Shown here: positions 1 to 37,681 of the stretch, piece after piece
How positions within the stretch are numbered: position 1 is the first letter of the stretch
How the letters are laid out: every line of letters begins with the position of its first letter
DNA from: Anaerolineae bacterium
GTDB taxonomy: Bacteria > Chloroflexota > Anaerolineae > DRVO01
Length of the DNA stretch: 37,681 bases
Assembly (NCBI GenBank): GCA_013178015.1
Contig: JABLXR010000007.1
Location: 1 to 37,681 of the forward strand
Reading direction: 5' to 3'
Translations under genes and position numbers: made by a program
The notes under the pieces: generated by a model
What the model was told of the DNA's origin: nothing
Database searches by the model: none
What the model saw: the letters and a program-made list of their open reading frames with translations, nothing else

Positions 1-61
1 ACGGGCAAAAGCGGTAAGGGCGCCAGCTGGGATGGTGTTGATGGACCTGGTGCAGGCGGTT

Positions 62-260
62 TGACGGGGACTCCCAGGAACACACAGCCAGGGGGATGGG
101 TTCTGATGGACTCTGGGAGCCGCACTCACAGCCATCACGGATAGGTTTGATGGCTTCCGGCAGCCGTACTCAGAGCCATCGGGGGATAGGTCTTGATGGA
201 CTCTGGGAGCCGCACTCGGAGCTAGCAGGATAGGGCTAGGAGTTGACGGCTCTCTGGAGT
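62..260. repeat. Degenerate tandem repeat, about 44-bp unit
   Basis: Units begin near 62, 105, 149 and 195, with a decayed partial copy after about 243. Each unit starts with TGATGG or TGACGG, continues with a CTCTGGGAGCCGCACTC-like stretch, and ends in GCCAT(C)..GGATAGG. The copies at 105 and 195 are nearly identical over their first 22 bases, and the middle copy differs at several positions. No open frame with coding character crosses the array, so this is a non-coding tandem repeat. Its function is unknown. Confidence 0.7.
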
Positions 261-541
261 GATAGTAGAATGGGGCCACCTTACCAAACGAAAAGCCCCG
301 GCGCTGGTGTTAGCAGCCCAGGGCACGGCCAGTCAGGATGCACTGACTGACAGGCATAGCTTAGCAGACAAGAGCCCGTCAGGACAAGCGCACCTGGCGG
401 GCTTCGTGCTTCTGGGTTTGACACCATCGTGACACCATTGACGGCATCGTGCGCTGGCAGCCACAGAAGCCGTCTCGGTGCCGGACCTACTAGGGGTAGT
501 ACTCTCGGCTGAGCAGGGCACCTACCCCTAGGGGCAAAGAG
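261..541. other. Non-coding stretch between repeat and tRNA, with two hairpins
   Basis: No convincing gene is seen. Two inverted repeats stand out. One has 11-base arms at 373-383 and 393-403 (AGCCCGTCAGG against CCTGGCGGGCT, one G-U pair) around a 9-base loop. The other has 10-base arms at 490-499 and 522-531 (CTAGGGGTAG/CTACCCCTAG). The second lies just past the 3' end of the tRNA on the minus strand and may help end its transcript, but it lacks a U-tract. A short direct repeat, TGACACCAT, occurs at about 419 and 430. Confidence 0.5.
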
Positions 542-613
542 AGCGGGTGAAGGGATTCGAACCCTCGACTCTCTGCTTGGGAAGCAGATGCGCTACCGCT
601 GCGCTACACCCGC
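542..613 (-). tRNA. tRNA-Gly (anticodon CCC)
   Basis: Read on the minus strand, the sequence folds into a full cloverleaf: acceptor arm GCGGGTG/CACCCGC, D stem GCGC/GCGC, anticodon stem TCTGC/GCAGA with loop TTCCCAA, a 5-base variable loop, and a T arm with TTCGAAT in its loop. The loop gives anticodon CCC, reading glycine codon GGG. The discriminator base is T at 542. No CCA is encoded, so it must be added after transcription. Confidence 0.95.
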
Positions 614-622
614 ACTAAGCCC

Positions 623-650
623 ATTATACCGCAATCCCGCTCCGCCGCAA
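623..650 (-). promoter_or_regulatory. Promoter of tRNA-Gly
   Basis: On the minus strand a perfect -10 box TATAAT (623-628) lies 16 bases from a -35-like TTGCGG (645-650), placing transcription start just before the tRNA 5' end at 613. Confidence 0.65.
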
Positions 651-927
651 GACCCCATCAAACACGCAACACGCCCCCCGCCAGCGACAATGATTGGCGC
701 TAACGTACCCAGAGCCAGCTGCCCGAGGCCGCGCCCCGAGGTGCTGGCTGATTCGGCAGGCTCAAGCTAAGCTCGCAGCCTCCTCTCGGGCTACCCGACG
801 CTCGCACCTCTGGCCCCGAGCGCGCTCCTCACGCCGAAAGCCCCCGCCTCAGGATTTGACCCCAACTGCCCCCTTGGCCACAATCCTTCGACCAAGAGCC
901 CGTACGACGGGCGCACCGGGGGGCGCA
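651..927. other. Gene-free stretch upstream of the asparaginase-like gene
   Basis: An open frame reaches upstream of 928 to about 694, but that part is rich in Arg, Pro and Ala and does not resemble the N-terminus of the hydrolase family, so it is treated as non-coding. Apart from the tRNA promoter at its left edge, no clear plus-strand promoter or hairpin was recognised. Confidence 0.5.
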
Positions 928-1851
928 ATGCTGATCTTGGGGACCGCCAACACCGCCTGTGGCATCAGTGAAGGCATGGCCGTGCTCCGGCGTGGAGGCA
1001 CAGTGGAGGAGGCGGTCGAAGCGGCCCTCCGTCCCGTCGAAGACAACCGTGATGACGACAGCGTCGGCCTGGGCGGTCTGCCCAATCTCCTAGGCCAGGT
1101 GGAGCTTGATGCGGCCATCATGGAAGGTACCCACCTTCGCGCCGGTGCGGTCGGTGCCCTCCAGGGCTTCCGCCACCCCATATCCATCGCCCGCCGGGTC
1201 ATGAAGGAACTGCCTCACCTGCTCCTGGTTGGCGAGGGCGCCGCCCGGTTCGCTGAGGAGATCGGCGCCGAGAGGGGGAACCAGGATGCCGCCGAGGCCC
1301 AGCTCCGCTACGAGGAACGCATGCGGCAAGCCGGCCTGGACCCGCGCTGCCTAGGCCAGCCAGGAGAGCAGCCGCTGTACCAGGCCCTCTGGCGGACCAT
1401 CCACTCCCGGCCTGGCGGCACGGCCAACGTGATCGCCCGCGACGATCAGGGGCGCCTCTGCGTAGGAGTCACCACCAGCGGCTGGGCCCTCAAGTACCCT
1501 GGACGGATCGGAGACTCGCCCATCATCGGCGCCGGAGCCTACGCCGATGATCGCTACGGCGCCGCTGCCTGCACCGGCTTGGGTGAGGTCGCCCTGCGAT
1601 TGTGCACCGCCCACTCCGTCGTAATCCGGCTCTCCGCAGGAATGGAACTAGAGGCCGCGACGCGCTCCGCCCTGGCGGACGCCCTCGCCCTCGATGTGGG
1701 CATCCCCTTCGTTCTCAACATCCTGGCCCTGGACCGCGCTGGCAACCACACCTTCTGGTCCACCAGGGGGGACAAGGCGTCCTACCTCTGCTTGGGCCCC
1801 GAAGACGAGGAGCCCCGTCGGCTGCCCGCTCGCGCTCTCCCGGCGCCATGA
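928..1851 (+). CDS. N4-(beta-N-acetylglucosaminyl)-L-asparaginase-like Ntn-hydrolase
   Basis: This 307-residue protein belongs to the isoaspartyl peptidase/asparaginase family, whose members cleave the GlcNAc-Asn bond or beta-aspartyl peptides after self-processing into two chains. Seen: an N-terminal VEDNRDDDSVGLGG block (37-50), LRAGAVGAL (70-78), the likely nucleophile Thr165 in GGTANV, and VTTSG (181-185), PGRIGDSPIIGAG (191-203) and TGLGE (216-220). Autocleavage before Thr165 is inferred from the family. The ATG at 928 follows a G-rich stretch and fits the usual family start. No signal peptide is evident. The stop overlaps the start of the next gene by four bases, so the two are probably translationally coupled. 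Substrate is not certain. Confidence 0.85.
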   Translation: MLILGTANTACGISEGMAVLRRGGTVEEAVEAALRPVEDNRDDDSVGLGGLPNLLGQVELDAAIMEGTHLRAGAVGALQGFRHPISIARRVMKELPHLLLVGEGAARFAEEIGAERGNQDAAEAQLRYEERMRQAGLDPRCLGQPGEQPLYQALWRTIHSRPGGTANVIARDDQGRLCVGVTTSGWALKYPGRIGDSPIIGAGAYADDRYGAAACTGLGEVALRLCTAHSVVIRLSAGMELEAATRSALADALALDVGIPFVLNILALDRAGNHTFWSTRGDKASYLCLGPEDEEPRRLPARALPAP

Positions 1852-3731
1852 CTCCCAATGCCGGCGCCGGCAGGCAGCGGCCGGTCGCCCTTGCCCAATG
1901 GGCAGCAGGCGCGCTCGTCCTCGCTGCCCTGCTTACGCTCTACCTCTTCACCCTGGACGATGGGCTGCGGATGGAGGAGCTCCAGGGCGGAGACCTCATC
2001 ACCCACCAATACGCTCAGGTCGAGGGGCGGTTCTCCAACGCCCCCGGCTACCCCCTCTACACACTGGGGGGATGGCTCTGGTTCCGGATGGGGCGGCTAC
2101 TGCTCTCCTGGGCCTTGTCCCCCATACAGATCCTGTCGCTGTACTCGACGCTCTGGGCCCTGGCCGCCCTGGCCACCATGTACGTGCTGGCTCTCGAACT
2201 CTCCCCCGGTCGCTGGCCTCTGGCCGCTGCGGTAACCCTGTTCTACGGCGTCACCTACTTCTTCTGGTACTACTCCGTCTCCACCGAGCAGTACACCTCG
2301 GCCGTGTTTCAGACGCTTCTCCTGGCGCTGCTCGCCCTCCGCTGGGAGCGTACCCAGCGAGACCGCCTTCTGCGCTGGATCGCTTTCGTAGTGGGGACCT
2401 GCGCCGCCAACCTGGTCACCACGCTGCTGCTCGTGCCGCCCCTGGCCTGGTTCATCCTCTCCCGCCGGCCTGACCTTCTCCGCCGCCGGCGCCTCATAGC
2501 CAGTCTGGCCGCGCTGGCCGCGCTGCCCATCCTCTCCTACGCCTTCGTCTACCTGCGGGGAGCTCAGCACCCGGAATGGCGGGGCGAGGGCGACTGGCCG
2601 CACGCCCTGGCCTGGTTCCTGGACTTCATCAGCACCTCTCAGGGGCGCGAGGAGATGACCCTGAGCCTCCTGCCCCTGGGCCTGAGCTACCTCTGCCTGG
2701 TGCCTGCCGAACTCACCTGGCCGGTGCTGGTGGCCGGGCTGGCCGGCCTGGGCCTGCTGGGACGTCGCCGCGCGGTGCTGCTTTTGGGCACAGTCCTCCT
2801 CTACCTGCTCTTCTCCTATGTCGACCGATTCGGCAATTGGTACCAGGTGGTCATGCCCGCCTACCCTCTGGTGATACTGGGCCTAGTCGGTCTCTCCAGA
2901 TGCCCCCGAGCCCGAGCTGACGGGCCGTGGTCGAGACTAGTACTTGCGGGAATAGTCATCCTGCTTCTGCTGGGCACAGGCGACCGGCTGGCCACGAACC
3001 TGCCGCGGGCGAATCTGAGCCAGCGCCTGGACGATGATGCCCTCTGTCCTGGACGTGCCATCCTCGCCGACCTGCAGCTACTTGACCCGGACGGCATCGC
3101 GTCGGTCCTGGTGACCTACGAGGAATCGCTCTCGCTCCAGTACCTGCAGAGCGTGCTGGGCGAGGGCGACCGTGTCCGCGTGCTAACCGACCCGGCCGCA
3201 GTCGAGTCGGCGACGCACGTGAGCCGCCATGCGGCCCCGTTGGCCCTGCCGAGTCCAGGATGGAGGCAGCCCCACGCGGCAGGAGAGGTGCTGCTGGCCC
3301 CAGAAGCCCCTGAGGCCCTCCGCCTCGCCGCCGTAACCAGCGCCCGCGCCGCGTCCCTGGGCCCCCTGAGCCCCTCCCAACTAGCGCTCGATCTCCGGGA
3401 CCGATCGCCCGCTTGCGGCGGTCCGGCGCTGTTGGTCCTCATCCGCTGGCACCTGCTTGAGCCGCTCGATGCCGACCTATCCATCTCGGTCCGGGCTCTG
3501 TCCCAGGGAGCGCTCATACGGGCTGACCAAGGTCCGGCTCAGGACGACCACCCCCCCGTCTGGGGGCTGTCGCCCACCTCCACCTGGTCCCCGGGGGACG
3601 AACGCCTGGATGCCTATCTGCTCCCTCTCTCCGAGGAACGGGCTGCCGATTCACTGGAGTTGGTGGCCTACGTCCTGACCGACGACGGTCCCGAGACGCT
3701 GTGGGAGGCCGAGCTACCACTCCCGGAGTAG
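1848..3731 (+). CDS. DUF2723-type polytopic membrane protein (GT-C glycosyltransferase-like)
   Basis: This 627-residue protein has about ten membrane segments in its first 370 residues, starting with one at about 15-37. The loop after it carries an acidic DLITHQYAQVEG stretch followed by NAPGYPLYTLGG, which matches the DUF2723/TMEM260-like pattern (PPGYPLY) of GT-C folds that use lipid-linked sugars. The last 230 residues look soluble. The ATG at 1848 overlaps the previous stop as ATGA. Known for the family: proposed O-mannosyl or related transferase activity. Inference: cell-surface glycan or protein glycosylation, which would fit the neighbouring GlcNAc-asparaginase-like enzyme. Donor and acceptor are unknown. 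Confidence 0.75.
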   Translation: MTPNAGAGRQRPVALAQWAAGALVLAALLTLYLFTLDDGLRMEELQGGDLITHQYAQVEGRFSNAPGYPLYTLGGWLWFRMGRLLLSWALSPIQILSLYSTLWALAALATMYVLALELSPGRWPLAAAVTLFYGVTYFFWYYSVSTEQYTSAVFQTLLLALLALRWERTQRDRLLRWIAFVVGTCAANLVTTLLLVPPLAWFILSRRPDLLRRRRLIASLAALAALPILSYAFVYLRGAQHPEWRGEGDWPHALAWFLDFISTSQGREEMTLSLLPLGLSYLCLVPAELTWPVLVAGLAGLGLLGRRRAVLLLGTVLLYLLFSYVDRFGNWYQVVMPAYPLVILGLVGLSRCPRARADGPWSRLVLAGIVILLLLGTGDRLATNLPRANLSQRLDDDALCPGRAILADLQLLDPDGIASVLVTYEESLSLQYLQSVLGEGDRVRVLTDPAAVESATHVSRHAAPLALPSPGWRQPHAAGEVLLAPEAPEALRLAAVTSARAASLGPLSPSQLALDLRDRSPACGGPALLVLIRWHLLEPLDADLSISVRALSQGALIRADQGPAQDDHPPVWGLSPTSTWSPGDERLDAYLLPLSEERAADSLELVAYVLTDDGPETLWEAELPLPE

Positions 3732-3984
3732 CGGTCCCGCCCCGGAGCGCAGCTCGTACTCGCGATCGCACCGGTGTACCTCAATCTGGGGGCAAGGTAT
3801 AGGCCCGCACCCAAAGCGGTGCCGCGCCCGGTCCCCACTCGAGGAGTCCGCGTCCCCAGACACGGAGCCATTCCGGCCGGGCGGTGTGCCTGAGCTGCAG
3901 GCCGAGGGCCGCAGGGGGTCTCTGGCCGCTATCCGTGTCTCGCACTCGGCCCCACTCTGAGACGCACCCAACCGCACCTGGCGC
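3732..3984. other. Intergenic stretch with no recognised gene
   Basis: The gap between the DUF2723 gene and the CooC-like gene is about 307 bases. Apart from the promoter and ribosome binding site at its right end, nothing is recognised. The short open frames here run antisense and have no family character. Confidence 0.5.
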
Positions 3985-4014
3985 TGGACAGCCGCCCTCG
4001 GCTGGTGCTACTAT
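3985..4014 (+). promoter_or_regulatory. Promoter of the cooC-rsmI-pgi/pmi operon
   Basis: TGGACA (3985-3990, five of six consensus) is separated by 18 bases from TACTAT (4009-4014). The predicted transcript would start near 4021, and the ribosome binding site GGCGGAGG precedes the ATG at 4039. Confidence 0.55.
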
Positions 4015-4038
4015 GGCTCCAATACAGGCGGAGGTGGC

Positions 4039-4809
4039 ATGCGCAAGATCGCCGTAAGCGGCAAGGGTGGGGTGGGGAAGAGCACTCTGGCGGCCTCTCT
4101 GGCTTACGTCTATTCCGAGCGCGGAGTCCGCGTCTACGCCATTGACGCCGACCCCGATGGCAACCTGGCGGCGGCCCTCGGCATTCCTTCCGAACTGGCA
4201 GCGCAGATCACTCCCATCTCCGAGATGGACAGCCTCATCTTCGAGCGTACCGGCGCCAAGCCCGGCTCTTCAGGTACATTCTTCCGCCTCAACCCGCGAG
4301 TGGACGACATCCCCGAGCGGTTCTCCGTCGAGCACAACGGCATTCGCCTTCTGGTCATGGGCTCCGTTACCTCGGGCGGCAGTGGCTGCGTCTGCCCCGA
4401 GAGCGCCCTCCTGCGCGCTTTGGTCACCCATCTCACGCTCCATCGCGATGAGGTGGTGATACTGGATATGGAGGCAGGAGTGGAGCACCTGGGGCGCGCC
4501 ACCGCCAGCGCGGTAGACGCCTTCATCGTGGTGGTGGAGCCAGGCCTGCGCAGCATTCAGACCGCCAATGCCGTGCGGGCGCTGGCCCACGATATTGGTG
4601 TGACCAACATCCTGGCGGTGGGCAACAAGGTGAGAAACGAGCGCGACCGGCAGTTTCTGCGCGAGCAACTAGCCGATATCCCCGTGCTCGGCTTCATTCC
4701 CTTCATGGAGGACATCATTGAGGCCGATCTCACCGGCAGCGCCGCCTACCTCACCGTGCCCACACTCGCCGAGGCGGTTCGCGCCATAGTCCAGCAACTG
4801 GAGGAGTAG
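4039..4809 (+). CDS. cooC: CooC-like nickel-insertion ATPase (MinD/ParA fold)
   Basis: This 256-residue protein is a deviant Walker A ATPase, with GKGGVGKS at residues 8-15. It has DADPDGNL at 36-43 and a CVC motif (Cys117 and Cys119), which in CooC-type proteins binds a metal at the dimer interface during maturation of Ni-Fe carbon monoxide dehydrogenase. The following PESALLRALV also fits CooC. No CODH/acetyl-CoA synthase gene is visible nearby. Instead it heads an apparent operon with rsmI, whose TTG start abuts its stop codon. The client enzyme is therefore not identified and may be encoded elsewhere. Confidence 0.85.
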   Translation: MRKIAVSGKGGVGKSTLAASLAYVYSERGVRVYAIDADPDGNLAAALGIPSELAAQITPISEMDSLIFERTGAKPGSSGTFFRLNPRVDDIPERFSVEHNGIRLLVMGSVTSGGSGCVCPESALLRALVTHLTLHRDEVVILDMEAGVEHLGRATASAVDAFIVVVEPGLRSIQTANAVRALAHDIGVTNILAVGNKVRNERDRQFLREQLADIPVLGFIPFMEDIIEADLTGSAAYLTVPTLAEAVRAIVQQLEE

Positions 4810-5679
4810 TTGGGGAGCTTGTTCGTGGTGGGCACGCCCATCGGCAACCTGGGCGACGTCACCCTACGAGCCCTGGACACGCTCCGACAAGTCTCTCTCA
4901 TCGCCGCCGAGGACACGCGCACTACCCGTAAGCTGCTTAGCCACTACGACATACACACCCCCCTGATCTCGTACTACGAGCACAATCGCCTACAGCGGCT
5001 AGATCAGATACTGGGCGCTCTGGCAGAGGGTGACGTGGCCCTTGTCAGCGAGAGCGGCACCCCGAGCATCTCCGACCCTGGATACCACCTCGTCCGGGCC
5101 GCCATCGAGGCTGGCTTCCGGGTGACGCCAGTCCCCGGCCCCAGTGCCGCCATCGCTGCCCTGGCCGCCTCCGGCCTGCCTACCGACTCCTTCACCTTCG
5201 CTGGCTTCCCTCCCCGTCAACGCAACCGCCGCCGGGAGCGCCTGGAGAGACTGGCCTGGTTGGAGCACACCCTCGTCCTATACGAGGCGCCCCATCGGCT
5301 GGAGGAAAGCCTCGCCGACTTGCTTGATCTGCTGGGCGACCGCCGCGTCTGTGTGGCTCGGGAGCTGACCAAGGTGCATGAGGAGTTCTGGCGTGGTACG
5401 CTGGAGGAGGCCACCGAGCGATTTCGCGGCCAGCAACGGGGCGAGTTCACCATCGTAATCGAGGGCCGCAGCGAGGAGACCTGGAGCCGCGAAGCGGTCG
5501 TGAAGGCACTGATCTCGCTGCGTGAGCAGGGATTGGGCCCGGCCGAGGCGGCTCGAGAAGTGGCCGCGAAAGCCGGCTGGCCTCGAGGCGAGGTGTACCG
5601 CTTGGGTGTAGCCGTACACCGACATGAGAGCGGCGCAGATGCGGTCACCCCAGCATCGGAGGAGTCAGATGGAGCTTGA
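4810..5679 (+). CDS. rsmI: 16S rRNA (cytidine1402-2'-O)-methyltransferase RsmI
   Basis: This 289-residue SAM-dependent methyltransferase of the tetrapyrrole-methylase fold methylates the ribose of C1402 in 16S rRNA at the decoding centre. Seen: GTPIGNLGDVTLRAL near the N-terminus, EDTRTTRKLL, SESGTPSISDPG, PVPGPSAAIAAL, and LYEAPHR in the middle. A TTG start at 4810 follows the cooC stop directly. GGAGGAG at the end of cooC provides its ribosome binding site and the N-terminus matches the family with no missing residues. Its end overlaps the next gene by 11 bases. Confidence 0.93.
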   Translation: MGSLFVVGTPIGNLGDVTLRALDTLRQVSLIAAEDTRTTRKLLSHYDIHTPLISYYEHNRLQRLDQILGALAEGDVALVSESGTPSISDPGYHLVRAAIEAGFRVTPVPGPSAAIAALAASGLPTDSFTFAGFPPRQRNRRRERLERLAWLEHTLVLYEAPHRLEESLADLLDLLGDRRVCVARELTKVHEEFWRGTLEEATERFRGQQRGEFTIVIEGRSEETWSREAVVKALISLREQGLGPAEAAREVAAKAGWPRGEVYRLGVAVHRHESGADAVTPASEESDGA

Positions 5680-6724
5680 CAGCCTGGATCTGAGTCGAGT
5701 TGACCCCGGGGGCATGTACCTGCGCGTTAGCGAGCTGCCCGATCAGATCCTCGAAGCGTGGAACCTGGTGCAATACCTGGACCTGCCGGAGAGTTACCGC
5801 GATGTCAGCAATGCAGTCGTGCTCGGCATGGGCGGCTCTGCCATCGGTGCCGATCTCGTGCGCACGCTGGTCGAGGACAGCGCCAAGGTGCCCATGCAGG
5901 TGGTGCGCGACTATCGCATACCGGCCTACGTCAGCGATTCCAGCCTGGTGATCGCTTCATCGTACTCGGGCAACACCGAGGAGACCCTCTCGGCCCTGGA
6001 CGAGGCCATCGCCGTTGGGGCTAAGTGCGTAGCTGTGGGTACGGGGGGCAAGCTGGAGCAGAGAGCCGAGGACGCCGGCGTCCCCTTCGTGGCCTTCGAG
6101 TATCAATCGGCTCCCAGAGCAGCCATAGGCTACTCCTTCATGCTCATCGCCGGGGTGTTGCGGGCAGCGGCGCTGATAGACATGCACGAACCTGACTTCA
6201 AGAGGGCTGCGGAGGTGATGCGGTCCCTGCAGCGTGAGATCGCCCCCGAAGTGCCCACTGAGAGCAACGCTGCCAAGCAGCTGGCCCAGAAGCTGCATCA
6301 GCGGGTGCCAGCGGTATATGGCGCCGGCATTCTCAGCGAGGTGGCTCGACGGTGGAAGGGCCAGTTCAATGAGAACTCCAAGGCCTGGGCCTTCTTCGAG
6401 GTGATGCCCGAACTCAACCACAACGCCGTGTTGGGATACGCCAACCCGCTCCACGCCCAGGAGAACCTGGCTGTGGTCATGCTTCGCTCCGACCTCGACC
6501 ATCCTCGGGTCAAGGTGCGTTATGACGTCACCGCCCGATTGCTGCAAGAACGTGGCGTCCCCTGTCACTCCGTATGGGCTCGGGGGGAGACGGCGGTGGA
6601 ACACATGCTCTCCACCATTCACTTCGGCGACTACGTGAGCATCTATCTGGCCTACCTCTACGGCTCGGATCCGACGCCGGTGGACGCCATAGCGTATCTC
6701 AAGGAGCAACTGGCTCAGGCGTGA
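5669..6724 (+). CDS. Bifunctional phosphoglucose/phosphomannose isomerase
   Basis: This 351-residue SIS-domain protein has GMGGSAIG at 53-60, ASSYSGNTEETL for phosphosugar binding, and the C-terminal PGI/PMI-type extension ending in DAIAYLKEQLA. The family interconverts glucose-6-P, fructose-6-P and mannose-6-P, linking glycolysis with GDP-mannose supply. The ATG at 5669 is preceded by GGAGGAG inside rsmI. The upstream in-frame ATG at 5624 lacks such a site and would add residues with no family match. It is the last gene of the cooC operon, and a short hairpin follows. Confidence 0.88.
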   Translation: MELDSLDLSRVDPGGMYLRVSELPDQILEAWNLVQYLDLPESYRDVSNAVVLGMGGSAIGADLVRTLVEDSAKVPMQVVRDYRIPAYVSDSSLVIASSYSGNTEETLSALDEAIAVGAKCVAVGTGGKLEQRAEDAGVPFVAFEYQSAPRAAIGYSFMLIAGVLRAAALIDMHEPDFKRAAEVMRSLQREIAPEVPTESNAAKQLAQKLHQRVPAVYGAGILSEVARRWKGQFNENSKAWAFFEVMPELNHNAVLGYANPLHAQENLAVVMLRSDLDHPRVKVRYDVTARLLQERGVPCHSVWARGETAVEHMLSTIHFGDYVSIYLAYLYGSDPTPVDAIAYLKEQLAQA

Positions 6725-6756
6725 GACACCAGATCGGAGCTGCGGTTGCACTTCGG

Positions 6757-6773
6757 TCCCGCCCTTGGCGGGA
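6757..6773. terminator. Short GC hairpin after the isomerase gene
   Basis: A perfect 7-bp stem, TCCCGCC/GGCGGGA with loop CTT, begins 33 bases after the isomerase stop. It has no U-tract, so it is at best a weak or factor-assisted terminator. Confidence 0.4.
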
Positions 6774-6848
6774 AGGGGGCCGGGCTATGCGCTCGAAGAA
6801 GGCGGGAGGGCTGGCCCGATGATTGTGCTGCCTGGGCGCAGATGTTCA

Positions 6849-6884
6849 GGGCACCAGAGCCCCGGGGCGGCTCTGGTGCCCTTT
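6849..6884 (+). terminator. Strong hairpin, probable terminator before the SWIM gene
   Basis: The arms GGGCACCAGAGCC (6849-6861) and GGCTCTGGTGCCC (6869-6881) form a perfect 13-bp stem with a 7-base loop, followed by TTT. It would end the upstream operon transcript. It could also act as a leader structure, because the SWIM-domain gene begins 63 bases later. Confidence 0.65.
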
Positions 6885-6946
6885 GCATGTGGCGGTCGCG
6901 ATGCCCCGACACGCGTGCAGGGTTCACTCATTGACGGGAGGAAGGA

Positions 6947-7192
6947 ATGGACTCAGGAATGATCGGGAAGATCCAGAAGGCTCGCCAGTACGCCGAGGAG
7001 CCGGAGCGAGTCACGTTCGAATCCTTCACCGTATCATTCGCGGGCAATCACGATAGCTACATCATCACCTACGACAAGGGGCACTGGTCTTGCCAGTGCA
7101 ACTACTTTCAAGGACACTCGGTGTGCAGCCATACCATGACTATGGAGAGGCTACTGGGGCCGATGCTCAAGCGGACTGCTGAGCAGGCCTAG
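6947..7192 (+). CDS. Stand-alone SWIM zinc-finger miniprotein
   Basis: This 81-residue protein is almost entirely one SWIM zinc finger: Cys49-x-Cys51 followed by Cys60-x-His62 (CxC-x8-CxH), preceded by a beta-rich stretch that includes SYIITYDKGHWSC. SWIM domains bind zinc and mediate DNA or protein contacts, usually as parts of SWI2/SNF2 ATPases or transposases. Here no other domain is present. The ATG at 6947 has a strong GGGAGGAAGG site. It is followed after 39 bases by the flippase-like gene. The cellular role is unknown; a nucleic-acid-binding adaptor is a guess. Confidence 0.8.
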   Translation: MDSGMIGKIQKARQYAEEPERVTFESFTVSFAGNHDSYIITYDKGHWSCQCNYFQGHSVCSHTMTMERLLGPMLKRTAEQA

Positions 7193-7231
7193 GTCCCGTC
7201 GATCGGCCTCGGCAGGTAGCGGCGACGTCAC

Positions 7232-8230
7232 ATGAGATTCAACTGGAAAGTCTGGCTAGGCGTCCTGGTGAGCGCGGTCTTCTTCGCCTGGTTCCTGCGT
7301 GGCCTCTCGCTGGATCAGGTGTGGCGCGATCTCGTCCAGGCCAACTACTGGTACCTGATCCCCGGCGTCGCCGTCTACTTCTTGGCGGTCTGGGCCAGGA
7401 CCTGGCGGTGGCAGTACCTGCTTCGGCCCATGGCCTCGCTCTCCTTGCGCCGCCTGTTTCCCATCGTCGTCATCGGCTACATGGGCAATAACGTGTACCC
7501 TGCCCGGGCCGGCGAAGTCATCCGCTCCTACGTCCTTCTGAGGAACGCCAATGTGCCGGTGAGTGCCTCGCTCGCCACCGTCTTAGTAGAGCGGGTGTTC
7601 GACGGGCTGGTCATGCTGCTGTTTGTCTTCGTGGCTGTGCCCTTCGTGGATCTGCCCGGCTGGCTCAACTTCACCGTGATCGCTGCCACACTGGCCTTCG
7701 CCGTCGCTTTCGGAGTGTTAGTGGCTGTGGCTCTGTGGCCTCAGGTGTTCCTCCGCTTCTACGGACGCATCGAGGCGCTGCTGGTGCCGGCCCGGTGGCG
7801 CAGCCGGGCCAGGGGAATCCTGGAGCTCTTCTGCACCGGGCTGTCCGCCCTGCGGCATCCCCGGCACCTGGCCATGATCCTCTTCACTTCGATCCTCATC
7901 TGGCTCACCGAGACCACCAAGTACTGGGTGCTCATGCATGGGTTTAGCTTCCACGCGCCCTTCATCGTGCTCATGCTCATGACGGCGGTGGTCAACCTGG
8001 CCACCACCATACCCTCCGCTCCCGGCTACGTGGGCACCTTCGATGCTCCCGGTATCAAGACCCTGGCCGCGTTCGGCGTTCCGGAGTCGGTGGCGGCGGG
8101 CTACACCCTGGTCCTGCATGCCGCACTGCTCCTGCCCATCACCCTGCTGGGCTTCTTCTACATGTGGCGTGAGAGCGTTTCCTGGTCGGATTTCCGGGCC
8201 GCGGCCAGGCCTCAACCCACCGAGGCCTGA
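7232..8230 (+). CDS. Lysylphosphatidylglycerol synthase TM / UPF0104 family membrane protein
   Basis: This 332-residue protein is hydrophobic throughout and is predicted to cross the membrane about eight times. It shows the family signatures YMGNNVYPARAGEVIRSY, LVERVFDGL and SAPGYVGTFDAPGI. The flippase-like domain of MprF and the AglD/YbhN group share this fold, and members are tied to lipid or lipid-linked sugar movement. No C-terminal aminoacyl-transferase domain is present, so it is not a full MprF. The ribosome binding site is weak (GGTAGCGGCG). Confidence 0.8.
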   Translation: MRFNWKVWLGVLVSAVFFAWFLRGLSLDQVWRDLVQANYWYLIPGVAVYFLAVWARTWRWQYLLRPMASLSLRRLFPIVVIGYMGNNVYPARAGEVIRSYVLLRNANVPVSASLATVLVERVFDGLVMLLFVFVAVPFVDLPGWLNFTVIAATLAFAVAFGVLVAVALWPQVFLRFYGRIEALLVPARWRSRARGILELFCTGLSALRHPRHLAMILFTSILIWLTETTKYWVLMHGFSFHAPFIVLMLMTAVVNLATTIPSAPGYVGTFDAPGIKTLAAFGVPESVAAGYTLVLHAALLLPITLLGFFYMWRESVSWSDFRAAARPQPTEA

Positions 8231-8255
8231 GCCGCTCCTGGGCTGGGGCGCGGAG

Positions 8256-8285
8256 TTGACACCAAGCCCGCTCTCCCGCTAGCCT
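8256..8285 (+). promoter_or_regulatory. Possible promoter just before acpS
   Basis: TTGACA (8256-8261) is followed after 18 bases by TAGCCT (8280-8285), a poor -10. If used, the transcript would start at or within the first codons of acpS, giving a leaderless mRNA. Confidence 0.3.
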
Positions 8286-8288
8286 CGC

Positions 8289-8687
8289 ATGATGAGCATG
8301 ATGGAGTTCGCCAGCTGCAGTGCCTCCAGTACTCGCGTGGGAGTGGACCTCGTGGAGATATCTAGAATCGCCCGCGCCTGCGACCGCTGGGGCGATCGGT
8401 TCTTGGCCCGTGTATACACACCGACCGAGCAAGCCGATAGCCGGGGGCGGCCTGCCGCGCTGGCGGCGCGCTTCGCCGCCAAAGAGGCCGCCGCCAAGGC
8501 CTTAGGCGTGGGCATAGGCCCGGTGAGCTGGCACAGTATCGAGGTGCTGGTAGGGGCCCGTGGCCGACCCCTTCTGCGCTTGCTGGGACCGGCCGCCGAC
8601 CTGGCATCTCGTCTGGGCATCCGTCAGGCAGACGTCAGCCTGTCCGACACCAGTGAGTACGCCCTAGCCGTGGTAATACTGACCTGA
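8289..8687 (+). CDS. acpS: Holo-[acyl-carrier-protein] synthase
   Basis: This protein transfers the 4'-phosphopantetheine arm from CoA to acyl carrier protein. The reading frame gives 132 residues, with the Mg-binding GVDLVEI (18-24), the RFAAKEAAAKALG helix (61-73) with its catalytic Glu66, and a C-terminal LSDTSEYALAVVIL strand. Four Met codons lie in the first five (ATG ATG AGC ATG ATG), and no ribosome binding site precedes them, so the exact start is open. A GTG at 8338 would give a core beginning directly at GVDLVEI. Confidence 0.9.
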   Translation: MMSMMEFASCSASSTRVGVDLVEISRIARACDRWGDRFLARVYTPTEQADSRGRPAALAARFAAKEAAAKALGVGIGPVSWHSIEVLVGARGRPLLRLLGPAADLASRLGIRQADVSLSDTSEYALAVVILT

Positions 8688-8708
8688 TGGGGGCGGGCCG
8701 TGCCCCAT
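8687..8708 (+). terminator. GC hairpin at the acpS stop codon
   Basis: ATGGGG (8687-8692) pairs with CCCCAT (8703-8708), with one more G-C pair possible across a bulge. It overlaps the stop codon of acpS and lies before the trpS ribosome binding site. There is no U-tract. Confidence 0.35.
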
Positions 8709-8750
8709 TCGGTACGCTCTGGAGACGATGCAGTGGGAGAGAGAGGAGCC

Positions 8751-9734
8751 GTGAAGAAGAAGGTCTTCTCGGGCGTGCAGCCCTCAGGGAATCTGCATAT
8801 CGGCAACTACCTGGGGGCCATACGTAACTGGGTAGAGATTCAGCACCAGTACGACAACACGTTCTGCGTGGTGGATGCTCACGCCATTACCGTGCCTCAG
8901 GATCCGGAGGTGCTGCGCGACAAGAGCCGCGAGGTGGCAGCGATCTACATCGCCTGCGGCATAGACCCCGAGGAGTCAGTCATCTTCATCCAGTCCCACG
9001 TTCCCGCGCACTTCCAGTTGACCTGGATCCTGAACTGCATCACCCCCATGGGCTGGCTGAACCGCATGACCCAGTTCAAGGAGAAGGCGGGCGAAGAACG
9101 CGAGTCGGTGAGCACCGGCCTGTACGACTACCCTGTGCTGATGGCTTCCGACATCCTCCTTTACGACACCGATCTGGTCCCGGTGGGTGCCGACCAGATA
9201 CAGCACATCGAGCTCACCCGAGACATCGCCCAGCGCTTCAACTACCTCTTCGGCGAGACCTTCAAGCTCCCGGAGGCGCTGGTGCGCGAGACCGGCGCCC
9301 GCATCATGGCGCTGGACGAGCCTACCAAGAAGATGAGCAAGAGCAGCGAGTCGCCCATGGGCGCCGTAGACATCTTGGACACCCCCGACGCCATTCGGCG
9401 AAAGATCATGCGGGCAGTCACCGATCCTCTCCGCGACATCACCTTCGACCCAGCGCGGCACGGTCTGTACAACTTACTCACGGTGTACCAGCTCTTCTCC
9501 GGATGGTCACCCGAGCAGATCGAGACACACTTCCGGGGCAAGGGTTACGCCGACCTGAAGCGTGAACTGGCCGACCTGGTGATAGAGTCTCTCCGGCCCA
9601 TACAGGAGCGCTACCGGCAGCTCAGATCGGACCCGCAGACTATCGAGGACATCCTCAGGCGCGGCGCTGAGAGGGCAGCCCCAGTCGCCGACGCCAAAGT
9701 GGCGCAGGTGAAAGAGAGGATAGGTCTGGGTTAG
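8751..9734 (+). CDS. trpS: Tryptophanyl-tRNA synthetase
   Basis: This class I aminoacyl-tRNA synthetase of 327 residues carries the HIGH-type motif HIGN (16-19) and the KMSKS loop (194-198). It also has the TrpRS signatures VFSGVQPSGNLHIGNYLGA, VPVGADQIQHIELTRD and DEPTKKMSKS. The GTG at 8751, preceded by GAGGAG, gives the standard N-terminus, whereas an earlier in-frame start would add 17 residues without family similarity. Confidence 0.95.
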   Translation: MKKKVFSGVQPSGNLHIGNYLGAIRNWVEIQHQYDNTFCVVDAHAITVPQDPEVLRDKSREVAAIYIACGIDPEESVIFIQSHVPAHFQLTWILNCITPMGWLNRMTQFKEKAGEERESVSTGLYDYPVLMASDILLYDTDLVPVGADQIQHIELTRDIAQRFNYLFGETFKLPEALVRETGARIMALDEPTKKMSKSSESPMGAVDILDTPDAIRRKIMRAVTDPLRDITFDPARHGLYNLLTVYQLFSGWSPEQIETHFRGKGYADLKRELADLVIESLRPIQERYRQLRSDPQTIEDILRRGAERAAPVADAKVAQVKERIGLG

Positions 9735-9776
9735 GCGCGCCAGCACGGAAGGCAGGCCCACAAGGAGGCATCACCC

Positions 9777-10613
9777 ATGGCAGACGCTACCAGAGACGTG
9801 GTGAGGCTGCGACAGCTCGCCCTGCAGATACGGCGCACCATTATTGAGATTACCACCAGGGCCGGCTCCGGGCACCCCAGCACCTCGCTGAGCATGGTGG
9901 AGCTCCTGATCCCCCTGTATTTCGGGGGCGTGCTCCGCCACGACCCCCAGAACCCCTGTTGGCCCGATCGCGACCGCTTTATCCTGAGCAAGGGCCACGG
10001 CGCCCCGGCGCTCTACACTGTGCTGGCCATGCGCGGCTACTTCTCCGAGGATCTCCTGCCCACCCTCAGGAGGATAGACAGCCCGCTGGAAGGGCACCCC
10101 AACATGCTCCGGGTGCCGGGGTTGGAGGCCTCCACCGGCTCACTGGGCCAGGGGCTCTCCCTCGGGGTAGGCCACGCACTGGCCGCCCGAGTAGACGGCC
10201 GCGGCTACCGTACCTACGTCATGATCGGGGACGGCGAATCCCAGGAAGGCCAGGTCTGGGAGGCAGCCATGGCCGCCGGTAAGTTCGGCCTGAGCAACCT
10301 CACCTGCATCCTCGATCATAATGGGTACCAGCAGACTGGCGCTGTAGCCGAGGTGATGCCGATCGAGCCGATAGCGGCCCGCTGGTCCGCCTTCGGGTGG
10401 CACGTCATAGAGATAGACGGGCACGACCTGGAGCAGGTCTTCGCCGCCTACGACGAGGCCAGAAGCACGACCGATCGGCCCAGCCTGATCTTGGCTCGGA
10501 CCGTCAAGGGCAAGGGAGTCAGGGTCATCGAGCAAGACGTGAAGCAGAGCCGTTACCACGGGGTGCCTCTGAGCCAGGACGAGGCGCGAGTGGCATTGGA
10601 GGAGCTGGCATGA
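9777..10613 (+). CDS. Transketolase, N-terminal (thiamine diphosphate-binding) subunit
   Basis: This 278-residue protein is the first half of a split transketolase, with ITTRAGSGHPSTSLS near the N-terminus, KGHGAPALYT, and the cofactor-binding GDGESQEGQVWEAA. Together with the next gene it moves two-carbon units between sugar phosphates in the pentose phosphate pathway. The ATG at 9777 has AAGGAGG upstream. The stop overlaps the start of the C-terminal subunit gene as ATGA, consistent with coupled translation of a 1:1 complex. Confidence 0.92.
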   Translation: MADATRDVVRLRQLALQIRRTIIEITTRAGSGHPSTSLSMVELLIPLYFGGVLRHDPQNPCWPDRDRFILSKGHGAPALYTVLAMRGYFSEDLLPTLRRIDSPLEGHPNMLRVPGLEASTGSLGQGLSLGVGHALAARVDGRGYRTYVMIGDGESQEGQVWEAAMAAGKFGLSNLTCILDHNGYQQTGAVAEVMPIEPIAARWSAFGWHVIEIDGHDLEQVFAAYDEARSTTDRPSLILARTVKGKGVRVIEQDVKQSRYHGVPLSQDEARVALEELA

Positions 10614-11584
10614 AGGTAGGAGCACGCATCGGCTTGCCCATCGGCAAGGCCACTCGCAACGCCTTCGGCGAGGCCCTACGCGACCTGGGCCACGAGTACC
10701 CGAACATCGTGGTGGTCGACGGAGACGTCCACAACTCCACCCGGACTGGCTATTTCGCCAAGGAGTTTCCCGATCGCTTCTTCAACCTGGGCATCGCCGA
10801 GTCCAACATGGTGGGCGTGGCAGCCGGGCTGGCAGCCTCGGGAAAGATCGCGTTCGTCTCCAGCTTCGCCTGCTTCATCATGTGCAACGCCTTCGACCAG
10901 CTACGCATGTCGGTGGCCTTCCCCAGGCAGAACGTGAAAGTAGTGGGCAGCCATGCCGGCATAAGCATCGGGGAGGATGGTCCATCGCAGATGGGCATCG
11001 AGGACGTGGCCCTGGCCCTAGCCCTTCCTGGGTTCGCCGTCTTCAGCCCCGCCGACGAGCACGCCGCCCGCGCCCTCACCCGACACATGGTGGAGACGGA
11101 GGGCCCGGCATACATGCGCACTGGCAGGCCCGACTTCCCGGTGGTCTACCAGCCCGAATCGGAGTTCGTCGTGGGCCGGGCCAACCGGCTGCGCGACGGA
11201 GGCGACTTGACCATCGTCGCCAGCGGTCTCATGGTGGCCGCCGGACTGGAGGCCGCCTACCTCCTTTCCCAGGACGGCATTGAGGCCCGCGTGCTCGACA
11301 TGCACACCATCCGGCCGCTGGACGAGGAGGCCATAGAGGCCGCCGCCCGGGAGACGGGCTGCATCGTCACCGCCGAGGAGCATCTTCTGGCCGGGGGAAT
11401 GGGCCAGCAGGTAGCAACGGTGGCCGCTCGCACCCACCCGGTGCCTATGGGCTTCGTGGGGCTGGACAACACCTATGCCACCAGCGGCTCCACCGACGCC
11501 CTGCTGGAGCGGTACGGCCTCACCGCCGACCATATCGCCCAGAAGGCACGCGAAGCTCTTTCCCACAAGCAGAGACCCCGTTAG
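10610..11584 (+). CDS. Transketolase, C-terminal subunit
   Basis: This 324-residue partner contains the pyrimidine-binding part, with DGDVHNSTRTGYF, FNLGIAESNMVGVAAGLA, SHAGISIGEDGPSQMGIED, and the C-terminal domain with TAEEHLLAGGMGQ. The ATG at 10610 overlaps the stop of the N-terminal subunit. A split enzyme is widespread in bacteria and archaea. DXP synthase is excluded because the two halves are separate and the sequence motifs match transketolase. Confidence 0.92.
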   Translation: MKVGARIGLPIGKATRNAFGEALRDLGHEYPNIVVVDGDVHNSTRTGYFAKEFPDRFFNLGIAESNMVGVAAGLAASGKIAFVSSFACFIMCNAFDQLRMSVAFPRQNVKVVGSHAGISIGEDGPSQMGIEDVALALALPGFAVFSPADEHAARALTRHMVETEGPAYMRTGRPDFPVVYQPESEFVVGRANRLRDGGDLTIVASGLMVAAGLEAAYLLSQDGIEARVLDMHTIRPLDEEAIEAAARETGCIVTAEEHLLAGGMGQQVATVAARTHPVPMGFVGLDNTYATSGSTDALLERYGLTADHIAQKAREALSHKQRPR

Positions 11585-11620
11585 CCACTGTTGGGCCTCT
11601 GCCTCGGTCGGCGTCCGGAA

Positions 11621-13945
11621 TCACCGGTGAGCGCGCACCGAGTACCGGACCCCGTCCGTCACTATCTCGATGGTGCCTAGCTGGTCCGTTCGCAGACACT
11701 GGATGCCTCTGAGGCGCAGCCTTTCCAGAACCTCGGCGGCTGGGTGTCCGTAACGATTCTCGCCCACCGAGATCACCGCTAGGCCGGGCCCGAGCGCCTC
11801 CAGCAGTCCGTCGCTTGTGGCCCTGGCCGATCCATGATGGCTAACCTTGAGCAGCCACGACGGCTTCGCCGCCCCTTCAGCGATCAGGCGTTGCTCCACC
11901 AGCCACTCGGCATCTCCGGTTAGCAGAACTGTCGCCTCGCCATAGCTTACCTGCACCACCGCGGAGCAGTCATTGTCGGAGATGATCCATCCGGGGCATC
12001 CGGTGGCAGGCGGATAGAGCACCTGCAGCTCTACGCCATCGCCCAAGTCCACGATCTGACCTGCCGCCACCACTGTGACGTTCACCGACCTGTCGGCCAC
12101 GCTCTCCCACTGCCGGGCCCAGGCTGTCGGCACCGGAGCGGCCGGGCTCAGGAGCAGGCCCACTGAGTACCTGGGCACCAGGCCGAGCAAACCCCCCATG
12201 TGATCCAAGTCCGGATGGGTAAGCAGGACCACGTCCAAGTGGCGCTGCCACACCGGAAGTGCCCGACCTAGATACCCCCGCAGCGCATCCGGGTCGGCAC
12301 CACCGTCAACCACCACCCTGCGCCCGCTGGGAGTAGTGATCAGTATCGAGTCACCCTGGCCCACGTCCAGGAACGCCAGGTGCAGCCGCCCATCCGGCAA
12401 TTGGAGGGCCACCGCCCACACTGCCACAGTCAGTATCGTACCGACCACCCAGAGCGGCAGACGGCGGGGAGGACGCCAGGCCTTGAGGGCGCTCAGCCAC
12501 CGGCCCAGTGTCCGTCTGGGCCCGGACACGAGGAGCAGCAGGACGCCGTAGTAGACAGTCACCGCGGCCGGGCTCCAGGGAGGGCATTCGAGCGAAGCCA
12601 GTGGCACTCTGGCCGCCAGGTGTGCGACACCAAGGGTGAGCCGAGCGAGCGCCCAGCCAGGCAGGGCGACCAACTGGGCCAGCGCCGGCCCGACCAGGGC
12701 CGAGCCGGCCCCCGCCAAGGCGGCCATCATCTGTGCCGGCTGAAGCGGCAGCACCAGGGCATTGGACAGCAGGCCCAGGCCTGGCAGCCTGCCAAAGTGA
12801 GCAGCCGATATGGGCAGGCTGGCCACCTGCGCCGCCAACGTCGTCACCATCGCTGAGGCCATGGGGCCAAGCGGCCGCAGTCCGGCCCAGAGGCGCCAGT
12901 TCCGGCCTTGTGCCCAGAGCATGCCCGCCGAGGTGGCCACCGATAGCTGGTAGCTCGGCTCCAGTAGCAGCAGCGGGCTGGCCAGCGCCATCGCTCCCAC
13001 CGCCAGAGCTAGCGCCGTCCACCCGTGCCCCGGCCGGCCCACCACCTGGGCCCCTACGGCCAGCAGCACCATCACCGAGCCCCGCACTACTGGCGGGTCG
13101 CCGCCGGTGAGGACGCTGTACCCCAGGCACAGAGCGGCGGCGGCGCCGAAGGCCACACCCCACCCCAGAGGACGGCGCAGAAGGCCCACCACTGCCGCCG
13201 CCATGATCGACACGTTGAACCCGGACACCACCAGGATGTGCAGCAGACCTGAGCGCCGCAAGTCCTCTTCTGCGCCCTGTGGTAGCCCCTCGGCCGTCCC
13301 GAGAACAATGCCGGAGAGGAAGCTGGCCTCAGGCTCAGGCACCGCCTCCAGGAGCCCATCCAGGGCCCGTCGCCTCAAACCGAATAGAACTCGTCGCAGC
13401 GACACGGAACCAGGGCCAACGAACTCGACAGCGTCGGCCCGGATCACGGCCGAGACACCGCGCCGGGCCAAGTAGTCCCGGTAACCCGAGCCTACGCCCA
13501 GGGTCGGAGTGCGGGGCTTGCCGGTGAGGCGCACGATGTCGCCGTACTGCAAACCGATAAGGGGCCTGCCCGTCACGGCGGCAGACCAGGGCGCCACAGG
13601 CGAGTCGTCCACCTGCAACACACTGCAGGTATAGCGCTGCCACAGGCCGTCCAGTCCAGGATCCGAGATCACGCGGCAGAGCATCTCGCGCGTACCCGAG
13701 TCCGCGTACGGGTTGGATAATGGGAGAGCAGCCACCGTCGCGGCGCCGCGTCCCGCCCCCAGCGCTGCTACCGCCGCCAGCAGCAACCAGCGAGACGTCC
13801 GAAGCCTTCCGGCTCGCCACGACACCACCGCCCCAAGGAACGCCGCCAGGCCGCCGACCGCCAGGACCTCCGGCCGAGGGTTCTCCGCCAGGCCGATCCC
13901 CACTCCCGCCAGGGCGACCAGGCAGGCCTGCAGCAAGGTCACCAC
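11621..13945 (-). CDS. comEC: ComEC/Rec2-type DNA uptake channel protein
   Basis: The protein has an N-terminal membrane-anchored region, then the multi-spanning competence domain with SGLLHILVVSGFNVSIMAA, and a C-terminal metallo-beta-lactamase-like domain. The latter has LDVGQGDSILI, DGGAD, LTHPDLDHMGG and VSHHGS. In transformable bacteria ComEC carries single-stranded DNA across the inner membrane, and the C-terminal domain may act as a nuclease. The frame is open further upstream into lgt, but the GTG at 13945, eight bases past the lgt stop, gives a normal 774-residue protein. No comEA is adjacent. Start choice is moderately sure. Confidence 0.88.
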   Translation of the reverse strand: MVTLLQACLVALAGVGIGLAENPRPEVLAVGGLAAFLGAVVSWRAGRLRTSRWLLLAAVAALGAGRGAATVAALPLSNPYADSGTREMLCRVISDPGLDGLWQRYTCSVLQVDDSPVAPWSAAVTGRPLIGLQYGDIVRLTGKPRTPTLGVGSGYRDYLARRGVSAVIRADAVEFVGPGSVSLRRVLFGLRRRALDGLLEAVPEPEASFLSGIVLGTAEGLPQGAEEDLRRSGLLHILVVSGFNVSIMAAAVVGLLRRPLGWGVAFGAAAALCLGYSVLTGGDPPVVRGSVMVLLAVGAQVVGRPGHGWTALALAVGAMALASPLLLLEPSYQLSVATSAGMLWAQGRNWRLWAGLRPLGPMASAMVTTLAAQVASLPISAAHFGRLPGLGLLSNALVLPLQPAQMMAALAGAGSALVGPALAQLVALPGWALARLTLGVAHLAARVPLASLECPPWSPAAVTVYYGVLLLLVSGPRRTLGRWLSALKAWRPPRRLPLWVVGTILTVAVWAVALQLPDGRLHLAFLDVGQGDSILITTPSGRRVVVDGGADPDALRGYLGRALPVWQRHLDVVLLTHPDLDHMGGLLGLVPRYSVGLLLSPAAPVPTAWARQWESVADRSVNVTVVAAGQIVDLGDGVELQVLYPPATGCPGWIISDNDCSAVVQVSYGEATVLLTGDAEWLVEQRLIAEGAAKPSWLLKVSHHGSARATSDGLLEALGPGLAVISVGENRYGHPAAEVLERLRLRGIQCLRTDQLGTIEIVTDGVRYSVRAHR

Positions 13946-13953
13946 GGCCTTTA

Positions 13954-14769
13954 CTAGCGAGCTTGCGGATCCGCCCCGACCGGGTTGAGGACAGTGCGTC
14001 GGGCCACCAGGAACCCGATAGCCGCCACGGCGGCCACCAGGCTGATCCATTGGGCGGTGGGCATCCCGCCCACCTTCCAGGCATCCACCCGAAGACCTTC
14101 GGTGAAGAATCGGCCAACGGGATACCAGACGAAGTACAGCGCCGTCAGGTCTCCCTTCCTCAACCGGTGCCCGTAGCGCCGCGAGAGCCACCCCAGTAGG
14201 ACCCACCCGGCGAAGGCCCAGATGGACTCATACAGAAAGACGGGATGGAAGTGGCTGTACTCCTCGTACCCCGGGAGTCGATGCGGAGGCGAGATGTAGA
14301 TGGCCCAGGGCAGGTCGGTGGGCGGACCATAGGCCTCCTGGTTGACGAAGTTGCCCCAGCGCCCAATCGCCTGGGCCAGCAGGACATTGGGAAAGACGAT
14401 GTCCATCCAGAGTACCAGGTCGAGCTTGTGGTACCACGAGTACGTTGCCAGCCCGACGAAGCCTCCCACAAGGGCACCGTAGATGGCCAGCCCTCCCTCC
14501 CAGATCTTGAGCGCGTCCAGCGGGTGCTGGCGGTAGTGCTCCCACCCCACCTGGCCCTCAGCGCTCGAGAAGACGTGGTACAGCCGCGCTCCCACGATCC
14601 CCAGGAACAGGACCCAGATGAGCATGTCCCATACGTACTCCGGGTTCTGGCCTCGCCGCTTAGCGCCACGGGCGGAGAAGTAGGCCGCCAAGACCGCACC
14701 CCCAATGACCAACACGCCATACCAGCGGATGGCAAAGGGGCCGAGCCGCACCAGCACTGGATCTACCAT
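13954..14769 (-). CDS. lgt: Prolipoprotein diacylglyceryl transferase
   Basis: This seven-helix inner-membrane enzyme of 271 residues transfers diacylglycerol to the lipobox cysteine of prolipoproteins. Seen: WYGVLVIGG near the N-terminus, WEGGLAIYGALVGG, the signature GRWGNFVNQEAYG, and HPVFLYES. The ATG at 14769 has GGGAGGGACG directly upstream and gives the usual N-terminus. A further 13 codons upstream are open but less likely. comEC follows within nine bases, suggesting co-transcription. Confidence 0.93.
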   Translation of the reverse strand: MVDPVLVRLGPFAIRWYGVLVIGGAVLAAYFSARGAKRRGQNPEYVWDMLIWVLFLGIVGARLYHVFSSAEGQVGWEHYRQHPLDALKIWEGGLAIYGALVGGFVGLATYSWYHKLDLVLWMDIVFPNVLLAQAIGRWGNFVNQEAYGPPTDLPWAIYISPPHRLPGYEEYSHFHPVFLYESIWAFAGWVLLGWLSRRYGHRLRKGDLTALYFVWYPVGRFFTEGLRVDAWKVGGMPTAQWISLVAAVAAIGFLVARRTVLNPVGADPQAR

Positions 14770-14856
14770 CGTCCCTCCCGGGGGTTCCTCTTGGCGGGCG
14801 CTGCCCACCGCCCGACCAGAAAGGACCGCAAGCGAATGTCAAAGAAGACTGACATC

Positions 14857-14886
14857 ATCGTATGAAACACGTACGCCAATCGTCAA
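14857..14886 (-). promoter_or_regulatory. Promoter of lgt-comEC
   Basis: On the minus strand TTGACG (14881-14886) is separated by 18 bases from TACGAT (14857-14862). The transcript would start near 14850 and run into lgt at 14769. Confidence 0.55.
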
Positions 14887-14974
14887 GAAACACAAGCCGA
14901 CCAGGCGTATACTGGCCTTGTCGGCGTGAAGACGTCTGTTCGACGGCAGACACCTCTCTTCTCCTCCTAAAGGA

Positions 14975-15009
14975 CTAAGAGCCGAGGTCGGGGCGTCCTC
15001 GGCTCTTAG
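14975..15009 (-). terminator. Hairpin terminator of the murA-gal operon
   Basis: CTAAGAGCCGAGG (14975-14987) and CCTCGGCTCTTAG (14997-15009) form a perfect 13-bp stem with a 9-base loop. It overlaps the last codons of the glycosyltransferase gene. The following minus-strand bases (TCCTTTAGG) include only a short T run. Confidence 0.7.
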
Positions 15010-16148
15010 TGTTTATCCCCTCTATGCGCCTCGCGCAGAGCCGCCGCGGTAAGGCGAGCCGTGGCCTGCCAGCTGAACCCGGCCGCCCGGGCGCGTGCCA
15101 CCCGGGACATCCTTCGCCGGAGGTCGGCGTCGTTCACCACTCGCCCCAACGCTTCCGCCAGAGCAGCGGCGTCACCCGGTCGCACCAGCAGGGCCGCTTC
15201 TCCACACACCTCAGGCACCGCGGAAGCGTTCGCTGCCACCACCGGTACCCCGCAGGCCATGGCCTCCAGCGGCGGTAGGCCGAAGCCCTCATACTCACTG
15301 GGGAAGACGAACGCCATCGCGCCCGACAGTACGGCGGCCTTGTCCGCCTCGTCCAGCGGCCCCACGAGCATGACCCGGTCCTCTAGCCCCGACTCTCGGA
15401 CCAACCGGCGCACGTCCGTGACGGCCGGCCCTACCCGCTCGGGGAGGCGCCCCGCCACCACCAGAGGCGGCGCTGCCGGAGTGGCTTGGGCTAGAAGGCG
15501 ATAGGCGGCCAGAAGCACGTCCATCCGCTTCCGCCGGTCGAACCCACCCATGTAGAGAACGTAGCCGGCCGGAAGCCTGTACCGCTCCCGGACTCGGGCC
15601 GCCTCGCTCCCGTCCCTCACCGGCACCAGGTCGCCGCTGACGCCCAAGGACACCACCCGAATGCGCCCTGGCGGGGCCCCGAGCAGCTGGACCGTATCGC
15701 GCATGGTCCAGCGGGAATCCGCCAACAGCAAACGGGCTCGTCGCGCGTTTGCCCTCACCAGCAGAGAGTACGCCCGTGCCAGGGCGCCGTGGCGGTACTG
15801 AGGAAGCAGTAGCGGAATTGTGTCGTGCACCGTGACTACGCTTGTGTCGGGGTGAAGAATGGGGGGGCCCAGGTATGGGACGAACAGCAGCTGGCACCCC
15901 TGTCCCAGAGCCCGGCGGGGGAAGGCTACCTGCTCGAAGTACAGCTTGGCCCAGTTGCCAGCGAGGCCACGCGGCACCTCAACCGGCTCAACCAGCCGAC
16001 CCAGGTCAGGGCTGACAGCTGTCCCGGCCAGGGTATACAGCCGCAGGTCCAGGTCGGGCGCCACCTCCGGCAGCCACCGCACCAGTTGACTCAGGTACTG
16101 CCCCGAGCCGGTGTGAGGGTGACCCAAGAAGTAGGCGTTCACCCCCAC
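15006..16148 (-). CDS. GT4-family glycosyltransferase
   Basis: The protein of about 380 residues has the GT-B fold of family GT4, with the N-terminal GVNAYFLG..TGSGQYL block, VTVHDTIPLLLP, VLYMGGFDRRKRMDVL, and the C-terminal nucleotide-sugar motif YEGFGLPPLEAMACGVPVV. It probably adds a sugar from an NDP donor to a lipid or polysaccharide precursor. The frame extends to 16373, but family alignment places the start at GTG 16148 (or TTG 16151); no strong ribosome binding site is visible. It is the last gene of the murA-galE-galT operon. Confidence 0.82.
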   Translation of the reverse strand: MGVNAYFLGHPHTGSGQYLSQLVRWLPEVAPDLDLRLYTLAGTAVSPDLGRLVEPVEVPRGLAGNWAKLYFEQVAFPRRALGQGCQLLFVPYLGPPILHPDTSVVTVHDTIPLLLPQYRHGALARAYSLLVRANARRARLLLADSRWTMRDTVQLLGAPPGRIRVVSLGVSGDLVPVRDGSEAARVRERYRLPAGYVLYMGGFDRRKRMDVLLAAYRLLAQATPAAPPLVVAGRLPERVGPAVTDVRRLVRESGLEDRVMLVGPLDEADKAAVLSGAMAFVFPSEYEGFGLPPLEAMACGVPVVAANASAVPEVCGEAALLVRPGDAAALAEALGRVVNDADLRRRMSRVARARAAGFSWQATARLTAAALREAHRGDKH

Positions 16149-16323
16149 CAAGATGCCGGATTCTGATCGCAGCGACACCAGCAAGCGACCAGCGAGGTGA
16201 CCGACACTGCCGCCGCCGAGCCTGCCGCGTCGGCTCGTCGTCGCAGTGCTCCCTTCTACGCCCTTCTCGGCGCTCTCTGCAGTCTTGGCGATGATCTTCC
16301 CTTCCCCTCTGCAGTATTGGCCG

Positions 16324-17295
16324 CTATCCCCCCGCGCGGCGCAGTTCTTCCGCCCAGGTCTCCGGCAGGGCATCGGTGATGAAGGTACCGGCGCCGGTCT
16401 CGCAGCCGGCCCTGTACTTGAGCTTATCGGCGCTGCGCCGCAAGGGATAGAACTCCAAGTGGAAGTGATGGTGCCGGTAGGCCCCCCCGTCCGACGGGTT
16501 CTGATGCAGCACCATCATGTAGGGCATGGGACCATCGTAGAGGGCATCGTACCGGGCCACCACGTCGTGGATGGCCTGGGCCAGGCCCCAGTCTTCCTCC
16601 GGGCTCATCTGGGAGAGACTGCCCAAGTGCCGTTCGGGCAGGACGTGTACCTCGTAGGGGAAGCGGGCGTAGAAGGGCACCACCGCCCGGAACTCGCCGA
16701 AGTGGGATATCAGCCGCACGCCGTCCTCGATCTCGCGCCGGAGCAGGTCGCACAGAAGGCAGCGACGTTCCCGATACCAGTACCTCTCCATGGCTGCCAG
16801 TTCGCGCTGAACCACCGGTGGCACGTAGGGAAAGGCGTAGATCTGCCCGTGAGGATGGGTCAGGGTGACGCCCACCTCTGGGCCACGGTTCTCGAATATG
16901 AACACGTAGTCAATCTCGCTGCGTGCCCCTAGTTCCTGGTACCGGTCTCTCCACACCTGCACCAGCTTGTAGACCGTCGCTGGACCCAGGTCCACCAGGG
17001 TGGCCTCGTGGCGGGGCGAGTAGAGGACCACTTCACACTCCCCTTGGGCCGGCAGAACGGGGGTAAGGAGGTGGCCGGCCACGGCAGGCGTTGCCGGCTC
17101 CGGTCGAAGGGAGGGAAACTTGTTCTGCAGTACCACTACGTCGTAGTCCGGCTCCGCCACCTCGGTGGGAAACCCTCCGGGCTGGGTGGGGCAAAGGGGG
17201 CAGTAGCCCGGCGGAGGGAAGAACGTGCGCTCCTGGCGATGGCTGGCGGTGATGACCCACTCCTCCAGCAGAGGATTCCAGCGTAGCTCACTCAC
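16324..17295 (-). CDS. galT: Galactose-1-phosphate uridylyltransferase
   Basis: This 323-residue HIT-superfamily protein exchanges UMP between UDP-glucose and galactose-1-phosphate. Cys32 and Cys35 (CPLC) suit the structural zinc site, and the active-site HPHGQ lies at 147-151 with His149 as the expected nucleophile. Later HHHFHLEFYP provides the second histidine cluster. It lies four bases downstream of galE, so the two Leloir genes are coupled. No galactokinase is in the window. Confidence 0.92.
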   Translation of the reverse strand: MSELRWNPLLEEWVITASHRQERTFFPPPGYCPLCPTQPGGFPTEVAEPDYDVVVLQNKFPSLRPEPATPAVAGHLLTPVLPAQGECEVVLYSPRHEATLVDLGPATVYKLVQVWRDRYQELGARSEIDYVFIFENRGPEVGVTLTHPHGQIYAFPYVPPVVQRELAAMERYWYRERRCLLCDLLRREIEDGVRLISHFGEFRAVVPFYARFPYEVHVLPERHLGSLSQMSPEEDWGLAQAIHDVVARYDALYDGPMPYMMVLHQNPSDGGAYRHHHFHLEFYPLRRSADKLKYRAGCETGAGTFITDALPETWAEELRRAGG

Positions 17296-17299
17296 CGGC

Positions 17300-18274
17300 C
17301 TAGTCTCCGTAACCGTAGGGATGTGCCCGGTGCCACTCCCAGGCAGTGGCCACGATCCTCTCCAACTCGACGTATCGGGGACTCCAGCCTAGTTCTCTCT
17401 TGATCCGCGAGGAATCGGACACCAGCCAAGGAGAATCTCCCGGCCGCCGCGGCGCCACGCGGGCGGGAATCGGATGCCCGGTCACCTGGCGCGCCACCTC
17501 TACTACCTCCCGAACGGAGAAGCCGCGCCCGTTGCCTAGGTTGTATGCACACGACGACCGATCCAGGGCGGTCAGGCAGGCAATGTGGGCGTCGGCGAGG
17601 TCGGCCACGTGGATGTAGTCTCGGACGCAGGTGCCGTCTGGAGTAGGGTAGTCGTCCCCGTAGATGAGCGCCTGATCCGCCTGGCCCAGCGCTACCTTCA
17701 GCACCAGAGGGATCAGGTGGGATTCCGGCCTGTGGTCCTCGCCCAACCCGCCCCAGGCCCCAGCGGCGTTGAAGTAGCGCAGGGCAGCGTAGCGCAGCCC
17801 CACAGTGGCATCCAGCCAGCGGAGGGCTCGCTCCACCATGTGCTTCGACTCGCCGTAAGGGCTAGAGGGGGCAATAGCAGCGGTCTCCCCGATGGGCTCA
17901 TCGGAGGCAGCGAACAGGGCGGCGGTGGAGGAGAAGATAAACCGCTTCAGCCCCAGAGTGACGACCGCATCCAGGAGGTTGAGCGCGTTGCGAACGTTGT
18001 CGCCCACGTACTTCATGGGCAGCCTCATGGACTCGCCCACCTTGATGTTGGCGGCGAAGTGCATGACGGCCTCGACTCCCTCCCGCTCCAGGATACCGGG
18101 GAGAGCCTCGCGCTGGGCCAGATCGGCATGCACGAATCGGGCTCCAACGGGGATGGCTTGCCGGTGGCCGGTGCTGAGGTTGTCGAGCACGGTCACCTCG
18201 TGGCCGTGCTCGAGCAGCCGAGCGGTGACCACGCTCCCGATGTAGCCGGCACCGCCGGTAACCAGCACCCTCAC
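17300..18274 (-). CDS. galE: UDP-glucose 4-epimerase
   Basis: This 324-residue extended short-chain dehydrogenase interconverts UDP-glucose and UDP-galactose. NAD-binding GGAGYIG lies at 7-13, a catalytic Ser/Thr in FSSTAALF (114-121), and Tyr140-x3-Lys144 in YGESK. The start is a GTG at 18274 that overlaps the stop of a small upstream gene as GTGA. The protein has full length and all key residues. Confidence 0.93.
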   Translation of the reverse strand: MRVLVTGGAGYIGSVVTARLLEHGHEVTVLDNLSTGHRQAIPVGARFVHADLAQREALPGILEREGVEAVMHFAANIKVGESMRLPMKYVGDNVRNALNLLDAVVTLGLKRFIFSSTAALFAASDEPIGETAAIAPSSPYGESKHMVERALRWLDATVGLRYAALRYFNAAGAWGGLGEDHRPESHLIPLVLKVALGQADQALIYGDDYPTPDGTCVRDYIHVADLADAHIACLTALDRSSCAYNLGNGRGFSVREVVEVARQVTGHPIPARVAPRRPGDSPWLVSDSSRIKRELGWSPRYVELERIVATAWEWHRAHPYGYGD

Positions 18275-18435
18275 CGACGCTGCTCCCGGTCCGGCTCATC
18301 TTCGAAGTAGTACAGGATCACATAGCGGCCATCATCGGTGCGCTCGACGCGTTTGCCCACTAGGCGTGGGCGTGGTTCCTGGCTCTGGGGCTGGCCGTCC
18401 TTCCGATCGGCGCTCTCCCCGGGCCGGCGGCTCAC
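18271..18435 (-). CDS. Small 54-residue protein between murA and galE
   Basis: A GTG start at 18435 overlaps the murA stop (GTGA) and its own TGA overlaps the galE GTG start (GTGA), so all three frames are chained. The first 24 residues are polar and rich in Arg, Pro and Gln. The rest forms a compact block, [17 protein letters not shown] followed by LYYFEDE, likely a short beta hairpin, and then a charged tail. No known domain is recognised. The double 4-base overlap is the main evidence that it is real. The function is unknown, perhaps regulatory or a small partner of MurA. Confidence 0.65.
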
Positions 18436-19712
18436 TCTTCCACCCTCTGGATGTGCGCTCCCAGCGCGCGCAGCTTCTCGTCAATGCGCTCGTAGCCCCG
18501 GTCTATCTGCCCGATGTTGCCGATAGTGCTTCGTCCCCGGGCGCAGAGGGCGGCGCCCAGCAGGGCTACACCGGCGCGGATGTCCGGGCTCTGCAGCTCT
18601 TCCCCGTGAAGCGCCGATGGGCCCACTACCACCGCCCGGTGCGGGTCGCACAATATGATGCTGGCGCCCATGGCGATCAGCCGATCCACGAAGAACATGC
18701 GGCTCTCGAACATCTTCTCCCAGAACAGCACCGTCCCCCGGCACTGAGTGGCGACCAGGAGAGCCACGCTCATCATGTCACTGGGAAAGGCCGGCCACAC
18801 GCCGTCGTCAATCTTGGGGACGTTGCCATCGAAGGCGGCCTCAACCCGCAGCTCCTGATCGGCAGGCACCACGATGTCGCCCCCGTCCACCTCTGTGCGC
18901 ACCCCGAGACGATCGAAGACCAGCCGCGTCATGCGCATGTGTTCCGGCACCGCATCCCTAATCCGCAGTTCGCCCCGAGTCACCGCCGCTAGGCCGATGA
19001 AGCTACCCACCTCGGTGTGGTCCGACGCGATCCGACACTGCCCTCCGCCCAACTGGCTCACCCCTTCGATGTGGAGTACGTTGCTGCCCACGCCGGTGAT
19101 CCGTGCGCCAAGCGAGTTCAGGAAATGGCATAGGTCCTGTACGTGGGGCTCCGAGGCGGCGTTGCGCAGAGTAGTGTGGCCCTCGGCCAGACAGGCAGCC
19201 ATGATGGCGTTCTCCGTGCCAGTCACGCTGGCCTCATCCAGCAGCACGTCCGCCCCTCGCAGGCGGTCGGCGTGCATCTCGTACCCGCCGTTGACCCGGA
19301 CCCTAGCCCCCAGGGCCTCGAAGGCCCTCATGTGGGTTCCCACACCTCTGCGTCCTATAGCGCAACCCCCAGGGACACAGACGGTGGCCCGCCCGAAGCG
19401 GGCCAGCAGGGGCCCGGCGAACAGGATGGAGCCCCTTATGGTCCGAGCGGCCTCTAGCTCCAGCCGGGTCTTGTTCACCCCCGCAGCGCACACGGTGACC
19501 GTGTGAGGATCGTGCCGCTCCACACTGGCGCCAACGTCTTCCAGCAAGTCGAGCACCGTGCGCACGTCCAGGATGTCGGGGAGGTTGGACACCGTCACCG
19601 GCTGATCGGTGAGGAGCGTGGCTGCCAGAATAGGCTGAGCGGCGTTCTTGTTGCCGCTGGGTGTCACCTCACCCTTGAGCGGATAGCCACCATTTATCAC
19701 CAGCTTGGCCAT
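18432..19712 (-). CDS. murA: UDP-N-acetylglucosamine 1-carboxyvinyltransferase
   Basis: This 426-residue EPSP-synthase-fold enzyme transfers enolpyruvate from PEP to UDP-GlcNAc, the first committed step of peptidoglycan synthesis. [13 protein letters not shown] lies at 19-31, and Cys117 in PGGCAIG corresponds to the fosfomycin-reactive Cys115 of E. coli. The Asp variant of resistant enzymes is not present. [10 protein letters not shown] and [11 protein letters not shown] are also seen. The ATG at 19712 has GGAGG upstream; an in-frame GTG/ATG 11 codons earlier lies inside the preceding gene and is less likely. Confidence 0.93.
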
Positions 19713-19737
19713 GCATTGTCCTCCGACCAGTGGGGAA

Positions 19738-20517
19738 CTACCCACACCGTCGCTCGCGTATCTCTAGGCTATCGCCTATGCCCAGCCCCACTCGCGTGGC
19801 AGCACTGCCGTCTCGGACGGCCACCTCCAGCAGTCCCCGGCTTCCGACGTAGGCCACTAGGTCCCCGCTTCGGACGTCTGCAAACGTCCGGCCAGGGCCG
19901 CACACCGTCTCCCCTCCTGCCCGCACCGTGAAGGCCGGAGGAAGGTCGTGCGACCGGGCCGACGTGATCAAGTTGCCGAACCGATCCACGTGGACCACCC
20001 GAGCCACCAGGGTTCCCCCGTCCGCCCCCCGCTCCACGCCCAGCGATAGGGTCACTGTCGGCGGTTGTGCGGTTCTGGTGCCGAGCCGGTCGGGAAGCAT
20101 CCCCGCGGCCAGCTTCGCCGCCACCGGAGCGAACACGTCGCGCCCATGGAAAGTGGCGCTGATGGGCATCCGCCAGTGCTCCGGGCGGTTCAGCTCAAAG
20201 ACCTCACCCCCGTCCCACACCAGCGACACTAGGCCATTGTCCGGCCCTACGAACCACTGCCGACCGACGCGGGCGATGAGGCCCCGGCGAGACGTGCCCA
20301 CGCCGGGATCCACCACGACCAGATGGACCGTGTCCGCTGGGAACTGGTCCAGGTAGCTGTATAGCACATAGGCAGCGGAGGAGACCGACCCGGGCGGGAT
20401 GTCGTGCGCGGCGTCCACCAGCCGGGCCTGGGGCAGTAGAGAGAGGATGACGCCCTTCATGGCCGCCACGTAGCCATCCGAGGTGCCGAAGTCGGTAAGC
20501 AGCACGATTGGCCTCAC
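19738..20517 (-). CDS. SAM hydroxide adenosyltransferase (DUF62 family)
   Basis: This 259-residue protein belongs to the fluorinase/chlorinase superfamily but matches the hydrolase branch that splits S-adenosylmethionine into adenosine and methionine. Seen: [46 protein letters not shown] and DRFGNLITS. The Asp/Arg/His triad of the hydrolases (Asp in DPGVG, Arg in SRRG, His in FHGRD) appears intact. The GTG start at 20517 follows CGGAGA. It leads the minus-strand operon, 25 bases before murA. The reason for a SAM hydrolase there is unknown. Confidence 0.85.
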
Positions 20518-20537
20518 TGGGCGGTCTCCGAGGAAGG

Positions 20538-20566
20538 ATATTAGCCCTCGGGCAACCAGGCGTCAA
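20538..20566 (-). promoter_or_regulatory. Promoter of the SAM hydrolase-murA-gal operon
   Basis: On the minus strand TTGACG (20561-20566) is separated by 17 bases from TAATAT (20538-20543), close to the GTG start at 20517. Confidence 0.65.
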
Positions 20567-20592
20567 AGCGAGTAAGCCCGACGACATTGCTC

Positions 20593-20620
20593 TTGATCCC
20601 ACCCGCCACCCCTCTATAAT
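20593..20620 (+). promoter_or_regulatory. Promoter of the GH172 gene
   Basis: TTGATC (20593-20598) is followed after 16 bases by a perfect TATAAT (20615-20620). It is divergent from the SAM hydrolase promoter, and the two -35 boxes are 27 bases apart, so one bound regulator could affect both. Confidence 0.7.
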
Positions 20621-20683
20621 CCCCCACGGGCGCCACCGCACCCTCGCCCGCAAGCACACCGGCACAGATCAAGGAGTACCGAA

Positions 20684-21760
20684 ATGAACCCCACCGCCTC
20701 CCTCAGCGACCTGGCCCGCCTCCGCTCCGGCATCCGCTCCCGCCGCTGGTCCTCCTACGACACCACCGGCGGCAACGCCGACAACTGGCCCATCCCCGCG
20801 GGACAGACCGTCACCCTGGGCCAGACCGAGGGCGCCGGCTGCATCCGCCACATCTGGATGACCACCCGCGAAACCGACAACAACCTCCGCCGCCTGGTCC
20901 TCCGCTTCTACTGGGACGGCGAGGAGACACCCTCAGTGCTCTGCCCCCTGGGGGACTTCTTCGGCCTCGGCCACGCCAAGGCCACCTACTTCGAGTGCCT
21001 CCCCCTGCAGGCCTCCTACCTGGGCCTCAATTGCTGGTTCCCCATGCCCTTCGCCCGCGGCGCTCGGGTCACCGTGACCAACGACTCCGACGAGGACAGC
21101 TTCCTCTACTTCTACCTCGACTACCAGGAGTGGGACGAGGCGCCTTCAGACCTGGCCCGCTTCCATGCCCACTGGCGCCGCCGGCTGGTCACCGACCAGG
21201 GCGAGAAGCGCGGCCCCAATGCCCGGGGCCGGGAGGATCGGCTCAACACTACCGGCAAAGACAACTACGTCGTCCTAGACGTCCGCGGCAGAGGGCACTA
21301 CGTGGGCTGCTGCCTGCACGTGGACACCGACGAGACCGGCTGGTGGGGTGAGGGCGACGACATGTTCTTCGTGGACGGCGAGCCCTGGCCCCCGAGCCTG
21401 CACGGCACCGGCACCGAGGACTACTTCTGCGGCGCCTGGAACTACAACCAGCTGCACCGGCCCTATTGCACCCCCTACTACGGCTATCACTTCAAGGGCA
21501 ACGCCGACTACACTGGCAAGCACTCCCAGTACCGCTTCCACATCCAGGACCCGGTGTACTTCGAGAAGTCCCTCCTGTTCTCCATCGAGCACGGTCACGC
21601 CAACGACCGCCAGGGCGACTGGACCAGCACCGCCTACTGGTACCAGGTGGACCGCCGGGAGCCCCTACCGGAGTTGGGCTCCTTCGAGGATCGCCTTCCT
21701 TACAGCTTCGGCGGCCTGGAGCGCTGGCCGGGCAAGGACCGCCGTGCTCTGCCCAGGTAG
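20684..21760 (+). CDS. GH172 / DUF2961 family glycoside hydrolase
   Basis: This 358-residue protein of the DUF2961 family includes difructose dianhydride I synthase/hydrolase and fructo- or arabinofuranosidase-type enzymes. Seen: the N-terminal SRRWSSYDTTGGN, GAGCIRHIWMT, DGEETPSVLCPLGDFFG, EGDDMFFVDGE, the signature GTGTEDYF (241-248) with catalytic-type acidic residues, and a C-terminal YRFHIQDPV. No signal peptide is present, so it likely acts in the cytoplasm on imported oligosaccharides. GGAG precedes the ATG at 20684, and a very strong hairpin follows the gene. Confidence 0.87.
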   Translation: MNPTASLSDLARLRSGIRSRRWSSYDTTGGNADNWPIPAGQTVTLGQTEGAGCIRHIWMTTRETDNNLRRLVLRFYWDGEETPSVLCPLGDFFGLGHAKATYFECLPLQASYLGLNCWFPMPFARGARVTVTNDSDEDSFLYFYLDYQEWDEAPSDLARFHAHWRRRLVTDQGEKRGPNARGREDRLNTTGKDNYVVLDVRGRGHYVGCCLHVDTDETGWWGEGDDMFFVDGEPWPPSLHGTGTEDYFCGAWNYNQLHRPYCTPYYGYHFKGNADYTGKHSQYRFHIQDPVYFEKSLLFSIEHGHANDRQGDWTSTAYWYQVDRREPLPELGSFEDRLPYSFGGLERWPGKDRRALPR

Positions 21761-21764
21761 CCCG

Positions 21765-21802
21765 GCCGGCTGGCCGCGTCGACGGCGACGCGGCCAGCCG
21801 GC
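21765..21802 (+). terminator. Perfect 16-bp hairpin after the GH172 gene
   Basis: GCCGGCTGGCCGCGTC (21765-21780) and GACGCGGCCAGCCGGC (21787-21802) pair fully around a 6-base loop, five bases after the stop codon. There is no U-tract, but such GC stems commonly mark transcript 3' ends in GC-rich bacteria. Confidence 0.7.
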
Positions 21803-21984
21803 GTGCACCCAGAGTCCCCCCTAGGGGCGGTGCGGAGGGCGCCAGCCCGAAGCCCCGCCCTTCGCCCCTACAACACCGGTGCCTCGTCGGCGCGGGGCGA
21901 TGCCCGGTGGTCGCCCCGGGCGCGCCGCTCAGCCTCACCCGTTGACGGCCTCGGGCAGAGACGCTACCCTTCCGCATCACGACC

Positions 21985-23283
21985 ATGCGTCTCGTGGCGG
22001 GACGCCATCACCCCTCGGGAGGCTCGCGTACTGTGCTGTTCACACTCACCCACCACTTCCCCAGCTACCGGCTCTACGAGCCCCAGGTGCCCGTCTGGTG
22101 CGCCACACCCGGCACCGGAAGGGTGATACACCGGTTCTTCGACACTTCCCCCTTCAGCCCCTCCGGCCGCTACCTGGCCCTCACCCGCCTTCCCTTCGAG
22201 GTCCGGCTCCCCCGGCCCGGCGACGTGGCCGAGGTGGTCCTCGTGGATCTGGAAGCGGGCGAACAGCGGGCGGTGGCCGAGACCCGGGGCTGGGACACCC
22301 AGCTAGGCGCCCAGTGCCAGTGGGGCGCCGATGATACCCAGCTGTTCTTCAACGACATGGACACAGCCACCTGGACCCCCTTCGGCGTCAAGATGGACCC
22401 CATTAGTGGTCAGATGACGCGGCTGGATGGCCCCGTCTACATGGTCTCCCCCGATGGCACCCAGGCCCTCAGCCCCTGCCTCCTGCGCACGGGAGCCACC
22501 CAGGCCGGTTACGGCGTGCTGGCCCCGCCGCAAGCCGTCCCCATCAATGTCGGCGCCCCAGACGATGATGGTGTCTTTCTCACCGACACGGAGACGGGCG
22601 AGCGCCGCCTCCTGGTGTCGCTGGCTCAAATCGTCGAGGCCACTCGCCCGTTGGACCCCTCCACTCACCCGGGCGGCTCCTATCACGGCGCTCACGTCAA
22701 GTGGAGCCCCCAAGGCACCCGGATCATGCTCGTCCTGCGCTGGTTGCCCTCGCCGGGGGACACCGCCCGCATGGAGCGCATGGTCGTCACCATGGATCGA
22801 GACGCCAGCCACATCCGCATCGCGGTCCCCGCCGATCGGTGGTCTAGGGGCGGCCACCACCCCAACTGGTGCCCTGACGGCGAGAGGGTGCTGATGAACC
22901 TCAACCTCGACGGGAGCGGCCTGCGCTTCGTGGCCGCCCGGTACGACGGCAGCGAGCTGCGTGACATCGCCGGCGGCGTGCCGGGGTCGGGTCACCCCAC
23001 CCTGCACCCCAATGGGCGCCACATCCTCACCGACGCCTACCCCGACGAGCCCCTCGCCTATGGCGATGGTACTGTCCCTATCCGCCTGGTTGACCTGCGG
23101 GACCGGAGCGATCGCGCCCTCGTCCGCATCGGCGTCGTGCCTCCATTCGAGGGCCCGAGGAAAGAACTGCGGGTGGATCCCCATCCCGCGTGGGACCGAG
23201 CCTACAGACGCATCGCCTTCAATGCTTGCCCGGACGGCACCCGCCGGGTATACGTGGCCGACCTTTCGGCAGTGGTGAGCTGA
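21985..23283 (+). CDS. TolB/WD40-like beta-propeller protein
   Basis: This 432-residue protein shows repeated blade patterns, including PFSPSGRYLALTRL, QWGADDTQLFFND, KWSPQGTRIMLVLRW, NWCPDGERVLMNL and TLHPNGRHILTDA, typical of PD40/TolB blades and of oligogalacturonate-lyase-like propellers. No signal peptide is visible, so a cytoplasmic carbohydrate-related role is possible. The ATG at 21985 has no clear ribosome binding site. The in-frame GTG at 22033 follows GGGAGG and could be the true start. The specific reaction is not known. Confidence 0.72.
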   Translation: MRLVAGRHHPSGGSRTVLFTLTHHFPSYRLYEPQVPVWCATPGTGRVIHRFFDTSPFSPSGRYLALTRLPFEVRLPRPGDVAEVVLVDLEAGEQRAVAETRGWDTQLGAQCQWGADDTQLFFNDMDTATWTPFGVKMDPISGQMTRLDGPVYMVSPDGTQALSPCLLRTGATQAGYGVLAPPQAVPINVGAPDDDGVFLTDTETGERRLLVSLAQIVEATRPLDPSTHPGGSYHGAHVKWSPQGTRIMLVLRWLPSPGDTARMERMVVTMDRDASHIRIAVPADRWSRGGHHPNWCPDGERVLMNLNLDGSGLRFVAARYDGSELRDIAGGVPGSGHPTLHPNGRHILTDAYPDEPLAYGDGTVPIRLVDLRDRSDRALVRIGVVPPFEGPRKELRVDPHPAWDRAYRRIAFNACPDGTRRVYVADLSAVVS

Positions 23284-23303
23284 GGCACAGCCCTCCGGCT
23301 GCC

Positions 23304-23317
23304 CGACGGCACCGTCG
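23304..23317. terminator. Small hairpin between convergent genes
   Basis: CGACGG (23304-23309) and CCGTCG (23312-23317) form a short stem between the convergent propeller and dehydrogenase genes. It is weak and has no U-tract. Confidence 0.25.
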
Positions 23318-23331
23318 TAGGGCCATGCCGC

Positions 23332-24342
23332 TCAGCCCGTCCAGTCCAACATCACTCCCATAGACCGAGCGCGGTCCTTCCACAACATCTCGAACGCGGC
23401 AGGGGCCTCGCGCCAACCGAACCTCTCCGTCACCAGGTCGTTCACCCGGACCTCGCCGGCAGCCACCAGATCCAGGAACAGCTCCCCGTCGCGCTGCAGC
23501 GTCCATACGTTGTAGGGTGTCTCTACCGGGGTGTGGGTGCTGTTGTGAGCCCCAATCACGTGCAGGCCGTTCGTGTGGACCTCGTCGTGGAAGTCCACCT
23601 CGGTCTTGCCGCGGGGCGATCCCAGGAGTATCACCCGGCCCAGTCTGCGAGCCAGGCGAAAGAGCCCTGGAATCACCTTCGGGTTGCCCGTCACCTCGAA
23701 TACGACGTCCGCCAGCCGCCCTCGGTTGAGCGCCAACAGCCCCTCTCGGGCCGCCCCGGCGTCTCCCTGCAGAGTGTGCGTGGCACCGTGAGCCGCCGCC
23801 ATCTCCAGCCGGGCCTCCGACAGGTCCAGGGCCACCACCGGCCAGCCGCCGCTCTTGCGCGCCAGCTGTACTGCCAGATTCCCCACCAGACCTACACCGC
23901 AGACCACGGCGCTCTCCCCTAACTGGAGGCGGGACAGCCGGACTCCGTTGAGGCTGATGACTCCCAGAGTGCAGAAGGCAGCTTCCTCGTCCGATACCCC
24001 CTCTGGAACCGGCTGCACCTGGCTCCAGTTCTGCAGCACCAGCGAAGCGTGGGCTCCGTGACTGACCACCCGCTGGCCGACTCCCACGTCTTCTACTCCC
24101 GGGCCCGTCTGCACTACCACCCCTACGTTGGAGTAGCCGGGTCGCCAAGGGTACCGCACGTAGTTCGCCCACGCTGACTCCGGCGGGAACTCCCCTCCAA
24201 ACGCCGTCAACTCGGTACCGGTGCTGATGAGAGTGCACCGAGTCTGGATCAGCACCTGCCCCTCGCCCGGAGATGGCACTTCCACCGTCTCCAGGTCCAC
24301 CTTCCTCGCTCCAGGAAACACCACCGCTCGCGCTGTCTGCAC
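23332..24342 (-). CDS. MDR-family dehydrogenase (polyol/threonine dehydrogenase-like)
   Basis: This 336-residue medium-chain dehydrogenase has an N-terminal GroES-like domain with CTLISTGTEL, then PGYSNVGVV, and a Rossmann domain with VCGVGLVGNLAVQLA, ALDLSEARLEMA and LLGSPRGKTEVDFH. The four-cysteine lobe that binds the structural zinc in classical alcohol dehydrogenases is not seen, and the catalytic-zinc region is atypical. The GTG start at 24342 has GGAGGGG upstream. It probably oxidises a sugar, polyol or cyclitol; substrate unknown. It is divergent from the Asp-box protein gene. Confidence 0.8.
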   Translation of the reverse strand: MQTARAVVFPGARKVDLETVEVPSPGEGQVLIQTRCTLISTGTELTAFGGEFPPESAWANYVRYPWRPGYSNVGVVVQTGPGVEDVGVGQRVVSHGAHASLVLQNWSQVQPVPEGVSDEEAAFCTLGVISLNGVRLSRLQLGESAVVCGVGLVGNLAVQLARKSGGWPVVALDLSEARLEMAAAHGATHTLQGDAGAAREGLLALNRGRLADVVFEVTGNPKVIPGLFRLARRLGRVILLGSPRGKTEVDFHDEVHTNGLHVIGAHNSTHTPVETPYNVWTLQRDGELFLDLVAAGEVRVNDLVTERFGWREAPAAFEMLWKDRARSMGVMLDWTG

Positions 24343-24560
24343 GTGTACCCCTCCTGCCCTCTGCAGGTCGGCGGCCCATCGGCCGCCGCCTCATCATACC
24401 CACTCCAGCATCGGCCGCCAGCACGACTTCCCCCGACCGGTCGTCCCCGTAGCGCCCAAGACAAGGCCATCCCTCTATGCTACACTGGCGCTATCTTGGC
24501 GGGCCTGGCCCGGAGCTTTCCTGTTAGTGCTATCACATGGCTGCGCGTGAGGAGGCTGTT

Positions 24561-25496
24561 ATGCTGATTGCCACCAGGACCTCGGTGTATCGGCTGGAGG
24601 ACGACGGCTCTTGTCCTCCCTCCCTGGCGTTCGAAGGCGGGGGCATCCGGCGCGTGGCGGAAGGGTCGAGGGTCGGCATAGTGGCTCTGGCGAACGGTGA
24701 CGTCGTTTTGCTGCAGGGCGAGGGTCTGCGCCGAGTGGCGTCCGGCATTGCCGAGCCCATCGAGTCCCTCATGCTACTGCACGAGTCTCCGATCGAGCTG
24801 CTGATCGGCACCGAGGCGCCGCACCTGTACTACCTTACGGAAGACGGCGAGCCGGCCCGGCGCAACGCATCCTTTGCCGCCCTGCCCGTGCGGCCGAGAT
24901 GGTATACTCCTTGGGGCGGGCCGGCAGCCCTGCGCAGCCTGGCCCGCACCAACGACGGCTGGGTCTACGCCGATATTCACGTAGGCAGCATCATGCGGTC
25001 AGAAGATAGGGGCACAACCTGGGCGCCGGTGACTCCCGGTCTGCACGAGGACGTGCACCAGGTGAACACCAGCCCCGCCTCCGACGAGATCGTCTACGCC
25101 AACACCTTCCTGGCCGTGTACCTCAGCCAGGACCGAGGACGCACCTGGCATCATCGGGCCACAGACCTGGGCCAGAGGTACGGCCGGGCCGTGGTCGTGC
25201 ACCCGAAGTGGCCCGAAGTGGCCCTGGCCACCGTAAGCGACGGGCCCTCCGGAACCGACGTGCACGGGCAGCTCTATCGGACCGAGGACGCCGGGCTCAC
25301 CTGGGCCCTGGCTGAGGGCGAGTTCCCCCGGTCCACGGTCAGGAACATAGACACTTACCATCTGGCTTTCTCACCCGACGGCACCGCCTGGGCCTGCGTG
25401 GACCGCGCCCTCTACGTGAGCGGCGACAGCGGTGCTTCGTGGCGGCGGTTCTGGGAGGCCCCGGAGAGAATAGCCGGCATCGCCTGTCGCCGCTGA
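24561..25496 (+). CDS. Asp-box (BNR/sialidase-type) beta-propeller protein
   Basis: This 311-residue protein has four Asp-box motifs (S/T-x-D-x-G-x-T/S-W) at about 147-154, 189-196, 241-248 and 287-294. They are spaced as blades of a propeller related to sialidases, plant HCF136 and VPS10 domains. No catalytic sialidase arginine triad is evident and there is no signal peptide, so enzymatic activity is doubtful. The ATG at 24561 has AGGAGG five bases upstream and is preferred to the in-frame ATG at 24537. The Uro-D-like gene follows after 50 bases. Confidence 0.75.
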   Translation: MLIATRTSVYRLEDDGSCPPSLAFEGGGIRRVAEGSRVGIVALANGDVVLLQGEGLRRVASGIAEPIESLMLLHESPIELLIGTEAPHLYYLTEDGEPARRNASFAALPVRPRWYTPWGGPAALRSLARTNDGWVYADIHVGSIMRSEDRGTTWAPVTPGLHEDVHQVNTSPASDEIVYANTFLAVYLSQDRGRTWHHRATDLGQRYGRAVVVHPKWPEVALATVSDGPSGTDVHGQLYRTEDAGLTWALAEGEFPRSTVRNIDTYHLAFSPDGTAWACVDRALYVSGDSGASWRRFWEAPERIAGIACRR

Positions 25497-25546
25497 GCCG
25501 CCGGAGTCCTTTCTGACCCTGCGCACTACCAGGAGGGAGATTCTGC

Positions 25547-26695
25547 ATGGGGAGCACGCGCAGCCTGGCTGACTACCACGCCGCTCTCGCCGTCTCGCAG
25601 AGCATGGAAGTCCGCCGCGAGGAGTACCTGGACTACATGACCTTCAGGGAGAACCGACGGCCGCTCTTCACCGAGATCTTCGGGCCCCTTCTGGGCCTCA
25701 AGGAGGAATGGGCGGCCCAGGGTGCCACTCCCGAGGAGCTAGACCTGTCGGCCTTCCGCTACCAGCGCCCCGCCTTCGGGAGCGTACCGGTCTCCACCGG
25801 CTGGATGGACCCCTTCGAAGAGGAGATCCTAGAGGAGAACGATGAGTTCGTCATCGCGCGGGACCGCTACGGTCGCCGAGTCAAGCTGAGCAAGAAGGCG
25901 GCCACCCTGCCTCTGCCCCTCGAGTATCCGGTCCGCGACATGGACGACTGGATGCGGGTGAAGCACCACTACCAATTCTCCCCTTCACGACTGGCCGGGG
26001 ACTGGGAAGCAACAGCCCGCGCTCATCTGGCCGCGGGCCGAGTGGTCACCGTGTCCATCCCCGGGGGCTTCGATGAGCCGCGGCAGCTCATGGGCGAGGA
26101 AGCGCTCGCCCTGGCCTACTACGACCAGCCGGAGCTGGTGCACGACATCCTCGACACCATCGCCGAGACCGCAGTCCAGGTGTTGGATGAGGTTTCGCGC
26201 ACGGTACAAGTGGATCAACTCATGGTCCACGAGGATATGGCGGGCAAGAGCGGGCCCCTAGCCGGACCAAGGCAGGTTCGTGAATTCATCGCCCCCTACT
26301 ACCGTCGGGTGTGGGAGGTGCTGGAGGCTCGCGGGGCGCGCGTCTTCGGCCAGGACTCGGACGGGAACATGAACCCTGTCATAGACGAGTTTCTGGAATC
26401 CGGCCTCAACTTCATGTATCCCATGGAGCCTGCGGCAGGCATGGACATAGTCGTCCTGCGAGAACGATACGGCACTCGCCTGGCCTTCATGGGTGGCATA
26501 GACAAGCACGTTCTGCGGGGTACTCGAGAGGAGATCACAGCCGAGCTGGAGTACAAGATACCCCCGATGGTTCGCACCGGAGGCTGCATCCTCGGCCTGG
26601 ATCATCGCATACCCAATGGCACTCCGCTGGACAACTACCGGTTCTACGTGGCGAAAGCGTGGGAGATCATGGATCGCGAGGCTGCCCGCCTCTAG
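25547..26695 (+). CDS. Uroporphyrinogen decarboxylase-superfamily protein (copy 1)
   Basis: This 382-residue TIM-barrel protein of the Uro-D / corrinoid methyltransferase superfamily has a long N-terminal extension with REEYLDYMTFRENRRPLF, DQLMVHEDMAGKSGPL, GQDSDGNMNPVI, FMYPMEPAAGMDI and FMGGIDKHVLR, and ends in GLDHRIPNGTP. The metal-binding His/Cys set of MtaA/MtbA-type methyltransferases is not clearly seen, and haem genes are absent, so true Uro-D activity is unlikely. AGGAGGGAG precedes the ATG. In similar catabolic loci such proteins are thought to act on methylated or sugar-derived substrates, but this is unproven. Confidence 0.75.
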   Translation: MGSTRSLADYHAALAVSQSMEVRREEYLDYMTFRENRRPLFTEIFGPLLGLKEEWAAQGATPEELDLSAFRYQRPAFGSVPVSTGWMDPFEEEILEENDEFVIARDRYGRRVKLSKKAATLPLPLEYPVRDMDDWMRVKHHYQFSPSRLAGDWEATARAHLAAGRVVTVSIPGGFDEPRQLMGEEALALAYYDQPELVHDILDTIAETAVQVLDEVSRTVQVDQLMVHEDMAGKSGPLAGPRQVREFIAPYYRRVWEVLEARGARVFGQDSDGNMNPVIDEFLESGLNFMYPMEPAAGMDIVVLRERYGTRLAFMGGIDKHVLRGTREEITAELEYKIPPMVRTGGCILGLDHRIPNGTPLDNYRFYVAKAWEIMDREAARL

Positions 26696-26738
26696 GCGCC
26701 AGCAGGGAGCCCGGCGGCTCGGGGGAGCACTCCTGCAT

Positions 26739-27248
26739 TCAGCCCGACAGGCCGGACACCCCAGGGCGCACTCGATCTCGCCACACCTGCAGTTGCTGCT
26801 CCAGAGCCGCGGATCTCTCGGGGCGACCGGGAAGCCGGGGTAGCACTCTCAGGTAGGCTTCCCCCACTCGAGCGGCGTTACGAAAGTCGCCTCTGCGGGA
26901 GTAGATCTCTAGCAGCCGTTCGTAAGGCTGCTCGCCCACAAACCGGTCGGCCACATTGGCCTCGTACAGCTCGATGGCCTCGCGCAGCTTCCCCGCCTGC
27001 TCCAACTTGCCCGCCTGAGCGTTGCGCTGGACCATAACCTTCTGGAGCTCTGCCGCCACATCGGCGTATGCCTGCAGCGCTCGCGGCGCCCTTCGGGACG
27101 GGAGGCTGCTGCGCAGCAGGTCGCAGATCTCCTGGCGCGGAACGCCACCGTCCATCTGGTCCTGGGCCAGCCGGAGAGCTTCGGTCCTGCTAGCCTCGTA
27201 TGCCCCTCCCAGCTGCCACCGTCTAGTTAAGCCACGCAGGAGCGACAT
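26739..27248 (-). CDS. Hypothetical protein with TPR-like C-terminus
   Basis: This 169-residue protein is mostly helical and charged. Residues from about 75 on fit two tetratricopeptide-like helical pairs (KLREAIELYEANVADRF and YSRRGDFRNAARVGEAYL). The N-terminal half has no recognised domain. The ATG at 27248 has GGAGGGTGGGG upstream, and the in-frame extension of 11 codons is not needed. It converges with the Uro-D-like gene. The role is unknown; a protein-binding adaptor is a guess. Confidence 0.65.
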   Translation of the reverse strand: MSLLRGLTRRWQLGGAYEASRTEALRLAQDQMDGGVPRQEICDLLRSSLPSRRAPRALQAYADVAAELQKVMVQRNAQAGKLEQAGKLREAIELYEANVADRFVGEQPYERLLEIYSRRGDFRNAARVGEAYLRVLPRLPGRPERSAALEQQLQVWRDRVRPGVSGLSG

Positions 27249-27471
27249 ACCCCACCCTCCTCCTGGGTCACCGGCCCCCACAGGGCCGCCCTAGACTACC
27301 GATAGGCGAAGACGGACGACATAGGCGAACGATGACCACCGCCCTCATTATCTAGGCAACCGGCGTACCTGTCCAATGCAACAGCAAGGCGACCGAGCGC
27401 GGCTCGGGCAAGGGCCCGGTCGGTCTCCATGCTGCAGGGTAAGCCTGCACATCGTGCCCAGACCGACCTCG

Positions 27472-27500
27472 TTGATGCGAACCGGCTGCGCGCCTATACT
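27472..27500 (+). promoter_or_regulatory. Promoter of the xylose-isomerase-like gene
   Basis: TTGATG (27472-27477) is followed after 17 bases by TATACT (27495-27500). The resulting leader would be about 247 bases long. Confidence 0.6.
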
Positions 27501-27701
27501 GCTGCCACTTCTGCCAGAGACGACACCATAGCGCAGGAGGTCTCGAGAAAGGCATAGCCACCGTCATCGCCTCGTTCGTGGCGGCGGCGGCCCGACCACC
27601 TATCTTCATACCGGTGGGCTTCCTCGCCCGGCAGCGATTGCCGCTAAGCTGCGTGGGGCGGGCGGCATAGTCCCATGCGCGACGGCGTTCCCGAGCCGAA
27701 G

Positions 27702-27731
27702 GGCTGCCGGGCCCGGACTCGGCCGGCAGCC
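27702..27731 (+). promoter_or_regulatory. Hairpin in the leader of the isomerase-like gene
   Basis: GGCTGCCGG (27702-27710) pairs with CCGGCAGCC (27723-27731) around a 12-base loop, ending 12 bases before the ribosome binding site AAGGAGG. Such a stem could affect translation. No riboswitch family is recognised. Confidence 0.4.
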
Positions 27732-27753
27732 GCGGCAGTGACAAGGAGGACAC

Positions 27754-28896
27754 ATGGACCTGCGATATCAGAGTGAGCGCCGCACTCCGGAGGAGATGGT
27801 TCGACACCTGAAGAGCTTCAGTCTGGACCTCAAGTTCTCTGCCGGTGTCTGGTTCTTCGCGCCCGGCGGCGGCCGCTTCCACAGCCGCTACGTGCCCGAT
27901 CTGCCCATGGAAGGCCGGCTCGAGATCGCCTCCGGACTCAAGGACTACGGCCTGGTGGGACTGGAGGCCCACTACCCCAGCGAGGTCAACGAGGAGAACC
28001 TTGACCTATGGAAGGGGTTCATCCGCGATACCGGCATCCGCCTGGTGGGTCTGGCCCCCAACATCTTCTACGAGGCCCAATACGAGTGGGGGTCGCTTTC
28101 CTCACCCATCGAGGAGGCTCGAGACAGCGCCATCGCTCGAGCTAAGACTACCCTCCAACTGGCCAAGGAGCTGGGCACCGACATCGCCATCGTCTGGCCC
28201 GGCATAGACGGCTACGAGAACCCCTTCGGCCTGGACCTCATCGCAGCCCGGGACCGCTTCGCCGAGGGCCTGGCCGAGGTGATGGACGCCGTGCCCGGCA
28301 TGCCCGTGGCCGAGGAGCCCAAGCCCTACGAGCCCCGAGGTCACATCCTCTACGGTACCACCCCGGAGGGCATCCTACTGGCTCAGAAGGTGGAGGGCCT
28401 CCTGCGCCACCCGGAGAACCGGGCCAGACTGGAAGCGGGCGAGAGCCTGGTGGGGCTCAACCCCGAAGTAGGCCACGTGCTCATGGGCTTCGAAGACCTG
28501 CCCTACGCCCTCAGCCTGGTTCTGGAGTACGGCAAGCTCATGCACACCCACTGGAACAGCCAGCCTCTGGGTAACTACGACCAGGACCTCAACGCCGGGG
28601 TAATATCCCCCGAGCAAATGGAGGCGGCCCTCTATGTCCTCAAGATGCAGGGCTATCGGGGCTACTTCGGCATAGACATCAACCCGGAGCGCATGCCCGT
28701 GGAGCAGGCCCTGCGCAACAACATGGACGCGTTGCGGGCCGCCAACGACCGGATCAACTCGCTGGACCACGAGAAGGTCATCTTCGCCACTGCACACCCG
28801 GACCGGGCCCGGGGGTGGCTGGAGGCCTACCTCATCCGCATGCGGGCCCCGTCCAGCAGCACTCTGGCCCCTTTGCCGCCGCTCCCTGCGGGGTAG
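27754..28896 (+). CDS. Xylose isomerase-like TIM-barrel sugar isomerase
   Basis: This 380-residue protein of the xylose isomerase-like superfamily has metal-site motifs in the order of true xylose isomerases. They are VAEEPKPYEP around Glu187-188, GLNPEVGH (Glu238, His241), HTHWN (264-268), NYDQDLNAG (Asp276, Asp278) and YFGIDINPE (Asp308). It probably binds two divalent cations and isomerises an aldose to a ketose. The substrate may be xylose, rhamnose or a less common sugar. AAGGAGG lies before the ATG at 27754. The last 15 residues are Pro/Ser-rich, and a stem-loop spans the stop codon. Confidence 0.8.
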   Translation: MDLRYQSERRTPEEMVRHLKSFSLDLKFSAGVWFFAPGGGRFHSRYVPDLPMEGRLEIASGLKDYGLVGLEAHYPSEVNEENLDLWKGFIRDTGIRLVGLAPNIFYEAQYEWGSLSSPIEEARDSAIARAKTTLQLAKELGTDIAIVWPGIDGYENPFGLDLIAARDRFAEGLAEVMDAVPGMPVAEEPKPYEPRGHILYGTTPEGILLAQKVEGLLRHPENRARLEAGESLVGLNPEVGHVLMGFEDLPYALSLVLEYGKLMHTHWNSQPLGNYDQDLNAGVISPEQMEAALYVLKMQGYRGYFGIDINPERMPVEQALRNNMDALRAANDRINSLDHEKVIFATAHPDRARGWLEAYLIRMRAPSSSTLAPLPPLPAG

Positions 28897-28901
28897 GGAG
28901 C
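28881..28901 (+). terminator. Hairpin spanning the stop codon of the isomerase-like gene
   Basis: GCTCCCT (28881-28887) pairs with AGGGAGC (28895-28901) around a 7-base loop, with the stop codon at its edge. No U-tract follows. Confidence 0.4.
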
Positions 28902-29119
28902 ACCAGCAGGGTCCCCTCGGAGGGAGCAGGGAGAAAGCGGGCTGGTGATTGGGTTCTCAGCCTGCTTCGCTGACAAGCCAGGTTTGGTGGTGGGTGCCCG
29001 GGCGAGTGAGAGACACGGTAGACATAGTGGCTGAAAGCCTGGCGTCCGCGGGTCTGATGGCTTGCCTGGCCACCACCCCCAAGGCGCCGAAGCTCCGGCA
29101 CGCCCTGCCAGCCCGGTCA
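28902..29119. other. Gene-free stretch before the solute-binding-protein remnant
   Basis: Only short open frames are present and none has recognisable family features. No promoter was recognised with confidence. An inverted repeat with 7-base arms, ACCCACT/AGTGGGT, lies farther downstream at 29262-29268 and 29314-29320, with a wide loop. Confidence 0.4.
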
Positions 29120-29238
29120 CCGCGGGGTATCGGGACTCACTGAGAGAGCAGATGGACCGGGTGACCCAAGGCGCGAAGAGCGCGGAGGAGCGACTCGCCG
29201 CGGTCAGGAATGCGATGCAATCTCGTGACCACCTCTAG
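29120..29238 (+). pseudogene. Possible C-terminal remnant of an ABC sugar-binding protein
   Basis: In one plus-strand frame the last 35 or so codons before the TAG at 29236 read as YRDSLREQMDRVTQGAKS, then AEERLAAVRNAMQ. This fits the C-terminal helix pattern of extracellular solute-binding proteins (a run of helix, G-x-x-S-x-E-E-x-L, then a short tail). The body of the gene is absent upstream. If real it marks a lost transporter gene next to the sugar genes. The match is by pattern only and the stretch is short. Confidence 0.3.
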
Positions 29239-29363
29239 CTGGCAAGCAGGCAAGTCAGCTAACCCACTCGCACTGGACGGCTCCGACCACGTGCGCTTGG
29301 CGCCGACGCACTGAGTGGGTGCTACGTCATGGCACCAGTGACAGCGGAGGAACAGAGAAGATC

Positions 29364-30515
29364 ATGGACGGGATGACCTCACGCGAACGTCTCCTTGCCG
29401 CCCTACGGCGCCAAGAGGTGGACTACGTACCCTGCTCCCCCTCGTTCAGCCCCTCCCTCGCCGGGCCCCAGTACACTTGGGCCGGCCGCACCGACACCCT
29501 GGAGCGCCTCGTTGTCGAGTTGGGGCTGGACGCGGTCGTGAACGTAGCGATCGAGGCTTCCTGGCACCCCGACGTCACCAGTCGGGTGTGGCGGGAGGAG
29601 AGGCCCGGAGAGCTGCCGGTGCTGCACAAGGAGATCCAGACACCGAAGGGGCCTCTCACCGCCGCCATCCGCCTCACTGAGGACCTGCCGGACAAGGACG
29701 ACATCCGCCTGACCGACGACTGGAACGTGTCGCGCTTCGTCAAGCCCTGGTTCCAGACCATGGAAGACGTGGAGCGCTACGCCTACGTGCACTTGCCTCC
29801 ATCGGATGCCGCCATCGCCCAGGGCAGGGAGAGGTACCAGGAGGCCAGACGCCAGGCTGATCGCTACGGCCTGGCCGTCCACGCCGACTGCGGCACCGGG
29901 CTCACCTCTGCCTTGCAGCTCTTCGGTGCCCAGCAGGCGGTGTTGATCTCCATGGACCAGCCAGATATGATCCAGCGCTTCCTCGAGATCGAACACCGGA
30001 CCACCATGCGGCGGGCGGAGGTGCTGGCGGACTGGGGGGTGGACATCATCCATCGCAACGGCTTCTATGAGACCACCGACTTCTGGAGCCCGCGCCAGCT
30101 TCGGGAGTGGCTGGTGCCTCTGCTGCAAGAGGAGATCGCGGCCATGAAGTCGGGCGGGGCCGCCGTCACCTACACCGTGGAGACCGGCATCATGCCTATG
30201 CTGGACATCCTGGCCGTGCTAGACTTCGACGGCTACCGTGACATCGAGCCCGCCCTGGGACACCAGGACATGAGGGTGGTGGCCGAGCGGTTGTGCGACC
30301 GGCACTCCATCTGGGGCGGGGTCTCCGGCCCCATCCACATAGGCGAGGGCACTCCGGAGATCGCCCGCCAGGCGGTGCGGGAGGCGTTCGAGATCTTCGG
30401 CCCCAGGGGGCTGGTGCTCAGCGCCGTTCCCTCCATCCGAGCGCACTGGCCCTGGGAGAACTCCCTGGCCATGTTCGACGAGTGGCGCCAGCTGCGCGCG
30501 TGGCCGCCAGCCTGA
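29364..30515 (+). CDS. Uroporphyrinogen decarboxylase-superfamily protein (copy 2)
   Basis: This 383-residue protein begins MDGMTSRERLLAALRRQ, the classic opening of Uro-D/methylcobamide methyltransferase relatives. It continues with VDYVPCSPSF, VHADCGTGLTSALQLFG, DWGVDIIHRNGFYETTDF, YTVETGIMPM, and IWGGVSGPIHIGEGTPE near the end. It is only distantly similar to copy 1 at 25547, so the two likely handle different substrates. No corrinoid protein gene is visible. The ATG at 29364 with GGAGG 13 bases upstream is preferred, and 29373 is an alternative start. Confidence 0.77.
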   Translation: MDGMTSRERLLAALRRQEVDYVPCSPSFSPSLAGPQYTWAGRTDTLERLVVELGLDAVVNVAIEASWHPDVTSRVWREERPGELPVLHKEIQTPKGPLTAAIRLTEDLPDKDDIRLTDDWNVSRFVKPWFQTMEDVERYAYVHLPPSDAAIAQGRERYQEARRQADRYGLAVHADCGTGLTSALQLFGAQQAVLISMDQPDMIQRFLEIEHRTTMRRAEVLADWGVDIIHRNGFYETTDFWSPRQLREWLVPLLQEEIAAMKSGGAAVTYTVETGIMPMLDILAVLDFDGYRDIEPALGHQDMRVVAERLCDRHSIWGGVSGPIHIGEGTPEIARQAVREAFEIFGPRGLVLSAVPSIRAHWPWENSLAMFDEWRQLRAWPPA

Positions 30516-30573
30516 TCGAGCCTTTCACCCAACGACACGGACAGCCCGGACCGCAGGGCCAGGCCACAGCCCC

Positions 30574-31167
30574 CTACTCCTCCAGGTGGGGCAGGAGCGC
30601 TCCCCCCTCCCCCGACTCGAGCACTAGTAGGAACCGTGCCTCCTCCCAAGTCGGGTTGCACCAGGCGTGCGCCAGCGAAGCCTCGAACAGGAGCGCGTCG
30701 CCCGGCCGCAAGACGTAGACCGTCCCGCCCACAGCGTAGTCCACCCGCCCCGACAGCCCGAAGACCAATTCCTGCCCCCGATGGCGGATGGGGTCCAGCC
30801 CACTTCCAGCCCCGGGCTTCAGGGTCACCTGAAAGGGCTCGATGCGCTGCCGCGCCAACCCTGTCCCCAGGCTCTCGATGAGCGCCTCGCCCGTCTGCAT
30901 TCTGCCCCGCCGCTCTGCCGGGAGGTATACCACGTTCTGCTCCTCCTGCGGCCCGAAGAAGTCCACGATCCGCACCCCGAGGGCGCCGGCCAGCCGATGC
31001 AGGGTGGAGACGGTAGGCGAGGACTGACCCCGCTCGATCAGACTGACGGTGTTCACCGCCACTCCACTGCGCTCCGCCAGGGCGCGCAGCGACAACCCGC
31101 GTGCCTCCCGTAGCATTCGTATCCTCTGCCCCACGTCGGGCGGCGCTTCCTCTACCATGCGCTCCAC
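30574..31167 (-). CDS. XRE-family regulator with C-terminal cupin domain
   Basis: This 197-residue regulator has a helix-turn-helix at about 13-66 (RIRMLREARGLSLRALAERS, then NTVSLIERGQSSPTVSTLHRLA) and a cupin-2 sensor domain at about 105-190 (PFQVTLKPGAG, HRGQELVFGLSGRVDY, LRPGDALLFEASLAHAW). Such proteins bind a small ligand in the cupin and control neighbouring catabolic or stress genes. The start is GTG 31167 or ATG 31158. It is divergent from the mrp operon and converges with the Uro-D-like gene, so either could be a target. Confidence 0.88.
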   Translation of the reverse strand: MERMVEEAPPDVGQRIRMLREARGLSLRALAERSGVAVNTVSLIERGQSSPTVSTLHRLAGALGVRIVDFFGPQEEQNVVYLPAERRGRMQTGEALIESLGTGLARQRIEPFQVTLKPGAGSGLDPIRHRGQELVFGLSGRVDYAVGGTVYVLRPGDALLFEASLAHAWCNPTWEEARFLLVLESGEGGALLPHLEE

Positions 31168-31185
31168 CTCACCGCTCCCGCCACC

Positions 31186-31191
31186 ATTCTA
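31186..31191 (-). promoter_or_regulatory. -10 box of the XRE-cupin gene
   Basis: On the minus strand TAGAAT (31186-31191, five of six consensus) would give a transcript start near 31179. The matching -35 region is poor, so activation or a weak promoter is likely. Confidence 0.4.
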
Positions 31192-31264
31192 CCACGAACC
31201 TCCCCGCTACTCGACCGCGAGCCGGTGTCTCTGTGCTCTTCTATGGTCCGACGTACCAAAAGAC

Positions 31265-31336
31265 TTGACAACCCCAACCCCATGTGCCAGACTGCTACCG
31301 AAGCAGTCTCTGTGGGTGGGCAGACCCACGCCACAG
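31265..31336 (+). promoter_or_regulatory. Promoter and hairpin leader of the mrp operon
   Basis: A perfect -35 TTGACA (31265-31270) lies 17 bases upstream of a weak -10, CAGACT (31288-31293). Overlapping the latter is an 8-bp inverted repeat, AGACTGCT (31289-31296) and AGCAGTCT (31302-31309). A second bulged stem spans 31310-31336 (CTGTGG+GTGGG against CCCAC+CCACAG). The first repeat looks like an operator, and the second could form an RNA leader hairpin before the ribosome binding site GGGAGG. Confidence 0.45.
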
Positions 31337-31354
31337 CCGCTGGGAGGAATCATA

Positions 31355-32239
31355 GTGGACCAGGCCAAACCCGACCGACCTTCAGACGGTAGCGCCGGTC
31401 CTGAAAGGTATGACCAGGGAAGCTCCTACGTTGAGGGGCAGGCGGAAGCCCTCAACCGCATCGGTCGCGTGGTGGCCGTGATGAGCGGCAAGGGCGGGGT
31501 GGGGAAGTCCTCCCTGTCCGCTCTGCTTGCCGTGGCCATGCGACAGGCGGGCCAGTCCGTAGGTCTGCTCGACGCTGACGTCACCGGACCCAGCATCCCC
31601 CGCCTGTTTGGCGTGCGCCAAGCGCCTAGGTTGAGCCCCCTGGGCATCATCCCCTCCCGAAGCAAGAGCGGCATAGCCATCATCTCTATCAATCTGATGC
31701 TTCCTCAGGAAGACGAGCCTGTCGTCTGGCGCGGCCCACTCATCGGCCGGGCCATCCAGCAGTTCTGGAGCGACGTCTACTGGGGAGACCTGGACACCCT
31801 GGTGGTGGACCTTCCGCCGGGCACGGCAGACGCGCCCCTCACGGTCATGCAGTCCGTACCTCTCAACGGCGTGGTTCTGGTGACCTCGCCCCAGGACCTG
31901 GCCGGAATGGTGGTCCGCAAGGCGGCCAACATGGCCCGGCACATGGGAGTCCCCCTGATCGGGATGGTGGAGAACATGAGCTACGTGATCTGCCCCCACT
32001 GTGGCGAGAGGATCGAGATCTTCGGGCCCAGCCGGGCCGAGAGCATGGCGCAGGGGCTCGGCTTGCCTCTTCTGGGGCGCCTGCCTCTCGACCCTGAGCT
32101 GGCGGCGCTCTGTGATGCCGGAGAAGTGGAATCCTACGCCAGCCCCGCACTGGACGGGGTGGTTTGCGAGGTAATGGCCCTAATCCCGCGGGAGAAGGTC
32201 GGGCCTGCAGCCAACAGGCTCAGGCACCCAGGCGCCTGA
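31355..32239 (+). CDS. Mrp/NBP35-family Fe-S cluster carrier ATPase
   Basis: This 294-residue protein carries a deviant Walker A, SGKGGVGKSS at 44-53, then LLDADVTGPSIPRLFG, DTLVVDLPPGTADA, and a CPHC pair (Cys213, Cys216) for a bridging [4Fe-4S] cluster between two subunits. Family members bind and transfer Fe-S clusters. The GTG at 31355 follows GGGAGG, and the longer upstream frame is not part of the protein. It leads a seven-gene operon with ferredoxin-containing ATPases and NifX-like proteins. Confidence 0.92.
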   Translation: MDQAKPDRPSDGSAGPERYDQGSSYVEGQAEALNRIGRVVAVMSGKGGVGKSSLSALLAVAMRQAGQSVGLLDADVTGPSIPRLFGVRQAPRLSPLGIIPSRSKSGIAIISINLMLPQEDEPVVWRGPLIGRAIQQFWSDVYWGDLDTLVVDLPPGTADAPLTVMQSVPLNGVVLVTSPQDLAGMVVRKAANMARHMGVPLIGMVENMSYVICPHCGERIEIFGPSRAESMAQGLGLPLLGRLPLDPELAALCDAGEVESYASPALDGVVCEVMALIPREKVGPAANRLRHPGA

Positions 32240-32269
32240 CACTGTTGCCCAATACCTAGGAGGAGAGAC

Positions 32270-32665
32270 ATGCGAGTAGTAGTGACCGCCCAAGGCACCG
32301 ATCTGGATTCGCCGACTAGTCCCATCTTCGGGCGTTGCCCCGCCTTCGTCTTCGTAGACCCGGAGACCATGGAGTTCGAGGCAGTGGCCAACGCCAGCGT
32401 CGCCGCCGGAGGCGGCGCCGGTATCCAGGCAGCGCAGTGGGTGGTTGACAAAGGAGCTCAGGCGGTATTGAGCCACAACGTCGGCCCTAACGCCTTCGCC
32501 GTGCTCAGTCAGGCCGGTGTTGCGGTGTACCGGATCGAGCCGGCGGGCACGGTCCGGCAGGCGGTAGAGGCCTACGTTGCCGGCAGGCTGCAAGCCATAT
32601 CCGGCGCCAATGTGGCGTCCCACACCGGAATGTCCGGTATGGGGCGACGGGGCGGCGGCCGCTAA
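32270..32665 (+). CDS. NifX/NifB-domain Fe-Mo cofactor-binding-like protein 1
   Basis: This 131-residue protein (COG1433-type dinitrogenase iron-molybdenum cofactor-binding fold) has MRVVVTAQGTDLDSPTSPIFGRCPAFVFVD, AAQWVVDKGAQAVLSHNVGPNAF and a GTVRQAVEAYVAG end. It closes with a Gly/Arg-rich tail. The fold binds metal clusters or precursors in NifX/NafY. There are no nitrogenase genes here, so its cargo is unknown. AGGAGAG precedes the ATG, 30 bases after mrp. Confidence 0.88.
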   Translation: MRVVVTAQGTDLDSPTSPIFGRCPAFVFVDPETMEFEAVANASVAAGGGAGIQAAQWVVDKGAQAVLSHNVGPNAFAVLSQAGVAVYRIEPAGTVRQAVEAYVAGRLQAISGANVASHTGMSGMGRRGGGR

Positions 32666-32717
32666 TTCAGAGAGGCTGCGGAACCGAGTCGCGCCATCTG
32701 TGTACTGGAGGTGGACT

Positions 32718-32921
32718 ATGTTCAGAAGGTCTTCGCGAGGTGGAGGCGGTGGTGGCGCAGGGGGTCAGGGTGGCCGCGGGCGGATGGGCGGCCCCAGGGC
32801 TGCCGGCCCAAGTGGCTACTGCCTTTGCCCCAACTGCGGGCACCGTGTGCCCCACGAGGCCGGCAAGCCCTGTATGGACCGCCAATGCCCGCAGTGCGGC
32901 ACCCGCATGGTACGGGAGTGA
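32718..32921 (+). CDS. Cys-rich mini zinc-ribbon protein
   Basis: This 67-residue protein starts with a Gly/Arg-rich stretch, then GPRAAGPSGYC leads into CLCPNCGH and CPQCG. Six cysteines (35, 37, 40, 52, 57, 60) can form a rubredoxin-like or zinc-ribbon site. The GPxAAGxxGYC lead-in resembles the DUF5320 proteins coded nearby on the other strand. The ATG at 32718 has TGGAGG upstream. The frame extends upstream to 32577 but that part overlaps the NifX-like gene. Likely role: small metal-binding partner of the adjacent ATPases. Confidence 0.75.
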   Translation: MFRRSSRGGGGGGAGGQGGRGRMGGPRAAGPSGYCLCPNCGHRVPHEAGKPCMDRQCPQCGTRMVRE

Positions 32922-32931
32922 GACCCGGCTC

Positions 32932-33804
32932 ATGGTCGTCACCGTTGCCAGCGGCAAGGGAGGTACCGGCAAGACGCTGGTGGCCACCGGGCTGGCCGAC
33001 GTCCTGTCCGGCGAGGCCGGCAGCAATGTCCAGCTAGTGGACTGCGACGTGGAGGAGCCCAACGCTCATCTCTTCCTCCGGCCCCAGCTCCATCGCTCGG
33101 AGGAGGTCACCCACCCGGTGCCCCAGGTGGACTTGACCCAGTGCACCTTCTGCGGGCGATGTGCCCAGGTCTGTGAGTTCCACGCCATAGCCGTCCTGTC
33201 GGGCAAGGTGATGGTCTTCACCGAGATGTGTCACGGGTGCGGAAGCTGCGCCCGGCAGTGTCCCGAGGGCGCCATCACCGAGGTGCCCGAGCTGCTCGGC
33301 CACCTGGAGTTCGGTCGGGCCGGGGCCATCGCTTTCGCCCACGGCCGCCTCGAGGTGGGCCAAGCCCTGGCCACTCCGGTTATCCGCCAACTCAAGGCCC
33401 GTGCCCTCCCGCGGGCAGCCAGCACCGCTATGTCCATCCTGGACGCGCCGCCCGGCAATGCCTGCTCGGTGGTGGAGACTCTGAGAGGAAGCGACTACGC
33501 CATCCTGGTCACGGAGCCCACGCCCTTTGGGCTCCACGACCTCAAGCTGGCGGTGGAGCTGGCTCGGGACGCGCTGGGGCTGCCTGTGGGGGTGATCATC
33601 AACCGCGACGGCATGGGCGATGCCGGCGTCGAGTCCTTCTGCGCGGCGGCGGGCGTCCCCGTTCTGACACGCCTCCCCTTCGATCGCCGCGTCGCCCGCG
33701 CCTACTCCGAGGGGCAGCTCTGGACCAGAGTCCTGCCCGAATACCGGTCGCAGATGCTCGAGGTTGCCCGGGCCGTTCGCTCGCTGACGGAGGCCACGTC
33801 GTGA
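32932..33804 (+). CDS. MinD-superfamily ATPase with inserted ferredoxin domain, first copy
   Basis: This 290-residue P-loop ATPase has GKGGTGKT at 8-15 and VDCDVEEPNAHLF, then two 4Fe-4S motifs (Cys71, 74, 77, 81 and Cys100, 103, 106, 110), then DAPPGNACSVVETL and the C-terminal ATPase half. It fits the COG1149 family. The cluster-binding insert suggests electron or cluster transfer driven by nucleotide. The ATG at 32932 has a weak ribosome site. Its stop overlaps the next gene as GTGA. Confidence 0.9.
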   Translation: MVVTVASGKGGTGKTLVATGLADVLSGEAGSNVQLVDCDVEEPNAHLFLRPQLHRSEEVTHPVPQVDLTQCTFCGRCAQVCEFHAIAVLSGKVMVFTEMCHGCGSCARQCPEGAITEVPELLGHLEFGRAGAIAFAHGRLEVGQALATPVIRQLKARALPRAASTAMSILDAPPGNACSVVETLRGSDYAILVTEPTPFGLHDLKLAVELARDALGLPVGVIINRDGMGDAGVESFCAAAGVPVLTRLPFDRRVARAYSEGQLWTRVLPEYRSQMLEVARAVRSLTEATS

Positions 33805-34676
33805 AGGAGTGCGTCGTCCTCAGCGGCAAGGGAGGAACGGGGAAGACCAGCGTGCTGGCTGCCCTGGCGGACCTGGCCGCCCGCGACCATAAGCTCGTTC
33901 TGGCCGATGCCGACGTGGACGCCGCCAACCTCGAGTTGCTGGTATCTCCTCGCCTTGCCGAGCGCCACGACTTCGTGGGCGGAAGGGTAGCAGAGATAGA
34001 CCCCGACCTCTGCCGTGGCTGCGAGCTATGTCTCGAGGTGTGCCGGTTTGGAGCCATCCTCGACGGCGAGGGCCTGCGCGTGGATCCAGTGGGGTGCGAG
34101 GGCTGCGCTTCCTGTTTCTACAGCTGCCCGGCCAACGCCATCGAGATGCGGGATCGCCTTTCCGGGCAGTGGTTCCGGTCTGAAACTGACCTCGGGCCCC
34201 TGTTCCACGCCCGGCTTTCTCCCGGCCAGGAGAACTCGGGCAAGCTGGTGGCTCAGGTGAAGATGGCTGCCCGTCTGAGGGCGGCCAGCGAGAAGGCCGA
34301 TCTGCTCCTGGTAGACGGACCTCCGGGCATCGGATGCCCCGCCATCGCCGCCACCAGCGGCGCTCAGCTGGCGCTGCTCGTGGCCGAGCCCAGCGTCTCC
34401 GGCGTCCACGACCTGGCCCGCATCCTGGCCACCACCCGGCACTTTGGCGTGCCCGCTGTGGTCTGCATCAACAAGGCCGACATCAACCTCACCCAGACCG
34501 AGCGGATCGGCGAAATGTGCTCTCGCGAGGGCGTACCGCTCCTGGGCCAGATACCATTCGATCCCGCCATGGTAGAGACCTTGGTGCGGCTGGAGCCGGT
34601 GACCAGGGCGGCCGGTAGTCCAGCAGCCGAAGCGGTGCGGTCGCTGTGGGAGGAGCTCAGGCCGAGGCTGGTCTAG
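33801..34676 (+). CDS. MinD-superfamily ATPase with inserted ferredoxin domain, second copy
   Basis: This 291-residue paralog of the preceding gene has GKGGTGKTS at 9-17, ADADVDAANLEL, and two 4Fe-4S motifs (Cys71, 74, 77, 81 and Cys99, 102, 105, 109), followed by VDGPPGIGCPAIAA. The GTG start at 33801 overlaps the stop of the first copy. Tandem, coupled copies suggest a heterodimer, comparable in principle to paired Nbp35/Cfd1 proteins, although this is inference. Confidence 0.9.
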   Translation: MKECVVLSGKGGTGKTSVLAALADLAARDHKLVLADADVDAANLELLVSPRLAERHDFVGGRVAEIDPDLCRGCELCLEVCRFGAILDGEGLRVDPVGCEGCASCFYSCPANAIEMRDRLSGQWFRSETDLGPLFHARLSPGQENSGKLVAQVKMAARLRAASEKADLLLVDGPPGIGCPAIAATSGAQLALLVAEPSVSGVHDLARILATTRHFGVPAVVCINKADINLTQTERIGEMCSREGVPLLGQIPFDPAMVETLVRLEPVTRAAGSPAAEAVRSLWEELRPRLV

Positions 34677-34708
34677 TCTAGTGGGGGGTCACCGGGGAGG
34701 TTGCTCGC

Positions 34709-35170
34709 ATGATTGAGATAGAGGCCGACAAGTGCACCGGCTGCAGGGTCTGTGTGGAGACGTGTCCAGTGGGAGCCATCCGGGTCGCCGGTGGGGTGGC
34801 GCGGGTGGACGCCGAGCTCTGCCGCCAATGCGGTGATTGCGTGTCAGCCTGCCCCCGGGGCGCCATCACAGAGGTTGTGCCTCCGGTGGTGGTGAACCTG
34901 CCTAAGGAGCCTCAGGTCACCGCCCAGCTCGCCGCTCCTGTAGTGACCAGGAGCGCCGGTTGGCTCGCCCGAGTGGCCCCGGTGGCGGCAGCCGTGGCCA
35001 GCTTCGTGGGTAGAGAGGTCTTGCCCCTGGTCCTGGACCGGATGGCGTCCCGAGCACCGGACGTTGGCGGCGCCGCCGATTCCGGCGTGACCACGTATCC
35101 CGGCTACCAGCGGAACCGGCGGCAGCCGGGGCGGCAGCGCCACCGGCAGCGCGGGAGGCGCGGCTTCTGA
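34709..35170 (+). CDS. 2x[4Fe-4S] ferredoxin with hydrophobic and basic tail
   Basis: This 153-residue protein begins with two 4Fe-4S motifs (Cys9, 12, 15, 19 and Cys38, 41, 44, 48). After about residue 80 follows a hydrophobic segment (SAGWLARVAPVAAAVASF, then LPLVLDRM) that could touch a membrane, and an Arg/Gln-rich basic C-terminus. It is likely an electron donor or acceptor for the neighbouring ferredoxin ATPases. The ATG at 34709 is preceded by GGGGAGG at a short distance. Confidence 0.85.
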   Translation: MIEIEADKCTGCRVCVETCPVGAIRVAGGVARVDAELCRQCGDCVSACPRGAITEVVPPVVVNLPKEPQVTAQLAAPVVTRSAGWLARVAPVAAAVASFVGREVLPLVLDRMASRAPDVGGAADSGVTTYPGYQRNRRQPGRQRHRQRGRRGF

Positions 35171-35229
35171 GCCTTCCGTGTCCACCTTAGCGGACCCTGT
35201 GATCGCGTAGAGCAGATAGGAGGAAACCA

Positions 35230-35604
35230 ATGCGGATCGCCTTCTCTAGCGGTGGCCCTGAAGGGTTGGAGGCCACCATCCACCCCCACTTCGGCCGCTG
35301 TCCCTGGTTTACCTTGGTGGACGTGGCCAATGGTCGCGCTAGCTCGGTTCAGACAGTGGCCAATCCGTACTACGCTCGGCATGAGCCTGGGCAAGTTCCC
35401 GCCTTCATCCACCAGCAGGGAGCTCAGGTCATGATCACGGGCGGCATGGGCGGCCGCGCGGTGGACCTCTTCCAGCAACTGGGCGTGGAGCCGATCACGG
35501 GGGCGTCGGGCACCGTGCGTCAGGCGCTGGACCAGTACCTGTCAGGGTCACTCCAGGGAGCGGGTGCCTGCCGAGAGCACGAAGGCCCCATGGGCCTGGG
35601 GTAA
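35230..35604 (+). CDS. NifX/NifB-domain Fe-Mo cofactor-binding-like protein 2
   Basis: This 124-residue COG1433-type protein has MRIAFSSGGPEGLEA, HFGRCPWFTLVDV, GQVPAFIHQQGAQVMITGGMGGRAVDLF, and GTVRQALDQYLSG. It shares the fold and the closing GTVRQA pattern with the first NifX-like protein. AGGAGGAAACC precedes the ATG. It is the last gene of the plus-strand operon, and a hairpin shared with the convergent genes follows. Confidence 0.88.
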   Translation: MRIAFSSGGPEGLEATIHPHFGRCPWFTLVDVANGRASSVQTVANPYYARHEPGQVPAFIHQQGAQVMITGGMGGRAVDLFQQLGVEPITGASGTVRQALDQYLSGSLQGAGACREHEGPMGLG

Positions 35605-35674
35605 GGGGAGGGTGCCAGAGCGATACCAGGTAGGCAGTTATCGCGGACGCGCTCGGCCCCATGCTATAGACCAC

Positions 35675-35712
35675 AGCCGAGGCCCGGCGCCATAGAGCAC
35701 CGGGCCTCGGCT
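35675..35712. terminator. Bidirectional hairpin terminator
   Basis: AGCCGAGGCCCGG (35675-35687) and CCGGGCCTCGGCT (35700-35712) form a perfect 13-bp stem with a 12-base loop. It lies between the convergent NifX-like gene (+) and the DUF5320 gene (-), and probably ends both transcripts. Confidence 0.75.
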
Positions 35713-35723
35713 AGCGTCCGCCG

Positions 35724-36083
35724 TTATTCGCTCTCACTCTCGAGGTCCCGCAGGCGGGTCTCGATTTCACCCAGCACGGACTTTAGCGCCTCCTGCTGGG
35801 CCCGCAGAGCTTGCGCCTCCTGCTCTCGGGTGGGAGCAGGGGCCGGCGGGACCGCTCCCCATCCCCAACCTGGGTACACACCGGCCCGAGCCCAGCCCGG
35901 TAGCCCGGTAGCGTAGTACCAGTTGCGCCAGCCCCATCCACCGCCTCGCCCACCCCAGAAGCCGAGCCCTCGGCCTCCTAGCGGGTTGGCGAAGCCCGGC
36001 ACTGGGTAGCCGGCGCAGTAGCCTGCCGCTCTGCCTGTCATCGGACCCATCCCGGCGGGCCCTGTCCTGTCACCTCTCGGCAT
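35724..36083 (-). CDS. DUF5320-family Gly/Trp-rich small protein, first copy
   Basis: This 119-residue protein starts MPRGDRTGPAGMGPMTG and has RAAGYCAGYP, then Gly/Trp-rich sequence, and a C-terminal coiled-coil-like helix (residues about 86-117, EQEAQALRAQQEAL). The DUF5320 family is found beside Fe-S ATPase genes; its function is unknown. Ribosome binding site GGAGGTGTGAT precedes the ATG at 36083. It is the last gene of the padR operon. Confidence 0.85.
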   Translation of the reverse strand: MPRGDRTGPAGMGPMTGRAAGYCAGYPVPGFANPLGGRGLGFWGGRGGGWGWRNWYYATGLPGWARAGVYPGWGWGAVPPAPAPTREQEAQALRAQQEALKSVLGEIETRLRDLESESE

Positions 36084-36115
36084 ATCACACCTCCAAGTGT
36101 CTTGTGTCGGTCAAC

Positions 36116-36343
36116 TCACCAACGTCTGCGGCCACGGCCGCCCCTCCGCCCCAGGCCAAGCCCGAGACCTGCCCCCAGCCGGCCGAACACCCGTGGCCAG
36201 CCGCTGAAGAACCGACCCGCCGCCCCGGCGTAGCCTACCGCGGCCTGTCCCGGTCGGTTGGGCAGACGAACGGCGCAGTACCCGCGTGCTCCTCCGGTCA
36301 TGGGACCCGCACCTCGCGGTCCGGTACCATCGAAACCAGGCAT
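36116..36343 (-). CDS. DUF5320-type Gly-rich small protein, second copy
   Basis: This 75-residue protein begins MPGFDGTGPRGAGPMTGG and has ARGYCAVRLPNR, then becomes Gly/Arg-rich. It shares the GPMTGxAxGYC core with the first copy. A full AGGAGGTGAT precedes the ATG at 36343. The in-frame GTG at 36352 lies inside that site and is not used as start here. It lacks the helical C-terminal half of the first copy. Confidence 0.75.
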   Translation of the reverse strand: MPGFDGTGPRGAGPMTGGARGYCAVRLPNRPGQAAVGYAGAAGRFFSGWPRVFGRLGAGLGLGLGRRGGRGRRRW

Positions 36344-36390
36344 GTCAATCACCTCCTGTCCTGTCTCGTGAGTGCGGACTCTCTACAGCC

Positions 36391-36780
36391 TCACTGGCGA
36401 TACGTGCGCTCGTACTCCTCCAGAAACCGATGGAGGATGCGGTCCGTTGCCCGGAGCTGTTCCGCCCAGGCGTGGAGCAGCTCCTCTCCTCTGGGAGTCA
36501 GGCGGTAGACTCGGCGCGGGGGGCCAAGGGAACCCTGGCTCTCCCAGCCTGAGACCACCATGCCCTCGGCTTCCATTGCGTCCAGAGTGCGGTATACGGT
36601 GCTGGCATCAACCGGGTACTGATCGAAACCGACCTCGGTCAGGCCGTTGATCAGGTCATAGCCATGCCCGGCCCCGCGCCGGAGCAGGAGCAGCAAGGCG
36701 GGCTGCACGAACCCACGGATTTGACTGGGGCCTCCACCCCTTCCACCTCGCCATCTGCCCCTAGGCCCTCTCGGCGGCAC
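36391..36780 (-). CDS. PadR-family transcriptional regulator
   Basis: The protein of about 129 residues has an N-terminal Arg/Gly-rich arm, then the PadR winged helix-turn-helix: VQPALLLLLRRGAGHGYDLI, VDASTVYRTLDAMEAEGMV, and RRVYRLTPRGEELL, and a C-terminal dimerisation helix. PadR proteins usually repress their own operon. The GTG at 36780 has GGAGGAGG upstream; GTG 36801 is an alternative. Downstream in the same operon lie both DUF5320-type genes. Confidence 0.87.
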   Translation of the reverse strand: MPPRGPRGRWRGGRGGGPSQIRGFVQPALLLLLRRGAGHGYDLINGLTEVGFDQYPVDASTVYRTLDAMEAEGMVVSGWESQGSLGPPRRVYRLTPRGEELLHAWAEQLRATDRILHRFLEEYERTYRQ

Positions 36781-36827
36781 CGGCTCGCCTCCTCCATACA
36801 CCGGCTCAAGTCACTAGATGCGCCACG

Positions 36828-36889
36828 CTAGTTGCGTTACGCAAGTAGATGATAGCACCTAGTTGGGCTGGCTGTCAAGACCCGTCTTG
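36828..36889 (-). promoter_or_regulatory. padR promoter with palindromic operators
   Basis: On the minus strand TTGACA (36873-36878) is separated by 18 bases from TATCAT (36849-36854). Just downstream of the -10 lies an inverted repeat, TTGCG-TTA-CGCAA (36832-36844), extendable to 9-base arms with one mismatch (36828-36848). A second palindrome, CAAGAC-CC-GTCTTG (36876-36889), overlaps the -35. Both are well placed for autorepression. Confidence 0.65.
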
Positions 36890-37219
36890 CCCTCGTGGCG
36901 CTTCAATCCTGGGGTGGTTATCCTTCGGCACCGGGGCCTCCCGCGTCTGGCTGAACGGAGCCAGGCATCCCCAAGTCGCGGTTGGAGACGGTTCGCTCGC
37001 CCTCAGAGCCCGGCCTGAGCCTGCCGTAGGCGCGACGCGGAGAGGAGCTCAGAGCCGTCCTGGCACGCACCCGAAGAGGAGCGGCGACGAATCTTAACGT
37101 CAGCGCGTGACAGTACGGGACGACTCGTCGTGTGAGCTCACACTACTCCGCCCAATACGGGAAACTCGCCTTCGGCTTCCGTAAGAGCCGGAGCAAAGCT
37201 TCAGCCGGCCCGAGGTCGG
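36890..37219. other. Gene-free stretch with a 14-bp palindrome
   Basis: No gene is recognised. A perfect palindrome, GTGTGAGCTCACAC, lies at 37130-37143. The open frames that cross this region lack family character. Confidence 0.45.
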
Positions 37220-37248
37220 TTGACCGAATCGGAGGCAGAGGGCACAAT
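37220..37248 (+). promoter_or_regulatory. Possible promoter of the DUF116 gene
   Basis: TTGACC (37220-37225) is followed after 17 bases by CACAAT (37243-37248). It lies 142 bases before the chosen ATG (92 before the in-frame GTG at 37340). Confidence 0.45.
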
Positions 37249-37390
37249 CCCGGCCGGAGCGTCCCCGCCTCTAGGGCGGCTGGTGCTGGGCGGGTGACGG
37301 ACGGACACCAGCGACAAGATCGCCACAGCCACCCGCTCGGTGAGCACCGACGAGCCGATCGGCACTGGCCGACAAGCGGAGAGAGCCTAC

Positions 37391-37681
37391 ATGCTGGTAC
37401 AGAACCGACCCGTGGCAATCGAGGGCGCCACGGTCCCTGAGAATCTTGGCGGAGTATCCCCAGACAGGCGGATGCTACTGCTGCCCCACTGCCTGCGCCC
37501 TAGCGATGGCTGTCCTGGGCGCATGACCAAGCAAGGACTGGACTGCAGCGCCTGTCAGCGCCAGGATTGCACCATCTGGCAGATCATCCAAGAGGCGAAG
37601 GCTCTGGGGTACACGAACATCTGCGTTGCCCCTGGTGGGCGTCTGGCCGCCCGACGAGTGATCGAGACTGCACCTGAGGCT
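37391..37681 (+). CDS. DUF116-family protein, truncated by the window end
   Basis: The 97 visible codons carry MLLLPHCLRPSDGC, GLDCSACQRQDCTI, and GYTNICVAPGGRLAARRVI, matching DUF116 (COG1852) with its conserved cysteines, which suggest an Fe-S or metal site. Start ATG 37391 has GGAGAGAG upstream; GTG 37340 is in frame and would add 17 residues. The reading frame is still open at the right edge. DUF116 is uncharacterised; its place beside the Fe-S ATPase operon is suggestive. Confidence 0.75.
   Translation, partial: MLVQNRPVAIEGATVPENLGGVSPDRRMLLLPHCLRPSDGCPGRMTKQGLDCSACQRQDCTIWQIIQEAKALGYTNICVAPGGRLAARRVIETAPEA

Follow-up and report, generated by a model that had tools for sequence, protein, structure and literature searches.

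The closest described systems include glycoside hydrolases and members of the UROD superfamily. Among glycoside hydrolases, the accessible part of PMC8605356 gives E270 and E291 of alphaFFase1 as its catalytic acid/base and nucleophile glutamates. Among members of the UROD superfamily, the soluble coenzyme M methyltransferases and MtaA-like proteins (PMC10418091, in the part available) share superfamily and fold with a protein that we call UroD1, and CdmB, MtvB, OdmB, VdmB and MtoB share its superfamily (PMC13222342). As far as the accessible portion of PMC13222342 goes, CdmB and the O-demethylases work with a corrinoid protein; CdmB and a Moorella O-demethylase work without zinc, and some O-demethylases of the superfamily contain zinc. 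Our literature search returned no paper on an expansion of UroD-family genes beside sugar genes, none on a UROD clade with the residue pattern D-x-D...H, and no assigned function for the relatives of UroD1.

We analysed a window of 37,681 nucleotides from an Anaerolineae genome, which holds what looks like a catabolic island at positions 20684-30515 (Table 1). The gene identities that a preliminary description had given for the island all hold, by Pfam matches and, for the oligogalacturonate-lyase-like (Ogl-like) propeller, by profile and fold. That list lacked the TPR-like ORF, the XRE-cupin regulator and sugar ABC genes farther downstream. A Pfam scan of the island's ORFs found no permease or kinase, as had been noted before, and the remaining scanned ORFs of the window, a set that leaves out some short ones, gave no match to an ABC-transporter or sugar-kinase family. 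The MDR dehydrogenase passes the cut-offs of both its domains (ADH_N, 29.3 against 23.5 bits; ADH_zinc_N, 66 against 31.8 bits) and falls short of the threshold for all 20 NCBIfam models listed. The TPR-like ORF is called as a coding frame from codon usage, with its start placed at 27248 by the gene caller, and for the Mrp/NBP35-type ATPase an upstream start at 31049 is also open.

Table 1. Features of the island and its flanks (positions in the window).
Feature	Coordinates	Strand	Evidence and remarks
EPSP-synthase/MurA-like gene, left neighbour	18432..19745	-	PF00275 222 bits
SAM hydroxide adenosyltransferase (SAM_HAT), left neighbour	19738..20517	-	PF01887 184 bits
GH172 (DUF2961) glycoside hydrolase	20684..21760	+	PF11175 292 bits (gathering score 27)
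Oligogalacturonate-lyase-like (PL22-like) beta-propeller	21985..23283	+	profile and predicted fold; start possibly 22033
MDR-superfamily dehydrogenase	23332..24342	-	PF00107 (ADH_zinc_N) 66 bits; PF08240 29 bits
BNR/Vps10-type beta-propeller	24537..25496	+	PF15902 54 bits; PF02012 31 bits
UroD1, UROD-superfamily protein	25547..26695	+	PF01208 55 bits
Small ORF, weak TPR resemblance	26739..27281	-	sole match TPR_7, E 0.011
XylA-like sugar isomerase (AP_endonuc_2 TIM barrel)	27754..28896	+	PF01261 63 bits
UroD2, second UROD-superfamily protein	29319..30515	+	PF01208 41 bits; start possibly 29364
XRE-cupin transcriptional regulator adjoining the island	30574..31167	-	HTH_3 58 bits; Cupin_2 54 bits
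Mrp/NBP35-type ATPase, right neighbour	31355..32239	+	PF10609 298 bits

Strand alone separates at least five units: GH172 with the Ogl-like gene, the MDR dehydrogenase, the BNR propeller with UroD1, the TPR-like ORF, and the isomerase with UroD2. We reject a single operon because of these strand changes and the gaps between genes, and promoter-like sites agree weakly. Six such sites were found against 0.9 expected; they precede GH172, SAM_HAT, the isomerase and the TPR-like ORF, the other two lying at the start of UroD2 and inside it, and the same scan found none before the Ogl-like, MDR and BNR genes. Together with the presence of genes on both strands, these six sites lend weak support to the earlier remark that the promoters differ.

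The site beside the MurA-like and SAM_HAT genes varies within the family. A homologue of the EPSP/MurA-like gene occupies the same site in a genome of the same genus (G001) and in one of the same family (G002), where the contig end truncates it. In G002 the EPSP, SAM_HAT and UroD1 genes stand side by side with no other island gene between them. The site in G001 holds the EPSP, GH172 and Ogl-like genes; this genome gave no isomerase match at E 1e-30, and its best match to UroD1 is 32% identical. Because the relatives' contigs end, the right border at the Mrp gene is known from the window's own genome only. We consider it likely that a variable site beside housekeeping genes has gathered carbohydrate genes with separate histories, and that these form neither one operon nor, probably, one conserved pathway. 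The strand-separated units and the differing content of the site in G001 and G002 favour this patchwork of genes, as do the separate partners that the isomerase and UroD1 have elsewhere.

GH172 and its Ogl-like neighbour speak against a patchwork, as the two genes are also adjacent in G001. GH172 aligns with the difructose dianhydride I synthase/hydrolase 7v1v (residues 6-61 and 69-340, E 4.6e-79) and, at E 3.7e-43, with the exo-alpha-D-arabinofuranosidase 8ic8. It keeps both catalytic glutamates of alphaFFase1, in WWGEGDDM and GTGTEDYF, by positions counted from the alignment. No signal peptide was seen on by-eye inspection, and GH172 would hydrolyse an imported alpha-furanoside in the cytoplasm. 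Unlike the known alphaFFase1 and arabinofuranosidase, it has the Ogl-like gene as its partner in the genus.

The Ogl-like propeller has no Pfam match. A profile of 11 relatives matches 3pe7 (E 8.6e-8) and 3c5m (E 2.1e-6), whose oligogalacturonate lyase family we take to be PL22; the same two structures are the best fold matches of its AlphaFold2 model (pLDDT 83.1), and the top three Foldseek rows are oligogalacturonate lyases. H287, Q350, H353 and H355 of 3pe7 are presumably its Mn ligands. The histidines aligned to H287 and H355 are kept, whereas the positions of Q350 and H353 hold Arg and Asp, so that the ligand set departs from that of an oligogalacturonate lyase. The propeller's substrate would be an oligomer of uronic acids or the product formed from it.

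Xylose isomerases are the nearest solved relatives of the XylA-like isomerase by sequence. It shares the TIM barrel and the EPKP, NPEVGH and DQDL motifs with XylA of the Arthrobacter type, but the Asp of the HIDLN motif is a histidine, and its score against the XylA equivalog of NCBIfam is 92.9 bits for a cut-off of 447. Close orthologues occur in 13 other genomes, of which we compared 12 loci, leaving out G075, where the locus is split over two contig ends. An FGGY kinase lies within 7 kb in 8/12, a Gfo/Idh gene and a second isomerase are present in 4/12 and an RbsC permease in 3/12; no GH172, Ogl-like, MDR, BNR or UroD1 match was found in any of the 12 at E 1e-10. One of them (L023) holds a UroD-family gene. 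The preliminary description had named unrelated expression and conserved neighbourhoods elsewhere as evidence that would tell against a common set, and the isomerase has such a neighbourhood in its association with the FGGY kinase. That kinase has seven matches in the window's own genome, the best being 57% identical and located on contig C20, beside what by eye are a PfkB-like kinase and a UroD-like gene. The XylA-like enzyme would convert an aldose to a ketose, which would then be phosphorylated by the C20 kinase.

UroD2 is assigned by its domain score, the UROD fold having been confirmed for the UroD1 model only. It matches an MtaA/CmuA-like NCBIfam model at 39 bits against a cut-off of 235, and has T-x-E and P where MtaA has H-x-C and C. 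In one of two close orthologue loci (G044), UroD2 is adjoined by an MDR gene 47% identical to that of the window, which counts against a patchwork. So do GH172 homologues with a UroD-family gene no more than about 4 kb away in three of five fetched loci, a count biased because those three were fetched after both genes had already been seen together, the UroD-family gene in L023, the UroD-like gene by the C20 kinase, and distant AP_endonuc_2 and BNR members among the neighbours of UroD1 relatives.

UroD1 carries D270-x-D272...H353 in place of the H-x-C...C of MtaA, which we take to be zinc ligands. The D-x-D...H pattern is invariant in 50/50 sequences; the tree and residue count used matches of at least 45% identity over at least 300 aligned residues, which gave 49 loci. 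Full-length relatives are 50-79% identical to UroD1 and bear 14 phylum labels. The AlphaFold2 model (pLDDT 91.6) lies nearest UROD folds, at Z about 21 (21.5 for 4zr8) against 18 for MtaA; the comparison listed UROD, MtaA, MetE and unrelated barrels, and CdmB stood outside the rows listed, which excludes nothing. A profile of UroD1 and 32 relatives matches CdmB (9rui) at E 1.6e-6. We read UroD1 as a stand-alone member of the superfamily, probably mobile by horizontal transfer, whose conserved acidic and histidine residues are its own.

The same genome encodes a paralogue, G000:C9:12922-14061, whose protein is 95% identical to UroD1. The two genes are 91% identical in DNA, and their 99 differences fall mostly (79) on third codon positions, while the 150-base flanks are at chance (27% and 29%, ungapped). 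The paralogue lies with genes for a sugar-binding protein, two permeases and a Gfo/Idh protein. For the neighbourhoods of UroD1 relatives elsewhere, two of 55 contigs (L131 and L132, with partial and weak matches) were left out. Two more (L087 and L120, without a UroD1 gene call) were kept for tblastn and omitted from the neighbour clustering, Pfam counts, tree and residue count. The search was repeated by tblastn on raw DNA because the gene caller, trained on the codon use of the window, performed poorly on low-GC contigs. At E 1e-6, the Ogl-like, MDR, BNR and isomerase genes were each found in 0/53 contigs and GH172 in one, at 24% identity; the contigs total 774 kb, and because many are short some absences are cut-offs. 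Neither blastp clustering nor Pfam counts of the 94 nearest neighbours revealed a constant partner, the commonest families being URO-D (5), sulfatases (4), AraC-type regulators (4) and RACo (3). Distant members of island families also occur among these neighbours (AP_endonuc_2, 2; BNR, 2).

That uptake would lie elsewhere in the genome, as had been proposed, is plausible because the 95% identical paralogue adjoins the ABC sugar importer on C9; the C20 FGGY match and sugar ABC genes farther along the window's contig are in keeping with it. The latter begin about 13.9 kb beyond the island, outside the window, with the binding protein recognised by Pfam and the permeases by eye. Import would fall to ABC systems encoded elsewhere. 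The genome has at least 33 UroD-family matches. Among the matches listed, which are not all of its UroD genes, 22 positions (two of them the window's own) were compared with sugar-binding-protein genes: 5 lie within 3 kb, 7 within 6 kb and 10 within 10 kb (P 0.057, 0.059 and 0.029), and after merging into 18 loci, 6 lie within 6 kb (P 0.08). Since the genome has 60 SBP_bac_1 matches, this proximity is too weak for us to claim that UroD genes mark sugar importers. MttB-family genes occur at eight places, four of them within 6 kb of a sugar-binding-protein gene (P 0.03).

What UroD1 does can be read in several ways. Possibly, though we lean against it, UroD1 needs no cobamide and uses D-x-D...H to decarboxylate a sugar-derived acid or, as a lyase, to cleave a carbon-carbon bond in it. 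Its fold is nearest to UROD, H353 aligns with a histidine of the HemE chains, and its paralogue adjoins sugar uptake and Gfo/Idh genes; on the other side, no result indicates an acid substrate, a metal role of the residues is putative, and no HemE model of NCBIfam was among the matches of UroD1 or UroD2 at E 0.001.

It is unlikely that UroD1 instead works with a cobamide, as a methyltransferase or O-demethylase whose substrate is a methylated sugar or a comparable small molecule and whose acidic and histidine residues stand in for the zinc site. A corrinoid protein and RACo occur in 4/53 UroD1 loci, and to this extent the earlier idea of a methylated sugar persists as a possibility for UroD1 alone. 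In two related Verrucomicrobia MAGs (L104 and L111) UroD1 closes a run that opens with a corrinoid protein and continues through MtaB (507 and 518 bits) and RACo, with RbsA lying beyond it past a single opposed gene, and in L100 RACo immediately precedes UroD1. Zinc-free CdmB and Moorella O-demethylase, as described in the available part of PMC13222342, also favour such an activity, as do the genome's three RACo matches (C8, C16 and C5), its MttB-family genes and its one full-length corrinoid-domain match. However, 49/53 loci show neither a corrinoid nor a RACo gene on the stretch covered, a difference from the CdmB and MtaA-like systems as far as the accessible parts of PMC13222342 and PMC10418091 describe them. 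In the tree, L104 and L111 are sisters and so count as one event, which leaves at most three separate contexts. The control comparison was not significant (0/40 loci; Fisher p 0.13, with 51 of the 53 UroD1 loci in the test and controls fetched non-randomly for isomerase, GH172 and UroD genes). The window's genome, moreover, has no MtaB match and sets its many UroD-family matches against three corrinoid-domain matches, one of them full-length and two at contig ends (on C14, C64 and C74), with no corrinoid-domain or RACo match on C7 or C9. Decidedly doubtful is the stronger proposal that UroD1 represents a new class of methyltransferases linked to cobamides, spread by transfer over many phyla, with D-x-D...H replacing the zinc site. 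In Verrucomicrobia it would stand in for MtaA next to MtaB, RACo and a corrinoid protein; in other genomes it would use remotely encoded corrinoid proteins to demethylate methylated sugars or similar plant-derived methyl ethers.

The preliminary reading, in which the genes make up a single pathway that breaks down an unusual furanoside or methylated sugar while uptake and kinase lie elsewhere, seems to us very unlikely: genes for sugar uptake (binding proteins and permeases) and for an FGGY kinase are indeed present elsewhere, GH172 keeps its Ogl-like partner in the genus and UroD2 its MDR neighbour in G044, but the whole set recurs in no other locus examined, isomerase orthologues accompany a kinase and not island genes, UroD1 relatives travel without the other genes, and G001 gave no isomerase match at E 1e-30 and a UroD1 match of 32% identity at best. 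The genes were not confirmed as one set.

A convincing-looking catabolic island can thus be a patchwork with parts from different pathways. Within it, UroD1 represents a group with an unusual, strictly conserved active-site residue set across many bacterial phyla. If UroD1 were a cobamide methyltransferase, anaerobic demethylation chemistry would be broader than now known; if it were a decarboxylase or lyase of a new kind, there would be a first function to test for a superfamily that some Anaerolineae-type genomes carry in dozens of copies.

The genome is a 4.57-Mb draft in 97 contigs, and the window covers positions 1-37681 of its contig C7. All genes listed in the preliminary description are present, their identities borne out by domain and structure-relative matches. 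It had also reported no permease or kinase in the island; by Pfam none was found there, nor in the remaining window ORFs scanned. The propeller protein without a Pfam match (Ogl-like) is related to oligogalacturonate lyase by profile search (E 8.6e-8), and its predicted fold (pLDDT 83.1) has 3pe7 and a pair of 3c5m chains as its top three structure matches. The island is not an operon. Strand changes alone divide it into at least five units, the TPR-like ORF and an XRE-cupin gene lying on the opposite strand. Gaps of at least 224 bases after GH172 (to the Ogl-like gene) and of about 420 between the isomerase and UroD2 occur within it; the BNR propeller gene and UroD1, 50 bases apart, may share a common transcript. 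Sequence matching gave six candidate promoter-like sites against 0.9 expected: four precede GH172, SAM_HAT, the isomerase and the TPR-like ORF, and the other two fall at the UroD2 start and within UroD2. The same scan found none ahead of the Ogl-like, MDR or BNR genes.

Features in the window and elsewhere in this genome (C, contig; L, compared locus)
Feature	Location	Strand	Remark
tRNA-Gly (CCC)	window 541-613	minus	
Transketolase	window 9777-11584		split into two adjacent genes, N- and C-terminal halves
Island	window 20684-30515		
Ogl-like	window 21985-23283	+	
UroD1	window 25547-26695	+	
UroD2	window 29319-30515	+	
Permease-like genes	C7:44386 (start)		by eye
Binding-protein gene	C7:46356-47750		confirmed in SBP_bac_1 search
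Sugar ABC sets (L007, L008)	C7:44386-80400		several, near UroD, Gfo/Idh-like or isomerase-like genes
Histidine-kinase-like gene with response-regulator-domain protein	L006 49-3523		beside sugar importer
Ogl-like paralogue (31% identical), MttB-family gene (L142)	C30:108072-110950		adjacent, divergent

The site varies among relatives, compared here on its left side, the right border (Mrp) being known from this genome. A same-genus genome has GalT, epimerase, EPSP, GH172 (85.6% identical) and Ogl-like (75%) up to the contig end, with no SAM_HAT match at the site; a same-family genome has EPSP, SAM_HAT and UroD1. The same-genus genome gave no isomerase match at E 1e-30, and its best UroD1 match, among those listed, is 32% identical. 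Given these differing contents, GH172 with Ogl-like, and UroD1, seem to have been gained or lost separately.

Elsewhere, the island genes keep other company. Close isomerase orthologues (66-76%) occur in 13 other genomes, from several families, among 199 searched in the class. In the 12 orthologue loci fetched, an FGGY kinase is nearby in 8, Gfo/Idh and a second isomerase in 4 and RbsC in 3, with no match to GH172, Ogl-like, MDR, BNR or UroD1 at E 1e-10; one locus (L023) has a more distant UroD-family gene. This genome has seven FGGY kinase matches, the best (57% identical) on contig C20, adjoined by PfkB-like and UroD-like genes (both by eye). An MDR gene adjoins UroD2 in one of its two close orthologue loci. 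A UroD-family gene lies within about 4 kb of GH172 homologues in 3/5 fetched loci, a biased count, those three having been fetched because both genes were already seen there. In two genomes of one family (L038, L039) a conserved cluster includes, among the genes listed, GH172, a UroD gene, two HAD-like genes, a PfkB/RfaE-like kinase and an acetyltransferase-like gene (all named by eye).

A search of named genomes for UroD1 relatives gave 55 contigs. On 53 of these (774 kb of raw DNA, tblastn), Ogl-like, MDR, BNR and isomerase genes had no match, GH172 matched on one (24% identity) and UroD2 on two; by Pfam, the 94 nearest neighbours include more distant AP_endonuc_2 members in two cases and BNR in two. 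The single catabolic unit that had been proposed is not supported: the island has at least five strand units, relatives' sites differ, and isomerase and UroD1 relatives, on the stretches compared, largely occur without the other island genes.

The accompanying proposal of an uptake system elsewhere in the genome is plausible: sugar ABC genes lie downstream on the same contig and beside a second UroD1 copy. The genome has 60 SBP_bac_1 matches. Permease-like genes begin 13.9 kb past the island, and contig C7 carries further binding-protein genes near positions 61, 70 and 79 kb. The C9 copy of UroD1 shares its locus with a binding protein, two permeases, an alpha/beta-hydrolase, a DUF3604 protein, an FAD-binding protein and Gfo/Idh, MFS and MDR genes. 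Histidine-kinase and response-regulator pairs recur along the downstream stretch (mostly by eye; binding proteins by Pfam). The histidine-kinase-like gene recurs here beside sugar importers (also L051, L053, L008 and L014; clusters cl5, cl6); its recurrent companion in the cl5/cl6 pair ends in a response-regulator domain, and the N-terminal part of that protein has no Pfam match.

At the DNA level the two UroD1 copies share 91% identity across the gene and are at chance level over 150 bases of each flank; third codon positions account for 79 of the 99 differences. By this sequence comparison they are a duplication of about one gene, both apparently under selection. In a quick tree with long outgroup branches, 49 relatives and both copies fall, with the exception of three paralogues, into a single clade whose SH-aLRT support is full. 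Its 14 phylum labels are intermixed (24 label changes, against a minimum of 13 and a mean of 29.4 after shuffling), which suggests spread by transfer between phyla. The UroD1 model (pLDDT 91.6) is closest in fold to UROD (Z 21.5), then MtaA (Z 18.0). D230, D270, D272, E294, K320, D352 and H353 are invariant in 50/50 sequences. Where UroD1 has D270, D272 and H353, MtaA (4ay7) aligns His, Cys and Cys, which we take to be its zinc ligands. Titles cited by PMC10418091 concern zinc in MtaA-type enzymes. At least 33 UroD-family matches occur in this genome (32 of 80 candidates scored); in an alignment of 48 UroD-like sequences, drawn from this genome and its relatives, 15 share the D...D-x-D...H pattern and 10 carry H-x-C.

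RACo and a corrinoid protein accompany UroD1 on 4/53 contigs (L092, L100, L104, L111), and MtaB on 2/53. L104 and L111 share the order corrinoid protein, MtaB, RACo, UroD1, one opposed gene, RbsA, and count once because they are sister rows on the tree. None of 40 control loci has corrinoid or RACo genes (Fisher p 0.13 versus UroD1 loci). This genome has three RACo matches, MttB-family genes at eight places (10 matches), one full-length corrinoid-domain match adjoining an MttB gene, two contig-end corrinoid fragments, and no MtaB match. Parts of PMC13222342 describe CdmB and the Moorella O-demethylase, of UroD1's superfamily, as zinc-free and some others as containing zinc; loss of the zinc site would thus be compatible with methyl transfer by UroD1. 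The link to corrinoid and methyl-transfer genes is suggestive. The island as a whole looks like an ordinary patchwork, and UroD1 is the part of it that deserves experiment.
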